NCBI GenBank assembly: GCA_022842625.1
Contig: JALHPG010000001.1
Coordinates: 1 to 64,000 of the forward strand
DNA: 64,000 bases
Origin: Bacteroidia bacterium
Lineage (GTDB): Bacteria > Bacteroidota > Bacteroidia > B-17B0 > Aurantibacillaceae
Direction of reading: 5' to 3'
Below are positions 1 to 64,000 of the stretch, in pieces. The translations under genes and the position numbers were made by a program. Below the pieces are notes generated by a model. That model was not told the DNA's origin, made no database searches, and saw only the letters and a program-made list of their open reading frames with translations. The stretch's first letter is position 1. The number at the start of each line of letters is the position of its first letter.

Positions 1-13
1 GCTCTTCCGATCT
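1..13 (+). other. Illumina adapter remnant at contig end
   Basis: The first 13 bases, GCTCTTCCGATCT, are identical to the shared 3' end of the Illumina TruSeq read adapters. They are followed directly by the stop codon of the first gene. This is library sequence rather than genome, and it marks position 1 as a contig end. Genomic sequence starts at about base 14. Confidence 0.9.
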
Positions 14-283
14 TTATTTTACTGGGCTTTCGGGGGTTTTAGGAAAAAATTTTCGCCATAGTTGTGCAATTTGTTTCCTGAAAATAAAGCACAACATTAA
101 ATAAGGAACGGCCATAAGATACAGTATACCACTGTTTAAACTGCGAGCCATTGAATTGGGATTTGACTTTAAAGATGTTTCAGCGGCTTGTTTACACATA
201 GCACATTGAGCGTTCATATCAATACTAAAAAATAGAATGAATAGGAATATAAAAGCAATAAAATATTTTGTGTTTCTTTTCAA
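14..283 (-). CDS. Small secreted/membrane protein with CxxC after the signal peptide
   Basis: An 89-residue protein with a hydrophobic signal segment (about residues 6-22) ending near NAQ, followed at once by CAMC (C-x2-C), a short polar stretch and one further membrane segment (about 53-69) before a basic tail. The layout suggests an inner-membrane protein with a periplasmic CxxC loop. I recall similar short CAMC-type proteins in Bacteroidota but cannot assign a function; metal binding or a redox role is only a guess. The start is TTG (281-283), since no ATG fits. A TAnnTTTG box lies 15 nt upstream. The stop codon touches the adapter remnant, so the downstream neighbour is lost. Confidence 0.7.
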   Translation of the reverse strand: MKRNTKYFIAFIFLFILFFSIDMNAQCAMCKQAAETSLKSNPNSMARSLNSGILYLMAVPYLMLCFIFRKQIAQLWRKFFPKTPESPVK

Positions 284-298
284 TTTATTAGTATGCTA

Positions 299-306
299 CA
301 AATTTA
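299..306 (-). promoter_or_regulatory. Putative -7 promoter element (TAAATTTG)
   Basis: Read on the minus strand this is TAAATTTG, an exact match to the Bacteroidota -7 consensus TAnnTTTG, 15 nt upstream of the TTG start of the 14-283 gene. No convincing -33 box was seen. The motif is short and will also occur by chance in AT-rich DNA. Confidence 0.45.
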
Positions 307-368
307 CACTACTTTTTGATTGCTTCGATGCAATTAACAGTATAATATGAGAAAAATCAGAAAAAAAA

Positions 369-396
369 AGAGCTGTTTTAAAACAGCTCTTTTTTT
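369..396 (-). terminator. Intrinsic terminator of the crotonase gene
   Basis: A perfect inverted repeat, AGAGCTGTTTT/AAAACAGCTCT (369-390), is flanked by an A-run on the left and a T-run on the right, so it can act in both directions. It lies just downstream of the crotonase gene stop at 411. It also separates that gene from the promoter of the 14-283 gene. Confidence 0.85.
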
Positions 397-410
397 AATT
401 GGATATTATT

Positions 411-1199
411 TTATTCTCCTTTAAAATTTGCTTTTCTTTTTTCTAAAAAGGCACCTACGCCTTCTTTAAAGTCTTTAGTGCCAAATGATTTACCAAATTC
501 TTCGATCTCAACTTCAAAACCATTTAACTTGGTATTATAACCCGCATTAATAACCTTAATGGCAGTTTTAATTGCAGTAGGGCTTTTTGAGGCAAGTTTA
601 GCGGTTATTTCAAAACATTTATTTAATAATTCATTTTGTGTTGTTACATAATTCGCTAAACCCCATTTGTAAGCGTCTTGAGCATTGATCATATCGGCTG
701 TAACGATCATTTCAAACGCTTTTCCTTTGCCAACTAATTGCGCTAAACGTTGCGTTCCGCCGTATCCCGGAATTACACCTAAACTAACTTCCGGCAAACC
801 CATTTTTGCATTATCGCTAACCACGCGAATATGACAAGCCATGGCTAATTCTAAACCACCACCTAATGCAAATCCATTAACTGCAGCAATAACAGGCTTA
901 CTATAATTCTCAATAAAATTAAAAATCTTAAAGTGGCCAATTGAACTCAACTGTTTTCCTTGTTCAATAGAAAAATTTGCAAATTCAGCAATATCTGCTC
1001 CGGCAACAAATGCTTTTTGACCGGAACCTGTTAGAATAATTGCACGTATCTCGCTTTGATTTTCTGCTTCAACTAATGTTTCGTGAAGCTCTTCAATAGT
1101 TTGTTTGTTTAATGCGTTTAATTTATCAGGACGATTAATTGTAATAATTAATACTCCGTTTTGTATTTCGCATAATATATATTCACTTGTAGCCACCAT
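411..1199 (-). CDS. Enoyl-CoA hydratase/isomerase (crotonase) family protein
   Basis: A 262-residue crotonase, the usual length for a monofunctional short-chain enoyl-CoA hydratase. Visible family motifs are NRPDKLNALN (22-31), the oxyanion-hole segment AGADIAEF (66-73), GFALGGGLELA (109-119) and GLPEVSLGVIPGYGGTQRL. The two glutamates that activate water in enoyl-CoA hydratase are both present (E117 in GGGLELA, E137 in GLPEV), which favours hydratase over isomerase. The expected reaction is hydration of trans-2-enoyl-CoA in beta-oxidation or a related cytoplasmic route; the substrate cannot be read from sequence. It is monocistronic, with its own -7 box (1223-1230) and a strong terminator (369-396). 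Confidence 0.92.
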   Translation of the reverse strand: MVATSEYILCEIQNGVLIITINRPDKLNALNKQTIEELHETLVEAENQSEIRAIILTGSGQKAFVAGADIAEFANFSIEQGKQLSSIGHFKIFNFIENYSKPVIAAVNGFALGGGLELAMACHIRVVSDNAKMGLPEVSLGVIPGYGGTQRLAQLVGKGKAFEMIVTADMINAQDAYKWGLANYVTTQNELLNKCFEITAKLASKSPTAIKTAIKVINAGYNTKLNGFEVEIEEFGKSFGTKDFKEGVGAFLEKRKANFKGE

Positions 1200-1222
1200 A
1201 TTTATTTTAATTATAATATGGG

Positions 1223-1230
1223 CAAATATA
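1223..1230 (-). promoter_or_regulatory. Putative -7 promoter element (TATATTTG)
   Basis: On the minus strand this reads TATATTTG, an exact TAnnTTTG match, 23 nt upstream of the crotonase ATG. It is the only promoter-like motif I saw in the 141-nt gap between this gene and the flavoprotein gene. Confidence 0.5.
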
Positions 1231-1340
1231 GAATAGTTAGTATTTAATTACTATAAAAGTTTTAAACTATTAAAAGGTTAATTTTATTTGGCTTTTATGC
1301 AGAATAAAAGTTAAAATTTTGATTTTAACATCTTTAAAAA

Positions 1341-2540
1341 TTAAAGATCGTTTAAATGATCAGCCAGGTATTTTCCCATGCTAAAACATGATTGAAGTAA
1401 GTAGCCCCCTGTAGGAGCGTCGTAATCGAGCATTTCGCCAATAACGAATTTATTTTTTAATTTTTTTAATTCAAAATCTTCAGAAATCTCTGTTAAGGAA
1501 ATTCCTCCAACAGAAGAAATGGCATCTTCAATTGGCCCTAAAGATGAAATAAGAAGTTCGAGGTTTTTTAAATTGTTAACAATTTTTATTGGATCCAAAA
1601 AATCACTTTTACTCATTACAGATTTAAGTAAAATTATTTGCGTTTTGTTTAAATTTAATTGTTTTACAATGTTTTCTGTATAGGATAATTTTGATCTTGA
1701 ATTAGTGATTTTTTTCAGAGCATCTTCTGAAGATAACAATGGCTTTAGATCAATATAAATTTTTGCAAGTCCAAGTTTATTGAGCTCATCTCTTATTTGT
1801 GGGCTTAACGGATATATTCCGCTGCCTTCGATACCAAATGATGTTAGCACGATCTCGCCTGCGTGAATTTTATTTCCACATTTTATTGAAATGTTTTTTA
1901 AAGGCTTGCCTTCAATTACCTTAATTAGTTCTTGTGGCCAGTTAATTTTAAGGCTACAATTACTCGCTTCAAATGGAGTTGTTTTAATTTTTTTATCCTT
2001 AAAAAAACTTAACCAATCACCTTTACTTCCAGTTACCGGCCAACTGGCGCCGCCTAAACAAAAGATCACCACATCACTTTGTATTTGCTTATTTCCGGTT
2101 GGTGTTTTAAAGATCAATTCATTATTCTCCGAAAATCCTGTCCACTCATGCTTAAAATTTATTTTTACGCTATTGCTTTTTATTTTTTCTTCTAAGCGAT
2201 TTAAAACATCAATTGGTTTTATTCCTTTTTTTGGGAATACTCTTCCGCTGGTACCTACAAATGTTTCTAGTCCTGTATTATTGAGCCATTTTATAAGATC
2301 CTTATTGGAAAAATTTTTAAAGGCTGTTTCTAAAAATTCATAGGGAGTGTATCTTAAAATGAATTTACTTTCGTCTTCAGAATGAGTAAGATTTAATCCG
2401 CCATCGCCCGCCACTAAAAATTTGCGAGCCAAAGCAGTATTTTTTTCGAAAATAGAAACAGTGTATTTTTTTGTATTTAATTCGCATCCTAAAATAAGTG
2501 CGCTGGCACCACCACCAATTATAGAGATCGTTTTTTTCAA
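1341..2540 (-). CDS. HI0933/YhiN-type FAD-binding flavoprotein
   Basis: A 399-residue protein with an N-terminal dinucleotide-binding motif (ISIIGGGASALILG, about 5-18), then ARKFLVAGDGGLNLTHSE and a C-terminal FAD-contacting block ending DYDAPTGGYLLQSCFSMGKYLA. This matches the HI0933-like flavoprotein family (NAD(P)/FAD-dependent oxidoreductases sometimes called aminoacetone oxidase family). The reaction of the family is not established. The start is TTG directly abutting the TAA stop of the upstream HTH gene (TAATTG), so translation is probably coupled. The HTH protein could regulate it or simply be co-transcribed. Confidence 0.85.
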   Translation of the reverse strand: MKKTISIIGGGASALILGCELNTKKYTVSIFEKNTALARKFLVAGDGGLNLTHSEDESKFILRYTPYEFLETAFKNFSNKDLIKWLNNTGLETFVGTSGRVFPKKGIKPIDVLNRLEEKIKSNSVKINFKHEWTGFSENNELIFKTPTGNKQIQSDVVIFCLGGASWPVTGSKGDWLSFFKDKKIKTTPFEASNCSLKINWPQELIKVIEGKPLKNISIKCGNKIHAGEIVLTSFGIEGSGIYPLSPQIRDELNKLGLAKIYIDLKPLLSSEDALKKITNSRSKLSYTENIVKQLNLNKTQIILLKSVMSKSDFLDPIKIVNNLKNLELLISSLGPIEDAISSVGGISLTEISEDFELKKLKNKFVIGEMLDYDAPTGGYLLQSCFSMGKYLADHLNDL

Positions 2541-3557
2541 TTACTGTGATTTGATTTTTTCGAGGCAACTGTCTATTGCCTTAAACATTAAACTAAAAAA
2601 CTGGTAACGTTGCTTTTCGGAAACACCACTTATTAAGGTGCTTTTTTTCTCTAAATTTCTTACCCAATGCTCAGTTTCCTCACAAAACTGCGGATTGTTT
2701 GTTGTTAAAGAGTTCATTGAATTAAATGAAATATAAGAGTAAGTAGTTTCGCCCATTATCACATATATACAATTCGTACCCAAGACAACCTCGCTGTTGT
2801 ACATAAAATAAGTGTCTGTTTTGTCGCTAATGTTTTTTCTACTATTTTCTGCGTTCTTCATGATCATCTCTATCATCGATCTATACTCCGTAAGAAGTTC
2901 AATTGCATGATTTGATGAAATTATTCCGCTATCATAATAAAACTGTATTTGCTTTAAGCCTGTTTGAACGGTTTCTGATGTCCAGATCTCGGAACTTGGA
3001 ATTGTAAGATACTCGGTATAGGAAGCGTGTGCAATGTCAATTAACTTTTGAGGCACAACACCCCAATCAAATTTTCTTTGTTGATATTCAGGAACATTTA
3101 AAACGCTACGCTGCCAATAAAATAATTTAAAATCGGTTAATTTTTTCGAGAAAAAAGAATAAAAAATAGGAATCTCCTCGGCAACATAATAAATTTTTCT
3201 GTTATCGAATTTTTTTAATGTTTTAAGATGCGTTAATAATCTATTTAAATAGGCCTCAAAATTATGCTCGCTATCGGTAAGTTTGGTATATGAAAAAGTA
3301 ACCGTGTCGTTTTGATTACTAAAAACATCATCAATACTTAATGCATATTTTTTGGAGATCTTATATACCTCTTCTATCGTTAATTCGGTTTCGCCTCTAA
3401 TTCTTCTGTAAGCGCTATCCGTACTTACGTCTAAAAGATCAGCCATCTCTTCCGCCAAACCAACGCCGGAAGGTAAAACCTCTTTAAAACGATTGATAAA
3501 ATGGTTTTGAATAGGCAAATTAATTTTTGCTGTTTTTTTCTCTTTTTTAATCGGCAT
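2541..3557 (-). CDS. Helix-turn-helix protein with long C-terminal sensor-like region
   Basis: A 338-residue protein whose residues about 17-80 look like an XRE/BetR-type helix-turn-helix: GLAEEMADLLDVSTDSAYRR, then an E-L-T-I-E-E-V-Y helix. The remaining ~250 residues have no motif I can name and are predicted soluble, so they may bind a ligand or partner. It is the first gene of a two-gene unit with the HI0933-like flavoprotein, whose TTG start touches this stop codon. A role in controlling its own operon is inference only. The ATG start is well placed just before a low-complexity lysine-rich N-terminus. Confidence 0.7.
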   Translation of the reverse strand: MPIKKEKKTAKINLPIQNHFINRFKEVLPSGVGLAEEMADLLDVSTDSAYRRIRGETELTIEEVYKISKKYALSIDDVFSNQNDTVTFSYTKLTDSEHNFEAYLNRLLTHLKTLKKFDNRKIYYVAEEIPIFYSFFSKKLTDFKLFYWQRSVLNVPEYQQRKFDWGVVPQKLIDIAHASYTEYLTIPSSEIWTSETVQTGLKQIQFYYDSGIISSNHAIELLTEYRSMIEMIMKNAENSRKNISDKTDTYFMYNSEVVLGTNCIYVIMGETTYSYISFNSMNSLTTNNPQFCEETEHWVRNLEKKSTLISGVSEKQRYQFFSLMFKAIDSCLEKIKSQ

Positions 3558-3741
3558 AGTTTACTATTTTATTAAAGTTAAAGATACAATTTTTAGTAAA
3601 AAAAGCAAATTAACCTCTAAACATTTGCATTTATTGCAATTAAATCGAGGTTTTCAAGTTTTACAACATTTTAAATGCGCTTTATAGTGCTTTTGTAAAT
3701 CTATCCGCAAAAGGTCGTAATGCGCCGACATTTTAATGCAA

Positions 3742-3749
3742 TAATTTTG
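3742..3749 (+). promoter_or_regulatory. Putative -7 promoter element (TAATTTTG)
   Basis: TAATTTTG exactly matches TAnnTTTG and lies 19 nt before the ATG of the outer-membrane-type protein at 3769. No -33 partner could be placed at the expected spacing. Confidence 0.45.
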
Positions 3750-3768
3750 ACTAAGAAAAACTATTAAC

Positions 3769-4464
3769 ATGAAAACATTATTTTATATCTCATTTTTAAT
3801 TTTTACCCTGGCTTCAAAAGCGCAGGACAGCCTATCTGATAAATTAATTATTAAAACATCGCTTACTTCTTACCTTCCAACAATATCATTTAATACAGGC
3901 CATGCCAATATTGAGCTTGAAAAACCTTATCACAAAAACTCAATTTTACTATCTGCAGGCTATGTCTATTCTTACGGTCCAACCACTTCAGGAGGTCTTA
4001 TTTCTCCAATCACTCAAAACCATACAAGCGGATTTCAGGCAGGTGTTGAGTTCAGGCATTATTTCGGTAAAACAAAAGTATTTGAACCTCTTTGCTTATT
4101 GCTTTGGCCATTGATTTTTCAATTAAAAGGGATTAAAAAAAATAATGCTGGCCTCTACGTTTCGGGGCAGTTTGTTTATCAATATACCGATTCAAAAATT
4201 CCTAAAACTACTTTTGATGCAGTTGATCATACAGATCTTTTACAAAGGCATAATCCCGCATTTTTAGTAAAACTTGGGTATCAATCTATTAATAAATATG
4301 GTTTTATTGTGGATCAGCATATTGGTTTTGGCGCACAATATATTTATTACAAAACAAATTATGATAATGCCAGGATATTGGAATTTTTATACAATGCCGA
4401 TGGCCGTGATGGATTTTTCCCGAAACTGGTTTATTCTTTTAAAATTGGCTACGCTTTTAATTAA
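3769..4464 (+). CDS. Secreted beta-barrel-like hypothetical protein
   Basis: A 231-residue protein with a clear signal peptide (MKTLFYISFLIFTLASKAQ, cleavage after SKAQ). The mature part has alternating hydrophobic/aromatic strands with glycine turns (NIELEKPYHKNSILLSAGYVYSYG, YGFIVDQHIGFGAQYIYYK) and ends SFKIGYAFN, the terminal aromatic strand typical of outer-membrane beta-barrels. No family is recognised. It is preceded by a TAATTTTG box and followed after 57 nt by an unrelated hypothetical gene. Confidence 0.65.
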   Translation: MKTLFYISFLIFTLASKAQDSLSDKLIIKTSLTSYLPTISFNTGHANIELEKPYHKNSILLSAGYVYSYGPTTSGGLISPITQNHTSGFQAGVEFRHYFGKTKVFEPLCLLLWPLIFQLKGIKKNNAGLYVSGQFVYQYTDSKIPKTTFDAVDHTDLLQRHNPAFLVKLGYQSINKYGFIVDQHIGFGAQYIYYKTNYDNARILEFLYNADGRDGFFPKLVYSFKIGYAFN

Positions 4465-4521
4465 TGTCTCTTTATGAAAACAACAAGTTTATATTTCAGT
4501 AAAAATTTTTAAAAAATAATT

Positions 4522-4896
4522 ATGGAACAAAAAGAAATTTTACAGCGCTTTGACTTATTAGCTGATATTCAAAAAACAATTTTTAGTATTCCGTTTTTAA
4601 AGGATGCCGTCAATTCATTTTTATTACAACCTTACGAAGATTATATCGTAAGTAAAAAGCTTAAAATTTGTTTTGAGTTAAAAGAAAGGTGGTCGTTCAT
4701 AGAACTAAGCCTGATATATTCTGAATTAGCAAAACAAATTTTAAATGAATTGGAAATTATAAATAACGGTATAAAAGAAAGCATTAAAATGGTGTCTTTT
4801 GGTTGCGAACTAGGGATTGAGTTCTTTTCGAGGAATGACGGGCCCTTCAAAGACTCAGAAAACAGCATCTGGAACCGTTTTATCGCTAAAATTTAA
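4522..4896 (+). CDS. Hypothetical protein, 124 aa
   Basis: A cytoplasmic-looking, mostly helical 124-residue protein with no signal peptide or membrane segment and no motif I recognise. It has an ATG start and codon use like its neighbours. It lies 57 nt after the outer-membrane-type gene and 44 nt before the aldehyde dehydrogenase, on the same strand. The antisense ORF at 4641-4868 is a shadow. Function unknown. Confidence 0.55.
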   Translation: MEQKEILQRFDLLADIQKTIFSIPFLKDAVNSFLLQPYEDYIVSKKLKICFELKERWSFIELSLIYSELAKQILNELEIINNGIKESIKMVSFGCELGIEFFSRNDGPFKDSENSIWNRFIAKI

Positions 4897-4940
4897 TTGC
4901 TACAGTTTGTTTTGTATATTTAGTGTCATTTTCAGAAGAT

Positions 4941-6383
4941 ATGCAACACATAAAAAATTATATCAACGGACAATTAACTGAGCCCGTTTCAAAAACATAT
5001 TTAGATAATTATAATCCGGCAACGGGTAAAGTTTATTCCTATATACCCGATAGCGATGAAAAAGATGTTGAATTGGCTTACGCTGCAGCAAAGGTGGCTT
5101 TTAAAGAATGGAGTATTACTTCAAAAGAAAAACGATCTGATTATCTTTTAAAAATTGCCGCTTTAATAGAAAAACATTTAGATAAATTAGCACTTGCCGA
5201 AAGTATTGATAATGGCAAACCACTTAAGCTGGCTAAAACAGTGGACATTCCAAGAGCGGCCGCTAACTTTCATTTTTACGGTACAGGTATTTTACATTAT
5301 TCTTCTAATTCTCACAGCATGGAAGAAACAGCCATCAATTACACGCTTCGTCAACCTGTTGGCGTTGCAGGTTGTATCTCGCCATGGAACTTACCTTTAT
5401 ATTTATTTAGTTGGAAAATTGCTCCGGCATTAGCTGCAGGCTGCACAGTAGTTGCAAAACCATCGGAAATAACACCAATGACCGCTTATTTACTTTCTGA
5501 AATTTGTATTGAAGCCGGCTTACCCGCAGGTGTTTTAAATATAGTACATGGTCTTGGTGCAAAAGTTGGAAATGCAATTGTTAGCCATAACGATATTCCA
5601 TTAATTTCATTTACAGGCGGAACAGCCACAGGTAAAAGTATTGCCAGCATTGCTGCACCAATGTTTAAAAAACTTTCATTAGAATTAGGCGGTAAAAATC
5701 CTAACATCATTTTTGCCGATTGCGATTATGATAAAATGTTAGCCACCACTTTAAATTCTTCCTTTGCCAATCAAGGTCAAATATGTTTATGTGGCTCACG
5801 TATTTTTGTTGAACGCAAAATTTACGATAAATTTAAAACAGACTTTGTTACTAAAACAAAAGAGTTGACTGTTGGAAATCCTCTAGATGAAAAAACAAAA
5901 GTTGGCGCCATCGTTTCAAAACCGCATCAAGAAAAAATATTAAGCTATGTTGAACTTGCCAAACAAGAAGGCGGTAAAATACTTTGTGGCGGAAATAAAA
6001 TAAATTTAAGTGGAGATCTAAGCGAAGGTTATTTTATTGAACCAACAATTATAGAAGGTTTAGCATTTGATTGCAGAACCAATCAGGAAGAAATTTTTGG
6101 TCCTGTGGTTACAATTACACCTTTTGATACAGAAGAAGAAGCGTTAATGATGGCCAACTCTACCAAATATGGCTTGGCAAGTGTGTTATGGACGCAAAAT
6201 TTAACGCGCGCACACAAAATGGCAAACAATTTACACGCAGGTATAGTTTGGATAAATTGCTGGTTATTACGCGACCTTCGCACCCCTTTTGGTGGTGTTA
6301 AAGCAAGTGGCGTTGGCAGAGAAGGCGGCTTTGAAGCTTTAGACTTTTTTACCGAACCAAAAAACGTTTGTGTAAAATTATAA
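4941..6383 (+). CDS. NAD(P)-dependent aldehyde dehydrogenase (ALDH8/betaine-aldehyde-like)
   Basis: A full-length ALDH with PWNLPLY and KPSEITPMTAYLL (cofactor region), the general-base segment LELGGKNP and the catalytic-cysteine segment FANQGQICLCGSRIF, giving Glu248 and Cys282 in ATG-start numbering. The motif around the nucleophile resembles the aminomuconate/hydroxymuconate semialdehyde dehydrogenase branch, so oxidation of a semialdehyde in aromatic or tryptophan degradation is possible but unproven. The ORF track starts at GTG 4923; I prefer ATG 4941, which gives MQHIKNYINGQ, the normal ALDH N-terminus, and 480 residues. The TTG-initiated J-domain gene follows after 26 nt. Confidence 0.9.
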   Translation: MQHIKNYINGQLTEPVSKTYLDNYNPATGKVYSYIPDSDEKDVELAYAAAKVAFKEWSITSKEKRSDYLLKIAALIEKHLDKLALAESIDNGKPLKLAKTVDIPRAAANFHFYGTGILHYSSNSHSMEETAINYTLRQPVGVAGCISPWNLPLYLFSWKIAPALAAGCTVVAKPSEITPMTAYLLSEICIEAGLPAGVLNIVHGLGAKVGNAIVSHNDIPLISFTGGTATGKSIASIAAPMFKKLSLELGGKNPNIIFADCDYDKMLATTLNSSFANQGQICLCGSRIFVERKIYDKFKTDFVTKTKELTVGNPLDEKTKVGAIVSKPHQEKILSYVELAKQEGGKILCGGNKINLSGDLSEGYFIEPTIIEGLAFDCRTNQEEIFGPVVTITPFDTEEEALMMANSTKYGLASVLWTQNLTRAHKMANNLHAGIVWINCWLLRDLRTPFGGVKASGVGREGGFEALDFFTEPKNVCVKL

Positions 6384-6409
6384 CATCCTCACTAATTGTT
6401 TTTTAAGTT

Positions 6410-7324
6410 TTGGCTAATTATTACGAGATCTTAGGTTTACATTCAGGAGCAAGTTTTGCTGAAATTAAATCTGCGTTTAGAAGGTTGGCAAAAATTTATC
6501 ATCCGGATAAAAATCCCGGTGGCAAAGAACAATTCACTTTAATTTTAAAAGCCTACGAAACATTATCCAACCCTAACCTAAAAGCCTCTTACGATTACCG
6601 TTTAAATTACAACATCAGTATTTCAAAAACAAGTGCATCAAAAAGTACCGGCACAAAAAACTGGAGTTTTGAAGAAAAAGAACTTAAACGCAGGAGGTAT
6701 TACGATGAGCATATAAAAAAATATGCTAAAACAAAAGAAACCTATAAACAAACATCAGAAGGAAAAAAAACATATAACGAATTTAAATATATACTTTTTG
6801 CTACCCCAATAGCAGTTGCTCTTTTATTATTGATACTTCATTTAGCATCGCCTGAAAATTCAAATTTACCTTCTCATAAAAATGAATCCAAAACAAACGA
6901 AGTTAAAACATCAGCCTTAAAAATGGGCGACGCTCCTTATAGCGATTATTTTGGAAAAAATAAATATGACACAACAGCCAAGCTAAGTTTAACGGTGATT
7001 AATAATACAGGGAAAGAATTGATAATTTGCCTGTTTAACAAAAAACAATTTATTCGAAGTTGTTACATTGCTAAAGACTACTATGCTGAATTATTAGAAC
7101 TGCCAAAAGATCCGCTTACAATTAAATATTGTACCGGTTTATATTTTGATTATTTGAATGAATTAAAAGAAGCTAGTGTTTTAGGGGCGTTTAAAGAAAA
7201 TTTAGAATTTTTTGAAAGTAATCAACCAACAACTTTAAATTCGATTAATGAATTATCTTTGCAAAGCGGAACTAATGAAGGTTTTAAAATAGTTAGCGAA
7301 AAAGAATTTTTTAGTAAAGAATAA
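6410..7324 (+). CDS. Membrane-anchored J-domain (DnaJ-like) protein
   Basis: The N-terminal 65 residues are a J domain: [20 protein letters not shown], then HPD at 31-33 (the Hsp70-stimulating tripeptide) and [16 protein letters not shown]. There is no G/F region, zinc finger or DnaJ C-terminal domain. Instead a basic linker leads to one membrane helix (about 125-147), followed by a ~150-residue C-terminal part of unknown fold. It probably recruits DnaK to a membrane site or client. The start is TTG (TTG GCT AAT TAT); no ATG lies upstream in frame. It ends 1 nt before the methylmalonyl-CoA epimerase ATG, so the two are likely co-transcribed. Confidence 0.85.
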
Positions 7325-7325
7325 A

Positions 7326-7730
7326 ATGATAAAAAAAATAGAACACATTGGAATTGCAGTTAAAAATTTAAATAACAGTAACGATTTATTTAAAAAACTG
7401 TTTGGAAAGGATCATTACAAAGTTGAAGCTGTTGCATCTGAAGGCGTAAGCACCTCTTTTTTTATGATTGGAGAAACAAAAATCGAACTTTTAGAAGCTA
7501 CCAATGAAAATAGCGCCATTGCTAAATTTATAGAAAAAAAAGGAGAAGGCATTCACCACATTGCCTACGAAGTAGATAATTTAGATGAAGAAATGCTTCG
7601 CTTAAAAAAAGAAGGCTTTGAATTAATAAATACTACACCAAAAGACGGCGCTGATAATAAACGAATTTGTTTTTTACACCCAAAAACTACCAATGGCGTT
7701 TTAGTAGAACTTTGTGAAGAGAAAAAATAA
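7326..7730 (+). CDS. mce: Methylmalonyl-CoA epimerase
   Basis: A 134-residue vicinal-oxygen-chelate protein of the usual epimerase length. It interconverts (2R)- and (2S)-methylmalonyl-CoA (EC 5.1.99.1) in the propionate/succinyl-CoA route. Two beta-alpha-beta-beta-beta modules are visible: IEHIGIAVKNL at the N-terminus and GIHHIAYEVDNL in the middle. Candidate metal ligands sit at H7, E54, H77/H78 and E128 (LVELCE), in the order of characterised epimerases. It is followed after 19 nt by a 2Fe-2S ferredoxin. The biotin carboxylase at 52933 could belong to the same propionyl-CoA pathway. Confidence 0.92.
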   Translation: MIKKIEHIGIAVKNLNNSNDLFKKLFGKDHYKVEAVASEGVSTSFFMIGETKIELLEATNENSAIAKFIEKKGEGIHHIAYEVDNLDEEMLRLKKEGFELINTTPKDGADNKRICFLHPKTTNGVLVELCEEKK

Positions 7731-7749
7731 AATTTAAATTTACACCATC

Positions 7750-8079
7750 ATGGCAGACATTAAAATAAATATACAAAATCCTGATAATTCAATTGATACT
7801 CTAGAAGTACCTACCGACATGGGCTTAAGCTTAATGGAAATTCTTAAAGGCAACGATTATCCTGTTTTAGCAACCTGTGGCGGCATGGCGCTTTGTGCAA
7901 CTTGCCATGTAGAAGTAATAAATGGTTTTGAAAGCCTGCATGAAATTACCGACGATGAGTATGCGATGTTAGACACGCTTCCAAACATTACGCCAACTTC
8001 TCGCTTATCTTGTCAGTTAAAACTTATTCCTGAAATGGATAATATTACTGTTAAGGTTTTAGGCGACGGCGTTGTTTAG
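7750..8079 (+). CDS. Adrenodoxin-type 2Fe-2S ferredoxin
   Basis: A 109-residue soluble ferredoxin. The cluster ligands are C43, C49, C52 and C88, in the C-x5-C-x2-C...C spacing of vertebrate/ISC-type ferredoxins (TCGGMALCATCHVEV, SRLSCQL). It has the acidic middle segment expected for docking to redox partners. The role is single-electron transfer in the cytoplasm; the partner is unknown. It is the last of a short plus-strand run (J-domain, epimerase, ferredoxin) and converges with the 8081-8812 gene with only 1 nt between stop codons. Confidence 0.93.
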   Translation: MADIKINIQNPDNSIDTLEVPTDMGLSLMEILKGNDYPVLATCGGMALCATCHVEVINGFESLHEITDDEYAMLDTLPNITPTSRLSCQLKLIPEMDNITVKVLGDGVV

Positions 8080-8080
8080 C

Positions 8081-8812
8081 TTAACCAAAATCTTTATAAT
8101 GATTCCAGGCAGTGGCACTAAGATTTTTGCCTAAGGTAAAGGTTATGTATGCAGTTACTCCCATATGAAAGATCAATAAATGCATAAAAGCAGCCGCTCT
8201 GTATCCACTCCAATAAGTTGCCTCCGAATCCAAGGTTATTAAGGGTGTTGGAATAACAAGCGTTACAATTAAAGTATATAACAAAACAGTTATAAATAAA
8301 TTTTCAAAATTCTTTAACGGCAAGGAAACTATTTTTCTGTGCCATTTAAATGAGCTTCCCCAGTTGTGAACAAGGTAATAATTACCATAATTTGTTGGGG
8401 CAAATAAAATTGAACCTTTGGTTAATTTCTCGTCCTTAAACGCACTTATAGGTGCAAGGATCTTAAATCCCTTAATGTTTTTATGATAATTTGTATTGAG
8501 GTGTTTAATTTTTAAAATGGCCTCATAAGGAATATCTGCTTTAAAAAACTGACTATCAATAAATTTTAATCGGTAATCAATGGCAATTTTTTTTATTTCC
8601 GAAATATTAAAAATATGTTCGCTTGGCACATCCTCTTCATCAATCAGTTCAAATAAATTATTATACTGCTTTAAATTATTTAAAATTTTCTTTTCAGAAA
8701 AAAGATCTTGTGCAAGAATACGCTTTGCCTCGTCGAAAAGATCATCCTCTTTACTTCTGCTTGTATTTTTAAGCTTTCGTAATTTATTATTTATATCTAT
8801 ATCCCTAAGCAT
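8081..8812 (-). CDS. Conserved hypothetical membrane protein, 243 aa
   Basis: The N-terminal ~165 residues are soluble and charged (DLFDEAKRILAQDLFSEKK, then FKILAPISAF and NYGNYYLVHNWGSSFKWHRK). Two membrane helices follow (about 170-192 and 208-228), so the soluble part is tethered by a C-terminal hairpin. I recall similar proteins in flavobacterial genomes but know no function. It is the second gene after the outer-membrane-type gene at 8820, with a 7-nt gap, and shares that gene's TAAATTTG promoter box. The overlapping plus ORF 8580-9101 is a shadow. Confidence 0.7.
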   Translation of the reverse strand: MLRDIDINNKLRKLKNTSRSKEDDLFDEAKRILAQDLFSEKKILNNLKQYNNLFELIDEEDVPSEHIFNISEIKKIAIDYRLKFIDSQFFKADIPYEAILKIKHLNTNYHKNIKGFKILAPISAFKDEKLTKGSILFAPTNYGNYYLVHNWGSSFKWHRKIVSLPLKNFENLFITVLLYTLIVTLVIPTPLITLDSEATYWSGYRAAAFMHLLIFHMGVTAYITFTLGKNLSATAWNHYKDFG

Positions 8813-8819
8813 CTATCAA

Positions 8820-9536
8820 TTAATAAGGTATTATAGCTATTCCAAAAGAAAGCATGTTTATGCCATTTATGCCTTTATCTTTTTGAAACACCTCACTAAT
8901 GTAATAACAAGCAGTAAAGCATATTTGTTCAACACCAATTCTAAAATTTACACCATATCTAAAATGATTTATGTTTTTTGTATTATAAACCCTCATTTTA
9001 CCATCATCATCAACCAATTTTCTAAAATCATTGATCACATACCCGGCCTTTACACCCAATTCCATTTTAAATTTTGTATCGGTTTTGCTTCTAAATCTTA
9101 ATTCTAAAGGAATTTCCAAGATCTTCTCATTATAACTATTTGTTTTGTAAGGAATTGTTTTTGGCTGAAGAACGGTAGTTACGCTTTTATTGGTACTATC
9201 TAACTTATAAATAAAATCAGCATTACTGTGATAATTAAAACTAAAAATTCCAATTCCATACCCAAAACTAAAGTTTGATTGACCAATAGGCTTATCAAAC
9301 ATAAAAGCAAAATTTAAACCAAGGCTTCTCCAATGTGGTTTTATCTCTGAAGGTGCTCCCATCCATACCGTTCGGTTAATTTCAATGATCAAACGATCTC
9401 CCGGCTCTCCTTTATATTTTTTAATATCAAACTCATCGTCAGGTTTTGGTTTGTTTGAAGTTTCCTTTTTTGGGGTTTGGGAGAAACAAAAAATGGAAAT
9501 AACTAGAAATGAAAATAAGTATAAAAATTTATTCAT
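8820..9536 (-). CDS. Secreted outer-membrane beta-barrel-like protein
   Basis: A 238-residue protein with a signal peptide (MNKFLYLFSFLVISIFCFSQ, cleavage after FSQ) and a mature domain of amphipathic strands with aromatic girdles (LGLNFAFMFDKP, NFSFGYGIGIFSFNYH, FRYGVNFRIGVEQICF) ending in a hydrophobic strand LSFGIAIIPY. This fits the PorT-like/outer membrane beta-barrel class common in Bacteroidota. The function is not assignable. It is first in a two-gene unit with the membrane protein at 8081. Confidence 0.7.
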   Translation of the reverse strand: MNKFLYLFSFLVISIFCFSQTPKKETSNKPKPDDEFDIKKYKGEPGDRLIIEINRTVWMGAPSEIKPHWRSLGLNFAFMFDKPIGQSNFSFGYGIGIFSFNYHSNADFIYKLDSTNKSVTTVLQPKTIPYKTNSYNEKILEIPLELRFRSKTDTKFKMELGVKAGYVINDFRKLVDDDGKMRVYNTKNINHFRYGVNFRIGVEQICFTACYYISEVFQKDKGINGINMLSFGIAIIPY

Positions 9537-9557
9537 TTAATAACACGGTTTAATAAA

Positions 9558-9565
9558 CAAATTTA
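9558..9565 (-). promoter_or_regulatory. Putative -7 promoter element (TAAATTTG)
   Basis: The minus-strand sequence TAAATTTG, an exact match to TAnnTTTG, lies 21 nt upstream of the ATG of the 8820-9536 gene. It probably drives 8820 and 8081 together. Confidence 0.5.
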
Positions 9566-9746
9566 AGTATAATAGGCTAACAAGCAAACAATACAAAGCT
9601 AGTAGAAAATTGAACCTTCTTAAGGCAATAAAATGATCCAATTATTAAAAAACTCAGGATTTTACTTGGGGTAAAAGAGTAAAGCTTAGGTAATTTTGAC
9701 TATATTTATTTTTTAAACATTATTATTTAATTTTTGTTATTTATAC

Positions 9747-10583
9747 ATGAAAAAACCCATCTTAGCTTTTTTATTAGTTGTTATACTATTATTTAGCACT
9801 ACTGCGTTTGTAGTAAAATCAAAATATTCAACGGGAATCGCCGGATTTACAGGCTCTCCTTCTGAAGGAACTTGTAGTTCTTGTCATGGTGGCGGATCAA
9901 GTATCGCTTCCGGCATAACAATAACTTCTCTTCCTGCATTTACCGGTAACCAATATATAGCCGGAACGACATACACAATTACTTTAAATATTTCAGCCTC
10001 CGGCTTTAATAGTTTTGGTTTTGGTTCAGAAATATTGAATAGCACAAATACTAATGCCGGATTAATGCAAAATCCAGGGCCGGGAGTGAAATTTTTAAAT
10101 TCAGGTGCCAGAAAAAATGCCGTGCATACAACGCCAAAAACCGGTACCGGGGCAGCTTCGTTTAGTTTTGAATGGGTTGCTCCTACAAGCGGAGGTGTAA
10201 CAATTTATGTTGGCGCCAATGCCGTAAATGGCACAGGCGGTACGGGCGGCGATTTTACATTTAATTCTTCGTTATCATTAACCGAATCGTTAGGTGTTGG
10301 CATAAAAGAAAATAATTTGCAATCTGTTTCAAATGTTTTAATATTTCCAAATCCTGTAACAGAATTTACAACGCTATCTTACGTCTTAAACAAAACACAA
10401 AACATACATGTTCAATTAACCGACCTTAGCGGTAAAATCGTTAAAGAAATTTATACAGAAACCCAAAACGCAGGCTACCAATCTAAAATGATCGATCTTA
10501 CTAATGTATCCTCGGGAGTATATTTTATTATAACAAACGCCGATAACCAAAAAGTATCTCAAAAATTAATTACTGTAAATTAA
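9747..10583 (+). CDS. T9SS cargo with choice-of-anchor V/Reeler-like domain and CXXCH motif
   Basis: A 278-residue secreted protein with a signal segment at 1-22 and GTCSSCHGGGS at 42-51 (C43-x2-C46-H47, a possible c-type heme site). A beta-sandwich region follows (about 55-185; TYTITLNISASG, GVTIYVGANAVNG), resembling the choice-of-anchor V family. The C-terminal ~80 residues are a type A T9SS sorting domain (FPNPVTEFTTLSY, LTDLSGKIVKEI, SSGVYFII, KLITVN). It is predicted to be exported through Sec and T9SS to the cell surface or outside. Whether heme is attached is not shown; a single CXXCH can be fortuitous or metal-binding. It is a single plus-strand gene between minus-strand units. Confidence 0.8.
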   Translation: MKKPILAFLLVVILLFSTTAFVVKSKYSTGIAGFTGSPSEGTCSSCHGGGSSIASGITITSLPAFTGNQYIAGTTYTITLNISASGFNSFGFGSEILNSTNTNAGLMQNPGPGVKFLNSGARKNAVHTTPKTGTGAASFSFEWVAPTSGGVTIYVGANAVNGTGGTGGDFTFNSSLSLTESLGVGIKENNLQSVSNVLIFPNPVTEFTTLSYVLNKTQNIHVQLTDLSGKIVKEIYTETQNAGYQSKMIDLTNVSSGVYFIITNADNQKVSQKLITVN

Positions 10584-10604
10584 TAAGGTATTAAATTTTA
10601 AAAA

Positions 10605-11969
10605 TTAGCTTACCATCATTAAGCATTGGGCCAAAATAGATTTTGCTTTATACTTAATTTTAGCTGGTACACTTTTGGTTTTACTATAATTAACCTCATT
10701 ATACACCCATCGTATTGCATATTGGTAAAATGCTTTTGAGTGTTTACGGGTAAAATTATTTTCTCTATCTGTAATTTTATTCCAATCGCCGTCGGTCACA
10801 ATGGTTGTGTTTACCTCATTGTATAATGGTGTGCCTTTAATTGGATAAGCTAAAGTAACCGTGTAATAGCTGGGGTCAGAGATCTTTAAATGACGGATGG
10901 TTTCTTTAATATCAGCTTTATTTTCTCCAGGATATCCTAACATAATAAAAGTACCTGCCTCAATACCATATTCTTTTGTTTTAATGATCATTTCTCTAAC
11001 CTCCTTCACATCTACCCTTCTATCCATGGCGTCAATTATTTTTTGCGAGCCACTTTCTGCTCCTATCCAAACCCTAAAACAACCTGTATCTTTTAAAATT
11101 TTAATGATGTTTTCATTTAGTCTATCGGCTCGCGTGATTATTTCATAAGGAATAAATACTTGTCGCTTTAAAACCTCATCCTTAAATTCATTCATCCATT
11201 TATGGCTTATTGTAAACACATCATCTACAAACCAAACGCGATCGGGATTATAATTTTGTTTTAAAAACTCCAATTCATCCACTACTAATTTTGCACTTCT
11301 TCTTCTGTAAGTTCCACCATAAACTGCTCTGCTGCACCATTTACAGGTATAAGGACAACCTCGCATAGTGCTTAAAGAATACATGCTGTAACCATGGTGT
11401 TTTTTCCATGCATTGCCATATAATGTAAGATCAATTTTTTGGCGGGCAGGCATTGGCAGTTCATTAATATCTTTGATGAGCGTTCTTTCCGGAGTAAAAA
11501 AAACAGTGCTATCTTTTAAATAAGCTGTTCCGGCAATTTCTGTTGGAAGTGATCTGTTATTTAAATAATACTCTGCAATTTCAAAAAAAGTTTGCTCTCC
11601 TTCGCCCACCACCAAAATATCAGCACCATTCAAAAGATAATTTTCTGCATTATATCTTATTTCCGGACCACCTAAAATAATTTTACATTCCTTAAGGTCG
11701 GGTTGTGAGTGAACAAATTCAATAATTTTTAAAACATTAACCTTGGTCATTAAATTAGTATAAATACCAATTAAACCCGGTTTCTTTTTGATCAAATTGT
11801 TCTTAAAATTTTCGAATGTAGAAAAGGTTGAATCAAAAACCTCATGAGCAATTTTTTTACTTTCAAGGTAAGCTGAAATATATAGAATGCCCAATGGAAC
11901 ATAAGGTTTCATGATCTCTAGTTCTTTTGGGTCTTCGCTTAAAAAATATCCGTGCGTTAAAAGTATCAA
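10605..11969 (-). CDS. B12-binding-domain radical SAM protein (third in cluster)
   Basis: A radical SAM enzyme with an N-terminal cobalamin-binding-like Rossmann domain (VPLGILYISAYLESK, IILGGPE, ADILVVGEGEQTFFEI), the cluster motif CPYTCKWC and a TIM-barrel body (VWFVDDVFTISHKW, FRVWIGAESGSQKIIDAMDR). The ORF track begins at 12020, giving 17 odd residues inside the upstream methyltransferase. I prefer TTG at 11967-11969, overlapping the methyltransferase TGA as TTGA. It yields a start (M)ILLTHGYFLSEDPKEL that aligns with the sibling enzyme MKVLFTHSYFLNFDPKQL. In this numbering the cluster cysteines are C205, C209 and C212. The family does methylations, ring formations and rearrangements; the substrate is unknown. 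It is the last gene of the operon. Confidence 0.88.
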   Translation of the reverse strand: MILLTHGYFLSEDPKELEIMKPYVPLGILYISAYLESKKIAHEVFDSTFSTFENFKNNLIKKKPGLIGIYTNLMTKVNVLKIIEFVHSQPDLKECKIILGGPEIRYNAENYLLNGADILVVGEGEQTFFEIAEYYLNNRSLPTEIAGTAYLKDSTVFFTPERTLIKDINELPMPARQKIDLTLYGNAWKKHHGYSMYSLSTMRGCPYTCKWCSRAVYGGTYRRRSAKLVVDELEFLKQNYNPDRVWFVDDVFTISHKWMNEFKDEVLKRQVFIPYEIITRADRLNENIIKILKDTGCFRVWIGAESGSQKIIDAMDRRVDVKEVREMIIKTKEYGIEAGTFIMLGYPGENKADIKETIRHLKISDPSYYTVTLAYPIKGTPLYNEVNTTIVTDGDWNKITDRENNFTRKHSKAFYQYAIRWVYNEVNYSKTKSVPAKIKYKAKSILAQCLMMVS

Positions 11970-12757
11970 TTTATTTTTTTTAGATGAATGATAAAATGAT
12001 CGGCGTAATTTGCCGTCCAACTAAATTTACAAAATAGTTTATCTAAACCATTTAATAATTTTAAAAGAAATTTTTTGTTTGAAAAAAAAGGGTTTAAATA
12101 TGACGGTGGCACAAAAAGACCAACCCCTGATGTATGTACCATTTTAAATTCGGTGCCGAAAAAATTCGCTATTTCTTTAGGAGAGTAGTACCAGGTTTTA
12201 AATTCAGAGCCATTGATCAAGGTCTCCACCCCTATTGTACTATCTCTTCTATTAGCTTTTTTTTGGTCGCCTTTAAACTTAAAATACAGTCTCTCCCAAA
12301 TACATTTACGACCCATGATCACAAAAAAAAGATCGGCTTGTGTGTTTAATAATGCTTTGCATTTATCTGCAAACTCTGCAAATTCTTGTGGCGAAAGACA
12401 GTTGAGCCCGCCAAAATTTGAAAAAATAAAATTTGAATTTTTTATCTCTTCGTTTAGATCTTGAATAAGATTGACTTTAAAAGAAACATTTGCAGCGCTA
12501 TTATTTTTAGCCTTACAAAGTTCTATCATTTTTGTTGAAGCATCTGTAGCTAATACACTTAGTGTATACTTTCCAATTTCTAAGGCATCCTTTCCGGTAC
12601 CACAATTAATTTCAAGAACTCTGCTTTTATTATTTAACAAGGGCATTAGTAGGCTATATACAGCATGCCTCTGCATTAAACCCACCAGAGAGAAGGTAAA
12701 ATGATCGTCGTAATTCTTTGCGTAATTATCAAAAGAGGCTACTTGCATCCGGTTCAA
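11966..12757 (-). CDS. Class I SAM-dependent methyltransferase
   Basis: A 263-residue Rossmann methyltransferase. Motif I is SRVLEINCGTGKDALEIGKY, motif II is VLATDASTKMIELCK and the motif IV region is NFIFSNFGGLNCL. This is a small-molecule or lipid-type fold without an NPPY motif, so the acceptor is more likely O or C than a planar amide. The start overlaps the end of the upstream radical SAM gene by 29 nt (ATG 12757) or by 20 nt if the second Met is used. The stop overlaps the next radical SAM start by 4 nt. The tight packing between two radical SAM genes suggests it acts on the same molecule. Confidence 0.88.
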   Translation of the reverse strand: MNRMQVASFDNYAKNYDDHFTFSLVGLMQRHAVYSLLMPLLNNKSRVLEINCGTGKDALEIGKYTLSVLATDASTKMIELCKAKNNSAANVSFKVNLIQDLNEEIKNSNFIFSNFGGLNCLSPQEFAEFADKCKALLNTQADLFFVIMGRKCIWERLYFKFKGDQKKANRRDSTIGVETLINGSEFKTWYYSPKEIANFFGTEFKMVHTSGVGLFVPPSYLNPFFSNKKFLLKLLNGLDKLFCKFSWTANYADHFIIHLKKIN

Positions 12758-14177
12758 TTGCTTGTAATTTTTTCTTTAGGTTAAGTTGTTTAAAGTAATA
12801 ATACGACCCTAACAACATGCGCTTATTAACTTGTTTATTTTTCAATAATTCTTGCGCTTGAGTTGTTCTAAATTTATAATGGACAAAACGCTGAAGATAC
12901 CGGTAAAAATCTGCTTTATAAGAACTATTAAACATTAAGTGAAGATCATCAGAATCTTTCCAGTTCTGTTTTTCTATGAGGTCCTTTTTTACAGTTTCAT
13001 AAAATTTTGTACCAGGTAAGGGGTAAGAAACAGAAATGCCAATGTCATGTGGTTTCAATTCGCTGACTAATTGCAGAGTTTTTTTTATATCTTCCATCAA
13101 CTCACCGGTGTATCCAAATTGTAAAAAGAAACAAGGTTTTATTGCATGCTTTTTTAAAAGCTGCGTTGCTTCTTTTATTTGCTCAAGTGTTGTGCCTTTA
13201 TCCATGGCATTTAAAACCTTTTGCGATCCGCTTTCTGCCCCCATCCATACTTCTTCGCAGCCGGATTGTGCCAGGTATTTTATATTTTCATCTTCCAGTA
13301 AAAGATCGGCACGACTTTGAATTTTATATTTTACCTTAACATTTAATGCTTGTATTGCTGTATTAAATTCTTTTAACCAGTTTGGCTTAAGTCCAAAAAT
13401 ATCATCTGCAAACCAAATATGGGTAAAACCAAATTTGGTCTGTAATTCTTTTATTTGTTTTGCAATACTTTGAGGCGAGTGTGAATTGTATCTGTTGCCA
13501 TAAATTGGCTTGGCACACCAGTTACATTTATACGGACAACCGCGCGTTGTTACAAAATTTATTGAAAAATAGCCATGCCCGTTTAGCCATGTTTTTTTAT
13601 AGGGCACAATATCCACCAGATCCCAGGCAGGCAATGGTAACTCATCAAGGTCTTTGATAACCATTCGTGGTGGCGTTTTTGTGATCGTATTCTCAGAAAG
13701 AAAAACTAATCCGTTTATTAACGAAACATTAGATAAATTTCCTTTTTTAATAACATTAACTAATTCTAAAAGTGTTTGTTCGGCTTCGCCAATAATAATA
13801 TAATCTGCACCATGTGAAAAATATTTCTCTAAATGATCGGTAGCATCAGATGAGGAAACAATAACCGGAATATTATATTCTTTAGCCACCTTTTGCATAT
13901 CAAACGCTGCCTCACGCATATTAGTGAGACACATTTTTGTTAAGTAATTAAATGAATCGTCGTAGATGACAAATACATCCGGCTTAAAATCATTTATGTG
14001 TTCTCTTATTTCTTCAGCGCTAGATGAAAATTGAAGGTCGGCCAATTTAACATCAAAACCATTTTCTCTTAATAAAGCCGCAGCGTATAAGGTGGCCAAT
14101 GGCGGGAATGGCGTTTTAGTTTTTAATTGTTTAGGATCAAAATTCAGGAAATACGAATGTGTAAAAAGGACTTTCAT
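12729..14177 (-). CDS. B12-binding-domain radical SAM protein (second in cluster)
   Basis: A 482-residue paralogue of the 10605 enzyme. The N-terminal B12-binding-like domain runs about 1-185 (FPPLATLYAAALLRENGFDV, DYIIIGEAEQTLLELV). The radical SAM motif CPYKCNWC follows at C214, C218 and C221, then HIWFADDIFGLKP and EEVWMGAESGSQKVLNAMDK. No DxHxxG cobalamin-His motif is seen, as in many radical SAM B12 proteins. The start abuts the stop of the nucleotidyltransferase-domain gene with 0 nt between. Reaction and substrate are unknown. Confidence 0.9.
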   Translation of the reverse strand: MKVLFTHSYFLNFDPKQLKTKTPFPPLATLYAAALLRENGFDVKLADLQFSSSAEEIREHINDFKPDVFVIYDDSFNYLTKMCLTNMREAAFDMQKVAKEYNIPVIVSSSDATDHLEKYFSHGADYIIIGEAEQTLLELVNVIKKGNLSNVSLINGLVFLSENTITKTPPRMVIKDLDELPLPAWDLVDIVPYKKTWLNGHGYFSINFVTTRGCPYKCNWCAKPIYGNRYNSHSPQSIAKQIKELQTKFGFTHIWFADDIFGLKPNWLKEFNTAIQALNVKVKYKIQSRADLLLEDENIKYLAQSGCEEVWMGAESGSQKVLNAMDKGTTLEQIKEATQLLKKHAIKPCFFLQFGYTGELMEDIKKTLQLVSELKPHDIGISVSYPLPGTKFYETVKKDLIEKQNWKDSDDLHLMFNSSYKADFYRYLQRFVHYKFRTTQAQELLKNKQVNKRMLLGSYYYFKQLNLKKKLQAIEPDASSLF

Positions 14178-15116
14178 TTATTGCGAAAAGGTTTTTACTT
14201 TTTCAAGTCGATTGTTTAATTCTAACAAAACTTTTTGTTGAAAGCCGCGTGGATGATGTTTAGATACATTTTTACGACTACGTAAATTAAGATCAAACTC
14301 TTCTTTACTGAAGCCGGGAAATTTTTTTTCCCAGGACGAAAGTGTTAATTCAAAACATTTTTTTTCTAGGCTTTCTCCCAACTTCCCATTAAGTAACAAT
14401 TCAACCGTTCTGAATAAATACTTTTTTTTGGGTTTTTCATTCAAAAAAGAAGCGTCGTAATTTGATCTGTTTACCAAGAAGTTATTGGTCCAATTATTGG
14501 CATTTAAAAAATTGTCAAATTGCTTTTTATTGCTAACGGGTATTAAGGTTTTAATTTCGGTGGCTACAAAAATATTTTCGTCAGGGATCTGTAGGTTGTT
14601 TGAATCAACTAAATAATTTATACAAAAATATTTTCTTGAATTTAATAAGAATACTTTTTTAAAGGCTATTAAAATAGAACGGCATAGCCATAACTTTTGA
14701 GGTGAGGTAATTATAAAATAATCAACGTCCCCATCCGCATCAAGCAATCCTTTTGAGCAGGATCCTGATATGCAAACAGATTCGACGAAGGGAAAGCGCG
14801 AAATAAAATTGGCGTACCTTTTTATAGTTTTTTGTTTTTCGAGAAACCGTTTTTCAGATCGGATGCGTTTGGTGATATGCTCAGGATTAGCATTTTCTAA
14901 ATAATAAAACCCATTTGATCCTGTAAGTAATTTCAGCTCTACTAATTCGTTTAAGATGATATTAACCTGACTTTGGTCCGTTTTAAAATTTAAAAATTCA
15001 AATACCTGTTCAGGCTTAAGCGGATAGTTAAAAACATCAAAATAGGCAATACAGCTATATACAGCAAATTGTAGTTTTGATAATGCAATATTTGCTTTGT
15101 TTTCTTTAGCTATCAT
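14178..15116 (-). CDS. Nucleotidyltransferase-domain protein with N-terminal winged-helix-like region
   Basis: A 312-residue protein. Residues about 14-80 look like a winged helix (FAVYSCIAYFDVFNYPLKPE, LNELVELKLLTGSNGFYYL). A minimal nucleotidyltransferase signature follows (VCISGSCSKGLLDADGDVDYFIIT: GS, then D-x-D), so a metal-dependent nucleotidyl transfer is chemically possible. The C-terminal ~150 residues are unassigned. The ATG overlaps the preceding methyltransferase stop (ATGA). Its place among radical SAM and methyltransferase genes suggests either activation of a biosynthetic intermediate or a regulatory/antitoxin-like role; neither can be decided from sequence. Confidence 0.75.
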   Translation of the reverse strand: MIAKENKANIALSKLQFAVYSCIAYFDVFNYPLKPEQVFEFLNFKTDQSQVNIILNELVELKLLTGSNGFYYLENANPEHITKRIRSEKRFLEKQKTIKRYANFISRFPFVESVCISGSCSKGLLDADGDVDYFIITSPQKLWLCRSILIAFKKVFLLNSRKYFCINYLVDSNNLQIPDENIFVATEIKTLIPVSNKKQFDNFLNANNWTNNFLVNRSNYDASFLNEKPKKKYLFRTVELLLNGKLGESLEKKCFELTLSSWEKKFPGFSKEEFDLNLRSRKNVSKHHPRGFQQKVLLELNNRLEKVKTFSQ

Positions 15117-15790
15117 GAAGTTCTTACAATATTAAAGATAAAGTTTTTTTCCCACTTTACTTTCTTTGTATAGCATTGGGTTAACAAATAATTATTTTTT
15201 TTTGCGATAGTAGAAATTCTTTCCAAATCGCAATTATCTGCCAGAATGATAAAAATTTGCGAAGTCGGTTTGATATAATCGCCGAGCTGTTTGAATAATT
15301 TTTCGAAATACTCACCGTTTTTTCCACAATACCAGGCATAAGAGCCGGCATCGGAAGGGTCGCTGAAAAAATAGGGCGGATTGATCAATATAATATCAAA
15401 TTTGTTTTCAGGAATAGTATCAAACAGATCGGATAAATAAATATTAAAATTTTCGGTAGACTTAAAATTACTCTTTAAATTTTCTTTTAGCCCGTCTATT
15501 GCTATCGGATTAATATCAAAACTATAAACCACTGCTCCTTTTGAAAAGGCAATAAAACTTAATAGTCCGGAGCCTGCACCAATCTCACATACTTTTTTTC
15601 CGGCTAGATCAAGCTTTTGAATAAAGTCGGCAAAAACCTGCGTACTAAAAAAAAACTTTGGGTGAAAAACGCCGGGATAGATCTTTAATTTAAGTTCCTT
15701 GTAACTATAAATACTTACATTTTTTAAATAACGTTTTAAAATGGGTTGCACCAAAACATCATAAAATTTTTTATGTATAAGATCAAACAT
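15113..15790 (-). CDS. NPPY-type class I methyltransferase
   Basis: A 225-residue methyltransferase with motif I KVCEIGAGSGLLSFIAF, the acidic loop VVYSFDINPIAI and motif IV LINPPYFF. The (N/D)PPY motif marks N-methyltransferases of amides or bases (PrmC, RlmF and adenine-type enzymes), so the target nitrogen may lie in a protein, RNA or small molecule. It is shorter than PrmC and lacks that protein's N-terminal helical domain. The start and the upstream radical SAM stop overlap by 1 nt (TAATG); the stop overlaps the next start by 4 nt. Confidence 0.85.
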   Translation of the reverse strand: MFDLIHKKFYDVLVQPILKRYLKNVSIYSYKELKLKIYPGVFHPKFFFSTQVFADFIQKLDLAGKKVCEIGAGSGLLSFIAFSKGAVVYSFDINPIAIDGLKENLKSNFKSTENFNIYLSDLFDTIPENKFDIILINPPYFFSDPSDAGSYAWYCGKNGEYFEKLFKQLGDYIKPTSQIFIILADNCDLERISTIAKKNNYLLTQCYTKKVKWEKNFIFNIVRTS

Positions 15791-17292
15791 TAAAATCCTT
15801 CGGTTTCAGGCTGACGGTATTTCCATATCTTTTGAAGCGCCTTTATTTCGTATGGAAACTTATAGAAGCCGGTATGATAGCGTAATCCGCTCCAAGTTCT
15901 AATAATAGTCTTTTGCCATTTTTTAAAACGTATATCTGATTCGGTTGGAAAATAACCATTTAAAACCGTTTCAAAATTTTTGATCTTATCGATCATATAT
16001 GGTTTTAACCAAGGTGTTAAAGGATTTTTACGAAGGTCGAAATTTTCCCATGCAGGACTTACCCAATCTTCTAATGTTTCAGGAAACTTAAACCCACTTG
16101 CTAAAACATTATTATACATTTCAGAACCCTCGGTAGGCACAGGACTATACGTGTAAATAATTATTTCGGTATTTGGATTGATTGCTTTTACTTTTTTAAT
16201 AAACTCAATATCTTCATTGATCTGCTTATCAGCTTCAGCTTCTGTATCACTTGGTATTCCTAGTACAAAAGAATATTCCGGAATAATGTCAAACTTCTTT
16301 AAGCGTTCGGCAAATTTTAGGATCTGTTCTCCCGTTTGTGTTCCGCCTTTATCCATCTTTTTTAAAACAGCATCGTTTCCTGTTTCTGCACCAAAAAAGA
16401 TCATCTTACAACCGGCTTCACGAATAAGGGCAAGCGATTCATCCTTGTACTTATCCATGGTATCGATGCGGGCTTCGCCCCACCAAACCATTTTTTCGTC
16501 TTTTATCAATTTAGCAAATTCAACCGTTCGCTTTTCTGAAACAAAAAAATTATTGTCATGAAATTCAATGGCATCACCGTTATATTTTTCTTTCAAAAAT
16601 TTTATGTCGTTATAGATCCCTTGTGCCGACCTACCCTTCCAGCGGGCATTGTAAATTGGCACCACGGCACAAAACGAACAAGTAAAAGGACAACCAAAAC
16701 TACTATGATAAGCAATGGTTTTTTTTCCTAAATACGTTTTACCTAAGTATTTTTGAAGTGGATAAAATTCATTTAATTTTTCGTAGGGCAATTTTGGCAG
16801 CTTATCAAGATCTAACAATTCTTCTTTTGCAGTTTTAATAATTTGCCCTTCTTTAAGATAGATCAGATTTTTTATCCCATCAACAGATAAATTTGCTTCT
16901 ATTGCATTTAATAACTGAGGGAAGGTATTATCACCCGGACCATTAACAATGTAATCGATATAACCAGAACTTAAAACCGACTTGGGTTGATTTGAAGGAA
17001 AATAACCGCCCCAAATAGTTATTACATGTGGATATAATTCTTTAATTTTTTTTGAAATTGGTATTGCCTGTTTTAATTGCGGACCAGGCATCACAGTGCA
17101 ACCAAACACATCTATTTTTTGCTCTTTAAAATAATCCAATATTTTTTTTTGAGGATCGGATTCTAAATTGCCATCTACAAAAAAATATTCATGCCTGCCA
17201 TCAATACTCGCAGCGACCTGCAGAATACTGTTAGGTATTCTAGGTTTAGAATTGGCGCTACGGGGATTAAATAATAGTACTTTTAATGGCAT
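15790..17292 (-). CDS. B12-binding-domain radical SAM protein (first in cluster)
   Basis: A 500-residue enzyme. The N-terminal domain (PLKVLLFNPRSANSKPRIPN, VFGCTVMPGPQLKQAIPIS, VITIWGGYFPSNQP) is the cobalamin-binding-like fold. The motif CPFTCSFC (C201, C205, C208) binds the 4Fe-4S cluster, followed by IEFHDNNFFVSEKR, MIFFGAETGNDAVLKKMDKG and YSFVLGIPSD. The ~100-residue C-terminal extension rich in Trp and Arg differs from the other two enzymes of the cluster, so it likely catalyses a different step. The ATG start lies 47 nt after the FkbM gene, the largest gap inside the operon. Confidence 0.9.
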   Translation of the reverse strand: MPLKVLLFNPRSANSKPRIPNSILQVAASIDGRHEYFFVDGNLESDPQKKILDYFKEQKIDVFGCTVMPGPQLKQAIPISKKIKELYPHVITIWGGYFPSNQPKSVLSSGYIDYIVNGPGDNTFPQLLNAIEANLSVDGIKNLIYLKEGQIIKTAKEELLDLDKLPKLPYEKLNEFYPLQKYLGKTYLGKKTIAYHSSFGCPFTCSFCAVVPIYNARWKGRSAQGIYNDIKFLKEKYNGDAIEFHDNNFFVSEKRTVEFAKLIKDEKMVWWGEARIDTMDKYKDESLALIREAGCKMIFFGAETGNDAVLKKMDKGGTQTGEQILKFAERLKKFDIIPEYSFVLGIPSDTEAEADKQINEDIEFIKKVKAINPNTEIIIYTYSPVPTEGSEMYNNVLASGFKFPETLEDWVSPAWENFDLRKNPLTPWLKPYMIDKIKNFETVLNGYFPTESDIRFKKWQKTIIRTWSGLRYHTGFYKFPYEIKALQKIWKYRQPETEGF

Positions 17293-17339
17293 GAAAAATA
17301 GCTTGTATTACAAATATAAAATAAAAAGCCAATAGACAT

Positions 17340-18233
17340 CTATTTGCGAAAAAGTCTTTTATACAAGTTTATTAAGACAGGAGGAACTACAAATTTTATT
17401 TTTTGTTTTATATCACGAATTTGCGTGCTTTTAAAAAATTGTTTTTGCTCCTCTTCTGAAATAGATATCGCATTAAAAAAATTTGCAGAATTACTCATAA
17501 AGCCCAAGGCGCCAATTACTACACCCATCCTTAAGATCTTTTCTGTTTCATCTGTTCCTTCAGAATTGATGCAATAATAAGCATCGCCGCCAATTCCCCA
17601 TTTTGGCTTTTCTCCGTGCTTCCCTGTAAAATAACTTTGGTCATAATTAAATTCACAGGTGATCAATTTATAACCATGGCTATTTAAAAACTGATCTATC
17701 TGTGTAAATGTAGGCTGGTTTTGGTAAAGGGAAATAAAAGCAAATTCAGTTTTAATGACACCGATCTTTTTTTCTTTTAAACTATTTTCTGCTCCTTTTA
17801 AAATTTCTAACTCTGTGCCTTGCGTATCCAATTTCAAATAATCAATAAAATTAATTCCGCGTTCTCTAACAAAGTCATCAATGGTTATCGTTTCAACCTT
17901 CTTTTCACCTATTATGTTTAATTGTTTGCGCCATTCTTTAAACTCGTTTATGCTATTAAAATATTCGCTCAGTATTTTTTCATCGGGCTTGTAAATGGAG
18001 CTCATACTGGGATTGGCCATCAAATAAAAATTGTAGATCCCTGGTGAGGAATACAGACCCTTTTTTATCACATGAAACTCTGTGTATTCGTTTCCTTTAC
18101 CGTTAATTAACGAATCATTGTCCTGCAAGTTTGGCTCAAAACTATAAAGAGAAATAGATCTTGAAAGTGATCGAAGTTCTTTCAATCCATTTCTGGCACC
18201 AACATCAAAGCATATTAATTTTGGTATTTTCAT
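17340..18233 (-). CDS. FkbM-family methyltransferase
   Basis: A 297-residue protein with the FkbM core: LICFDVGARNGLKELRSL (motif I), YSFEPNLQDN (acidic residue contacting SAM), then FIDYLKLDTQGTELEILKGAENSL and VIKTEFAFISLYQNQPTFTQ, the hallmark end of the domain. FkbM enzymes usually O-methylate sugar or polyketide hydroxyls and are frequent in surface-glycan loci. It sits 3 nt after the flippase-like gene and upstream of the first radical SAM gene, which fits modification of an exported glycan or glycolipid. The acceptor is inferred only. Confidence 0.88.
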   Translation of the reverse strand: MKIPKLICFDVGARNGLKELRSLSRSISLYSFEPNLQDNDSLINGKGNEYTEFHVIKKGLYSSPGIYNFYLMANPSMSSIYKPDEKILSEYFNSINEFKEWRKQLNIIGEKKVETITIDDFVRERGINFIDYLKLDTQGTELEILKGAENSLKEKKIGVIKTEFAFISLYQNQPTFTQIDQFLNSHGYKLITCEFNYDQSYFTGKHGEKPKWGIGGDAYYCINSEGTDETEKILRMGVVIGALGFMSNSANFFNAISISEEEQKQFFKSTQIRDIKQKIKFVVPPVLINLYKRLFRK

Positions 18234-18236
18234 AAT

Positions 18237-19367
18237 CTACTTTTTTAATTTAAAGAATATATATAGACTTAATAAGCCGGCAATGTTGGATAGTATAGCA
18301 CCCGTTATGCCAAAATAATTTATTAAACTAAACGAAAAAACAATATTTATTACAGCGGAAACTAACACCCCGTTCAATAGCAATTTCGACTTGTTTTGAT
18401 CGGTTTTTAAATATATCTCGAAAATGGAAACAGAATAAATAAACAAATTGCAGAAAACTAGCGCCAGCATCGCCATTGAAATATTATATTTATAAATATA
18501 GTGTGTAATGACATAAAATAATGGCAAGGCCAAGATCGACAGGGCAAATGATTTAAGCAAAAACCCTTTGTAATTGTTAGAAAAAGTTTTTCCTCCTGAA
18601 CTAAAAAGATCAACCATTTGATTGGAGAAAAAAGAAGCAATAATGATCTGAGACAAACCGATTAAGCTGCTATAAATATGGTAATTTATTATTTGGCCAG
18701 ATGGCAGGTAAAGAGAGGCGATATAAAAATCTGTTTTCGAAAGCAAAAAAGCAAAAAAAGCGATCAGGAAATAATTATATGTAGTTTTTAAAAAAGGGAA
18801 AGGGTTTATTAGTTTAAACGAAATAACCTCCCGAAACAAAATAATTCCTGCAAAAAATTTACTCAATTCTGCAATGATCATAAGCATAATTACCGTATTT
18901 AGGTTAAACCCGGAGTGAAGGCTATAATAGATAACGATAAAAATTAAAAAAAACAGATCCACTCCGGCAAAAAGACTGTTCTTGCTTTTTGCTGTAGAAA
19001 AGGCTTCAATGGTGTTATTTAAAGATTTTAAAAATGAAAAAACCAGGATGAATAAAATTATGGTTAAGTCGAGTGGAATAAAACAAATAAAAACCCCAAT
19101 TAAAATAAATAAAGTCAACCGAATGGAGAATAATTGAGAAAATATATTTTCTGTACCGCTCTCTGAAACAAATAATTTAACACTATAGTCTTTTAATCCC
19201 CAATTTACAAAACTTAACAGGAGGTTAACGCCTGTAAAAAAAATTATAAAATCTTTAAGGTCAGATGGAAGGTGGAGCGCTGTAAATCCAAAACAAACAA
19301 ACGCGTTTATCAAAGAAGAAGATACCCCTCTAATGGTATTAGAAAAAACGATTACTTTATTTGACAT
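18237..19367 (-). CDS. Polytopic membrane protein, polysaccharide-flippase-like
   Basis: About 376 residues, almost entirely hydrophobic, with roughly ten to twelve predicted membrane helices and short loops. Helix composition and the pattern of repeated ~30-residue spans resemble Wzx/MATE-type lipid-linked oligosaccharide flippases, though the protein is slightly short for the family. The ORF track starts at TTG 19379; I prefer ATG 19367 (MSNKVIVFSNTIRG). It lies between the CXXCH lipoprotein and the FkbM gene with gaps of 16 and 3 nt. The inferred job is translocating a lipid-linked product across the inner membrane. Confidence 0.7.
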   Translation of the reverse strand: MSNKVIVFSNTIRGVSSSLINAFVCFGFTALHLPSDLKDFIIFFTGVNLLLSFVNWGLKDYSVKLFVSESGTENIFSQLFSIRLTLFILIGVFICFIPLDLTIILFILVFSFLKSLNNTIEAFSTAKSKNSLFAGVDLFFLIFIVIYYSLHSGFNLNTVIMLMIIAELSKFFAGIILFREVISFKLINPFPFLKTTYNYFLIAFFAFLLSKTDFYIASLYLPSGQIINYHIYSSLIGLSQIIIASFFSNQMVDLFSSGGKTFSNNYKGFLLKSFALSILALPLFYVITHYIYKYNISMAMLALVFCNLFIYSVSIFEIYLKTDQNKSKLLLNGVLVSAVINIVFSFSLINYFGITGAILSNIAGLLSLYIFFKLKK

Positions 19368-19383
19368 TAAAACATTCAACTGA

Positions 19384-20505
19384 TTATTTTTTCGATCCTT
19401 CCCTTATATCAAACGGCATAACGCTGGGTATAAATGGCGCCAAATTATTGACCGAATCTCTGAAATAGATATCTCCAAAAAAAGTAAATTCCGCATGTTG
19501 GTGAGTTCTTTTGTTTTTAAGTATCTCCTTTAATTTTGGCAATGGAATATTCCACTCTTTAGAGAGTTTAATTAACGAAGGTTCCATATATCCAATATAT
19601 AATCTTTCTACAAAAGAATGATCCTGCGTTTTGGAAAAATCTATTTCGCCCTTTAAATTTTTGCGATAAAGTGAGAGTTTAAACATAAGTTCTTTTACAA
19701 GTTCCTGAAAACTTTCCTGAGAAATAAACCCGCTTATAGAATCGTTAGTTGTATATAACGGTTGAATATACAGCTCGTGACACCATAAACATTTAGCAGG
19801 CTTTCCGGCCTCACTCAGATCTTTTGGACTAGCGCTAATTAGTTTACCGTTTTGATCGTATATAGAAAATCGCAATTGCCCGTTAGCCATAATATCAAAC
19901 ACTTCAAAACCTTTTGCTTTAAATGTTCTATTTAAAAAATTCCCCTCTCCTTCTTCGGCAATAAATAACCAATCCGCAACCTGACCTTTAGTATACAACT
20001 TTAAAACACGGGTATGTTTTGAGATCAATGAATTAGTGACCGGAAAAATAATTGGCTCTTTATCCTTATACATTTTTAATTTTATCGAAAGGTCCGATTC
20101 AGCGTCGGTAATTTTATAATACAATTCGCTTGAGCCTATTAGTAAAGAAACAAATGCTCCAAGATCGATACTGTTTTTAATTGTATATTCTTGAGTATGT
20201 TTTAGTGAATCCATTATTCCTACTAGGGCATTAAGGGCTTTTGGTGAAAATCCAACTTTAGAAAGATCGAGGTTAAATTTTGTAGAATCGCGCCTAAGAA
20301 TAGCATGATCTAAGCTGTCCTTTTTTAATTCTGCGCCTAAAAAAGATAAGGTCCATAACAAACCCGTTCGTGCATTTTCCCAATTATCAATTTCGTATTG
20401 TTTGGTAAATTCAAGGTTTATAGTTTCGTCTACCGGCTTTTCATTTTTGCAGGAAAAAGCAAACAAACCGGTTATTATACCTATATATAGGACTATATCT
20501 TTCAA
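19384..20505 (-). CDS. Lipoprotein with a CXXCH heme-like motif
   Basis: A 373-residue predicted lipoprotein with a lipobox-like LFAFSC (acylated Cys19) and a short charged linker (KNEKPVDE). The mature domain carries one AKCLWCHELY segment (C239-x2-C242-H243), the c-type heme attachment pattern. No other heme or catalytic motif is recognised. The TTG start abuts the GT87-like gene stop (TAATTG), so translation is coupled. In an operon of radical SAM enzymes a periplasmic redox protein would be notable, but its cytoplasmic partners could not meet it directly. A structural or sensory role is equally possible. Confidence 0.65.
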   Translation of the reverse strand: MKDIVLYIGIITGLFAFSCKNEKPVDETINLEFTKQYEIDNWENARTGLLWTLSFLGAELKKDSLDHAILRRDSTKFNLDLSKVGFSPKALNALVGIMDSLKHTQEYTIKNSIDLGAFVSLLIGSSELYYKITDAESDLSIKLKMYKDKEPIIFPVTNSLISKHTRVLKLYTKGQVADWLFIAEEGEGNFLNRTFKAKGFEVFDIMANGQLRFSIYDQNGKLISASPKDLSEAGKPAKCLWCHELYIQPLYTTNDSISGFISQESFQELVKELMFKLSLYRKNLKGEIDFSKTQDHSFVERLYIGYMEPSLIKLSKEWNIPLPKLKEILKNKRTHQHAEFTFFGDIYFRDSVNNLAPFIPSVMPFDIREGSKK

Positions 20506-22077
20506 TTACTGTTCGGACTTAAGTGTTTTTAATTTTAAATAATACATGCCTACACCATTGCAGTCATCGGCCATATAAATTAAGGTTTGTTTATTAGCCA
20601 CCACCGATTTATTTACTGGCGAAAATTTGTTGTTGGTCTTTTCTAATTTTGTTGAATCTATTGATCCGGCAACAAAATTATAATACTCGACCGAATCTCT
20701 GTTTCCTAAACAGGTATATAATTTTATTTTATCATTGAGCACATTAAAATCATACAGGATCCCAATCTTTGGTCTAATTTCGATAGAACCATCACTCACA
20801 TATTTTAAAAAAGCTAAGGATGGTAAAGCAAAAATTAATAAAGAGATCATAAAATATTTTAAGTTAAACCCCGGTTTTAACAATACTACCAATATAATAA
20901 ATATTGCCATTAACAGCCAAACTCTAGGATACTGAAGGGCTAAAGGAAACGCTGATAATTTATAAACCGGAATATTACTAATAATAAAAATCAAAATGCT
21001 AATAATAAAGATTGCTTTTGCTGGGAGATCTTTAAAAAGGAAGATAAATGGAAACAGAACAATTAAACCATAAACAGTTGAATATTTATTTAATAGAAAA
21101 AGTACCAGTATGGTTACAAAAAAAGAAATGAACGCATTTTGCCCTGAAACAATTTTTATATAACAACTAAAAACAACCGCATAAAAAAGTAATTGAACAA
21201 TAACTGCAATTATTGGGGCATTTATAATTGGAGATAGATTTAAATACGGATGTTGAACAAAGGCATTAAGCAAAAACGTATAAAAACTTTGATTAAAGAA
21301 ATAAAATGGAGCAGTAATGTCATTAGAAACCAACCGAGGTAAAACTTTTAAGTAATAGTAATTTATGGTTTCAGATCCAATTGTAAAATAACATATCAAG
21401 CCCAGCAGGGCAGAAAAAAGCATGATCCATTGAATGGCTTTCCATCCTTTTTTAACAATCAACATAATGGCAATAAATGCCGGAAAGATCTTTAATGCAA
21501 ATAGCAATGAAATTATCCATCCGATCCTCACATTTTTTTGCTTGTTAAACGCAATATAAAATTCAAACAATAAAGCAGTTACCAATAAGTACGTTTGCCC
21601 ATGATGGAAATTAGAAAAAAGGGGCTGCAAAAATATAAGTGGCAAAAAATAAAACCACACATTAAAAAACTTAAGTTCATTTATTAGTCGGTTTAATGAA
21701 AAGCAAAAAATAAAAAGACCAAAAAGATTAAACACCAATTTAGCAATTGATAGTTTTAAAAACGTAAATGGAAGGTAAAAAAGTAAGGAAAAGGGCGGGA
21801 CCGGCACATAATTCTCAAAAAAAACTCCCGATTCAAAGTGACGGATCTCGGTATTAAAAAAATGAATGTCTTGATAAAACTTTAAAGGATCTATCCCTTG
21901 CAAAAAAAACTTACTGCCATAATAGTAATTACCAAAATCGCCAATTGGATGATTAAACGTTAAAAAAACAAGAACGCAATTTACAAGGAAGAAAAAATAG
22001 ATAAATTTCTTTTGAACCGAATTCTGAAATTTATTTTCAAAAAAAGCATCTAACCTTATTTTTACGGGATTTTTTAT
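20506..22077 (-). CDS. GT87-like (DUF2029) membrane glycosyltransferase; likely non-canonical ATA start
   Basis: A polytopic GT-C-type protein. The ORF track starts at an internal TTG (21903), but the same frame runs open upstream for over 58 codons and encodes a convincing N-terminus: a basic lead, a first membrane helix (KKFIYFFFLVNCVLVFLTF) and HPIGDFGNYYYGSKFFLQG. The Asp in that loop is the expected GT-C catalytic position. No ATG, GTG or TTG lies in this stretch. The best start is ATA at 22075-22077 (giving MKNPVKIRLDAFF), 22 nt after the M1 peptidase stop. GT87 enzymes transfer sugars from polyprenyl-phosphate donors outside the membrane. It is probably the first gene of the ten-gene operon. 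Confidence 0.75.
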   Translation of the reverse strand: MKNPVKIRLDAFFENKFQNSVQKKFIYFFFLVNCVLVFLTFNHPIGDFGNYYYGSKFFLQGIDPLKFYQDIHFFNTEIRHFESGVFFENYVPVPPFSLLFYLPFTFLKLSIAKLVFNLFGLFIFCFSLNRLINELKFFNVWFYFLPLIFLQPLFSNFHHGQTYLLVTALLFEFYIAFNKQKNVRIGWIISLLFALKIFPAFIAIMLIVKKGWKAIQWIMLFSALLGLICYFTIGSETINYYYLKVLPRLVSNDITAPFYFFNQSFYTFLLNAFVQHPYLNLSPIINAPIIAVIVQLLFYAVVFSCYIKIVSGQNAFISFFVTILVLFLLNKYSTVYGLIVLFPFIFLFKDLPAKAIFIISILIFIISNIPVYKLSAFPLALQYPRVWLLMAIFIILVVLLKPGFNLKYFMISLLIFALPSLAFLKYVSDGSIEIRPKIGILYDFNVLNDKIKLYTCLGNRDSVEYYNFVAGSIDSTKLEKTNNKFSPVNKSVVANKQTLIYMADDCNGVGMYYLKLKTLKSEQ

Positions 22078-22099
22078 AGCGACTGGGGTTAATTCTGCT

Positions 22100-24535
22100 T
22101 TATTCGATCAACAATTTTTGGCTGTAAAGCATACTATTATCTTGCTCTATCTTTATAAAATAAGTGCCTTTTGCAAACTCACTTATATCCACAACGGTTA
22201 TTTTAGCGCTAATATCTCCATTCATTATAATTTTTCCTTCAATATCAAAAATAGTATAAGTATGTCTGATTTTTAGATCGCCTTTAAATTCAATGGTGCA
22301 TTTTTGTTTTGCAGGATTTGGGTAAACCTTCACATCAACCTTGTTACTTATATTTTTCACCAAACCAACGGTACTTGTATCGGTTGAATTTCCAAAAGTA
22401 TATTCTCCTAATTTTAAAGTATCTAACTCAATATACCCCTTACGCGTACCTGAAATAATTTTACTCATATACTTAACAGCTTTCCAATCATCTGCAGCAT
22501 TAGCTCTGTAAAACATTCGTATACTATCGCCATTAACAATGGTTAAAAGTGTATCCATGTAAGAATAAGTGCCACCAATTGTTTTATTACCATCATAATA
22601 AAAACCTACTTTCGCTCTAAAACCGGGAGATAAAATTCCCTCGATCTTCCAGAAATGTTGATTTGATAATTTATGATTTGCAGGATTATTTTTAAAACCA
22701 TCGGGCTTTACATAATTGTGAACCACGCGAACTAAACTAGAATCTAATCCTTTATTTTTAATAGACATATACACCTTTCCTAAATTCCAGGTTACATTTG
22801 TAACAGTTTTTAAGGTCTTAATTTCTGTCGAGGTTGCATCGTTGATCTTACTGTCATAATTTAATGCCTGATAAACCGGGATAAAAGGTATGTTAACAGT
22901 AAAAGTTCCAATTGCCCCGCTCATGGTTACTGTTTTAGTAACTGCCGACCAATCATTTTTAAAAAAACTCACTTCTAAGGGTACATTATTATGAAGGATA
23001 GTTGTACCAAACGTTTTTTGTTTTAACGAAATAATTGCATCGTAACTTGTTGGATTTACCTGAACATATTTAATTGAATCAATAGCAAAATGAGACCAAC
23101 CACCGGTAAAAACCCAGTTATTAAAAAAATCATTTAAGTTTTGGCTACTACTTGTTTGAAGCAGATTTTTAAATTCCACGCTATTCATACTTTTAAACGC
23201 TTTTTGTTGCATAACATATTGTGATCCATTAAAAAAAGCAGCATCTCCCATATAACCTCTTAATGTATGTGCCACATCGGCCCCCTTTTTATAAACATGG
23301 TCGCCGTAGGTTAGGCTATGCGGAATGCCGCTTATTGCTCTAAAGCCTCCTTCTTTTTTATGTAAAAATTGTAATAATTTATCGTGTTCGGCTTTTACCG
23401 CGTTTAAATATCTTGCTTTACCATATTTCCATTCTAAAAACATGTACGCGCTAAAAGTAGCCATGCCTTCATTTATCCACATATCTTCTTGTGTTTCGCA
23501 GGTAACCAAATCTCCCCACCAATGATGAGATAATTCATGCGCCATTAATTCTGATTCGTAGGCTATATTTACTAATGCTCTTGGGTAAGATATGTTTGTA
23601 GCGTGCTCCATAGCACCGCTATTAAAAGGAACTAGTGCGTATCCAAAACGATTCCAAACATATGGTCCGAAATAATTTTCAAAACCGTTTATGCAATTTT
23701 TTAAATTCACAAAACCATTTTTCATTGCTGTAGTATCGCTTGCCGCGCCAACTAAAGTAATAGGTTTAATGCCGCTTAATGTGTTAACTGTCCAATTTAC
23801 TTGACGGTATTTTGCAACAGAAACATTGGCCAGATATGTTGGAATTTCATCGTTTAAAACCCATTTTCGTGTGCGTTTATTTAATATAGATACATCAGAA
23901 ATTAATTGCCCGTTACAATATGCTGCACGAAGCGTATCGCAGGTAATATTAAATTCGTATTTACTTCTTTCTACAAAATTATCAAAGCATGGAAACCAAA
24001 CACGGCCATAATTATGTGGTTTGGCTCCAAACCCCACTCCTAAATTATATGCATACTGGTTACCGCCATGGTTGTCAAAATAAAAACCGCCCCAGCCACT
24101 TGGGTCGCCTTGTGGCAGTCCGTGATAATAAACTGTAAAAATGGAAGTATCAACGGTGTTTTTTGGTGCAACAAAATTTACTTTTAAAACAGTATCGTTA
24201 TAGGCGTAAGTTAATAAAGTAGAATTTTCTTTAACCGAATCGATGGTTAATTTTAAAAGATCAAAACGTATAAATGTTTTGTTATTTTGTTTTGGTGCAA
24301 ATCTAATTTGAGTGTTACCAATAATTTGTTTGTTTAGGGTATTACCAATTTCTAAGTTGATGGTGTATTTTAAAATATCAAAGGTATCGCTTCTAAGATT
24401 TTCGGGACTATAGTAAATAGGAACAGACGATTGAAGGTTTTTGTTGTATTGACAACCAACATGTGCGTTTTGTGCCAAAGCATTTAAGCTTAAAAAAGAA
24501 GCTAATAGGCAAACTGCTTTTAAATAAATTCTCAT
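22100..24535 (-). CDS. M1-family zinc aminopeptidase with T9SS sorting domain
   Basis: An 811-residue secreted gluzincin with a signal peptide (cleavage near LNALAQ) and an N-terminal beta domain. The exopeptidase-type motif is GAMEHATNISYP (GxMEx variant), and zinc binding is by HELSHHWWGDLV...WINEGMA (HExxH-x18-E). The C-terminal region ends in a type A T9SS domain (VYPNPAKQKCTIEF, FDIEGKIIMNG, AKGTYFIKI). It probably trims peptides at the cell surface or outside for nutrition. It is co-directional with the radical SAM operon and 22 nt upstream of its first gene, so read-through is possible, though the function looks unrelated. Confidence 0.92.
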   Translation of the reverse strand: MRIYLKAVCLLASFLSLNALAQNAHVGCQYNKNLQSSVPIYYSPENLRSDTFDILKYTINLEIGNTLNKQIIGNTQIRFAPKQNNKTFIRFDLLKLTIDSVKENSTLLTYAYNDTVLKVNFVAPKNTVDTSIFTVYYHGLPQGDPSGWGGFYFDNHGGNQYAYNLGVGFGAKPHNYGRVWFPCFDNFVERSKYEFNITCDTLRAAYCNGQLISDVSILNKRTRKWVLNDEIPTYLANVSVAKYRQVNWTVNTLSGIKPITLVGAASDTTAMKNGFVNLKNCINGFENYFGPYVWNRFGYALVPFNSGAMEHATNISYPRALVNIAYESELMAHELSHHWWGDLVTCETQEDMWINEGMATFSAYMFLEWKYGKARYLNAVKAEHDKLLQFLHKKEGGFRAISGIPHSLTYGDHVYKKGADVAHTLRGYMGDAAFFNGSQYVMQQKAFKSMNSVEFKNLLQTSSSQNLNDFFNNWVFTGGWSHFAIDSIKYVQVNPTSYDAIISLKQKTFGTTILHNNVPLEVSFFKNDWSAVTKTVTMSGAIGTFTVNIPFIPVYQALNYDSKINDATSTEIKTLKTVTNVTWNLGKVYMSIKNKGLDSSLVRVVHNYVKPDGFKNNPANHKLSNQHFWKIEGILSPGFRAKVGFYYDGNKTIGGTYSYMDTLLTIVNGDSIRMFYRANAADDWKAVKYMSKIISGTRKGYIELDTLKLGEYTFGNSTDTSTVGLVKNISNKVDVKVYPNPAKQKCTIEFKGDLKIRHTYTIFDIEGKIIMNGDISAKITVVDISEFAKGTYFIKIEQDNSMLYSQKLLIE

Positions 24536-24613
24536 AATCTAAATTTATGAAAAATATCTTTACGATGATCGGTAAAAATTTCTCAGAAGTTAAGGTTAAA
24601 AGATCTGATTAAA

Positions 24614-25579
24614 TCACATGTAATTTCCCTTTAATAGGTAATTAGTGACGTAATCATTAACGCCATCCTCAAGACTGGTAAATTTTTTTGAATAACCAGC
24701 ACTGATCAATTTATTCATATTAGCCTCAGTAAAATATTGGTACTTATCTCTAATATCAATAGGCGTATCAATAAACTCTATGTTAGGTTCAATATTTAAA
24801 GCTTTAAATGTAGCATTGGCAAGATCTAAAAATGTGCGTGCTTTGCCGCTACCTAAATTATAAATGCCACTTTTAATCTTAGTAGAAAATAAAAACCAAA
24901 TAACATTAACCACATCCTTTACATAAACAAAATCGCGTAATTGACCGCCATCAGTATAATTAGGATTGTGTGATCTGAACAACTTAACCTTTCCGTTAGT
25001 ATTAATTTGATGAAACGAATGAAAGATCACTGAAGCCATTCTACCTTTATGATATTCGTTGGGGCCATACACATTAAAGAATTTTAATCCATGCCAGTTT
25101 GGTGGAGCTAATTTTTGTTGAAGTGCCCAAATATCAAAATCATTTTTACTCTCCCCGTATAAATTTAACGGTTTTAATAGCGGTATTTTAGTTTCATCAT
25201 CGTCATATCCGTTTTCACCCAAACCATAAGTTGCTGCAGAAGAAGCATAAATTAATGAAATGCTGTTTTTTGCACATATGTCCCAAATTGCTTTAGTATA
25301 ATTTAAGTTTAACTCATTTAATATATTTATATCCTTTTCTGTTGTATCTGTTCTGGCGCCTATATGAATAACATCGGTTACAATATTGTAATTCTTATCA
25401 AACCATTCAATAAAATGTTTACGCTCTATCTTTTGATAAAAGGTTTTTAAAGTATAATTAGCCTGCTTGTCTGTAATAGAAAAATCATCTACAAGTATTA
25501 AATTGGTAACACCTTCCGAATTAAATTTTGAAACAAGGCAACTGCCTATAAATCCTGCTGAACCGGTAATAACTATCAT
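24614..25579 (-). CDS. hldD: ADP-L-glycero-D-manno-heptose-6-epimerase
   Basis: A 321-residue extended short-chain dehydrogenase. The NADP-binding motif GSAGFIGS lies at residues 6-13. ASSAATYG and LYGESKNDFD supply the Ser and Y-x3-K catalytic residues. NVYGPNEYHKGRMASV and RDFVYVKDV are HldD signatures. It epimerises ADP-D-glycero- to ADP-L-glycero-D-manno-heptose (EC 5.1.3.20) for the LPS inner core, in the cytoplasm. It stands alone between the M1 peptidase and the divergent acyl-CoA ligase. With lpxK further on it supports an LPS-bearing outer membrane. Confidence 0.93.
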   Translation of the reverse strand: MIVITGSAGFIGSCLVSKFNSEGVTNLILVDDFSITDKQANYTLKTFYQKIERKHFIEWFDKNYNIVTDVIHIGARTDTTEKDINILNELNLNYTKAIWDICAKNSISLIYASSAATYGLGENGYDDDETKIPLLKPLNLYGESKNDFDIWALQQKLAPPNWHGLKFFNVYGPNEYHKGRMASVIFHSFHQINTNGKVKLFRSHNPNYTDGGQLRDFVYVKDVVNVIWFLFSTKIKSGIYNLGSGKARTFLDLANATFKALNIEPNIEFIDTPIDIRDKYQYFTEANMNKLISAGYSKKFTSLEDGVNDYVTNYLLKGNYM

Positions 25580-25668
25580 ATCTAAATTTGAAGGATAAAG
25601 TTAATTAAAAATTGCGTTGATAATAGGATTTTGTTTTTAGATAATTTTTATAGAAATTAGAATTATAT

Positions 25669-27465
25669 ATGGAAATTAAACGTGTATTCGATATACTCGA
25701 TAATCTTAAAATTTCATCTTCAAAAAATGATATTTTAAATGCTAAAGAAAAACAGTCCGGCCAACAGGACGGCAAAAAATGGGTTAATTACAGTGTTACC
25801 GATTTTGCTTTTAGCGCCAATGCTGTAAGCTCGGCATTATTATATTTAGGTTTAAAAAGTGGAGATAGCGTTGCTATTATGGCATCAAATATGCCGCAAT
25901 GGAATTTTGTGGATTATGGTGCCCAGCAAGTAGCTATGCCAACTATTCCAATTTTTCCAACTATTAGCGGCAACGACCTAAAATATATTTTAAACCATAG
26001 CGAAGCTAAAATTATTTTTATTTCAGAAAAATCTGCTTACCAAAAACTGGTTAGCATGGAGGGTGAATTGCCGCATTTAAAATATGTGTTCAGTTTTTTT
26101 CCTGTAGCCGAGGTTAAACCTTTTTCAGAATTTTTGGAATTAGGAAATCAAAATAGTGCACTTGATACAATTGAACAAATAAAAAATGGAATTAAAGAAG
26201 AAGATCTTTTAACCATTTTATATACCTCCGGCACTACAGGGCAACCAAAGGGAGTAATGATCACCCACAAAAATATGATAAGCAATGTGTTGATCTGTAA
26301 AGACATTGCTCCATTTAGAATTGAATGGCGTGCTTTAAGTTTTTTACCGCTTAACCATGTGTATGAACGTTTTTTAAATACACTTTATCTCTATCAAAAC
26401 GTTAGTATTTATTATGCCGAAAGCATTGAAACCATTGGCGATAATTGCCGGGAGTTGCACCCGCACATTTTTGTGGCAGTGCCCAGAGTTTTAGAACGAG
26501 TTTTAGAACGAATTATTTCTGCCGGTGAAAAACTGGAAGGTTTTAAAAAGAAAATTTTTAATTGGAGTCTTTCCATAGCACAACGTTATGAATTAGATGG
26601 TGCAAACGGACCATGGTATGAATTTCAACGAAAAATTTGCGACATTTTAGTTTACAAAAAATGGCGTGCAGCAGTTGGCGGCAAAGTAGAAGTAATTGTA
26701 AGCGGCGGCGCAGCGCTTAATCCAAAAATTGAGCGCATTTTTGCCTGTGCAAATTTAAAAGTGCTGCAAGGTTATGGCTTAACCGAAACATGTGTGGTGG
26801 TTGCAGTTAATCGTTTAGGTCCGGGTAACAGTATGTTTGGTACCGTTGGAAAAGTAGTGGAAAATTCGGAAGTAAAAATTGCCGAAGAAGATAGCGAGAT
26901 ATTAATGCGCGGACCAAGTTTAATGAAAGGTTATTATAAAAACCCCGAAGCAACTGCCGAAGCAATAGATAAAGATGGTTGGTTTCATACAGGAGATATT
27001 GGAACGATAATTAATGGTAAGTTTTTAAAGATAACCGACCGCAAAAAAGAAATTTTTAAAAGCAGTGCCGGTAAATACATTTCTCCGGTAGCAATAGAAA
27101 ATAAATTAAAGGAAAGTAAATATATAGAGCACTGTATGGTAATTGGCGAAGGTCAAAAATATGCCTCGGCCTTAATTATACCATCAATTACAAACTTTAA
27201 GGAGCATTTTAATAAAAATAATATTGATTGGCCGGGTAACGATGTTTTGCATGAACATGAAGAGATCAAAAAAATAATTAATGCACATATTAAGGAGGTT
27301 AATGCCTCTCTTGCGCCTTACGAACAATTAAAACGCAGTCAACTAATTAAGGGTAACTGGACTGTTGAAACAGGAGAAATTACTCCCAAACTAAGTTTAA
27401 AGCGCAAAAACATTGCTGAGCAAAACAAGGAAATAATTATTAGGATCTTTGGTGAGGGCGAGTAA
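25669..27465 (+). CDS. Long-chain fatty acid-CoA ligase (AMP-dependent synthetase)
   Basis: A 598-residue ANL-superfamily enzyme. The P-loop-like A3 motif is ILYTSGTTGQPKGVMITH, the A5 motif is VLQGYGLTETCVVVAVNR, A7 is DGWFHTGDIG and A8 is ITDRKKEIFKSSAGKYISP with the hinge region. The length and the sequence KEIFKSSAGKYI are typical of the FadD15/long-chain group rather than acetyl-CoA synthetase. It activates fatty acids to acyl-CoA (EC 6.2.1.3) at the cytoplasmic membrane for beta-oxidation or lipid synthesis. Monocistronic, diverging from hldD and converging on the SPASM gene. Confidence 0.92.
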   Translation: MEIKRVFDILDNLKISSSKNDILNAKEKQSGQQDGKKWVNYSVTDFAFSANAVSSALLYLGLKSGDSVAIMASNMPQWNFVDYGAQQVAMPTIPIFPTISGNDLKYILNHSEAKIIFISEKSAYQKLVSMEGELPHLKYVFSFFPVAEVKPFSEFLELGNQNSALDTIEQIKNGIKEEDLLTILYTSGTTGQPKGVMITHKNMISNVLICKDIAPFRIEWRALSFLPLNHVYERFLNTLYLYQNVSIYYAESIETIGDNCRELHPHIFVAVPRVLERVLERIISAGEKLEGFKKKIFNWSLSIAQRYELDGANGPWYEFQRKICDILVYKKWRAAVGGKVEVIVSGGAALNPKIERIFACANLKVLQGYGLTETCVVVAVNRLGPGNSMFGTVGKVVENSEVKIAEEDSEILMRGPSLMKGYYKNPEATAEAIDKDGWFHTGDIGTIINGKFLKITDRKKEIFKSSAGKYISPVAIENKLKESKYIEHCMVIGEGQKYASALIIPSITNFKEHFNKNNIDWPGNDVLHEHEEIKKIINAHIKEVNASLAPYEQLKRSQLIKGNWTVETGEITPKLSLKRKNIAEQNKEIIIRIFGEGE

Positions 27466-27478
27466 AAAAACTCTAAAG

Positions 27479-28507
27479 CTACGACCAAACTTTTGTACCC
27501 TCGGTACAATTGGTACAAATATCAATTTGGTTTCTGCTCTTTAATATAGAGCGTCTGAAATTAGTATACGGAGCAGAAAACCAAATACTCTCAAAAGTAT
27601 CGGTTTCTAAATTCCCTAATTTGTATTTGGCGTCTTTATCAAAACAACATGGCACAATTTTACCATCCCAGGTAATTACACAACCTTGCCACATACGCCA
27701 GCATTGGTTCAATAATTTGTTCTTTAATTCGTACCGATAACTATCGGTATTACCAGAATCGCTTTTTTTATAACGAGAATACAATTCATTTTCCGGAATA
27801 AGATCATGCCCGTTCTCAAAATCGTAGATCTGGGCAGTTTTTATCTTTACCTCATCAACTCCCAATTCTTTCCCTAATTTTTTTACAGCTTCAATTTGGT
27901 GCTCGTTGGTTTTAAAAACCACAAATTGCCAAACAACGTGTGGCGTGCTGCTTTTTAATAATTGTTTTTGCCTTAAAATTTCTTTGGTACCCTCAATTAC
28001 TTTGGTGTATTGTCCGCCGATTCTATATTTTTCATAAACTTCCTGAGTAATACCATCTACAGAAATAATTAGCTTATCCAATTTGCTTAAAACTGTTTGT
28101 TTAGCATTTTCTTCAGTTAAATAATGTGCATTGGTGCTTGTAATGGTAAATATGTTATTATCATTAGCAAACGAAACCATTTTTAAAAAGTCGGGGTTCA
28201 AATAAGGTTCACCTTGAAAATAAAAGGTAAGGCTATGTAGATGCTTTTTAGTTTGAAGAATGATCTTTTCGAACAATTGGTTTTGCAGCATTCCGGTTGG
28301 GCGGGTAAATTCTCTTAATCCACTTGGGCACTGCGGACAGCGTAAATTACAACTCGTGGTAGGTTCTATACTTATAAAAAAAGGCAATCCAATTTGAACG
28401 GGTTTATTAATTAATCGCGAGTAATAAAATCCAAAAGCCAATTTTAAAAAGTTAAATACTTTATAAATGGATAGTTTTTTAAATATTTTAAGATAATACT
28501 GTATCAA
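27479..28507 (-). CDS. Radical SAM/SPASM-domain protein
   Basis: A 342-residue radical SAM enzyme. CNLRCPQC (C53, C57, C60) binds the catalytic cluster, and YFQGEPYLNPDF and KLDKLIISVDG are barrel motifs. A SPASM-type C-terminal region carries extra cysteines (CVITWDGKIVPCC, ICTNCTEG) for auxiliary clusters. SPASM enzymes often modify peptides, but this subgroup is also common in cell-envelope contexts. No precursor peptide is visible next to it. The start is TTG, and a basic amphipathic N-terminal stretch suggests membrane association. Monocistronic. Confidence 0.88.
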   Translation of the reverse strand: MIQYYLKIFKKLSIYKVFNFLKLAFGFYYSRLINKPVQIGLPFFISIEPTTSCNLRCPQCPSGLREFTRPTGMLQNQLFEKIILQTKKHLHSLTFYFQGEPYLNPDFLKMVSFANDNNIFTITSTNAHYLTEENAKQTVLSKLDKLIISVDGITQEVYEKYRIGGQYTKVIEGTKEILRQKQLLKSSTPHVVWQFVVFKTNEHQIEAVKKLGKELGVDEVKIKTAQIYDFENGHDLIPENELYSRYKKSDSGNTDSYRYELKNKLLNQCWRMWQGCVITWDGKIVPCCFDKDAKYKLGNLETDTFESIWFSAPYTNFRRSILKSRNQIDICTNCTEGTKVWS

Positions 28508-28566
28508 CTGTGTTATGTAAAGATATGCTTTAATGGAATAATGTTTTACTTTTACGGTGTTAATTA

Positions 28567-30204
28567 ATGAGTAAACAGCTATTTAAAATAATTTTTCCGG
28601 CACTGGCAATTCTATTATTTGCAAAATGCGCGCAGGTTGCTCCTTTAAATGGTGGTAAACGAGATGTTGATCCGCCAAAACTGATCGAAGCTATTCCTTT
28701 AAATAGGACGATCAATTTTAACTCAGATCAGATCGTTCTAAAATTTAACGAGAATGTAAAACTTCAGGATCTGCCAAATCAATTAATAGTGTCTCCAAAA
28801 CTAAGTTTTGATCCGGATATTGAAGCTGACGGAAAAAAAATCACCATATCATTTAAAAAGCAAACACTTTTACCAAATACTACCTATCGGTTTTATTTTG
28901 GAAAAGCTGTTATAGATATGACAGAAGGAAACGCTATTCCAAATTTTGAATATGTGTTTGCTACAGGCAATAACATTGATTCTTTAAAAATAAAAGGCAC
29001 AATAATAAACGCCTTTAATAATAAGCCCGAAAGTGATGTTACAATAGGTCTTTATAACATTACCGAAGAAGTTGACAGCTTGCCTTACAAAAGATCTCCC
29101 AACTATATTACCCGAACTTCTCAAAACGGCTCATTTCAATTTACCAATTTACCCTATACTATATATAAGGTATTTGGATTTTTAGATAAAAACAAGAATT
29201 ACTTATATGACGGTGATGCTGAAAAGATTTCCTTTTACGGATCTGATCTTGATCTTAAAAGCGACACAAGCATCAAATTATCTCTGTTTAAAGAGGAGCC
29301 GGCAAAAGTTTTTATAAAAAAAATAAACTCACCCTATTTTGGCTTCACGCAAATAATATTGAATAAAAAAAGCCTTTTAAGTTTAAATACCTTAAATAAG
29401 TCCGACGAAAAAAATATTTATGAAACAAACCCGGGAATTGAAAAAGACACTTTATCCTTCTATTATAAAAACATAAAAGACACTTTGCCCCTAATTCTAA
29501 AAAATAGTTCGTTTAAAAAGATCGATACTATTAAAGTACAACTCCCAAAAACAAATGCTTTAAAAAAGAATTTCAGTTTCACCACAAATGCATCCACAGG
29601 AAAGCTGCCTCTTCAAAAGCCTCTGCAGATAAGGTTTATAAACTGGATGGACACAAACAAGCTTGCTATTTCAAAAATTAAACTAACCAGTAAAACAGAT
29701 AGTTTGATCAAAATAGAGAAACTAAACTATAAATGGTTAAACATAACAACACTTGAAATTGGTAATAAACTAAAACAAGGCATTCGTTATTCTTTAAAAG
29801 TTGATACAAATGCTTTTTTTGATGAGAATGGAATCAAAAACGATAGTTTAAAGCTGGAATTTGAAACCGAAAATGAAAATGAACTTGGAAAATTATCCTT
29901 AAAACTCCTTTTTAATAAAAAACAAGGTTATTTAATTCAGCTTATCGATCAACAAGAACAAATTGTAAAAGAGAAATTTATTTCATTCAGTTTATCAGGA
30001 AGTAACGCTACAACCATTGATTTTACTAATGTTACACCAGGAACCTATCAAATTAAAATTGTGTTTGATGATAACGAAAATAAAAAATGGGATACCGGTA
30101 ATATTATTTCTAAAATTCAACCGGAACATGTTTTTATTCATCCAAAACCAATAAAAATTTTATCTGATTGGGAAATTGAGGAAGAAATTTTAATTAAGGA
30201 GTAA
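28567..30204 (+). CDS. Lipoprotein with bacterial Ig-like (Big_5/SbsA-type) domain
   Basis: A 545-residue protein. The signal and lipobox end LLFAKC (Cys21 acylated), followed by QVAPLNGGKRDVDPPKLIEA. Residues about 37-130 form an SbsA-like Ig domain (IVLKFNENVKLQD, TTYRFYFGKAVIDMTEGN). The rest is beta-rich, with a mid-protein carboxypeptidase-regulatory-like segment (TSQNGSFQFTNLPYTIYKVFGFLDKN). This architecture is widespread in Bacteroidota. It is predicted to be attached to the outer membrane; function unknown. ATG start; a plus-strand single gene. Confidence 0.8.
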   Translation: MSKQLFKIIFPALAILLFAKCAQVAPLNGGKRDVDPPKLIEAIPLNRTINFNSDQIVLKFNENVKLQDLPNQLIVSPKLSFDPDIEADGKKITISFKKQTLLPNTTYRFYFGKAVIDMTEGNAIPNFEYVFATGNNIDSLKIKGTIINAFNNKPESDVTIGLYNITEEVDSLPYKRSPNYITRTSQNGSFQFTNLPYTIYKVFGFLDKNKNYLYDGDAEKISFYGSDLDLKSDTSIKLSLFKEEPAKVFIKKINSPYFGFTQIILNKKSLLSLNTLNKSDEKNIYETNPGIEKDTLSFYYKNIKDTLPLILKNSSFKKIDTIKVQLPKTNALKKNFSFTTNASTGKLPLQKPLQIRFINWMDTNKLAISKIKLTSKTDSLIKIEKLNYKWLNITTLEIGNKLKQGIRYSLKVDTNAFFDENGIKNDSLKLEFETENENELGKLSLKLLFNKKQGYLIQLIDQQEQIVKEKFISFSLSGSNATTIDFTNVTPGTYQIKIVFDDNENKKWDTGNIISKIQPEHVFIHPKPIKILSDWEIEEEILIKE

Positions 30205-30487
30205 AAAAATTAGATTTGGTTTTTTTAGCCTTTTTCTCAAAAAAAGAGTCGCATTTTTTTCATCTAAATTCATCAACCTCTTGAAACACCAATAAAATCA
30301 ATATATACAGACTGCTATGAAATTTATTTTTAATTTAAATCTCCATACTGTAGTATTTATTTTGGGTTTTAAATTCCGCTATTAACAATTTCAACAAATC
30401 AATGTTGAAAAAATAAACACTTAATAATTAGATAACATAGAAAAATTTATTTACTTCGTATCAACAAATCTCAAAAACAAAAAAACC
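30205..30487 (+). promoter_or_regulatory. Long AT-rich leader of the histone-like gene
   Basis: This 283-nt gap contains no other ORF. A perfect TAGATTTG (TAnnTTTG) sits at 30211-30218, just after the previous stop codon, and a TTTCAAC/GTTGAAA hairpin with an 8-nt loop lies at 30389-30410. If transcription starts at the box, the leader is about 265 nt. A closer promoter cannot be excluded, so this is only a candidate regulatory leader. Confidence 0.3.
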
Positions 30488-30652
30488 ATGGCAAAAAAAG
30501 CAACAGCTAAAAAAGCTACAGCAAAAAAAGCAGCTCCTAAGAAAGCAGCAAAAAAAGCAGTAAAAAAAGCAGCTCCTAAGAAAGCAGCTAAAAAAGCAGT
30601 AAAAAAAGCAGCTCCTAAGAAAGCAGCTAAAAAAGCAGCTAAGAAAAAGTAA
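30488..30652 (+). CDS. Histone H1-like Lys/Ala/Pro-rich DNA-binding protein, 54 aa
   Basis: This gene is too short for the ORF track, which lists only its antisense shadows (30451-30669, 30461-30700). It encodes 54 residues made of Lys, Ala, Pro, Thr and Val, beginning MAKKATAKKATAKKAAPKKA and built on a 13-residue repeat KKAAPKKAAKKAV. This resembles eukaryotic H1 tails, chlamydial Hc1/Hc2 and Bacteroidota histone-like proteins, so it probably coats or condenses DNA. It has a good ATG and a strong GC-rich terminator 7 nt after the stop, which support expression as a discrete gene. Confidence 0.85.
   Translation: MAKKATAKKATAKKAAPKKAAKKAVKKAAPKKAAKKAVKKAAPKKAAKKAAKKK
30524..30640 (+). repeat. 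Three 39-nt tandem repeats within the histone-like gene
   Basis: Three head-to-tail 39-nt units (30524-30562, 30563-30601, 30602-30640) encode KKAAPKKAAKKAV twice and a last copy ending in A. Copies 1 and 2 differ by a single visible synonymous base (GCA/GCT), which implies recent expansion. Copy number is likely variable between strains. Confidence 0.85.
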
Positions 30653-30658
30653 AAAGAA

Positions 30659-30684
30659 GCCCCGCACAAGCGGGGTTTTTTTTT
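30659..30684 (+). terminator. Intrinsic terminator of the histone-like gene
   Basis: CCCCGC-ACAA-GCGGGG followed by nine T residues forms a compact GC-rich hairpin immediately after the histone-like stop codon. It is a textbook intrinsic terminator in a very AT-rich background. Confidence 0.92.
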
Positions 30685-30768
30685 GACCTTTTTTTTGCAT
30701 TAAACAAAATTCATCATCTAAAAATTTAATTTATATTTACAGTCATATATTAAAAAAAGAAAAACTAG

Positions 30769-31299
30769 ATGAAAAAACTAATTAATTTATTATCGGCTGC
30801 TGTTCTTGTTTCAACCATGGTTTCATGCGGCGACAAAAAAGCAGAACAAGAACCAATTGTTGCCCCACAAGGCATGAATGTTTTAGATCTTAGCAAATAC
30901 GGAAAGCCATTTGCGATATTTGTTCCGGATACAACTGCTGCAAAACTGCAAATTACCGAACAATCTTCAGGTGCTTTAGATATTAAAGTGGGAACTAATT
31001 TTGCGATCACCATTAACGAGCAAGCTGCAGACATAGAATTAAAGAAGAAGGACATTAAAGAAGATGAAGTTTTAAAATTCAAAAACTATATCGTTGAAGA
31101 ACCAACTGCAATATTTTGGGAAAGTGAGATCGTAAAACCGGAATTTCACTTTGTGATCAACCAAAAAATTGGAAATACAGATTATTGCATCGAAGACATT
31201 AAAAGCACAGACACCGAACCTTTTGATAAGGCAACAACTCAAAAAATGTTCGATAGCGCAAAAGCTATTAAAGAGATCAAAAAAGAAGAGAAATCATAA
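30769..31299 (+). CDS. Hypothetical lipoprotein, 176 aa
   Basis: The signal sequence and lipobox end TMVSC (Cys20), followed by a charged GDKKAEQEP linker. The mature domain of about 150 residues is mixed alpha/beta (LDLSKYGKPFAIFVPD, ALDIKVGTNFAITINE, FHFVINQKIGNTDYCIEDI) with a lysine/glutamate-rich C-terminus. No family is recognised. Monocistronic, with its own perfect-palindrome terminator just downstream. The antisense ORF 30765-31082 and the plus ORF 31169-31357 are shadows. Confidence 0.7.
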   Translation: MKKLINLLSAAVLVSTMVSCGDKKAEQEPIVAPQGMNVLDLSKYGKPFAIFVPDTTAAKLQITEQSSGALDIKVGTNFAITINEQAADIELKKKDIKEDEVLKFKNYIVEEPTAIFWESEIVKPEFHFVINQKIGNTDYCIEDIKSTDTEPFDKATTQKMFDSAKAIKEIKKEEKS

Positions 31300-31314
31300 T
31301 TCATTAAATTTTAC

Positions 31315-31350
31315 AAAAAAGCCGTTTCGGAATTCCGAAACGGCTTTTTT
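31315..31350 (+). terminator. Intrinsic terminator (24-nt perfect palindrome)
   Basis: Bases 31321-31344 are perfectly self-complementary (GCCGTTTCGG...CCGAAACGGC) and are bracketed by six As and six Ts. It follows the lipoprotein stop by 21 nt and could stop transcription from either strand. Confidence 0.9.
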
Positions 31351-31469
31351 ATTGTAGATACTTTTAATAATACCCCCTATTGTGCTATTAACAATAAAGG
31401 CAAATTATTAACACCATAGCTATCCTTAAAAAGTTTTTCCAATATTTGTCATCAGTCAAACTAATAATT

Positions 31470-31811
31470 ATGTCAGAAGAACTTGAAAAAAATGAAAGTG
31501 GAGATTTGTTCTCAAAATCCGTAAGAGCAGGAAAGCGTACTTACTTTTTTGATGTAAAGAGTACACGAGGAAATGATTATTACCTAACTATCACCGAAAG
31601 CAAGAAACGTTTTGGTACAGATGGTAAATTCAGCTATGAAAAACATAAGATCTTTTTATACAAAGAAGATTTTGAAAAATTTGTAGAAGGTTTAAACGAA
31701 GCTGTTGCGCATATTAAAGAAAACGCTCCGGAAATTGAACCAAGACAAGAATACAGTGATAACGGATCGGCAGGAACCTCTGAGGTGAGTTTCGAAGATC
31801 TGGGAAACTAA
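31470..31811 (+). CDS. DUF3276 / PUR-alpha-like nucleic-acid-binding protein
   Basis: A 113-residue protein containing the DUF3276 core: SVRAGKRTYFFDVKSTRGNDYYLTITESKK, then HKIFLYKEDFEKFVEGLNEAV. This is the bacterial PUR-repeat fold that binds single-stranded DNA or RNA and is characteristic of Bacteroidota. The ORF track begins at TTG 31446; ATG 31470 (MSEELEKNESGDLFSK) matches the usual N-terminus better. The acidic tail is family-typical. Monocistronic, with a hairpin terminator downstream; its precise cellular role is unknown. Confidence 0.88.
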   Translation: MSEELEKNESGDLFSKSVRAGKRTYFFDVKSTRGNDYYLTITESKKRFGTDGKFSYEKHKIFLYKEDFEKFVEGLNEAVAHIKENAPEIEPRQEYSDNGSAGTSEVSFEDLGN

Positions 31812-31830
31812 AAAAAATAATATTTTAAAG

Positions 31831-31862
31831 AGGCGAGCTTTGGTAACAGGTTCGCCTTTTTT
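31831..31862 (+). terminator. Intrinsic terminator of the DUF3276 gene
   Basis: AGGCGA at 31831-31836 pairs with TCGCCT at 31852-31857 and is followed by a T-run that overlaps the end of the convergent SGNH hydrolase gene. The loop is long (15 nt), so it is weaker than its neighbours. Confidence 0.65.
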
Positions 31863-32538
31863 ATTTTAATATAATTAAGGCTTCTTTTAAAATTAACTTT
31901 TCCCACAAAGCATATTCTTTTGCAGAGGGATGAAGTCCATCTAAAGCCACCAATGAATTATCATTCTGCATGTTTTTTGACAATTCAAAAACATCCACGG
32001 TCTTAAGATTCCTTTTTTTTGCCTCCAAAACAATGATCGAATTAAATTCAGCAATTCCTTTGCCTATATCCCTTCCGTTCCCGTAATTTTTTCCTTGTGG
32101 TGTAACACCAAAATCTGGAATAGTGATCAATATCACATGTTTTTTATTCGACACGTTTTTTTCAATTTCATCTAATATAAAGATCAAATTTTTATTAAAC
32201 GTTTCCTTTGATACTCCTCTAACCCAATCATTAACACCTATTAAAACAGTTACAAAATCAGGTTTCAGTTTTTTTACCAATGGCAACTCTTGGTCAATTA
32301 GATCCTGGGTGCTAAATCCATTTCGCGCAGGATTATCTAATAATTTACAGTCAACTTTATTTTCATTTAAATGTTTTGTGAGTAAAAATGGCCATGACTC
32401 ATTTTGTTTAGCTCCTGTGCAAATTGTATATGAATCGCCAAGTGGTAAATATTTAATACTGTTTTTTGTTTGCATTTTAAAGGCAAAAAAGGTTATTGCC
32501 AGAATTAAAATTGTTGCATAAAAGTCTAATTGCTTCAT
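31861..32538 (-). CDS. SGNH/GDSL-type hydrolase
   Basis: A 225-residue esterase-like protein with an N-terminal hydrophobic anchor (ATILILAITFFAFKM). Block I is LPLGDSYTICTG (nucleophile Ser36), the block III-like segment is VTVLIGVNDWVRG (G-x-N-D), and block V is ALDGLHPSAKEY (Asp/His of the triad). All catalytic blocks are present. It probably hydrolyses an acyl or acetyl ester on the periplasmic face; the substrate is unknown. It is a single minus-strand gene between the DUF3276 gene and the divergent trp leader. Confidence 0.9.
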   Translation of the reverse strand: MKQLDFYATILILAITFFAFKMQTKNSIKYLPLGDSYTICTGAKQNESWPFLLTKHLNENKVDCKLLDNPARNGFSTQDLIDQELPLVKKLKPDFVTVLIGVNDWVRGVSKETFNKNLIFILDEIEKNVSNKKHVILITIPDFGVTPQGKNYGNGRDIGKGIAEFNSIIVLEAKKRNLKTVDVFELSKNMQNDNSLVALDGLHPSAKEYALWEKLILKEALIILK

Positions 32539-32627
32539 ATTCTAATTTACGATTTTATACTTTGCAACATAGTGTATAAAAATAAAATAATTTTAATGTC
32601 CCACGGCTAGTAATAGCAAGAGATACA

Positions 32628-32652
32628 GCCGGTGATTTAATCCGGCGTTTTT
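32628..32652 (+). other. Orphan hairpin with T-run upstream of the trp promoter
   Basis: GCCGG-(9 nt)-CCGGC is followed by GTTTTT. It is terminator-like on the plus strand, but no plus-strand gene ends here, because the nearest upstream plus gene already has a terminator at 31831. It might end a short non-coding RNA or be a decayed attenuator; the rest of the 32539-32693 gap shows nothing else. Confidence 0.35.
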
Positions 32653-32693
32653 AAAATTAACAAAAAAATATTTTTTTAATAAAAAAGTTTGTT

Positions 32694-32701
32694 TAGGTTT
32701 G
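32694..32701 (+). promoter_or_regulatory. Putative trp operon -7 promoter element (TAGGTTTG)
   Basis: TAGGTTTG matches TAnnTTTG exactly and ends 9 nt before the leader-peptide ATG. Transcription would therefore start only a few nt upstream of the leader ORF. No clear -33 box was found in the poly-A/T stretch before it. Confidence 0.6.
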
Positions 32702-32710
32702 TACACGAAA

Positions 32711-32773
32711 ATGAAAAATATTAATGTAAATAAAATGTGGTGGTGCTTCGCAAATGATCTTGTGAACAGCTAA
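32711..32773 (+). CDS. trpL: trp leader peptide (MKNINVNKMWWCFANDLVNS)
   Basis: A 20-codon ORF missing from the track because of its size. Codons 10 and 11 are tandem TGG (Trp), placed just ahead of an antiterminator arm and an intrinsic terminator, which is the standard layout of ribosome-mediated transcription attenuation. When charged Trp-tRNA is scarce the ribosome stalls at 32738-32743 and leaves 32764-32770 free; when Trp is abundant it reaches the TAA at 32771 and masks that arm. The next gene is trpE. Confidence 0.92.
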   Translation: MKNINVNKMWWCFANDLVNS

Positions 32774-32833
32774 ATTTATATTTATCTAAGGCATATTACA
32801 AAGCCCGCTGTTCCATTACAGCGGGCTTTTTTT
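32764..32833 (+). promoter_or_regulatory. trp attenuator: antiterminator arm plus intrinsic terminator
   Basis: The terminator stem is 32800-32811 with 32818-32829 (12 bp, GC core AGCCCGCTGT/ACAGCGGGCT, 6-nt loop), followed by a T-run ending at 32833. The competing arm GAACAGC (32764-32770), located in the last codons of the leader peptide, is exactly complementary to GCTGTTC (32807-32813), the top of the terminator's 5' arm plus loop. Pairing of the two would disrupt termination. The pairing was read by eye and not folded computationally. Confidence 0.88.
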
Positions 32834-32853
32834 ATTTTTAAAAATTTACAACA

Positions 32854-34299
32854 ATGATAAAATTACACACATACACAAAAACCATATTATCTGACACTAA
32901 AACTCCGACCGGGATCTTTATGGCACTTAGAGATCATTTCCAAAACACACTTTTATTAGAAAGCTCCGACTATAACAGTAAACAAAATCACTATTCTTAT
33001 TTGTGTTTTAATCCGCTTGCCACGCTTGAAGTATTTGAACAAAACCTTAAAATAACAATCGGTCAGGAAACCACAATCTCCCCCTTTCCTTCATCAAACA
33101 AAACTTTAACAGATCAATTGATCAACTTTAAGGAACAGTTTGTTTATGATGACCTGGAATTTGATTTTTGTACAGGTGGGCTTTTTGGCTATTCAAGCTT
33201 TGATGCAATAGAATATTTCGAAGACATCTCATTTCGCAGGAAAAAGAACAATGATCAAATTCCGGAAATTCTTTATCATGTATATTCTCTCATCTTAGTT
33301 TTTAATCACACTAGTAATAGTTTGCACCTTATTTCGCACGCAACTGAGATTGATCTCGCCAAAGCTCAATTAGATGACCTGATCGAAAAAATCACTACCG
33401 AGCAAATTTCTCAATATAATTTTGCTGTTGATGGTGAAGAAGTAACCAATCAAAGCGACGCGGAGTTTATGGATAAAGTAGTAACTGCAAAAGATCATTG
33501 TCAAAAAGGCGATGTGTTTCAAATTGTACTGTCCCGCCAATTTTCACAAAAGTTTAAAGGCGATGATTTTAACTTGTACAGGGCGCTTAAAAACATAAAT
33601 CCAAGTCCGTATTTATTTTATTTTGACACAGGAAAATTCAGATTAATTGGTTCTTCTCCTGAAGCGCAATTAATTATTAGCAAAAACAGTGCTCAAATAA
33701 ATCCTATTGCCGGAACTTATAAGAGAACGGGGAATGATCTGGAAGATATTGAAAATGCTAAAAATTTATTACAAGATCCAAAAGAGAACGCAGAACATAT
33801 GATGTTGGTAGATCTGGCAAGAAATGATCTTAGTAAATATTGTACCGATGTTAAACCTGTATATCTAAAACAAGTTCAACTTTATTCGCATGTGATACAT
33901 TTAGTAAGTAAAATTTCAGGTGTTCTAAAACCAAACACGCATCCTTTTGAAGTTTTGGCAAACTCATCGCCCGCAGGAACATTATCCGGTGCGCCAAAAT
34001 TTAAGGCCTTGGAGCTAATTGATAAATACGAACCAACTAAACGTGGTTATTATGGTGGGTCGATCGGATTTATCTCCAATAAAAATGAGTTAAACCATGC
34101 CATCATGATACGCACTTTTTTAAGCAAGGATAATGTTCTTTATTACCAAGCCGGCGCAGGTGTTGTAAATGCAAGTGATCCTGAATCAGAAAAAAACGAG
34201 ATCTACAATAAAATAAGTGCCTTAAAAAAAGCAATTAAAGAGGCTCAAAAAATTAATAAATCCATACCTTCATACAGTCATGAAACTATTAGTGCTTGA
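32854..34299 (+). CDS. trpE: Anthranilate synthase component I
   Basis: A 481-residue chorismate-utilising enzyme (EC 4.1.3.27 with TrpG) that starts Trp synthesis from chorismate. LLESSDYN near residue 34 is the Trp feedback-binding LLES motif. Catalytic-domain motifs include GSSPEAQL, PIAGTYKRTGNDLED, EHMMLVDLARNDLSKYC and SPAGTLSGAPKFKALELIDKYEP, ending RTFLSKDNVLYYQAGAGVV. It is the first structural gene after the attenuator terminator (20-nt gap) and overlaps trpG by 20 nt. It should therefore be controlled both by feedback inhibition and by attenuation. Confidence 0.97.
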   Translation: MIKLHTYTKTILSDTKTPTGIFMALRDHFQNTLLLESSDYNSKQNHYSYLCFNPLATLEVFEQNLKITIGQETTISPFPSSNKTLTDQLINFKEQFVYDDLEFDFCTGGLFGYSSFDAIEYFEDISFRRKKNNDQIPEILYHVYSLILVFNHTSNSLHLISHATEIDLAKAQLDDLIEKITTEQISQYNFAVDGEEVTNQSDAEFMDKVVTAKDHCQKGDVFQIVLSRQFSQKFKGDDFNLYRALKNINPSPYLFYFDTGKFRLIGSSPEAQLIISKNSAQINPIAGTYKRTGNDLEDIENAKNLLQDPKENAEHMMLVDLARNDLSKYCTDVKPVYLKQVQLYSHVIHLVSKISGVLKPNTHPFEVLANSSPAGTLSGAPKFKALELIDKYEPTKRGYYGGSIGFISNKNELNHAIMIRTFLSKDNVLYYQAGAGVVNASDPESEKNEIYNKISALKKAIKEAQKINKSIPSYSHETISA

Positions 34300-34846
34300 T
34301 AATTACGACAGTTTTACCTACAATCTGGTTCACCTTGTAGAAAAGGTGAGTAACATTTCCTTTGATGTAGTTAGGAATGATAAAATTTCTTTAGAGGAAG
34401 TAAATGCCTATTCTAAAATTTTATTATCTCCGGGGCCGGGTCTACCAAAAGATGCGGGGATAATGCCTGAGCTATTAAAGCAGTATCATAAAACAAAATC
34501 AATTTTTGGAGTTTGTTTAGGCTTGCAAGCAATTGGCGAAACGTTTGGCGCCTCGTTAATAAATTTAGAAACAGTTTACCATGGAATAGCTACCCCAATA
34601 ACGCTAATTAATGAAGACGAACTTTTTAAGGATTGTCCGAAAACTTTTAATGCAGGGCGTTACCATTCGTGGGTAATAAATAATAAAGATGTTCCTCAAG
34701 ACCTAATTATTACTGCTGTTGATGATAAAAACAATATTATGGCAGCAAAACACAGATCTTATGATGTAAGAGGAGTTCAGTTCCATCCTGAATCAATTCT
34801 TTCAGAATATGGTGAAACCATAATACGCAATTGGCTTAGCGCCTAA
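34280..34846 (+). CDS. trpG: Anthranilate synthase glutamine amidotransferase component
   Basis: A 188-residue class I glutamine amidotransferase that supplies ammonia to TrpE. The triad is C79 in FGVCLGLQA, H169 and E171 in VQFHPES; LSPGPGLPKDAG forms the oxyanion region. It is a stand-alone component, not fused to TrpD or TrpE. It overlaps the trpE end by 20 nt, which keeps stoichiometry coupled. In some bacteria the same subunit also serves PabB; that cannot be judged here. Confidence 0.96.
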   Translation: MKLLVLDNYDSFTYNLVHLVEKVSNISFDVVRNDKISLEEVNAYSKILLSPGPGLPKDAGIMPELLKQYHKTKSIFGVCLGLQAIGETFGASLINLETVYHGIATPITLINEDELFKDCPKTFNAGRYHSWVINNKDVPQDLIITAVDDKNNIMAAKHRSYDVRGVQFHPESILSEYGETIIRNWLSA

Positions 34847-34893
34847 TTAAACTTACATACTCACCCAATTATTAATTTTTAAAATTACAACCA

Positions 34894-35871
34894 ATGTTTC
34901 AAAAACTTTGTACTGGACATATTTTGTCCGAACGGGAAGCTTATGCCTTAATGTTAGACCTAGCCGCCAAAAAATTAAACGATCATCAAATAAGTATCCT
35001 AATCGGTATATTTCAAACTCGCCATATTTCGATGCAGGAATTAAACGGCTTTAAAAATGCCTTATTAGAATTGGCAATTAAAATTGATCTGCACAAACCC
35101 TGCATAGATGTTTGCGGTACCGGAGGAGATAAAAAAAACACTTTCAACATTTCTACCTTATCGGCAATTATTTTGGCAGCTGCCGAAGTGCCTGTTGCCA
35201 AACATGGAAATTACGGTGCTTCTAGCGTTTCAGGCTCATCAGATATTTTAAACTATTTTGGCCACCGGTTTAAGAGCAACCCTGCCGAATTAAATTATGA
35301 TCTTGAAAAACATAATATCTGTTTTATTCACGCACCATTATTTCATCCTGGTTTAAAAAATGTAGCTCCCATTCGAAAAAATATTGGAGTAACAACTTTT
35401 TTTAATCTCCTTGGTCCATTGGTTAATCCTGCAAATCCAAAGTATAGGTACATAGGAACGTTTAATAGTAAAATTGCAAGAATGTATAATTATATCCTTC
35501 AGGATTCAAACCATAATTTTACCATAGTACACTCTTTTGATGGTTATGATGAGATAAGTTTAACGTCCGATGCCAAGGTCTATTCAAATTCTAAGGAAAC
35601 TATAGTTTCTAATACGAATTTTAATTTTTCAAAATTGCAACCAAAAGATATTTATGCAGGAGAAACCATTGAGGCGGCTGCCGAAATATTTGTGAACGTT
35701 TTACGTAATGAAGGTACGCAGGCTCAAAAAGAAGTTGTTATTGCAAATACAGCCTTAGCCATGAATTGTTACTATTCGAATTTAACCTTGGAAGAATGTA
35801 TTGCCAGATCAAAAGAGGCAATTGAATCAAAAAAAGCATTTCACCTATTTAAAAATATCATAGATCAATAA
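34894..35871 (+). CDS. trpD: Anthranilate phosphoribosyltransferase
   Basis: A 325-residue enzyme transferring phosphoribose from PRPP to anthranilate (EC 2.4.2.18). DVCGTGGDKKNTFNISTLSA is the PRPP/pyrophosphate glycine loop and VAKHGNYGASSVSGSSDIL the anthranilate/PRPP site; APLFHPGLKNVAPIRKNIG is also diagnostic. Length is typical of the stand-alone enzyme. The 47-nt spacing from trpG is the widest in the operon; it is followed by trpC after 3 nt. Confidence 0.96.
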   Translation: MFQKLCTGHILSEREAYALMLDLAAKKLNDHQISILIGIFQTRHISMQELNGFKNALLELAIKIDLHKPCIDVCGTGGDKKNTFNISTLSAIILAAAEVPVAKHGNYGASSVSGSSDILNYFGHRFKSNPAELNYDLEKHNICFIHAPLFHPGLKNVAPIRKNIGVTTFFNLLGPLVNPANPKYRYIGTFNSKIARMYNYILQDSNHNFTIVHSFDGYDEISLTSDAKVYSNSKETIVSNTNFNFSKLQPKDIYAGETIEAAAEIFVNVLRNEGTQAQKEVVIANTALAMNCYYSNLTLEECIARSKEAIESKKAFHLFKNIIDQ

Positions 35872-35874
35872 ACC

Positions 35875-36693
35875 ATGAACACGTTAGAAAAAATAATTGC
35901 CACTAAAAAATTAGAAGTTGAAGAAAGTAAAAAATTATATCCGATTAAACTATTAGAGCGATCGATCTATTTTAATTCAACCCCGGTTTCGCTAAACAAA
36001 TACCTTTTGCGCAAAGATAAAAGCGGGATAATTGCCGAGATCAAAAAACGATCTCCTTCAAAAGGTAGTATTAATAAATACGTAAATGTTGAAAAAACAT
36101 CTATTGGCTATATGCAAGCCGGAGCAAGCGCCATTTCGGTGTTAACGGACAAAACATTTTTTGGCGGATGCAATCAGGATCTATTAACAGCTCGCAAATT
36201 TAATTTTTGTCCCATCCTCCGAAAAGAATTTATAATTGATGAATATCAGATCATTGAAGCCAAATCTATTGGTGCGGATGCTATTTTATTGATCGCTGCT
36301 TGTTTAACAAAAAATGAAATAGAAAATTTGAGCGGCCTGGCTTCAAGTTTAGGCATGGAGGTGTTACTAGAAATTCATGATGAAACCGAAATTGAAAAAA
36401 TATCAGATAAAACAATGTTGATCGGAATTAATAACCGAGATCTTAAAACTTTAAAAATTGACCTTGAAACAAGTTTTAGGCTAATTAACAAGCTTCCAAA
36501 AGAAAAAACCAAAATAGCCGAAAGTGGAATTGAAACGGTTGATAGTATTATCCAACTAAAAGAGGCAGGGTATTCCGGTTTTTTAATTGGCTCTTATTTT
36601 ATGAAACACCCGGAGCCTTCTTTAGCATGTAAAGAATTTATTCATGCGATACAAAGCGAAACCAATAAAAGATCTGTAAGCCATGCTAGTTAA
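35875..36693 (+). CDS. trpC: Indole-3-glycerol phosphate synthase
   Basis: A 272-residue TIM barrel (EC 4.1.1.48) closing the indole ring from CdRP. Catalytic segments are IIAEIKKRSPSKGSI (Glu and Lys), LRKEFIIDEYQI (Lys), ADAILLIAACL, LLEIHDETE and IGINNRDLKTLKID, with phosphate binding near IAESGIET and GFLIGSYFM. It is not fused to TrpF, unlike the E. coli enzyme. It overlaps trpF by 11 nt. Confidence 0.96.
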   Translation: MNTLEKIIATKKLEVEESKKLYPIKLLERSIYFNSTPVSLNKYLLRKDKSGIIAEIKKRSPSKGSINKYVNVEKTSIGYMQAGASAISVLTDKTFFGGCNQDLLTARKFNFCPILRKEFIIDEYQIIEAKSIGADAILLIAACLTKNEIENLSGLASSLGMEVLLEIHDETEIEKISDKTMLIGINNRDLKTLKIDLETSFRLINKLPKEKTKIAESGIETVDSIIQLKEAGYSGFLIGSYFMKHPEPSLACKEFIHAIQSETNKRSVSHAS

Positions 36694-37318
36694 GGTGTGC
36701 GGTTTAAATAACCGCGAAAATATTATGGCTGTTTCAAAACTAGAAGTGGATCTTATTGGCTTTATTTTTTATAAAGGCTCGCCTCGTTACTTTAACAAGG
36801 CATTAAGTTTTGACGAGGTAAGAGAGATCCCAAAAAGAATAAAAAAAGTGGGCGTTTTTGTAAATGAAACTATTTATAATGTCTTAAATGCAATTGCGCA
36901 TTACGATTTAGATCTTGTTCAATTGCACGGAAACGAAAATCCGGAATATTGCAAAGAATTAATGCAATACGTAAAGGTTATAAAAACCATTTCGGTAAAA
37001 GACAATACCTCACTTTTAGAAATGAAAAAATACTCCCAGGCCTGTAATTATTTATTATTCGATACCTCAAGTCCAACTTATGGCGGCACCGGCCAAACGT
37101 TTAATTGGCAACTCCTAAAGGATAAAGAAATAGATACTCCATTTTTTATAAGTGGGGGCGTATCATTAGATAGTATTCAAGAAATAAAAGATCTAAAATT
37201 TAAAAATTTAATTGGCATTGATGTCAACTCAAAATTTGAAATTAAACCCGGACAAAAAGACGTAAATAAAATACAACAATTACTTAAAGAAATAAATTAT
37301 GCAAACTCAAACAATTAA
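36683..37318 (+). CDS. trpF: Phosphoribosylanthranilate isomerase
   Basis: A 211-residue TIM barrel (EC 5.3.1.24). [13 protein letters not shown] carries the catalytic Cys, [14 protein letters not shown] and [19 protein letters not shown] the catalytic Asp and phosphate-binding region, and [12 protein letters not shown] the other phosphate loop. Stand-alone form. It overlaps trpC at its start by 11 nt and trpB at its end by 20 nt. Confidence 0.95.
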
Positions 37319-38492
37319 AGGGTATACTGTAACTGAAGAAGGATATTACGGCAACTTTGGCGGAGCCTATATTCCCGAGCTGCTTTACAAAAATGTGCAA
37401 GAACTCACTGAAAATTATTTAAAAATAACGGAGGACCATGATTTTAAAACAGAATTAAATAAGCTTTTACATGATTATGTTGGCAGACCAACGCCATTAT
37501 ATTTAGCAAAGAATCTATCAAAAAAATACAAGGCAAAAATTTATTTAAAACGGGAAGATCTAAATCACACAGGTTCGCACAAAATAAACAATGCACTTGG
37601 GCAAGCCCTGCTGGCAAAAAAATTAGGTAAACAAAAGATCATTGCCGAAACAGGCGCCGGCCAGCATGGCGTGGCAACGGCAACGGCTTGTGCACTTTTA
37701 GGATTAGACTGCACTGTTTTTATGGGTGAAGTAGATATTTTGCGTCAGGCGCCAAACGTTGCAAGAATGAAAATGTTAGGTGCCAAAATAATTCCCGCAA
37801 CTAGCGGAACTAAAACATTAAAAGATGCAACAAATGAGGCTATTCGTTATTGGATAAATAATACAGATTCGTATTACATCATTGGCTCTGTGGTTGGTCC
37901 GCACCCCTACCCCGATATGGTCACACGTTTTCAATCTATAATTAGTAAAGAAATAAAAAAACAATTAGTTAGTTTGGAAGGAAAAGAAGATCCTGATTAT
38001 ATTGTTGCTTGTATTGGCGGCGGAAGCAATGCTGCCGGAGCATTTTACAGTTTTATTGGAAACGGGGTAACAAAACTAATTGGCGTTGAGGCCGAAGGCA
38101 AGGGAATTACTAGCGGACATACCGCAGCCACTTTAAAAGTTGGTTCTACCGGAATAATCCATGGGAGCAAAACATTTCTAATGCAAACAAAAGATGGTCA
38201 AATAACTGAACCATACAGTATTTCGGCCGGCCTCGATTACCCCGGTATTGGTCCCTTACACGCCTATCTATGCGAAACTAAACAGGCAAGCTATTTATCT
38301 GCAACCGATGAAGAATCTTTAACTGCAGCTTTTGAATTAATGAAATTGGAGGGGATCATTCCTGCTTTAGAGAGCGCACATGCATTTGCAGTGTTAGATA
38401 AATTAAAGTTTAATTCAACAGATGTTATTGTTATTAATCTGTCTGGCCGCGGCGATAAAGACCTTGACACCTATTTAAAAAATTATAAATAA
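37299..38492 (+). CDS. trpB: Tryptophan synthase beta subunit
   Basis: A 397-residue PLP enzyme (EC 4.2.1.20). [13 protein letters not shown] is the conserved N-terminus. K95 in [13 protein letters not shown] forms the Schiff base, [14 protein letters not shown] is the active-site loop, and [10 protein letters not shown] binds the PLP phosphate. It is of the TrpB1 type that pairs with TrpA, encoded 6 nt downstream. Confidence 0.97.
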
Positions 38493-38498
38493 GAAATT

Positions 38499-39299
38499 AT
38501 GACAACACGATTACAACAACTATTTACAAAAAAACAAGATCATAACTTGTCACTGTTTATTACAGCCGGCTTTCCAAAAAAAGAAAGTCTGCTCGAAATT
38601 ATTCCAATCCTTGAGAGCTCAGATTGCGATATGATAGAAATTGGTATTCCTTTTTCTGACCCATTAGCTGATGGGCCAATTATACAAGAAAGCAGCACCC
38701 TTGCATTAAATAATGGAATGACCTTGGATCTAATTTTTAAGCAAGTAAAAGAATTAAGATCTAAAACATCTAAACCAATTCTTTTAATGGGTTATTTAAA
38801 TTCATTATTAAAATTTGGCTTAGAAGATTTTTATAGCGCATGTTTTGATTCAGGGGTGGATGGATTAATAATTCCCGACTTGCCATTAATTGAATTTCAA
38901 TTAAACCATGAATCCTTCGTAAAAAAATATAAGCTCGATTTTGTTTTTCTAATTACACCCGAAACCGAAAACAAAAGAGCGATCGAATTAGCGAATAATA
39001 GTTCAGGTTTTATTTATTTGGTTTCTTCCAACTCAACAACGGGCAACTCTAATAAAAATACCCATGATTTAAATAAAAAAATAAATGAGTTAAAGGAAAT
39101 GGGTTTGAAACTCCCTTTATTAATAGGGTTTGGAATAAAAAATGCCAAAGATTTTGAAAACGCTTGCGGATCCTCCAATGGCGCAATAATTGGTTCGGCA
39201 TTTATTCAACTCGTTAAAAATTCCAACGATCTAAAAAAAGACATTCCACAATTCATACAATCAATTAAAACCATAAGCTATGATCATTCAATTAAATAA
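38499..39299 (+). CDS. trpA: Tryptophan synthase alpha subunit
   Basis: A 266-residue TIM barrel that releases indole from indole-3-glycerol phosphate. DMIEIGIPFSDPLADGPIIQ carries the catalytic pair E47 and D58; LLMGYLNSLLKFG, GLIIPDLPLIE and IGFGIKNAKD are further family motifs. It overlaps the following DAHP synthase gene by 20 nt, so the last Trp gene and the first shikimate-pathway enzyme are translationally linked. Confidence 0.96.
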   Translation: MTTRLQQLFTKKQDHNLSLFITAGFPKKESLLEIIPILESSDCDMIEIGIPFSDPLADGPIIQESSTLALNNGMTLDLIFKQVKELRSKTSKPILLMGYLNSLLKFGLEDFYSACFDSGVDGLIIPDLPLIEFQLNHESFVKKYKLDFVFLITPETENKRAIELANNSSGFIYLVSSNSTTGNSNKNTHDLNKKINELKEMGLKLPLLIGFGIKNAKDFENACGSSNGAIIGSAFIQLVKNSNDLKKDIPQFIQSIKTISYDHSIK

Positions 39300-40290
39300 T
39301 TCAGTAACAGAAAATCAGCACTCGGCATTAATAAACAAGCTGACAGAAAATAAATTTTCAATTAACGAAGTAAACACACAACTCGAAAAGTATTTAGTGT
39401 GCATAGGAAAAAACGAAATCGATATCCGCGAAATTGGTCACCTGCCGGGTATTAAAGATGTTCATATTGTTTCGGATAGTTATAAACTTGTAAGTAAAAA
39501 ATGGAAGGTAAAGGATACAAGTATTGATCTAGGCAATAATGTTATTATTGGAAAAGAAGATCCAACCATCATGGCCGGACCCTGTTCTGTTGAAAGTGAA
39601 GAGCAAATTGATAAGATCATCGAACACCTCATCGACCAGGATATTAAAATTATAAGAGGCGGTGTTTTTAAACCAAGAAGCTCTCCTTATGCCTTTAGAG
39701 GCTTAGGCATTGATGGTTTAAAAATGATGTACGAAAAATGCAAACCTCACAACATTAAAATTATTACAGAAGTAATGCAGGTTTCACAAATAGAAGAGAT
39801 GCTTCCTTTTGTAGATGTTTTTCAAGTAGGTGCCAGAAACTCACAAAACTTTAATTTACTGGATGCGTTAGGAGAAATTGATAAACCCGTGTTATTAAAA
39901 AGAGGTGTAAGTGGCACCATTGAAGAATTACTCTCATCGGCCGAATATGTATTTAGCAAAGGCAATGAAAAATTAATTTTATGTGAACGCGGCATCCGAA
40001 CGTTTGAAACGGCTTACAGAAATACCTTTGATATTAATGCTATTCAAGTATTAAAAGAAAAAACACATTTACCTGTAATTGCAGATCCTTCGCATGGCGT
40101 AGGTATTCGCTCGTTTGTTCCAAAACTTGCATTATCTGCCTTATTAAGCGGTGCTGATGGAATTATTTATGAGGTGCATGATAAACCTGAAGAGGCGTTT
40201 TCTGATGGACAACAAACTCTAAATTTTATGGAGTCGGCAAAGCTTATTGAAAAAATAAAATTACTTTATCGCTCATCTATTTTTAATTAA
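39280..40290 (+). CDS. aroF: 3-deoxy-7-phosphoheptulonate (DAHP) synthase, type I beta with N-terminal ferredoxin-like domain
   Basis: A 336-residue enzyme condensing PEP and erythrose-4-phosphate (EC 2.5.1.54). Residues about 1-75 form a small alpha/beta domain like the regulatory FL domain of Thermotoga DAHP synthase. The barrel has IMAGPCSVESEEQ, GGVFKPRSSPYAFRGLG, LLKRGVSGTIEELL and IADPSHGVGIRS. No chorismate mutase is attached, in contrast to the second DAHP synthase at 42581. As last gene of the trp operon it is predicted to be raised on Trp starvation, feeding chorismate to TrpE. Confidence 0.93.
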   Translation: MIIQLNNSVTENQHSALINKLTENKFSINEVNTQLEKYLVCIGKNEIDIREIGHLPGIKDVHIVSDSYKLVSKKWKVKDTSIDLGNNVIIGKEDPTIMAGPCSVESEEQIDKIIEHLIDQDIKIIRGGVFKPRSSPYAFRGLGIDGLKMMYEKCKPHNIKIITEVMQVSQIEEMLPFVDVFQVGARNSQNFNLLDALGEIDKPVLLKRGVSGTIEELLSSAEYVFSKGNEKLILCERGIRTFETAYRNTFDINAIQVLKEKTHLPVIADPSHGVGIRSFVPKLALSALLSGADGIIYEVHDKPEEAFSDGQQTLNFMESAKLIEKIKLLYRSSIFN

Positions 40291-40349
40291 CTGAAGCGTT
40301 TTAGGAAAAATTTCAAAAAATAATTCAGCAAAAAAAATAAAAAATAGTA

Positions 40350-40376
40350 TTTGAATAAAAATAATAATTACATTTG
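40350..40376 (+). promoter_or_regulatory. Putative promoter of the asnA-pheA-aro operon
   Basis: TTTG at 40350-40353 and TACATTTG at 40369-40376 match the Bacteroidota -33 (TTTG) and -7 (TAnnTTTG) elements, with 15 nt between them. The -7 box ends 22 nt before the first leader-peptide ATG. This is the best two-part promoter I saw in the window. Confidence 0.6.
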
Positions 40377-40398
40377 CTGCACAATAAATAATTTTAAA

Positions 40399-40449
40399 AT
40401 GAAAACATTAAACAATAACTTCTTTTATTTCTTCAACAATATCAGTTGA
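40399..40449 (+). CDS. Leader peptide 1 (MKTLNNNFFYFFNNIS)
   Basis: A 16-codon ORF absent from the track. It has four Phe codons and one Tyr in a row (FFYFF), flanked by three Asn before and two after. It precedes an intrinsic terminator (40481-40510), as attenuation requires. Phe/Tyr control fits pheA and the DAHP synthase/chorismate mutase; the five Asn codons fit the first structural gene, asnA. The trp leader also has scattered Asn codons, so composition alone may explain some of them. Confidence 0.88.
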   Translation: MKTLNNNFFYFFNNIS

Positions 40450-40453
40450 AGCA

Positions 40454-40510
40454 GGAAGTCTATTGTATAAAATAATTACAAAAAGCCTTCCATAACGGAA
40501 GGCTTTTTTT
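40454..40510 (+). promoter_or_regulatory. Attenuator 1: antiterminator arm and intrinsic terminator
   Basis: The terminator stem AAAAGCCTTCC (40481-40491) pairs with GGAAGGCTTTT (40497-40507) over a 5-nt loop and runs into seven Ts. An alternative arm GGAAG (40454-40458), 4 nt after the leader stop codon, is complementary to CTTCC in the terminator's 5' arm. A ribosome finishing the leader would mask it; one stalled on Phe or Asn codons would not. The 5-bp antiterminator is weaker than in the trp case. Confidence 0.82.
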
Positions 40511-40529
40511 ATGCTTAAAAATTAAAAAT

Positions 40530-40574
40530 ATGAAAATGAATTTTAATAATAATTTTTTTTATCCCTCACCCTGA
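40530..40574 (+). CDS. Leader peptide 2 (MKMNFNNNFFYPSP)
   Basis: A second, 14-codon leader ORF starting 20 nt after the first terminator. It repeats the same codon theme (N-F-N-N-N-F-F-Y) and ends just before a second terminator. The sequence following both terminators is identical (GGCTTTTTTTATGC), suggesting the attenuator unit was duplicated and then diverged. Confidence 0.85.
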   Translation: MKMNFNNNFFYPSP

Positions 40575-40630
40575 GGCATGGTCTACTATTACCCCTAGTT
40601 GAGCCCTGCCTTTTAAGCAGGGCTTTTTTT
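40574..40630 (+). promoter_or_regulatory. Attenuator 2: antiterminator arm and intrinsic terminator
   Basis: The terminator stem AGCCCTGC (40602-40609) pairs with GCAGGGCT (40617-40624) over a 7-nt loop, followed by a T-run to 40630. The competing arm AGGCA (40574-40578), overlapping the leader stop codon, can pair with TGCCT (40607-40611). The layout mirrors attenuator 1. The asnA ATG follows at 40670. Confidence 0.82.
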
Positions 40631-40669
40631 ATGCGAAAAATTAACAGAATAAATAAAAAATCAAAAAAC

Positions 40670-41710
40670 ATGAAAACAATTGAATTACAAAAAACACAGT
40701 ATCGATCCTTATTGGATGAATTAGAAACAGAAAAAGCAATTTCATTGGTGAAATCTTATTTCGAAAAAAACCTCTCAAGTAGCTTAAACTTAATAAAAGT
40801 AGAAGCTCCCTTATTGGTTAAAAAAGGTACAGGAATTAACGACGACTTAAATGGCATTGAAAATGCCGTATCAGTTAAAGTAAAAGAAATGCCGGATCAA
40901 GCAGTTGAAATAGTACATTCATTAGCAAAATGGAAACGCTCAAAACTCGCGCGGTTAAAGGCACACGCAGGAATAGGTTTATACACTAACATGAAAGCCT
41001 TAAGACCTGATGAAGATCTATCAGCCGTTCACAGTGTTTATGTTGATCAATGGGATTGGGAAAAAGTGATCTTATTAAACAACAGAAACCTTACTTATTT
41101 AGAACACATTGTAAGCGCTATTTACAAAGGTATAATTGAAACTGAAAGGTATATTGCATCTGTTTTTCCCGCAATAAAACCTTATTTGCCAAATTCAATT
41201 TCATTTATTCATTCAGAGGATCTTCAAAAATTATATCCGTCACTTAGTCCAAAAGAAAGAGAGAATGAGATATGCAAACAAAAAGGTGCAGTATTTATTA
41301 TTGGCATTGGTGGCGATCTGGCAGATGGAAAAAAGCACGATGGAAGAGCTCCGGATTATGACGATTGGATCACAGAAACATCAAGTGGAAAAAGAGGATT
41401 AAACGGTGATATTTTAGTTTGGAATAAAGTTTTAGGAAGAGCCTTTGAAATTTCCTCAATGGGAATTAGAGTTAGTGCCGAATCACTAAAAGAACAATTG
41501 TATTTAAGCGAAGCAGAAGATCGTTTGAAGTTAGATTGGCACCAACAATTAATTAACGGAGAATTACCCTACACTATTGGAGGCGGCATTGGCCAATCGA
41601 GGTTAGTAATGTTACTGCTACAAAAAAAACACATTGGCGAAGTGCAAAGTAGTATTTGGCCAAATGAATTAATTAATGATCTAAAAAAACAAAACATAAA
41701 CTTATTATAA
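40670..41710 (+). CDS. asnA: Aspartate-ammonia ligase (asparagine synthetase A)
   Basis: A 346-residue class II aminoacyl-tRNA-synthetase-like enzyme making asparagine from aspartate, ammonia and ATP (EC 6.3.1.1). Strong AsnA signatures are VVHSLAKWKR-type EIVHSLAKWKRSKLARL, LYTNMKALRPDEDL, VHSVYVDQWDWEKV, HDGRAPDYDDW, GLNGDILVWN and TIGGGIGQSRLVMLLL. The ORF track starts at ATG 40631, but that codon directly follows the terminator T-run and adds 13 lysine-rich residues. ATG 40670 (MKTIELQKTQYRS) matches the family start. It is the first gene of the Phe/shikimate operon, an unusual home for asnA; 1 nt separates it from pheA. Confidence 0.94.
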   Translation: MKTIELQKTQYRSLLDELETEKAISLVKSYFEKNLSSSLNLIKVEAPLLVKKGTGINDDLNGIENAVSVKVKEMPDQAVEIVHSLAKWKRSKLARLKAHAGIGLYTNMKALRPDEDLSAVHSVYVDQWDWEKVILLNNRNLTYLEHIVSAIYKGIIETERYIASVFPAIKPYLPNSISFIHSEDLQKLYPSLSPKERENEICKQKGAVFIIGIGGDLADGKKHDGRAPDYDDWITETSSGKRGLNGDILVWNKVLGRAFEISSMGIRVSAESLKEQLYLSEAEDRLKLDWHQQLINGELPYTIGGGIGQSRLVMLLLQKKHIGEVQSSIWPNELINDLKKQNINLL

Positions 41711-41711
41711 T

Positions 41712-42581
41712 ATGAGAAACCATTTAATAGCCATCCAAGGCTCAGTAGCATCGTTTCATGATCTAGCAGCAAAAAAATATTTCGGCGAAGAAGTCTCAAC
41801 TTTAGAATGCGGTTCGTTTAAAGAAGTCTGCGATAAAATAGCCAACAATAAAGTCGACTATGGTATTATTGCAATAGAGAATAAAATTGCAGGAAGCATC
41901 TTATTAAACTATCAGTTAATAGAAACGTATGACCTAAAAATAATTGGTGAAATTTATTTACCAATTGAGTTAAAGCTCTTGGCTAAACCCGGTGCTAAAC
42001 TAAAAGATATAACTGAAATAATTTCGCATCCGATGGCCTTAGGCCAAAGTCAAGCCTTTCTTTCACAACATGAAAACATTGTTGTTACTGAATACAAAGA
42101 CACGGCATCGTGTGCAAAATTAGTGTCTGAAGACACTTCAGGAAAACTCTCAGTTATTGGAGGGCCTGCAATTGCTGGGCAATATAATTTGGAAGTGATA
42201 GTTGAAAATGTCAGTGATATAAGTCAAAACTTCACCCGTTTTTATATTTTAAGTAAAGGCGAAGATTATGTTAGCGATCCCAATAAGGCATCTGTAACCT
42301 TGCAAACAAATAACGAACCAGGGAAACTGTGTGATGTGCTAGTAATTCTAAAAAAACACAACTTAAATTTAACTAAAATTCAGAGCGTTCCCATTCCAAA
42401 TAATTCAAACGCTTATTCGTTTCATTTAGATATTGAGTTTGAGTATAAAGATCAATTTGAAAAAACTATTAATGATTTAAAAAAAGAAATTCACTATATA
42501 AAAATATTGGGCATTTATAAAACTGAAAATAAAAGAACAACTGAAAAAAATAAATTGATCCTTCAAAACCATTTAAATTAA
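41712..42581 (+). CDS. pheA: Prephenate dehydratase
   Basis: A 289-residue enzyme converting prephenate to phenylpyruvate (EC 4.2.1.51). Residues 1-180 form the PDT domain (IAIQGSVASFHDLAAKKYF, YGIIAIENKIAGSILLNY, catalytic Thr in SQNFTRFYIL). Residues about 195-275 form the ACT domain (EPGKLCDVLVILKKHNLNLTKIQSVP), which binds Phe for feedback inhibition. It has no fused chorismate mutase; that activity sits on the next protein. No aminotransferase or prephenate dehydrogenase gene lies in this operon. The stop overlaps the next start (TAATG). Confidence 0.94.
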   Translation: MRNHLIAIQGSVASFHDLAAKKYFGEEVSTLECGSFKEVCDKIANNKVDYGIIAIENKIAGSILLNYQLIETYDLKIIGEIYLPIELKLLAKPGAKLKDITEIISHPMALGQSQAFLSQHENIVVTEYKDTASCAKLVSEDTSGKLSVIGGPAIAGQYNLEVIVENVSDISQNFTRFYILSKGEDYVSDPNKASVTLQTNNEPGKLCDVLVILKKHNLNLTKIQSVPIPNNSNAYSFHLDIEFEYKDQFEKTINDLKKEIHYIKILGIYKTENKRTTEKNKLILQNHLN

Positions 42582-43672
42582 TGAAAACAACATTAGAAGA
42601 GATAAGAACCGAGATCGTAAATGATAATCCTTTGCTAAAAAAAGGACTAATTATTGCAGGGCCCTGCAGTGCAGAAAGTGAAGATCAACTGATCAAAACC
42701 GCAATTGAATTGGCACAATTAGGAAAAACAGATGTGTTAAGGGCCGGCATATGGAAACCAAGAACCAATCCGGGTGGCTTTGAAGGAGTTGGTACTAAAG
42801 GCTTGTCGTGGTTATTAAATGCCAAACGAATTACAAATTTAAAAACTGCTGTAGAGGTGGCAACATCCAAACACGTTGAGGATGCATTAAGTTTTGATGT
42901 AGATGTTTTATGGGTGGGGGCACGTACAACCGTTAATCCTTTTAGCGTTCAGCAAATTTCTGATGCTCTTAAAGGAACAGATCAAACTGTACTGATCAAA
43001 AACCCGGTAAATCCCGATATAAAATTATGGATAGGCGCCATTGAACGTTTACAAAAATCAGGAATAAAAAAAATAGGTCTTATCCATAGGGGCTTTTCCT
43101 CTTATGGCAATACCGAATATAGAAACACACCTATGTGGCAAATTCCTATTGAAATGAAACGCTTGTTTCCCGAGCTGCCTATGATCTGTGATCCTTCGCA
43201 TATTTGCGGCAACACACATGGATTATTAGCTGTCTCACAAAAAAGTGTCAATTTAGATTATGACGGCCTGATCATAGAAACACACTATGCTCCCGAAATA
43301 GCTTTAACCGATAAAGGTCAACAAATAACGCCACAGGAATTATCTGATCTATTAGATAAATTGATCATAAAAAAATCCAGATCCGATGAAGAAACTTTTT
43401 TAAAACCGTTAGAGAATCTGCGCGAACAAATTAATGATCTGGATGAGGAGTTAATTTCATTGATATCTAACAGAATGAAAATTGCGAAAGAAATTGGCAC
43501 GATAAAGAAAAAAAGTAATATAACGGTCTTGCAATCTTCAAGGTATAATGAAATTTTAGAACGTTTAAATAAAAAAGGAGAAAAATTAGGGTTAAGCGAG
43601 CAATTTATAAGATCTTATATGGAGGCAATTCATATAGAAAGCATTCGAACGCAAAACATAATTGGTCAATAA
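42581..43672 (+). CDS. Bifunctional DAHP synthase / chorismate mutase (type II, AroQ)
   Basis: A 363-residue fusion. Residues about 1-265 are a type I DAHP synthase without the N-terminal FL domain (LIIAGPCSAESEDQ, AGIWKPRTNPGGFEGVG, LLKN-type VLIKNPVNPDIKLWIGA, MICDPSHICGNTHGL). Residues about 275-360 are an AroQ chorismate mutase helical domain (LENLREQINDLDEELISLISNRMKIAKEIG, SRYNEILERL). It catalyses both the first shikimate step and chorismate to prephenate, matching its place beside pheA. The mutase domain probably also confers allosteric control of the synthase. This fusion is typical of Bacteroidota. Confidence 0.93.
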   Translation: MKTTLEEIRTEIVNDNPLLKKGLIIAGPCSAESEDQLIKTAIELAQLGKTDVLRAGIWKPRTNPGGFEGVGTKGLSWLLNAKRITNLKTAVEVATSKHVEDALSFDVDVLWVGARTTVNPFSVQQISDALKGTDQTVLIKNPVNPDIKLWIGAIERLQKSGIKKIGLIHRGFSSYGNTEYRNTPMWQIPIEMKRLFPELPMICDPSHICGNTHGLLAVSQKSVNLDYDGLIIETHYAPEIALTDKGQQITPQELSDLLDKLIIKKSRSDEETFLKPLENLREQINDLDEELISLISNRMKIAKEIGTIKKKSNITVLQSSRYNEILERLNKKGEKLGLSEQFIRSYMEAIHIESIRTQNIIGQ

Positions 43673-43709
43673 ATTACTTTAAATCATTTATTTTCATTTA
43701 ACTTTGGGT

Positions 43710-44771
43710 ATGTATTTAATTAAATCAAATGGCTACGATGTAGAAATTGGAATAAAAATTTTTAAATCCATTTCTTCATTAATTACTAAAAAAAAATATT
43801 CCTCGCATTTTATAATTTGCGATGAAAACACATTTCAGTTTTGTTTGCCAAATTTAATAAGCAACTGCCCTAAATTGCGCGAAGCTCATATTATAGAATT
43901 AGAAAGCGGTGAGGCAAGCAAGTCGCTTGAATTTAGTGCACATGTATGGCAAACACTTATAGAAAATAAAGCAGATAAAAATTCTTTGGTTGTTAATTTA
44001 GGTGGCGGCGTAGTAAGTGACTTAGGTGGTTTTTGCGCTTCAACCTATAAACGTGGCATTGATTTTATTAATATACCAACCACTCTGCTTTCAATGGCAG
44101 ACGCAAGCGTTGGCGGAAAAACAGGAATTGATTTTTCAGGCTTGAAAAATTCTATAGGCACTTTTACCCAGCCTAAAGGAGTATTTATTGATCCGGATTT
44201 TTTAGAAACGCTTCCTAGTCGCCACTTTCAAAACGGTTTAGCTGAGATCTTTAAAATAGCTCTTATTTGTGATAAAAAATTCTGGAACGAATTAAAAACT
44301 GCAGATGTTAAGGTTGCTGCCAAGGACATAATTGCAAAAGGAGTAGCTCTAAAAAATAAAATAGTTTCAAAAGATCCTTTTGATAATGGTATTAGAAAAA
44401 CCTTAAACTTTGGACATACCATTGGCCATGCAATAGAATCAATGCTCTTGGGAAGCAGTAATGAATTATTACACGGCGAAGCAATTGTAATTGGTATGTT
44501 GATCGAAAGTCATTTGTCCTACCAAAAAAAATTATTTTCAAAAAATGAATTAGATGAGGTATTAAATGTTTTTAAAAATGTTTTTCAACCAAATAAAATT
44601 AATGATCTTAATTTGGATTCTATTTTTGAATTGATGAAAAATGATAAAAAGTCAACAAACAATAAATTTCAATTCGCATTGATCGATAAGATCGGCTCTT
44701 GTAAATTTGATTTAGCTGTAAGCGACCTGCAAATTAAAAAAGCAATTGAATTTTATAACACCTCTTTTTAA
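43710..44771 (+). CDS. aroB: 3-dehydroquinate synthase
   Basis: About 353 residues. It converts DAHP to 3-dehydroquinate (EC 4.2.3.4) with NAD and a divalent metal. VNLGGGVVSDLGGFCASTYKRGI binds NAD, and PTTLLSMADASVGGKTGIDF, LNFGHTIGHAIE and HGEAIVIGM carry substrate and metal ligands (the two His-containing motifs). The ORF track begins at TTG 43704; ATG 43710 (MYLIKSNGYDV) is preferred. It lies 37 nt after the DAHP synthase/mutase, and its stop overlaps the aroA ATG by 1 nt. Confidence 0.95.
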   Translation: MYLIKSNGYDVEIGIKIFKSISSLITKKKYSSHFIICDENTFQFCLPNLISNCPKLREAHIIELESGEASKSLEFSAHVWQTLIENKADKNSLVVNLGGGVVSDLGGFCASTYKRGIDFINIPTTLLSMADASVGGKTGIDFSGLKNSIGTFTQPKGVFIDPDFLETLPSRHFQNGLAEIFKIALICDKKFWNELKTADVKVAAKDIIAKGVALKNKIVSKDPFDNGIRKTLNFGHTIGHAIESMLLGSSNELLHGEAIVIGMLIESHLSYQKKLFSKNELDEVLNVFKNVFQPNKINDLNLDSIFELMKNDKKSTNNKFQFALIDKIGSCKFDLAVSDLQIKKAIEFYNTSF

Positions 44772-46033
44772 TGTTAGTACTTTCTGCTCCCAATAAAATA
44801 GTTAATACAACCATTAAACTTACGGGCTCAAAAAGCATAAATAACCGTTTATTAGTTTTAAACGAAGTACTTGATCTTGATCTACATTTTCAAAACAGAT
44901 CAACTTCTGAAGACACCCTGCTTTTACAAAATGCACTTTTAAGTATAAAAGATAAAACAAGTGCCACTATTGATGTTCACCATGCCGGAACAGACATGCG
45001 TTTTTTAACCGCCTATTTATCTACAAAAAAAGGCGAATGGATTTTAACCGGCTCTGAACGTATGAAGGAACGTCCGATCGGAGATCTTGTTAGGGCCTTA
45101 AGATCTTTAGGCGCCGAAATTACATTTTTGGAAAAAGAAAATTTTCCGCCTCTAAAAATATCAGGTAAAACTTTAGAGGGCGGTAAAATAGAAATTGATG
45201 GAAGTGTTAGCAGTCAATTTATTTCGGCTTTATTATTAATTGCCCCTACTTTTGAAAATGGCTTAGAGCTAACTTTAAAAAACGATATAGTTTCCTGGCC
45301 ATATATTCAAATGACCTTAGATGCTTTATCTGAATTTGGATTAAATGTTTCAACCGTTTTAAATACGATCAAAATTTCAAAAGCAACTACAAAAAATGCT
45401 AAGGGTAAAAGTTTTGAGGTGGAATCAGATTGGTCATCGGCATCGTATTGGTTTAGCATTGTTGCATTAAGTAAAAATGCAGAAATAAAATTAACCGGTT
45501 TAAAAGACAGCTCCTCACAAGCAGATTCTGTTTTACCTCAACTCTACAAACAACTAGGGGTTAACACCCAATTTAAAAACAATGAGCTGGTTCTTTCAAA
45601 AAACGAAGAAAAGATCTCAGGGTTTGAATACGATTTTACAAATTGTCCGGATATAGCGCAAACTATCGCTGTTACATGTTTTGGCTTAGGAATAAAAGCA
45701 AAATTAACTGGACTAAAAACTTTAAAACTGAAAGAAAGCGATAGAATTGTTGCTTTAAAAACAGAATTAGAAAAATTTGGGGCTATTGTGGAAATAACAG
45801 ATAACTCAATTGGGATAAAAGATTCAGGATACAAGACACAAGACTCCCCAATTGAGTCTAACGACTTACTACTAGAAACCTATAACGATCACCGCATGGC
45901 CATGAGTTTTGCCCCACTGGCACTGCGTTACGAGCAACTTTTCATCCAAAACTCCGAAGTGGTTACTAAATCTTATCCTTTATTTTGGGAAGATTTGAAA
46001 TCAGTAGGTTTTAGTGTAAATTTGCAGCCATAA
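44771..46033 (+). CDS. aroA: 3-phosphoshikimate 1-carboxyvinyltransferase (EPSP synthase)
   Basis: A 420-residue enzyme (EC 2.5.1.19) making EPSP from shikimate-3-phosphate and PEP. KLTGSKSINNRLLVL binds PEP/S3P, HAGTDMRFLTAYL and ERMKERPIGDLVRAL are the LRPG-region equivalents, SQFISALLL and ESDWSSASYW follow, and YNDHRMAMSFAPLAL is the C-terminal signature. The first motif is divergent (GTDMRFL rather than G-N-A-G-T) but family-consistent. An unusual loop just before the last motif (DSGYKTQDSPIES) is encoded by degenerate 7-nt repeats. It abuts tatC directly. Confidence 0.94.
   Translation: MLVLSAPNKIVNTTIKLTGSKSINNRLLVLNEVLDLDLHFQNRSTSEDTLLLQNALLSIKDKTSATIDVHHAGTDMRFLTAYLSTKKGEWILTGSERMKERPIGDLVRALRSLGAEITFLEKENFPPLKISGKTLEGGKIEIDGSVSSQFISALLLIAPTFENGLELTLKNDIVSWPYIQMTLDALSEFGLNVSTVLNTIKISKATTKNAKGKSFEVESDWSSASYWFSIVALSKNAEIKLTGLKDSSSQADSVLPQLYKQLGVNTQFKNNELVLSKNEEKISGFEYDFTNCPDIAQTIAVTCFGLGIKAKLTGLKTLKLKESDRIVALKTELEKFGAIVEITDNSIGIKDSGYKTQDSPIESNDLLLETYNDHRMAMSFAPLALRYEQLFIQNSEVVTKSYPLFWEDLKSVGFSVNLQP
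45821..45848 (+). repeat. Four degenerate heptanucleotide repeats inside aroA
   Basis: GATTCAG, GATACAA, GACACAA and GACTCCC run head-to-tail at 45821-45848 and encode part of a loop reading DSGYKTQDSP. From memory, similar short direct repeats of the type GATTCAAGA occur in Bacteroidota intergenic regions. Here the array lies within an otherwise conserved gene without breaking the frame. Confidence 0.5.
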
Positions 46034-46873
46034 ATGGCATTTTTCGGTTCAGATAAAACAACACAAACAGAAGGCACCCAAATGTCTTTTCTTCAGCATT
46101 TAGAAGAATTTCGTTGGCATTTGGTTAGGAGTGCTGCTGTAATTGCACTTTTTGCGATTACTGCGTTTTGCTTAAACGATTTTGTTTTTGATACAGTTAT
46201 TTTTGGACCACTTCGTCAGGATTTTATTTCCTATAAAGTATTATGCGAGTTGGGCCATAAGATAGGTGCCGGCGATGTAATGTGCATGACCATAAAACCT
46301 GCACATCTTCAAACCTTAAGTGCATCCGAACAATTCTTTAATCACATGTGGATCTCTTTTTTATGCGGAATAATTCTTGGTTTCCCTTTTGTATTATGGG
46401 AATTCTGGAAATTTGTTCGTCCTGCATTAAAAAATAAAGAAATTGGTCCGGTAAAAATATTTGTAGTAATTGCTTCTATATTATTTTTGATAGGCATTTT
46501 TTTCGGGTACTTTTTACTGTTTCCAATGAGCTATAATTTCTTGGTTAATTATCAGGTTTCATCTAGTGGAATTGTTCAAACACAAAATACATTTGATGAT
46601 TACATCTCGTTAATTAGCACAATGACATTAGTTGCCGGAATAATTTTTGAGATGCCAATTTTGGTTTATTTTTTAACCCGAATGACATTATTAACTCCTG
46701 AGTTTATGCGCAAGTACCGTAAACATGCGGTGATAATTATTTTAATTGCTGCAGCAGTTATTACTCCCAGCCCCGATGTTACTTCACAAATGGTGGTTGC
46801 CATACCAATGTATTTGTTGTACGAATTAAGTGTATTCGTTTCGGCATGGGTAATAAAAAAACATAATTTATAG
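46034..46873 (+). CDS. tatC: Sec-independent (Tat) protein translocase TatC
   Basis: A 279-residue polytopic protein with about six membrane helices. It is the core of the twin-arginine translocase that recognises RR signal peptides. MSFLQHLEEFRWHLVRS is the diagnostic N-terminal motif, with FVLWEFWKFVRPALKNKE in the first loops and AVITPSPDVTSQ before the last helices. Relative to E. coli it has a longer first periplasmic loop (about 50-105), common in Bacteroidota. It starts directly after the aroA stop, so it is probably co-transcribed. Its partner TatA is encoded separately at 59395. Confidence 0.94.
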   Translation: MAFFGSDKTTQTEGTQMSFLQHLEEFRWHLVRSAAVIALFAITAFCLNDFVFDTVIFGPLRQDFISYKVLCELGHKIGAGDVMCMTIKPAHLQTLSASEQFFNHMWISFLCGIILGFPFVLWEFWKFVRPALKNKEIGPVKIFVVIASILFLIGIFFGYFLLFPMSYNFLVNYQVSSSGIVQTQNTFDDYISLISTMTLVAGIIFEMPILVYFLTRMTLLTPEFMRKYRKHAVIIILIAAAVITPSPDVTSQMVVAIPMYLLYELSVFVSAWVIKKHNL

Positions 46874-47835
46874 TGCTAAAAAGTAAACCACTAAAATATT
46901 CGCTTATTATATTTTGGGTAGTTTATCACTCTGTATTATTTAGTAGGCCATTAAAAGAGGTTTTAAATTTTGGCTCAAATCCGGGTAATTTAAAACTGTT
47001 TTCATTTAACGATTCGTTATCAAATAAAAAGCCCATTGTGTTTGTTTTACATGGCTGCAATCAAAATGCCGATGCGATAGAGGAGTTAAGCGACTGGAAA
47101 AAACTTGCCGTAAAACATGATTTTGTGCTTTTTTATCCGCAACAAAAATTAATTAATAATCCTTCACTTTGTTTTAACTGGTTCTTAGAAAGTGATATTA
47201 ATAAGAACGGCGAGTGTTTATCTATTTATCAAATGACACGTTATGCCATTGACTCCTTAAAAGTAGATTCAACCAGATTGTTTTTTTATGGCTTATCAGC
47301 CGGAGCATGCATGACAGAGGTTTTTTGTGCCAATTATCCTTGGTTGGTAAATACTGCGGCAGTTTGTGCCGGAATACCTTACAAGGCAGTAACAGGTATT
47401 GAGGCTATAAATTTATTAGGGAAAACTAGAATAAAAACTTCAAATGAATGGGGTGATTTAGTTAGAAACCAAAATACATTATATACCGGAAAATATCCTC
47501 GCATAATAATTGCACACGGCACCGAAGATTTTATAACAGATTATGGCTACGCAAATGAAATTATAAAACAATGGACAAACGTTAATGGTATAAAGAGCAG
47601 CCCAAGCGATAGCATCCTAAAATTTGAAAATAACGATAAGGTAAAACGTTTTGTTTACAATGCCCCGAAACGCAAGGAAACAGTAGTTTTTTATGACATC
47701 CTAGGAATAAGTCATCAGTTGCCTGTTAATGTTGGTGAGGGTGAAAAACAAGGCGGGAAAGACAAATTATTCTCGGCAAACATTAATTTTTTTCTTACAT
47801 ATTACATTGCTAAAGATTTTGGTTTAATAAAATAA
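46873..47835 (+). CDS. Secreted PHB-depolymerase/feruloyl-esterase-like hydrolase
   Basis: A 320-residue alpha/beta hydrolase of the Esterase_phd/LpqC type. It has an N-terminal hydrophobic segment (LIIFWVVYHSVLF), KPIVFVLHGCNQNADAIEEL (oxyanion region with HGC), LFFYGLSAGACMTEVF (nucleophile in GLSAG), and a late Asp and His (HGTEDFITDYGY, GISHQLPVN). It likely cleaves ester bonds of polysaccharide side chains or polyesters outside the cytoplasm. The GTG start overlaps the tatC stop by 1 nt (TAGTG). No twin-arginine is visible, so the Tat neighbour is probably not its exporter. Confidence 0.82.
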   Translation: MLKSKPLKYSLIIFWVVYHSVLFSRPLKEVLNFGSNPGNLKLFSFNDSLSNKKPIVFVLHGCNQNADAIEELSDWKKLAVKHDFVLFYPQQKLINNPSLCFNWFLESDINKNGECLSIYQMTRYAIDSLKVDSTRLFFYGLSAGACMTEVFCANYPWLVNTAAVCAGIPYKAVTGIEAINLLGKTRIKTSNEWGDLVRNQNTLYTGKYPRIIIAHGTEDFITDYGYANEIIKQWTNVNGIKSSPSDSILKFENNDKVKRFVYNAPKRKETVVFYDILGISHQLPVNVGEGEKQGGKDKLFSANINFFLTYYIAKDFGLIK

Positions 47836-47837
47836 TT

Positions 47838-48179
47838 ATGAGTAAACAAGTAGAAGAGTTTAATCACTATCGCTCTAAAATGAACGAAGTGATCTTAGAA
47901 AAAGACAATTTGGTAATAAAAAGATTGTTTAATTTAGATACGCAAACGTATTCTGAAGGCGCTTTAAACGTAAAGACAAAAGAATTGCTTGGCTTGGTTG
48001 CGAGTATGGTGTTGCGTTGTGATGATTGCATCAAATACCACCTGTTAAAATGTAAAGAGCAAAATTGCACTACCGAAGAAATTTACGAAGTGTTTGCGGT
48101 AGCAAATATTGTTGGCGGTACAATTGTTATTCCGCACACTCGCCGTGGCGCTGAGTTTTGGGAAGAATTAAATAAGTAA
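47838..48179 (+). CDS. Carboxymuconolactone decarboxylase/AhpD-like protein
   Basis: A 113-residue helical protein. ALNVKTKELLGLVASMVLRCDDCIKYHLLKC holds the AhpD-type C-x2-C followed by x3-H, the redox or acid-base site of this superfamily. The C-terminal helix (IYEVFAVANIVGGTIVIPHTRR) is also typical. It may be a peroxidase-related reductase; carboxymuconolactone decarboxylase activity is unlikely without pathway neighbours. It is the last gene of the asnA-to-esterase run, 2 nt after the esterase and followed by a terminator. Confidence 0.87.
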   Translation: MSKQVEEFNHYRSKMNEVILEKDNLVIKRLFNLDTQTYSEGALNVKTKELLGLVASMVLRCDDCIKYHLLKCKEQNCTTEEIYEVFAVANIVGGTIVIPHTRRGAEFWEELNK

Positions 48180-48185
48180 AAATTA

Positions 48186-48214
48186 AAAAGCCATTTCGTA
48201 ATGAAATGGCTTTT
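48186..48214 (+). terminator. Bidirectional intrinsic terminator
   Basis: AAAAGCCATTTC (48186-48197) pairs with GAAATGGCTTTT (48203-48214) over a 5-nt loop. It lies between the AhpD-like stop and the convergent coiled-coil gene, so it can end both transcripts, including the whole asnA-aro-tatC operon. Confidence 0.85.
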
Positions 48215-48218
48215 AAAA

Positions 48219-49109
48219 TTAATTGACCGCGTCTAATTTTTTCTTAGTTTCTGCAACTACTTTTTTCTGAGTTTCAATTTCAGATTTTTTTTTCGTCTGA
48301 TCTTCTTCGTTGGTTTTTATTTCCTTTTCTGCTTTTTTAATTTTCTTATTATAATCTTCAATATCGCCTTGCAGATTTTTCTTGTCCTTCTCAGAGTCCT
48401 TTAATTGGTCTTCCAGTTTTTCAAGTATCTTTTGTGAAGATTTTGCCTGCTCGTTTACCGCACCGGAACTGGCATCTACCACCTTTTTCTGGATCTTTAC
48501 TTCCGACTTTTTCTTTTCTATTTCAACATCTTTATCAATAATTTCTTTTTCAGCCTTGGTTATTTTCTTTTTATAATCAACTATATCTTCATTCAACTCC
48601 TTATTTTCTTTCTCAAGATCTTTTTGCTGATCTTCCAATTTTGCTTGTTGTTTTTCTGCAGATTTAACAAGTCCTGAAATTGGCTCCTTTGTCATCTTAA
48701 TAGCAAACTCTTTCACCATTTTTTCAACGAATTTAAACTTATCTCTGTCTGCCGAAGAAGTTAAATAAGTGCCGCCAAGATCAACTGCCACGCTCATTTT
48801 TAAAGTTTTTGTTTTTTTATCTTCTTCAAATTTCGCATAAAAATCTACCGGATTATTGCCCCAGTCTTTGATTAATATATTATCTCCAAAAACCTCGTTA
48901 TCACTTTCCTTTACCTTTTCGTATTTATATTCCTTAAGCACTTTTTTCCATTCGCCGATCACATCATTAGCGTTGTTTTCATAAATGGTAGTAACCACAG
49001 CGTTTTGACTGCCGGTGCTAAACTTTTCGTTGGACTCTTTAGTATTAATTGATTGAGAAAACGCGAATGCTGCAAAGCAAATTGCGGTAACTGTAAATAA
49101 TTTTTTCAT
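48219..49109 (-). CDS. Secreted coiled-coil protein with internal duplication
   Basis: A 296-residue protein. A signal peptide (cleavage at AFSQ) is followed by a globular part (about 20-145; DVIGEWKKVLKEYKYEKVKE, AVDLGGTYLTSSADR) and a long heptad-rich coiled coil. The coiled coil contains two related ~65-residue units: KLEDQQKDLEKENKELNEDI...IQKKVVDA and KLEDQLKDSEKDKKNLQGDI...TQKKVVAE. It is probably a periplasmic or surface spacer/scaffold. No domain name is recognised. The antisense ORF 48382-48576 is a shadow. Confidence 0.75.
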   Translation of the reverse strand: MKKLFTVTAICFAAFAFSQSINTKESNEKFSTGSQNAVVTTIYENNANDVIGEWKKVLKEYKYEKVKESDNEVFGDNILIKDWGNNPVDFYAKFEEDKKTKTLKMSVAVDLGGTYLTSSADRDKFKFVEKMVKEFAIKMTKEPISGLVKSAEKQQAKLEDQQKDLEKENKELNEDIVDYKKKITKAEKEIIDKDVEIEKKKSEVKIQKKVVDASSGAVNEQAKSSQKILEKLEDQLKDSEKDKKNLQGDIEDYNKKIKKAEKEIKTNEEDQTKKKSEIETQKKVVAETKKKLDAVN

Positions 49110-49127
49110 TTTAAATAATTTAAAGAT

Positions 49128-49364
49128 TTATTCAATGTCCCAAACACTTTTGCGCTTGCGAGATTTGAATGGTTTAAAATAATTTTTGTGTTCCAATATA
49201 AAAGCCATAATAAAATAAATAATAATAGGGCTCCCGAAAGTAAAAAACGATAAATAGATAAAATACATACGCACATCAGTGGTTTTAATGCCAAGCAATT
49301 TGCCCCACCATTCGCAAACACCAAATGCCTGTTGCTCAAACCACTGTACTATCTTTTTTATCAT
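49128..49364 (-). CDS. PspC-domain-like small membrane protein
   Basis: A 78-residue protein with an amphipathic lead MIKKIVQWFEQQAFGVCEWWGKLLGIKTTDVRMYF, then one membrane span (about 36-62) and a basic tail. This fits the short PspC-like proteins of Bacteroidota (stress-response/transcription-regulator-like in name only). Two ORFs overlap here; I choose this frame because the other (49106-49339) has no coherent domain. A TACTTTTG box sits only 4 nt upstream of the ATG, so the mRNA may be nearly leaderless. Confidence 0.72.
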   Translation of the reverse strand: MIKKIVQWFEQQAFGVCEWWGKLLGIKTTDVRMYFIYLSFFTFGSPIIIYFIMAFILEHKNYFKPFKSRKRKSVWDIE

Positions 49365-49470
49365 ATAGCAAAAGTATAAAAAATTAATGCCGGTATAACC
49401 TGCAACTAGGTTTTATTTTCAATAAAAGACGAATTATTTTGATAGCTTTACGCCAACCATTTATAAAATT

Positions 49471-49779
49471 ATGAAAATAAATCTCTTACTGCTGTTGTGT
49501 CCTCTACTATTATCAATTACTTCTTGCAAAAAAACCTACACTTGCAATTGTAACACCACCTATACTTTTAAAAACACCAACGGAAGTTTTTCCTCAGTGG
49601 TAATTCCAGCAAACGGCACAGCCTATAACGAGAAAATGAAGCAAAAACAAGCCTACGCTGCATGTAAACATGAACAAACTGGCATACAAACCAATTTTAC
49701 AAATGGTATTACTGATAACGGAAGATATCCGCTAGTTTCCGGTGAATCAATTGTTTCTAATTGTGTAATAACGAACTAA
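49471..49779 (+). CDS. Small Cys-rich lipoprotein, tandem paralogue 1
   Basis: A 102-residue protein with a lipobox ending SITSC (Cys19) and then KKTYTCNCNTTYTFKNTNG. The mature part has the pattern C-x-C-N-T-T ... YNEKMKQKQAYAACKHEQ ... SNC. Five cysteines beyond the first may form disulfides in the periplasm. It shares this framework with the gene 9 nt downstream, so the pair arose by duplication. Function unknown. Confidence 0.7.
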   Translation: MKINLLLLLCPLLLSITSCKKTYTCNCNTTYTFKNTNGSFSSVVIPANGTAYNEKMKQKQAYAACKHEQTGIQTNFTNGITDNGRYPLVSGESIVSNCVITN

Positions 49780-49788
49780 AACCAGAAA

Positions 49789-50076
49789 ATGAAAAAATTA
49801 ATATTTCTAATTGCCTTAACAACTATTTTTGCGTCATGCAAAAAGAAATACAATTGCAGGTGTAACACCACAATTATTTTTTCTAATGTTGGCTTTCAAT
49901 CAACTTATTTATCTAAAAATGTACCCATGAACGAAAAAATGACCAAGAAACAAGCCGTGGCTGTTTGTGCTCATGAGGCTATCAACATTAATAACACTTA
50001 CACTAACTATATTACAAATAATGGTAATTGGTCTTCAAATGGTCTTAATCCAAGCACCATTTGTTCGATTGAGTAA
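49789..50076 (+). CDS. Small Cys-rich lipoprotein, tandem paralogue 2
   Basis: A 95-residue paralogue of the preceding gene. The lipobox ends IFASC, then KKKYNCRCNTTIIFSN, MNEKMTKKQAVAVCAHEA and a terminal STIC. The shared signature C-x-C-N-T-T, N-E-K-M-x-x-K-Q-A and late C is clear, while overall identity looks modest, so the duplication is old. The 9-nt spacing implies one transcript. Confidence 0.7.
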   Translation: MKKLIFLIALTTIFASCKKKYNCRCNTTIIFSNVGFQSTYLSKNVPMNEKMTKKQAVAVCAHEAININNTYTNYITNNGNWSSNGLNPSTICSIE

Positions 50077-50089
50077 AACTTGCTTGTTT

Positions 50090-50743
50090 TTATTGAACGA
50101 TATGATACCGCAATAATTCGCGAACGCTCCTATAACCCGGTGCGATATGTAGAAATTTGATCATTCCAACATTCTTTTTCCAATAAGTTCCTGTATAGGA
50201 ATAATAATAATGATGATAATGAGCCGCATAATGTGACTCGGCTAAATAACAAAATCTAACGTTGGTAAAGACATTGTCCGAAATAGTATAAGTTGAAAGA
50301 GATTTGTTTATTGGCGCGCCATTATAGATTGGATATAATTGTTTAGTTGTATCTTCTTTAAAAACTAAAATATCCCCGGATCCTTTTGTAAGTATTATTT
50401 CGTCAGAACGCAAAGTAAACGAACTCATAACAGGGTTCCACTTAAAAGATATTTTTATCTGTTGATAAATTGCATTCGAATCTGCTGAATAATATAAGGG
50501 TGGAGAGTTACCTGATACAACAGAAACAACATAAATACTATCCTTAGCCTGCGTAACACTATCTTGCATGATCCAATAAGTTCCAACCTGAAAGAGTCCC
50601 CAGTCTTTTACGGCATTTGAAAGAGGAATGTACTTATTTGGTTTTTCAATGTTGCGGATTGTTGTTTTTGTCTCGCTCTCTTTTTTACAGAAAGAAAAAA
50701 ATACAATAACCAAACAAACAATTAATAATACCTTAGCCCGCAT
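50090..50743 (-). CDS. Hypothetical lipoprotein, 217 aa
   Basis: The N-terminus is hydrophobic, ending VIVFFSFC (Cys at about 19, lipobox-like), then KKESETKTT. The mature domain is beta-rich (YIPLSNAVKDWGLFQVGTYWIMQD, SFTLRSDEIILTKG) and ends RSVRELLRYHIVQ. No family is recognised. A TATATTTG element is present 5 nt upstream of the ATG. It converges with the Cys-rich lipoprotein pair. Confidence 0.65.
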   Translation of the reverse strand: MRAKVLLIVCLVIVFFSFCKKESETKTTIRNIEKPNKYIPLSNAVKDWGLFQVGTYWIMQDSVTQAKDSIYVVSVVSGNSPPLYYSADSNAIYQQIKISFKWNPVMSSFTLRSDEIILTKGSGDILVFKEDTTKQLYPIYNGAPINKSLSTYTISDNVFTNVRFCYLAESHYAAHYHHYYYSYTGTYWKKNVGMIKFLHIAPGYRSVRELLRYHIVQ

Positions 50744-50748
50744 ATTAT

Positions 50749-50756
50749 CAAATATA
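50749..50756 (-). promoter_or_regulatory. Putative -7 promoter element close to the start codon (TATATTTG)
   Basis: The minus-strand TATATTTG lies only 5 nt before the ATG of the 217-residue lipoprotein gene. If used, transcription would begin at or within a few nt of the start codon. A chance match is possible. Confidence 0.3.
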
Positions 50757-50787
50757 CAAAAACTAATCTTATTTCTATGCGCAAAAT

Positions 50788-52065
50788 TTATTTAAATAAA
50801 GCCGCTGCTACACCACATTTTAAACAGGCTTTTTTACTGCAATAATTATCGTATAAATTAATCGTAGCCTGACTATCGGCAGCACTTTTTAAAACTGCTT
50901 TCTTTTCGCTAAACAATTTGGTTTTTGCATTTTGCTCAAAATCGCATTTGTTTAGTAATTCTATTGCCAAGTCACTTAATTCCTCTTTTCCGGTTTTTTT
51001 TGAATAAAAGAAATAAAACGGCGCAAAGGTATTAATGATAAGGTTTTCGATGGATGTTAAACCTAAAGTAAGATCCTTTGAGGTAACATTCCCATCCATG
51101 GAGTAATGATTTTTCCAATAACCGTCTAAATTAATTTTATGCGCCAAAATGATTTCTTCATAACCCGAAAAATTATATGGCGCAATAAATAAACCAGGGT
51201 TTGTATTTATCAGTTTTGCAAATTGTGCTAACCTGATGGTAGGAAAATTTGCCGGACGTAATTTTGAAAATTTAAAGATCGCTTTGTTTAAAGGAATTAG
51301 TCGGTATTTATTTTTTAAATAATCAAATTCGTTTTGCAATTGCTGTATATACTTATCTTCAAACTGATCTTCCAATAAGCCGGAAACTCCTAACAATAAT
51401 GCTTCCAATTGCAAAAGATTGTCCGAATGTTTTAGTAGAATTGTAATTGGCAAATTTTTTGCAAGTAATTCAAACGGTAAACTATTTACTTTAAAGCCAA
51501 AATTACGCAACAATAAAAAATAAAATGTTTGTGTGTAATCGCCGTTAACAGATCTAAAATATTCATCAATTACAGTTACTTTTCCTTCCAAACGCTCTAT
51601 TGTCATGCGCTCTAGCCAAGCAATAAACTTAAGATCATTTACATTTGCTAACTGATCGTGACAAGGGATCTTTGTTTTTGAAGTACTTAACTGAGTATAG
51701 GCCTTAAGCGTGCTATCGCTAATTAAATTTTTTAATTCCAGCACTTCAACATTGTTTGTTTTATTTTGTTGGAGATCTAAATCATGCTCATAAACTACAT
51801 GTAAAATAATGTTGTCATAATTTTTATCAGCCTCATGTTTATGTTTTAGCCAGTCGCTGGTTTTAACATGAACTTCAATATTTCCAACCAAAACAATAGT
51901 ATCAATTTTAACCTGCGCATTAAAAAAATCAGGGCCAGAATCTTTATTTAATTGGCCGTTTTTTAAAACAAAAATTTCTTTGCCGCTGGTTGTAATTAAC
52001 GGCAAAGGTTTTAAAATTTTATACTGCCATAAAAATTGTAAAAGCTCCTCATTAAACTTAAGCAT
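50788..52065 (-). CDS. DUF2851 family protein
   Basis: A 425-residue protein matching the Bacteroidota DUF2851 family: LLQFLWQYK, NKDSGPDFFNAQVKIDTIVLVGNIEVHVKTSDW and KHEADKNYDNIILHVVYEHD near the N-terminus, with a C-terminal CSKKACLKCGVAAALF. The N-terminal pattern of acidic and Lys residues recalls a nuclease-like active site, but no function is established to my knowledge. It overlaps the YdcF-like gene end by 8 nt and is co-transcribed with it. Confidence 0.85.
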   Translation of the reverse strand: MLKFNEELLQFLWQYKILKPLPLITTSGKEIFVLKNGQLNKDSGPDFFNAQVKIDTIVLVGNIEVHVKTSDWLKHKHEADKNYDNIILHVVYEHDLDLQQNKTNNVEVLELKNLISDSTLKAYTQLSTSKTKIPCHDQLANVNDLKFIAWLERMTIERLEGKVTVIDEYFRSVNGDYTQTFYFLLLRNFGFKVNSLPFELLAKNLPITILLKHSDNLLQLEALLLGVSGLLEDQFEDKYIQQLQNEFDYLKNKYRLIPLNKAIFKFSKLRPANFPTIRLAQFAKLINTNPGLFIAPYNFSGYEEIILAHKINLDGYWKNHYSMDGNVTSKDLTLGLTSIENLIINTFAPFYFFYSKKTGKEELSDLAIELLNKCDFEQNAKTKLFSEKKAVLKSAADSQATINLYDNYCSKKACLKCGVAAALFK

Positions 52066-52825
52066 ACCCTTTTATTTTGTAAACTATAAATCCTATCCAC
52101 TCATGAAGTAACATGTGTAATGCAGATAGCGCCCCGGAATTGGGAATAAATAAATGATCAAACGTATAACGCCTAACCCCGCTCACTTTGTTAGTGATGT
52201 AAGGGGTAATGTTTTTAAACCCTGCCTTTTTAAATATTGCAACCGAACGCGGCATGTGGTAGGCAGAGGTAACCAATAAAAAATTGCCTTTCATATTTAA
52301 ACTGTCCATTAACTTTTTTGTAAAAATTGCATTTTCATAGGTATTCTTACTTTCAGATTCTATCAGCAAAGCACTATCAGGAAGGTTGATGGATTTTAAG
52401 TATTTTTTTACATACAGACCCTCTTTGTCCTTAGGGAATTCAATACTCCCGCTTCCTCCCGTAAAAATAATTTTTTTAATTTGGCCTTTATAATAAAGCG
52501 GCACAATTTGAAACAACCTATCTGCACTTCCGCCAAAATTTATTTTTTGCAAGCGTTGGTCAATAGTTCCAATTCCTCCTAAAATAATTGCGCCATCAAA
52601 TTTGGTTGTCATTAATTCATAGTCAGGGCTTACAGGCTCCCATTGTCTAAAACATTCATCCACCACAAAAGAATTACAACATAAGTATAATAAAACAACA
52701 CCTGCTATTCTTGCTTTTTTTGCCCTCGACTCAATTTTAGTTCTGAACGAATAAATAAACAAAATAAACACCCAAATGAGGGGGGAAATAACAAATCCAA
52801 GTAATTTTGAGAGGTAAAAAAACAT
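52058..52825 (-). CDS. YdcF/ElyC/SanA-family (DUF218) membrane protein
   Basis: A 255-residue protein. Two N-terminal membrane helices (about 1-26 and 38-56) precede the DUF218 domain: FDGAIILGGIGTIDQRL, KKIIFTGGSGS, ESESKNTYENAIFTKKLM and FLLVTSAYHMPRSVAIFKKAG. Relatives such as ElyC act on envelope integrity and lipid-carrier metabolism, but a specific reaction is not proven. It is the first gene of a pair with DUF2851 and divergent from accC. Confidence 0.85.
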   Translation of the reverse strand: MFFYLSKLLGFVISPLIWVFILFIYSFRTKIESRAKKARIAGVVLLYLCCNSFVVDECFRQWEPVSPDYELMTTKFDGAIILGGIGTIDQRLQKINFGGSADRLFQIVPLYYKGQIKKIIFTGGSGSIEFPKDKEGLYVKKYLKSINLPDSALLIESESKNTYENAIFTKKLMDSLNMKGNFLLVTSAYHMPRSVAIFKKAGFKNITPYITNKVSGVRRYTFDHLFIPNSGALSALHMLLHEWIGFIVYKIKGYA

Positions 52826-52932
52826 GAGTCTAAGATAATAACAAACTAAAACAATTATAGAATATTTTACAATATGAATATTGATTATCTTTAACCACTT
52901 ACAATTGATATTTTTTAAATACTTAAATACAC

Positions 52933-54417
52933 ATGAAAAAGATCTTAATAGCTAACCGTGGCGAAATTGCAATACGAATTATGCGTAGCGCACGAGAAAT
53001 GGGAATTAAAACTGTTGCCATTTTTTCTGAAGCAGATAGAAATGCACTTTTTGTGAGATATGCCGACGAAGCTGTTTGTGTTGGTCCGCCACCAAGTGCT
53101 CAATCCTACTTACAAGGTGATAAGATCATTGAAATTTGTAAAGAACTTGGTGTTGACGGGATTCATCCCGGATATGGTTTTTTAAGTGAGAATGCTGATT
53201 TTGCAAGAAAAGTAAAAAAAGCAGGCATTACTTTTATTGGTCCAAGTGCCGAAAGTATGGACTTAATGGGCGATAAATTAAGCGCAAAAGCAACTGCAAA
53301 AAAATATAATGTACCTATGATTCCGGGCTCAGACGGAGCTATTAGTGATTTAAAAGAAGCTGTTAAAGTTGCCAAAGAAGTAGGTTTTCCATTATTGATT
53401 AAAGCCAGTGCCGGTGGTGGTGGAAAAGGAATGCGTTTAGTTGAAAAGGAATCAGAAATTGAGGAGCAGATGAAAATGGCAATTAGCGAAGCGGTTTCTG
53501 CTTTCGGAAATGGAGCTGTTTTTATTGAAAAATATGCTTCTAGCCCTCGTCACATCGAAATTCAGCTTTTAGCCGATAATTTTGGAAATTGTGTTTATTT
53601 ATTCGAACGGGAGTGTAGCATTCAGCGTAGACATCAAAAATTGATTGAAGAAGCGCCAAGCAGTGTTTTATCTCCGGAATTACGAGCAAAAATGGGCAAA
53701 TGCGCCGTAGATGTGGCCAAAGCTTGCAATTACAGTGGCGCGGGAACAGTTGAATTTCTCTTAGATGCAGAGCATAATTTTTACTTTTTGGAAATGAATA
53801 CCCGTTTACAAGTGGAACATCCTGTTTCTGAATTAATTACAGGATTAGACTTAGTAAAGGAGCAAATTAAAGTGGCGCGTAACGAAAAATTAAGCTTTAC
53901 ACAAGACGACCTTAAAATAAACGGGCACGCCATAGAAGTAAGGGTATGTGCTGAAGACCCAATGAACAATTTTTTACCGGATGTTGGGAAACTAGTGGTG
54001 TATAAGACCCCTAGTGGCCCCGGAATTCGTGTAGATGACAGCTTTGAGGAAGGCATGGAGATCTCTATTTTTTACGACCCAATGATCTCAAAATTGATCG
54101 TGCATGGTAAAGATAGAACCGATGCTATTAAAAAAATGCTGCGAGCAATTGATGATTATAAAATAATTGGTGTTGAAACAACCTTAGATTTTTGTAAATT
54201 CGTTTTAAACCACGAGGCATTTGTTAGCGGTAATTTTGATACAGGATTTATTCCAAAATACTTTACACCGGAGGTTTTAAAGACTAACAGTGAAGAATAT
54301 TCAGAAATAGCAGCTATTGCAGGCGCCATTATATTTGATAACAGTAAAGAAAAGCATAACAATTTGCCTGAAACCGCTGTTAAAAAAAGCAAATGGAAGG
54401 CAAACCGCTTAAATTAG
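52933..54417 (+). CDS. accC: Biotin carboxylase subunit (acetyl-/propionyl-CoA carboxylase)
   Basis: A 494-residue ATP-grasp biotin carboxylase (EC 6.3.4.14). N-terminal domain ILIANRGEIAIRIMRSAREMGI; ATP-grasp loop LLIKASAGGGGKGMRLV; FIEKYASSPRHIEIQLLADNFGN, SIQRRHQKLIEEAPSS, and FLEMNTRLQVEHPVSELITG with the catalytic/metal Glu and Asn residues. The biotin carboxyl-carrier domain is absent and must be a separate protein. It could serve fatty-acid synthesis or propionyl-CoA carboxylation; methylmalonyl-CoA epimerase elsewhere in the window keeps both options open. It is about 40 residues longer than E. coli AccC, with a lysine-rich tail. Confidence 0.92.
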   Translation: MKKILIANRGEIAIRIMRSAREMGIKTVAIFSEADRNALFVRYADEAVCVGPPPSAQSYLQGDKIIEICKELGVDGIHPGYGFLSENADFARKVKKAGITFIGPSAESMDLMGDKLSAKATAKKYNVPMIPGSDGAISDLKEAVKVAKEVGFPLLIKASAGGGGKGMRLVEKESEIEEQMKMAISEAVSAFGNGAVFIEKYASSPRHIEIQLLADNFGNCVYLFERECSIQRRHQKLIEEAPSSVLSPELRAKMGKCAVDVAKACNYSGAGTVEFLLDAEHNFYFLEMNTRLQVEHPVSELITGLDLVKEQIKVARNEKLSFTQDDLKINGHAIEVRVCAEDPMNNFLPDVGKLVVYKTPSGPGIRVDDSFEEGMEISIFYDPMISKLIVHGKDRTDAIKKMLRAIDDYKIIGVETTLDFCKFVLNHEAFVSGNFDTGFIPKYFTPEVLKTNSEEYSEIAAIAGAIIFDNSKEKHNNLPETAVKKSKWKANRLN

Positions 54418-54465
54418 CACGCAACTTGTGGGTTACTTTTAGCGTAGAAGATAATAAATGATCAC

Positions 54466-55113
54466 ATGAGTAATTATTTTTTAAAATATTCTTTAAGATC
54501 TGATCTTGTAAAAGTTATAACCATAGCTTTTATTGCACTAAACTCAACCATTTTTTACGCCCAAACAAATACTCAGGATTTTACCGTACCCCCTAAGGTG
54601 GGCTTTCGCTGCAGAGCAGAGATCGTAAATGGCGATACCCTACCCCTTGTTAATTTGGGAACCATTTATGTTTACACCGATTTTGTATTTAAAAACCAAC
54701 GTCAGTATGAGTTATGGACACGCACTAAACACAATGTAAAAAAAGTGTACCCGTATGCCATTCTTGCTGCTGCCAAGCTAAAAGAATACGATAAGGTGAT
54801 GGAAAAAATGACCGACGAAGATCTTAAAAAAGCCTTTTTAAAAGTATGCGAAAAAGACCTTAGAAATGAATTTGAAGATGAGTTAAAAGACCTCAGCATT
54901 TCGCAGGGTAAAATACTGATGAAGTTAATTGATCGCGAAACCGGAAAAACCACTTACGATCTTGTAAAGCAGTTAAGAGGCGGCTTTCAGGCGGCTATGT
55001 GGCAAACCGTGGCACGTATTTTCGGACATAATATGAAATCGGAATACGATGCCAATATTGAAGATATAATGATAGAACGTGCTATAAAATTAGTTGAAAA
55101 CGGACAGTTTTAA
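54466..55113 (+). CDS. DUF4294 family secreted protein
   Basis: A 215-residue protein with an N-terminal hydrophobic/signal segment (about 15-33, ending FYAQ) and the DUF4294 core: NGDTLPLVNLGTIYVYTDFVFKNQRQYELWTRTKHNVKKVYPYAILAAAKLKEYDKVM, then ISQGKILMKLIDRETGKTTYDLVKQLRGGFQAAMWQ. A Bacteroidota-specific family of unknown function, probably periplasmic. Alone between accC and another hypothetical. Confidence 0.82.
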   Translation: MSNYFLKYSLRSDLVKVITIAFIALNSTIFYAQTNTQDFTVPPKVGFRCRAEIVNGDTLPLVNLGTIYVYTDFVFKNQRQYELWTRTKHNVKKVYPYAILAAAKLKEYDKVMEKMTDEDLKKAFLKVCEKDLRNEFEDELKDLSISQGKILMKLIDRETGKTTYDLVKQLRGGFQAAMWQTVARIFGHNMKSEYDANIEDIMIERAIKLVENGQF

Positions 55114-55191
55114 AGATGGATATGTTTCTAACTTATCTAAAAAATTGATATAAATTTAACCAAGCTCTAAAAATTTTATTATTTTCGCTTT

Positions 55192-55968
55192 ATGTATAAA
55201 TTAGTAATTATCGCCTTGCTTTTTGTATCGTTTTCAGTTAACGGTCAAACAAAAACTAAAACACCAAAAGGAAAAACAAAAGTTGCAAAAGTAGACTCTA
55301 CAGGAGCAACCATTGAAGAAGAAAAAACACCTGAGGAGTTATTGGAGCTAACGCTTCAACCGGAAACGGAAATTGATGCAATGACCGGTAAAAAAGTTTT
55401 TTACAAAGAGAGAAAAATTAAAAATGACTCTTTAAGAAATGCTTTACGATTAGAGCAAAGAAAAACTAAAATGTCGTTTTGGGTTAAAACAAAATACCCA
55501 AACCCAAAAATTAAAACACCACAACCCCAGCAATTTCAATTATTAATAAACATTGTAAATAAGGATACTAACTTAACTTATTGTGTAAACGACTCTATCT
55601 GTAAAGATCCTGAGGTTAAAAAATTATTATATGAAAAAGCTGTTGGCGACACTACTTATATGCTGATCTTTGTTCAAGCCTTTACAAAATCTAAGTCTGA
55701 TGGAGGAATTTGTAACGCGGGTAAAGAAACAAAACTGTTTTTTGTTCGTTGGAATACAAAAACAAATACTGCTAAATGGAAAACCAAGTATATTAATTCG
55801 TGTATCAAAACGATCACTAATATGACTAAAGAAAAGATCACCGCTTGGGATAAAACCTCTGTATTAACAGTTAGCTATCACAAAGGATCAACTTTTCACG
55901 AAATTAAATTCGATCCGGAACAACCGCAATTAGGCCTTCAAAACGCCGCCGGCGCCGAAGACAAGTAA
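55192..55968 (+). CDS. Hypothetical secreted protein, 258 aa
   Basis: A signal peptide (cleavage after SVNGQ) is followed by a lysine/threonine-rich low-complexity linker (TKTKTPKGKTKVAKV) and a ~170-residue alpha/beta domain with four cysteines (LTYCVNDSICKDPE, GGICNAGKE, INSCIKTITN) that could form disulfides in the periplasm. No family is recognised. Monocistronic, with weak -7-like TATTTTCG 9 nt before the ATG. Confidence 0.6.
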   Translation: MYKLVIIALLFVSFSVNGQTKTKTPKGKTKVAKVDSTGATIEEEKTPEELLELTLQPETEIDAMTGKKVFYKERKIKNDSLRNALRLEQRKTKMSFWVKTKYPNPKIKTPQPQQFQLLINIVNKDTNLTYCVNDSICKDPEVKKLLYEKAVGDTTYMLIFVQAFTKSKSDGGICNAGKETKLFFVRWNTKTNTAKWKTKYINSCIKTITNMTKEKITAWDKTSVLTVSYHKGSTFHEIKFDPEQPQLGLQNAAGAEDK

Positions 55969-56029
55969 TTAGGTCGATACCTGCTCAAATATTTTAGTTT
56001 TTCAAAAAAAATAAGCATATTTAACCTGT

Positions 56030-57118
56030 TTGAATCCGGGTTTAAAAATACTGCTGCTGCCCTTTGCGTTTATTTATGGTATAATTACCTTAATAAGAAA
56101 CCGCTTATACGATACCGGCTTTTTAAAAGTTACTAAATTTGATATTCACACCATTGGCGTTGGTAACCTTTCTGTTGGTGGTGCAGGTAAAACACCTTTA
56201 GTAGAATACCTAATTAGACTATTGCGTGAAGAAGAGCCCAAATTGGCTACACTTAGTCGCGGTTACAAAAGAAAAACCTCCGGCTTTGTTTTAGCTGATG
56301 AGAACAGCACCGCCGAAGATATTGGTGACGAACCGCTAATTTATAAATACAAATACAATGTCCAGGTTGCTGTTGATGGCAATAGGGTTAATGGCGTAAA
56401 AAAATTAATTGCTTCAGAAAACAATGCTCCAAAAATTGTTTTATTAGATGACGTTTTTCAACACCGCGCTATACGTTGCGGATTAAATATTGTGGTTAGC
56501 GATTACAATAATTTATTTTTTAAAGATATCATGTTACCTGCCGGAACTTTACGCGAATTTAAAAGCGGAATTGTTAGAGCAGATCTGATCATCATTACAA
56601 AAGTGCCCGACAGAACCAGTGCGGTAGAAATAAGGAATATTCTTAAAGATGTTGACCCTAAAGCGCACCAGCAAGTGTTTTTTAGCTATTTAAAATACGG
56701 CGAATTGTATTCAATAAACAAAATCAACGAAAAAATTGATACACTAAACGATCTGTTCAGATATAGAATTATTTCTTTTGCCGGCATTGCAAACGCGCAA
56801 CCTATGGTAAATTACTTAAAGGAATATGCAGCTGATGTTAAGCATTTGCCGTTTAATGACCATCACGAATTTTCTGTAAAAGACCTTGAGGATATAGAAC
56901 GTTATTATGATAGTTTTGAAGGTGGAAATAAAATTTTAGTTACCACCGAAAAAGATTTTATGCGGTTAAAAAGTAATGCAGTTTGGGACATTGCTCAAAG
57001 AATGAATATTTATATCTTGCCGGTTGAAATTACATTTAAAGATAAAGAAGAAGAATTTAATCAAGTAATATTAAAGTATGTTAGAGCAAATCGAATTTAC
57101 CACCAAAAGTATACGTGA
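56030..57118 (+). CDS. lpxK: Tetraacyldisaccharide 4'-kinase
   Basis: A 362-residue inner-membrane-associated P-loop kinase that phosphorylates the 4' position of the lipid A precursor (EC 2.7.1.130). An N-terminal membrane-binding helix (LLLPFAFIYGIITLIRNRLYDTGF) precedes the Walker A-containing IGVGNLSVGGAGKTPLVEYL, LSRGYKRKTSGFVLAD, VVLLDD-type KIVLLDDVFQHRAIRCGLNIV and the C-terminal TTEKDFMRLK. The start is TTG. It overlaps the purine nucleoside phosphorylase gene by 41 nt, indicating tight co-expression though the pathways are unrelated. Confidence 0.94.
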   Translation: MNPGLKILLLPFAFIYGIITLIRNRLYDTGFLKVTKFDIHTIGVGNLSVGGAGKTPLVEYLIRLLREEEPKLATLSRGYKRKTSGFVLADENSTAEDIGDEPLIYKYKYNVQVAVDGNRVNGVKKLIASENNAPKIVLLDDVFQHRAIRCGLNIVVSDYNNLFFKDIMLPAGTLREFKSGIVRADLIIITKVPDRTSAVEIRNILKDVDPKAHQQVFFSYLKYGELYSINKINEKIDTLNDLFRYRIISFAGIANAQPMVNYLKEYAADVKHLPFNDHHEFSVKDLEDIERYYDSFEGGNKILVTTEKDFMRLKSNAVWDIAQRMNIYILPVEITFKDKEEEFNQVILKYVRANRIYHQKYT

Positions 57119-57893
57119 AAAAACAAATAATTTTTTACCGGAAGTTGGTATCATCCTTGGTACAGGTTTAGGTGGATTAGTAAAAGAAATTAGTGTTCAA
57201 TTTGCAATTCCTTATAATGAGATTCCCAACTTTCCGGTAAGCACTGTTGAAGGCCATAGCGGTAAATTAATCTTTGGCGAATTGGGTGGTAAAAAAGTAA
57301 TGGCCATGCAAGGTCGTTTTCATTATTACGAAGGCTACACCATGCAACAAGTTACTTTTCCGGTAAGAGTTATGAAAGCATTAGGCGTTAAAACAGTTTG
57401 CGTTAGTAATGCAAGCGGCGGTATGAATCCTAAGTTTGAAGTTGGCGAAATAATGATCATTAACGATCATATTAATTTATTTCCAACCAACCCATTAATT
57501 GGTAAAAATATCGAAGCACTTGGGCCACGTTTTCCGGACATGAGCGAAGCATACAAAAAAACATATGTTACCCTTGCAAAAGAAATAGCAAAAGAAAATA
57601 ATATTAAAGTTAGCGAAGGAATTTATGCCGGCTTAAGCGGGCCTTGTTTTGAAACACCTGCAGAATACCGCTATTTGTGGCGCACCGGTGCAGATGTTGT
57701 TGGTATGAGCACAGTACCCGAGGTAATCGTTGCAAAACATGGCGGTATGGATGTTTTTGGAATTAGTATTGTAACCGATCTTGGTGTTGAAGGTGTTGTG
57801 CAAAATGTGAGTCACGAAGAAGTACAACATATTGCAAAGATGCAAGAACCAAAAATGACTTTGTTGATGAAGGAATTGATCAGAAGGATTTAA
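57078..57893 (+). CDS. punA: Purine nucleoside phosphorylase (PNP-I, trimeric type)
   Basis: A 271-residue enzyme cleaving inosine/guanosine with phosphate (EC 2.4.2.1). VGIILGTGLGGLV (phosphate loop), FPVSTVEGHSGKLIFG, GRFHYYEGYTMQQVTFPVRVM, VSNASGGMNPKFEVGEIM, SGPCFETPAEYRYLWRTGADVVGMSTVPE and GISIVTDLG are all PNP class II signatures. Start at ATG inside lpxK (41-nt overlap). This gene order is common in Bacteroidota as far as I recall. Confidence 0.95.
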   Translation: MLEQIEFTTKSIREKTNNFLPEVGIILGTGLGGLVKEISVQFAIPYNEIPNFPVSTVEGHSGKLIFGELGGKKVMAMQGRFHYYEGYTMQQVTFPVRVMKALGVKTVCVSNASGGMNPKFEVGEIMIINDHINLFPTNPLIGKNIEALGPRFPDMSEAYKKTYVTLAKEIAKENNIKVSEGIYAGLSGPCFETPAEYRYLWRTGADVVGMSTVPEVIVAKHGGMDVFGISIVTDLGVEGVVQNVSHEEVQHIAKMQEPKMTLLMKELIRRI

Positions 57894-57966
57894 TTCTCCT
57901 GAATCTCATGTTCTACTTCATAATAAGCGGCTAAATCCGTATATTTATTTTAGAAAAAAAGAAACC

Positions 57967-58890
57967 ATGAGAATTAATCTAATTATAACTGCCTGCTATT
58001 TTATTATTAGTTTTACTGCTCAGTCTCAAACCTATAAACCCTTTCCAACAGATAGCGCTGTTTGGGGCTTTAATCAAACCGGTCCATCAGGCACTAGTTA
58101 TGTGAAAGAAAAAGTAAAGGGTGATACTTTATTAGGAGGAAAAAACTACCATAAAGTGTATTCTCAAACGAATTTGTTAACCGGCTTTTACAGAGAGTTT
58201 GGGAAAAAAATATATTCCAAAATAAATAGCTACGCTGATACTTCTGAAATATTAATTTATGATTTTAATTTAAACGTAGGTGATACATTTTACGACAAAC
58301 GAACTCATCCATCGCTTGGCTCATTTAAATATAAATATGTTCTCACCGCTATTACCACAACCAGTTTAACAACGGATGTAAGAAAACAATACACATTTTC
58401 TTCTGCGGGCTATCAAGGGCCAGCAAACATATATTCAAATTTAGGTTCGGCTTGCAATTTTTACTGGATAGAAGGAATAGGTTCTTTAAGTGGTATTTTT
58501 AATAACCGTGATGCCTTGATCGAAGGAACTGAGTGCTATATAGCTGCACTTATAAGCAACGCAAGTTTCTCATATCTAAAATGTTTTGAACATAAAAATG
58601 TACAATTTATGTCTCAAAGTTGCTTAATACTTAATCAAAAAGAAATTAATAATGATCTCACCTTTAAAATTTATCCAAATCCTAGTAATAGTTTTTTGAA
58701 TATTGAATTAGAAAATTTCTCAGCTCCCAAAAATTTAACTGTAAAACTTGTAAACCTTCTTGGTCAAATTGTTTTAGACTGCAAACAGGAAAAAACACTA
58801 AATATTAGCAGCTTAAAAAATGGTATTTACTTTTTACAGTTATTTGATAAAGAAAATTTAATTGCAACTGAAAAAATAATTAAAGAGTAA
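57967..58890 (+). CDS. T9SS cargo protein of unknown function
   Basis: A 307-residue secreted protein. The signal peptide ends SFTAQSQ. The middle beta-rich domain (about 30-215; VKGDTLLGGKNYHKVYSQT, ILIYDFNLNVGDTFYDK, YWIEGIGSLSGIF) resembles the generic propeptide-like domain seen in many T9SS cargoes. The C-terminal ~75 residues are a type A sorting domain (FKIYPNPSNSFLNIEL, LVNLLGQIVLD, SLKNGIYFLQLF, TEKIIKE). Destination is the surface or medium. Monocistronic; activity unknown. Confidence 0.8.
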   Translation: MRINLIITACYFIISFTAQSQTYKPFPTDSAVWGFNQTGPSGTSYVKEKVKGDTLLGGKNYHKVYSQTNLLTGFYREFGKKIYSKINSYADTSEILIYDFNLNVGDTFYDKRTHPSLGSFKYKYVLTAITTTSLTTDVRKQYTFSSAGYQGPANIYSNLGSACNFYWIEGIGSLSGIFNNRDALIEGTECYIAALISNASFSYLKCFEHKNVQFMSQSCLILNQKEINNDLTFKIYPNPSNSFLNIELENFSAPKNLTVKLVNLLGQIVLDCKQEKTLNISSLKNGIYFLQLFDKENLIATEKIIKE

Positions 58891-58899
58891 TAATTTCAA

Positions 58900-59358
58900 T
58901 TAATTTCTATAAAAGAAAACATTTTCGATTACCACTTTCTCTTCCTTTTTATTGATTATCTGAATAAGGATTTTATTTTTTTCGTAGGAAGAAGCGCCGT
59001 TAATTAAACTGATCAATTCAAACTCTTTTTTTATTTTCTTTGGCGCTTCGGCAACCTCACTGATCACAAACTGCGATTCATACTTTAACCCCTGCATGTA
59101 ATTTAATTTTACCAGACTATCATTAGTGGTTTTAATTAATTTCCCATTCTCCACATAAACTACAATGTGTTTTTTTAAAGAATCGGGAACAACTAAATAA
59201 AAAAGATCGTTTGAGTTTTTTACGATCGAATCTTTGTTTTCTCCCTTAGGAAAAAAGTAAATAAGCGTAGAGTTTTTTTGGAATTTTATTTTTTCGGGAT
59301 TTTGTGCAGATGCATTGGTGAAAACAAAAAGAAACGAAAAATAAAAAAGATATTTCAT
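58900..59358 (-). CDS. Hypothetical secreted protein, 152 aa
   Basis: A signal peptide (MKYLFYFSFLFVFTNASAQ) followed by a ~130-residue soluble domain with charged beta strands (STLIYFFPKGENKDSIVK, HIVVYVENGKLIKTTND, YESQFVISEVAE). No motif is recognised. It is the last gene of the minus-strand run, 36 nt after tatA, so it may be co-transcribed. Confidence 0.6.
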   Translation of the reverse strand: MKYLFYFSFLFVFTNASAQNPEKIKFQKNSTLIYFFPKGENKDSIVKNSNDLFYLVVPDSLKKHIVVYVENGKLIKTTNDSLVKLNYMQGLKYESQFVISEVAEAPKKIKKEFELISLINGASSYEKNKILIQIINKKEEKVVIENVFFYRN

Positions 59359-59394
59359 TGTTAAAGCATTTTTTAAAACCCGACAAGGGACGTT

Positions 59395-59646
59395 TTACTC
59401 TTTTTCAATTTCCTTCTTTACTTCCTGGATCTGTTCGTTAATTTGTTCGGTAATTCCTCCGGTACTATTTTGAATATCCTTCTGAATGCCATTTGTGGCA
59501 TCTTTAAATTCTCTGATCCCTTTACCTAATGTTTTTGCAATACCCGGAATACCTTTACCTCCAAACAATAATAAGATCACAAATAAAATTATTACGATCT
59601 CGCCACCGCCTAAATTTAAAAATAATATAAACTGATCTGTTCCCAT
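59395..59646 (-). CDS. tatA: Twin-arginine translocase subunit TatA
   Basis: An 83-residue TatA/Hcf106 protein. A short N-terminus is followed by one membrane helix (GGGEIVIILFVILLLFGG), the hinge FGGKGIPG and the amphipathic helix IAKTLGKGIREFKDATNG, then a charged tail. It oligomerises to form the Tat pore with TatC (46034). No separate TatB is visible. It is placed 1 nt after a 35-codon membrane-peptide ORF and downstream of the rimK group. Confidence 0.92.
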   Translation of the reverse strand: MGTDQFILFLNLGGGEIVIILFVILLLFGGKGIPGIAKTLGKGIREFKDATNGIQKDIQNSTGGITEQINEQIQEVKKEIEKE

Positions 59647-59647
59647 T

Positions 59648-59755
59648 TTAATTTTTTCGTTTCATGAATTTAAAAACTACAATTGCGCCACTAACTAAAA
59701 CTAAAGCCACAAAAGCCATAATTAAAATATCACCTATATCAACTGCATTTTTCAA
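59648..59755 (-). CDS. Candidate 35-residue single-span membrane peptide
   Basis: This ORF is below the track cutoff. It begins with TTG and encodes (M)KNAVDIGDILIMAFVALV, a continuous hydrophobic helix of about 20 residues, and a basic end FKFMKRKN, an orientation that places the C-terminus inside. Its stop lies 1 nt before the tatA ATG. The clean membrane-helix pattern, the positive-inside tail and the close spacing on both sides (21 nt after the deacylase) support a real gene, but it is too short to be certain. Confidence 0.5.
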   Translation of the reverse strand: MKNAVDIGDILIMAFVALVLVSGAIVVFKFMKRKN

Positions 59756-59776
59756 AGTACAAAGTTAGTTATTAAA

Positions 59777-60727
59777 TTAATCTTCTTCAATTCCTAAATG
59801 AATTAATGCATCGCCCTGGTTTACTACCGGCTGATTGTTAATTCCAACAATATAGCCTGTTTTAGGGCTAATGATCTTATCCTCAGTTTCGCCAAACGGA
59901 TTAAATATTACGCCTAATAGATCGCCTTTTCTTACATGAGCCCCATTACTGGCATTCATGTGAAATAACCCACTGCTGTGAGCTCTTACCCAGGTGTCTT
60001 TTATGATCTTTACCGATGGATGTTGCGGCAATTCAAAATCTATCATATCATACGATCGCATCAGGCGCAAACATCCATTTACACCCTCATTAATGGCCAA
60101 ATAATCAAAACGCATGCTCTCACCTCCTTCGTAAACCAAAATTGGTTTGTTCATTTTAGCGGCTTCCTTTCTAAAGGTTCCATCACGGTATGTACTATCA
60201 ATAATTAATGGTGTAGAAAATCGTTCTGCTAAAGCAACGTTGTCCGGAAAATCAAATACACAGCGCAATTGGGGGTAGTTATTGATCTTTGCTCCTCCTG
60301 TGTGAAAGTCAATGCCAAAATCTATGATGGGTAAAATATGTTTCATCATATCATACGCAATTCTGCTACCTAAAGACCCACTTTTTGAACCAGGAAAACA
60401 ACGGTTCAGATCACGTCCGTCCGGCAGATCGCGACTGCCATATAAAAACGATACCACATTAATAACGGGAATTGCAATTATGGTACCGCAATTCAAATTT
60501 TTAACTTCCTCACGTGAAATAATTTTACGAATAATTTCGATGCCATTTGTTTCCTCTCCATGCATGCCTGCACAAAAAAGAACACTAGGTCCTTTTTTCT
60601 TAGAATGAATAACATGAACCGGAATTTCGATCTTTGTTTTTGTATGGAGCTCATAAGAGTTTAAGATCACTGTTTTACTTTGACCAGGCTCTACGATCTG
60701 ATTATTTATGGTAATACTATTCTTCAC
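59777..60727 (-). CDS. Succinylglutamate desuccinylase/aspartoacylase-family (AstE/AspA-like) zinc hydrolase
   Basis: A 316-residue M14-like metallohydrolase. VLFCAGMHGEETNG gives the H56-x2-E59 zinc pair, RDLNRCFPG the substrate carboxylate site and IDFHTGG (H142) the third zinc ligand. The family deacylates N-acyl amino acids; related proteins next to RimK may remove or trim acyl-glutamyl groups. The C-terminal ~90 residues are a beta-barrel/biotinyl-like domain (LLGVIFNPFGETEDKIISPKTGYI). It is 5 nt after rimK, so a link with protein glutamylation is likely but inferred. Confidence 0.85.
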   Translation of the reverse strand: MKNSITINNQIVEPGQSKTVILNSYELHTKTKIEIPVHVIHSKKKGPSVLFCAGMHGEETNGIEIIRKIISREEVKNLNCGTIIAIPVINVVSFLYGSRDLPDGRDLNRCFPGSKSGSLGSRIAYDMMKHILPIIDFGIDFHTGGAKINNYPQLRCVFDFPDNVALAERFSTPLIIDSTYRDGTFRKEAAKMNKPILVYEGGESMRFDYLAINEGVNGCLRLMRSYDMIDFELPQHPSVKIIKDTWVRAHSSGLFHMNASNGAHVRKGDLLGVIFNPFGETEDKIISPKTGYIVGINNQPVVNQGDALIHLGIEED

Positions 60728-60732
60728 TTAAA

Positions 60733-61629
60733 TTATTCTCCCGGCTTATTAAATTCATTACGCTCAACATACTCTATAATTTTTCCGGCAATATCAACAC
60801 CTGTTGCGCCTTCAATACCTTCGAGACCCGGAGACGAATTAACTTCCATAACTAACGGTCCGCGACTTGACTGCAAAAGGTCAACACCTGCAATGCCTAA
60901 GCCTAATTTTTTTACCGCCTTAATTGCGGTAGCGCGTTCCTCAGGAGAAAGGTCAATTACTTGAGCAGAACCGCCTCTGTGTAAATTACTTCTAAACTCG
61001 CCTTCTTTTGCCTGACGTTTCATAGAGCCAACAATCTGTCCATCTACCACAAATACACGTATATCAGCGCCACCGGCTTCCTTAATAAATTCCTGAACTA
61101 ACATGTTCGCTTTTAATTTCATAAAAGCTTCCAATACACTCTTTGCTGCTTTTTGATTTTCAGCTAAAATAACACCAATACCTTGCGTGCCTTCTAAAAG
61201 CTTCACAACACATGGTGCGCCACCAACACTCTCAATAAGATTATCTAGATCTTTATCTTTTGGTGAAGAGGCAAAAGCGGTTTTTGGAATGCCAATACCT
61301 GCACGCGCCAGAATTTGTAAACTTCTTAATTTATCACGCGAACGCACTAATGCCTGCGATTCAACCGCAGTAAATATTTTCATCATTTCAAACTGACGAA
61401 CAACAGCGGATCCGTAGAAAGTTGCAGAAGCGCCAATACGAGGTATAACCGCATTAATATCTTTCACTTCCTTGCCGTTAAAATAAATGTGTGGTCTGCC
61501 CTGCTCTATCACTAAAACACATTTCATGTGGTCTAATAATACTACTTCGTGCCCGCGTAATTCGGCAGCCTCCACTAAACGCTTTGTAGAATATAAATTC
61601 TTATTACGAGATAAGATCGCAATTTTCAT
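60733..61629 (-). CDS. rimK: RimK-type ATP-grasp L-glutamate ligase
   Basis: A 298-residue ATP-grasp enzyme. N-terminal [28 protein letters not shown]; central ATP-grasp with [17 protein letters not shown] and [23 protein letters not shown]-terminal [27 protein letters not shown] with metal-binding Glu and Asn. It is very close to RimK, which adds glutamates to the C-terminus of ribosomal protein S6 and makes poly-alpha-glutamate (EC 6.3.2.-). It lies between a RimK-associated protease and an AstE-like hydrolase, which suggests a complete add-and-remove module. Confidence 0.93.
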
Positions 61630-61640
61630 ATTTTTATTTT

Positions 61641-62111
61641 TTAAATGTGATTTGATTTAATAATTTCTTGATCTATTTTTTTTCCACCGGTGTGAATTTG
61701 GTGAACATCAATTATGAATTTTCCTTTTACAAGTTTACGTCCAATTAAAACCGGGTAGCGCATATTTTCTCTGTCAGACAACGACACGGTTGATTTAATT
61801 TTTTTTCCGCCAATTACTATAAGCGTTTTTATGATGTAACGCTCTTCCATTTCTCCAAAAGAATTTTTTATTTTCTTTTGTGTAAACTCCTCAAAGCGTA
61901 ATGATTGTTGTGGTTGTTTATTATCAAGAGCCAGATCAAAACACAACACACGCTTATCATTTTGGTTAATAACAGAAATGTTTTTACAATGAATTGCAGA
62001 GGTGTAAGCACCGGTATCTATTTTTGCTTCTACCTTATAAACACCAAGCAAAGGAAAATCAACAAACTCGCGTCTGCCAATTAACTTTAAACTATTTTTT
62101 TTAGTGGTCAT
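61641..62111 (-). CDS. RimK-associated retropepsin-like aspartic protease
   Basis: A 156-residue protein of the 'ATP-dependent zinc protease/RimK-LysX family' (DUF785). [35 protein letters not shown] holds the retropepsin DTGA motif (D32), with [20 protein letters not shown] as the second conserved block. In Pseudomonas a homologous protein (RimB) acts with RimK. The ATG overlaps the FAD oxidoreductase stop region by 11 nt; rimK follows after 11 nt. Confidence 0.87.
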
Positions 62112-63159
62112 AGTGTGAATAGAAACGATCTATATTTACATCTTTAGGTAGATCTTCTATTTTTAAGTAGAAATTTACGAACTTTTTTGCAAAATAAGGG
62201 GCTAACATAACGCCTTTTGTGCCTAAACCATTAAAAACATATAAATTAGTGTGTTTTGGGTGTAGGCCAATAATTGGTCTCCTGTCTACAGAAGAAGGTC
62301 TAACACCCGCCTCATGTTTAGTTATCGTATAATTGCAAGTAATTAGTTGCGATAATTTATCGGTTAATTCGGTTAAGCCTTTTTTGGTTGTATCTTCTGT
62401 AAGTTCTTGCCATTCATAGGTTGCTCCAACTTTAAATGTATCATTTTCAAGATCCATTAAAAAGCCATTTTTGTTCAAGATCTGATCTTTTAATTTTAAT
62501 TCAGGTGAAGATATAGTAAGTACTTCTCCTTTTGCAGGTTTTAGTGGTATCCAGTTAAACAACGGATTATTTTTTACCAAATAGCCTTCACAAAAAATAA
62601 TGTTTTTTGCTTTTATGTTTTTATATAAAACAAAATCTGAATTTATTTCTAATTTAGAATGGTCAAAGATTTCATCCACCAGGTCTTCTTTAAAAAAGAG
62701 ATCAGTTGTTCTTAAAAACTCCGGCATATTTAAATTTCCGCTTTGCTTTACAACTCCAAATTGATTGCCGATCTTACAATTTACTAACGATTGTGAATTA
62801 GGATCATAAATTGTGTCATCTAAAAATTCACCTAATTCTAAACTTGCTTTTTTTAACCACAAATTTTTTTCCTGCTCTTCGGTAAATGGTTTTAATAATT
62901 GACGTTGGGTGATCAATTTTTTATTTACGCGTTGTTCGCAACTATTATAAAACGTATTTAAAAACGGAACAATATCATCTGCCAACCAACTTTTTGTTAA
63001 GCGTTTAAAAACAATGGGGTTCCAAATTCCTGCAGCCACCTTTGAACACTTACTTAGGGTTTGATCACCAATAATTTTAAAAGAAATTTTTTCTTCATGA
63101 AGTGTATGTGCAATTACACTTGCGGCAAGACCTCTTCCAACGATAATAAAATCGATCAT
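62101..63159 (-). CDS. FAD-dependent oxidoreductase (DAO family)
   Basis: A 352-residue protein. The N-terminal FAD motif is FIIVGRGLAASVIAHTL (G-x-G-x2-A), AAGIWNPIVFKRL follows, and a C-terminal block (HEAGVRPSSVDRRPIIGLHP, LYVFNGLGTKGVMLAPYFA) is typical of D-amino-acid oxidase/MnmC-C/glycine-oxidase-like enzymes. It probably oxidises an amine or amino acid with FAD. The overlap with the outer-membrane gene upstream is 4 nt (ATGA) and with the protease downstream 11 nt, so it belongs to the rimK operon. Confidence 0.87.
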   Translation of the reverse strand: MIDFIIVGRGLAASVIAHTLHEEKISFKIIGDQTLSKCSKVAAGIWNPIVFKRLTKSWLADDIVPFLNTFYNSCEQRVNKKLITQRQLLKPFTEEQEKNLWLKKASLELGEFLDDTIYDPNSQSLVNCKIGNQFGVVKQSGNLNMPEFLRTTDLFFKEDLVDEIFDHSKLEINSDFVLYKNIKAKNIIFCEGYLVKNNPLFNWIPLKPAKGEVLTISSPELKLKDQILNKNGFLMDLENDTFKVGATYEWQELTEDTTKKGLTELTDKLSQLITCNYTITKHEAGVRPSSVDRRPIIGLHPKHTNLYVFNGLGTKGVMLAPYFAKKFVNFYLKIEDLPKDVNIDRFYSHYDH

Positions 63160-63782
63160 TTTTTACTTTCCGATCTAACGTTAGGATTGTAATTTCGTTT
63201 AACGCCTCTGTATGCCCCCGAGAAAAATAAAAGAAGCTTAATGCCAACCACACTTTGTTTATAGTTTATTTCGGCAAAAACCTCGGCTCCTATTCCAATA
63301 TCGTAAGCGAATTTTTTTACAGCTTGAGCGCAAACATAGGCGCCAATTCCCTGATAAAATTCAGGCTTATAGGTTCCGGCAGTATCCGGCAAACCATAAA
63401 CCCCCGTAAAAAAAGTAGGTCCTCCAAAAAATGCTAAATTATAACTAACGGTTTCTTTTCTGTAACCATAACCAAAACGTATTTGTGTGTGATTGTTCTC
63501 TAAAAACTTATTGCCACTAATAGCAATGCCTGTTTGAAAATACTGACGACGAATATGAAAATGAAAATCTAAGCCAACTCCTTGTTGCCCGGCAGATCGT
63601 AGACTTGAATTAAAAAAAGAACCTCCAATAGTTAAATAATCATTGTACTTCCTGTATCGTTTACCATCATGAATGATCTCTTCCTTTCTGAAATAGGCTG
63701 GCATTCCCGGAATAAGGATAGGGTCTTGAGCTAAAAAGTCAAGGCTATATAAAAGAGTAATTATGAGTGCGTATTTTCTGAT
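63156..63782 (-). CDS. Outer-membrane beta-barrel-like protein; likely non-canonical ATC start
   Basis: The ORF track begins at an internal ATG (63704), but the frame extends 26 codons upstream and encodes a full signal peptide: (I)RKYALIITLLYSLDFLAQ, then DPILIPGMPAYFRKEE. Only ATC at 63780-63782 can initiate there, because no ATG, GTG or TTG is in frame before the upstream stop. The mature domain has strands such as VGLDFHFHIRRQYFQTGIAIS, TQIRFGYGYRKETVSYNLAFFGG and SVVGIKLLLFFSG, typical of a beta-barrel. A TATCTTTA promoter-like box lies just upstream. It is the first gene of the rimK-tatA run. Confidence 0.72.
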   Translation of the reverse strand: MRKYALIITLLYSLDFLAQDPILIPGMPAYFRKEEIIHDGKRYRKYNDYLTIGGSFFNSSLRSAGQQGVGLDFHFHIRRQYFQTGIAISGNKFLENNHTQIRFGYGYRKETVSYNLAFFGGPTFFTGVYGLPDTAGTYKPEFYQGIGAYVCAQAVKKFAYDIGIGAEVFAEINYKQSVVGIKLLLFFSGAYRGVKRNYNPNVRSESKK

Positions 63783-63874
63783 AAGGTAAAGATAGCCAGA
63801 ATATTAATTTGGAGCTCAATTTTATGGTGTAAAACTTTGCAAAATGCGGGATATTATTGGTAACTGGTAAAATC

Positions 63875-64000
63875 TTAAACTAAAAACGGATTATTCTCTT
63901 TCTCATAACCAATTGTTGTGCTTGGACCATGACCACTAAATACTTTTACATCGCCCGGTAAACAAAATAATTTTTCTTTAATGGAATTTATAAGGGTTTG
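63875..64000 (-). CDS. Metallo-beta-lactamase-fold hydrolase, C-terminal fragment (runs off the window)
   Basis: A partial ORF absent from the track: the last 41 codons on the minus strand, with the start beyond base 64000. The encoded end contains LPGDVKVFSGHGPSTTIGYE and KENNPFL. The pattern G-H-G-P-x-T-T-I-G-x-E-x-x-x-N-P is the C-terminal signature of the glyoxalase II/YcbL-type metallo-beta-lactamase family, whose His here is a metal ligand. The enzyme probably hydrolyses a thioester. Only the stop codon (63875-63877) is inside the window. Confidence 0.82.
   Translation of the reverse strand, partial: QTLINSIKEKLFCLPGDVKVFSGHGPSTTIGYEKENNPFLV

Follow-up and report, generated by a model that had tools for sequence, protein, structure and literature searches.

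What is made by a run of genes in which three B12-radical SAM enzymes stand beside methyltransferases, a nucleotidyltransferase-fold protein, a glycosyltransferase and a flippase-like protein, and do these genes belong together at all? Such a run lies at 10605–22077 of the window, the 64,000-nucleotide stretch of Bacteroidia contig JALHPG010000001.1 that was analysed here. The first-pass annotation had listed ten close-set minus-strand genes with named domains, and all ten ORFs were recovered at those positions (Table 1), with successive gaps of between -55 and +47 nt. It had also described the operon as unrecognised and lacking a described counterpart, in line with which literature searches returned neither a description of this cluster nor a matching pathway.

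A ten-gene block and its empty site

Table 1. Features of the ten-gene block in transcription order, with the gap to the following gene
Feature	Position	Strand	Gap (nt)	Description and basis
GT87	20506..22077	-	0	Multi-pass membrane glycosyltransferase, GT-C family 87; Pfam; uncertain start codon
CX	19384..20505	-	4	Lipoprotein-like, single CXXCH motif, uncharacterised family
Flip	18237..19379	-	3	Flippase-like multi-pass membrane protein; 8 hydrophobic segments
FkbM	17340..18233	-	47	FkbM-family methyltransferase; Pfam and TIGR01444
R1	15790..17292	-	-1	B12-binding radical SAM enzyme, core; Pfam domains
M6	15113..15790	-	-4	Class I methyltransferase, NPPY motif, HemK/PrmC-like, core; Pfam MTS
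NT	14178..15116	-	0	Winged-helix and nucleotidyltransferase-fold protein, core
R2	12729..14177	-	-29	B12-binding radical SAM enzyme, core, NT partner; Pfam
M9	11966..12757	-	-55	Class I methyltransferase, UbiE/BioC-like, core; Pfam Methyltransf_25
R3	10605..12020	-		B12-binding radical SAM enzyme, the third; often part of the core; Pfam
Extent absent at the G034 empty site (L187)	10584..22140	n/a		blastn; window homology ends at 10584 and restarts at 22140

In the relative G034 (locus L187), all of the flanking genes are present in unchanged order and exactly the ten-gene block is absent. A second relative, G037, carries a 116-aa relic of R3 at the same site. The ten genes are therefore one removable block, present all-or-none at this site. 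It was also found that the six genes R1-M6-NT-R2-M9-R3 stay together in many relatives, both within the organism's own family and beyond it. Because of the empty site and this conservation, the arrangement is more than chance adjacency, and an assembly artefact or accidental gene run is ruled out. Spread on plasmids was considered and rejected, as NT had no match in PLSDB and R1 matches in other phyla reached just 23–26% identity. Scans of the block for sigma-70 and Bacteroidetes-type promoters gave nothing informative. No in-frame ATG, GTG or TTG precedes the conserved N terminus of the GT87 protein (near 22077), and the mechanically assigned TTG at 21903 cuts into N-terminal sequence common to relatives; its start codon is thus given as uncertain.

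Recurrent core and exchangeable gene sets

Gene neighbourhoods were compared across 101 distinct R1 loci, and co-occurrence was counted in 395 Bacteroidia genomes. The ten genes, whose persistence as a group across Bacteroidota had been proposed as a check in the first-pass annotation, proved not to be a fixed unit there. What recurs is R1-M6-NT-R2-M9, to which R3 is frequently added (38 of the 101 loci), giving a core of three B12-radical SAM enzymes, two methyltransferases and one winged-helix nucleotidyltransferase. The parts nest within one another, with R2 accompanied by NT in 57 of 58 genomes and R1 by NT in 40 of 41; CX occurs with R1 in 17 of 18 genomes and with NT in 18 of 18, and was found only in genomes having both NT and R2. 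These co-occurrences remain significant when counted by genus (p values from 1e-33 to 3e-10). In 9 of 40 genomes R1 and NT lie on separate contigs, so that co-occurrence does not merely reflect linkage.

The remaining four genes, GT87, CX, Flip and FkbM, form an exchangeable set, here termed type A. In other genomes a type B set is found in its place, comprising an ABC transporter, GT4/GT2 glycosyltransferases and a SPASM radical SAM enzyme. The two sets are mutually exclusive; for example, in 0 of 25 loci does CX accompany GT1a, GT1b or ABC555. A SPASM radical SAM gene at 27479–28507 of the window was considered as a further component of the locus and rejected, its product sharing only ~20–24% identity with those of the relatives.

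Glycan-assembly genes (glycosyltransferase, Wzx/Wzy/Wzz, sugar-transferase, flippase or ABC) lie near 82 of the 101 R1 loci; the other 19, some of them on short contigs, have no recognised glycan gene. In relatives, the core is adjoined by Wzz, Wzx, Wzy, GT4/GT2/GT9 and WcaJ-like Bac_transf genes (e.g. L064–L066), and CX relatives away from R1 adjoin GT87, FkbM, acyltransferase, Wzy and Wzz genes. These surroundings uphold the connection that the first-pass annotation drew with the assembly of lipid-linked or surface glycans. Its further inference, that the operon both makes and exports an unusual modified glycolipid or polyprenyl-linked product, holds for the glycan link but not for a complete pathway: Pfam and NCBIfam searches of the window operon recovered no initiating sugar-phosphate transferase, cytosolic glycosyltransferase or nucleotide-sugar enzyme, so that a tailoring cassette fits better.

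The core need not sit beside glycan genes. In genus g18 (L152 and L158), NT-R2-M9-MT27 stands as an operon alone amid apparent housekeeping genes, so neighbouring glycan genes are not required for the core to work. This arrangement, together with the genomes that have R1 and NT on separate contigs, would also fit a core that makes a diffusible small molecule, of a natural-product or metallophore-like kind, with polysaccharide regions acting as mere insertion hot spots; B12-radical SAM enzymes are frequent in natural-product clusters. We consider such a product unlikely, as most R1 loci are near glycan genes, the accessory genes are two coherent glycan-assembly sets rather than a random assortment, CX is bound to the core genome-wide, and NRPS, PKS or RiPP genes were not recognised in the loci.

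Domains, motifs and candidate activities

All three radical SAM proteins contain Radical_SAM and B12-binding domains above Pfam cut-offs, and CxxxCxxC is present in every full-length member. With an N-terminal B12-binding domain and a CxxxCxxC radical SAM domain, R1, R2 and R3 are assigned to class B (cobalamin-dependent) radical SAM enzymes. R1 is the most conserved part of the locus, with 61–93% identity across Bacteroidia; the best 80 (at least 66% identity) of 564 relatives were taken as R1, the latter number counting any relative at E<=1e-3. BchE, HpnJ, PhpK, AprD4 and TIGR04295 share the domain architecture of R1–R3 with detectable homology, and AprD4 (6fd2) is the nearest solved structure to R1 by sequence. 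The three proteins fall outside all named NCBIfam equivalogs, the best score per protein (127–159 bits) being far under cut-offs. Membership was rejected for BchE (121–159 bits versus a cut-off of 481), PhpK (98–152 versus 600) and the oligosaccharide-linked TIGR04295 (36–92 versus 400), and likewise for HpnJ, HpnR and AprD4, with scores far under theirs.

The best of these sub-threshold matches include HpnJ, HpnR and a ladder-lipid family, and GT87 and flippases use lipid-linked substrates, which would suit a core acting on a lipid (a polyprenyl carrier, a hopanoid-like molecule or a membrane lipid head group) rather than on a sugar residue. However, BchE and PhpK score equally well or better for the same proteins, all far under cut-offs, and lipid or isoprenoid synthesis genes do not recur in the locus, making a lipid substrate rather improbable.

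M6 matches Pfam MTS (50 bits) and keeps its NPPY/F motif in 87 of 89 members. M9 matches Methyltransf_25 (43.7 bits) and follows R2 in most loci. The heavy radical and methyl chemistry expected in the first-pass annotation is borne out at the level of the domains present in these proteins. C- or P-methylation by the B12-radical SAM enzymes is possible. Members of this class without methylating activity exist (PMC13331322), so domain architecture is compatible with both a methyltransferase and a cyclase or rearrangement type.

The NT protein of the window scores slightly under the NTP_transf_2 cut-off (19.4 versus 21 bits). The domain is matched in 16 of 19 family members, and the L152 copy is above the cut-off (21.7 bits). 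A search of PDB sequences with NT found nothing useful; its motif and predicted fold place it among NTP_transf_2, or minimal, nucleotidyltransferases. That NT is instead a winged-helix DNA-binding regulator of the locus is very unlikely: the winged-helix domain and the wHTH regulators among the top partial fold matches would fit, but every NT copy (117 of 117) retains the catalytic GS..K..DxD motif, the fold model also has partial PDB matches to MntA, an AMP-transferase, and to AadA and AAD(9), both aminoglycoside adenylyltransferases, and NT directly adjoins R2, with which it is kept in 36 of 40 genomes. Since all NT copies keep this motif and full-length R1, R2 and R3 keep CxxxCxxC, these enzymes are probably catalytically active.

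Among the type A proteins, GT87 (Pfam, 61.5 bits versus a cut-off of 25) and FkbM (Pfam, 84.2 versus 22.7; TIGR01444, 64.8 versus 37.7) are clear members of their families. The Flip protein of the window has no flippase-family Pfam match, and Polysacc_synt is matched weakly in 3 of 17 relatives (best E 0.0015); it is termed flippase-like on the strength of these matches and its transmembrane helices. CX has the invariant motif C239-x-W-C-H, and CXXCH is kept in all copies except one truncated copy. Searches with CX gave no informative Pfam or NCBIfam match, cytochrome families included, and nothing useful among PDB sequences; its confidently modelled structure had no PDB fold match, again including the cytochrome fold. 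Judged by sequence and model, CX represents a conserved family of which no relative has a solved structure.

Proposed function and relation to known systems

On balance, and with slightly better than even confidence, the block is read as an accessory cell-envelope glycan tailoring locus that adds an unusual residue, probably C-methylated or radical-rearranged. In the cytoplasm, the NT-R2-M9 core, extended by R3 and R1-M6, would build or remodel this one residue. NT would probably nucleotidylate a precursor. At unactivated carbons, the B12-radical SAM enzymes would act by C-methylation or some other radical rearrangement; methylation of N or O positions would fall to FkbM and the class I methyltransferases. 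As a GT-C enzyme, GT87 should use a polyprenyl-phosphate donor. In type A loci, family membership suggests that the flippase-like protein carries a lipid-linked form over the inner membrane and that GT87 transfers a sugar on the periplasmic side from such a donor. The CXXCH lipoprotein would act in a late, possibly heme-dependent, periplasmic step. With the same core, type B loci would rely on the ABC transporter and cytosolic glycosyltransferases for assembly and export. A fully specified and hitherto undescribed glycan-modification pathway, in which NT tags the precursor, two or three B12-radical SAM enzymes then perform successive C-methylations or rearrangements on it, a heme lipoprotein of new fold finishes the group periplasmically and two assembly/export machineries are interchangeable, is unlikely as a whole.

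The locus resembles Wzx/Wzy O-antigen and exopolysaccharide loci in its variable presence between related species and in the Wzz, Wzx, Wzy, glycosyltransferase and Bac_transf genes beside the core of relatives. It differs in that the window operon is centred on three B12-radical SAM enzymes and, by Pfam and NCBIfam, contains no polymerase or chain-length gene in addition to those missing genes listed above, and so is not a complete Wzx/Wzy locus. Gtr systems consist of the flippase GtrA, the polyprenyl-phosphate sugar synthase GtrB and the GT-C enzyme GtrS. The pairing of a flippase-like protein with a GT-C enzyme is shared with them and suggests periplasmic decoration from a polyprenyl-linked donor, whereas in place of GtrB the window operon has a cytosolic B12-radical SAM/methyltransferase/nucleotidyltransferase core; no GtrB-like GT2 was found in it by Pfam or NCBIfam, and the three-gene Gtr arrangement is thus incomplete. 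In fosfomycin biosynthesis, Fom3 methylates cytidylylated 2-HEP (PMC8158854). This sequence, in which a nucleotide is attached before a B12-radical SAM enzyme methylates, may have a parallel here, where NT is encoded beside R2; the resemblance to Fom1/Fom3 is one of logic only, and phosphonate genes were not recognised in the locus.

R1 is present in about one in ten, and the NT-R2 pair in about one in seven, of the sampled Bacteroidia genomes, although the three radical SAM enzymes belong to no named family. The CX family is itself a target for study. Among cultured soil type strains, Niastella yeongjuensis has the core, and Mucilaginibacter gossypiicola has R1 and R2. The glycan reading can be tested in the cultivable carriers Niastella, Mucilaginibacter and Longitalea; if true, B12 radical chemistry would be a widespread route to surface diversity in environmental Bacteroidota.

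Gene content and flanks of the ten-gene block

Ten open reading frames, all on the minus strand, occupy positions 10605–22077 of the window, with intergenic spacing that ranges from a 47-nt gap to a 55-nt overlap. The three B12-binding radical SAM enzymes, R1, R2, and R3, are paralogues that are mutually 24–33% identical. Profile searches against Pfam and NCBIfam gave no informative family match for CX. The GT87 frame has no ATG, GTG, or TTG ahead of its conserved N terminus, for which a non-standard start or a frameshift are candidate causes.

Genes of the block in transcription order
Gene	Position	Strand	Description
GT87	20506–22077	-	1st; GT-C glycosyltransferase, Pfam GT87
CX	19384–20505	-	2nd; lipoprotein-like, single CXXCH
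Flip	18237–19379	-	3rd; flippase-like membrane protein
FkbM	17340–18233	-	4th; methyltransferase, Pfam FkbM
R1	15790–17292	-	5th; Pfam B12/radical SAM two-domain architecture
M6	15113–15790	-	6th; class I methyltransferase by Pfam
NT	14178–15116	-	7th; NTP_transf_2, slightly under cut-off
R2	12729–14177	-	8th; Pfam B12/radical SAM two-domain architecture
M9	11966–12757	-	9th; class I methyltransferase by Pfam
R3	10605–12020	-	10th; Pfam B12/radical SAM two-domain architecture

The source assembly (4.09 Mb) belongs to a GTDB order for which 87 species, all from one family, were searched; NT was found in 37 of the 87 genomes and R1 in 34. One genome, G034, has neither gene and retains the order AMP-ligase, HldD, PepM1, T9SS-type cytochrome, OMP, u5, ferredoxin, glyoxalase, DnaJ, identical to the flanks of the window locus. 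Nucleotide homology between the two ends at 10584 and restarts at 22140 of the window; the ten genes of the first-pass annotation are therefore the entire inserted or lost unit. At the same site in G037, between u5 and PepM1 (L188, 3046–3393), lies a 116-amino acid relic of R3 (residues 240–355, 53% identity), which points to loss of the locus there by decay.

The neighbouring gene u5 (8081–8812; 243 amino acids, without a Pfam match) is part of the flank, because each of the nine locus-free genomes tested from the same genus keeps a homologue. The protein encoded at 9747–10583 looks secreted, has a CSSCHGG motif and a C terminus of T9SS type, and often adjoins PepM1 in relatives. A SPASM-domain radical SAM protein is encoded near HldD (27479–28507), and the SPASM genes of related loci are only its distant kin.

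In an R1 tree constructed by a quick method with SH-aLRT support only, all 31 R1 sequences from the family form one cluster, shared with only one other sequence, from a MAG labelled Sphingobacteriaceae. This suggests that R1 was for the most part inherited within the family and lost in some lineages. R1 of locus L033 (8756–10303) is 74% identical to that of the window, groups with those of L041 and L046, and sits in an operon otherwise 60–85% like the window's. Loci L034 and L035 carry R1 sequences 91–92% identical to the window's, and their other genes resemble those of L033. In L033, R1 alone was likely replaced by a distant allele.

Conserved core and variable glycan genes

The ten genes do not stay together as one unit across relatives: the order R1-M6-NT-R2-M9-R3 is recurrent in the family, but gene content upstream of R1 varies between loci (GT87/CX/Flip/FkbM, Wzz/Wzx/Wzy/GT4, or GT2/GNAT/polysaccharide deacetylase). 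At least 80 loci with an R1 of 66% or higher identity turned up when GTDB species genomes were scanned; carriers among the matches listed include Niastella, Longitalea, Terrimonas, Mucilaginibacter, Chitinophaga, Lewinella, Aureispira, and three Ignavibacteriaceae MAGs. Near R1 in the 80 loci listed were M6 (68), R2 (59), M9 (57), NT (54), the SPASM-family gene SPASM24 (38), and R3 (26). One locus (L038, in G031) holds two diverged NT copies in opposite orientation (7001–7930 and 16043–16975), 54% and 34% identical to the window NT.

Across 101 distinct R1 loci, pooled from every source, GT87, CX, Flip, and FkbM are mutually associated (type A, to which the window locus belongs), as are an ABC transporter, the neighbour families GT1a, GT1b, GT2, SPASM24, and MT27, and a flavin-reductase-like gene, a weak assignment below cut-off at E 0.0009 (type B). 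The two groups avoid one another, CX occurring with ABC555, GT1a, GT1b, or GT2 in 0 of 25 each. At least one recognised glycan-assembly gene was present in 82 of the 101 loci. Neighbours of the type B core include, by Pfam, WcaJ-like Bac_transf, GT9, and ABC transporter genes. CX away from R1 is mostly still beside GT87, FkbM, acyltransferase, Wzy, or Wzz genes. The core appears separable from local glycan genes, mainly because two genomes of genus g18 hold a bare NT-R2-M9-MT27 operon (L152, 8920–12951; L158, 7533–11582) that has no recognised glycan gene nearby and whose neighbours look like housekeeping genes when judged by sequence alone. In some type A loci (L130, L144, L179), an arylsulfotransferase (ASST) adjoins R1, as does a SoxA/TsdA-like cytochrome c in L130 and L144.

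Genome-wide co-occurrence

All four genes were counted in one evenly drawn set of 395 Bacteroidia genomes, with R1 called at E ≤ 1e-100. R1 was carried by 41, NT by 63, R2 by 58, and CX by 18, with overlaps of 40 (R1 and NT), 57 (R2 and NT), 17 (CX and R1), 18 (CX and NT), and 18 (CX and R2). Genus-level overlaps were 25/26 (R1-NT), 35/35 (R2-NT), 11/12 (CX-R1), and 12/12 (CX-R2); the hypergeometric p-values assume independent genomes or genera and so serve only as a guide. In 36 of 40 genomes, NT and R2 are no more than 5 kb apart; R1 and NT are that close in 21 of 40 and on separate contigs in 9. The nesting runs from NT-R2 through R1 to CX and suggests a single pathway with an early, a middle, and a late part in that sequence, an order that we infer.

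Predicted activities and proposed pathway

CxxxCxxC is kept in every full-length R1, R2, and R3 copy, the four exceptions being short contig-end fragments; GS..K..DxD is kept in 117 of 117 NT copies and NPPY/F in 87 of 89 M6 sequences. Judged by sequence, these enzymes look active. In the predicted NT model (pLDDT 88), a winged helix precedes a nucleotidyltransferase fold. Each of its PDB matches, none below E 1e-3, covers a single domain: one domain is matched by wHTH regulators, the other by MntA-type AMP transferase and by two aminoglycoside adenylyltransferases, AadA and AAD(9). The CX model (pLDDT 86, pTM 0.86) found no convincing relative in a PDB fold search, the best hit having E 0.037 and a probability of 0.21.

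From family knowledge, NT would place a nucleotide onto a small hydroxylated precursor, the B12-radical SAM enzymes would methylate or rearrange unactivated carbons, and the class I methyltransferases and FkbM would add methyl groups to N or O. Export of a lipid-linked form would fall to the flippase-like protein, with GT87 using a polyprenyl-phosphate donor in the periplasm and CX also acting there. Tagging before radical methylation has a precedent, by analogy only, in fosfomycin biosynthesis, where cytidylylated 2-HEP is the substrate of Fom3 (PMC8158854). Methylation by R1, R2, and R3 is not to be assumed, because B12-radical SAM enzymes without it exist, such as BchE and OxsB (PMC13331322). 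Confidence in any specific chemistry is low.

R1, R2, and R3 all fell short of the cut-off of every NCBIfam family listed, and the open-access literature, with subscription papers outside the search, yielded no matching cluster, in agreement with the earlier remark that no described cluster was known. For these two reasons the locus is regarded as a new variant of surface-glycan loci, its link to a glycan being held with moderate confidence.
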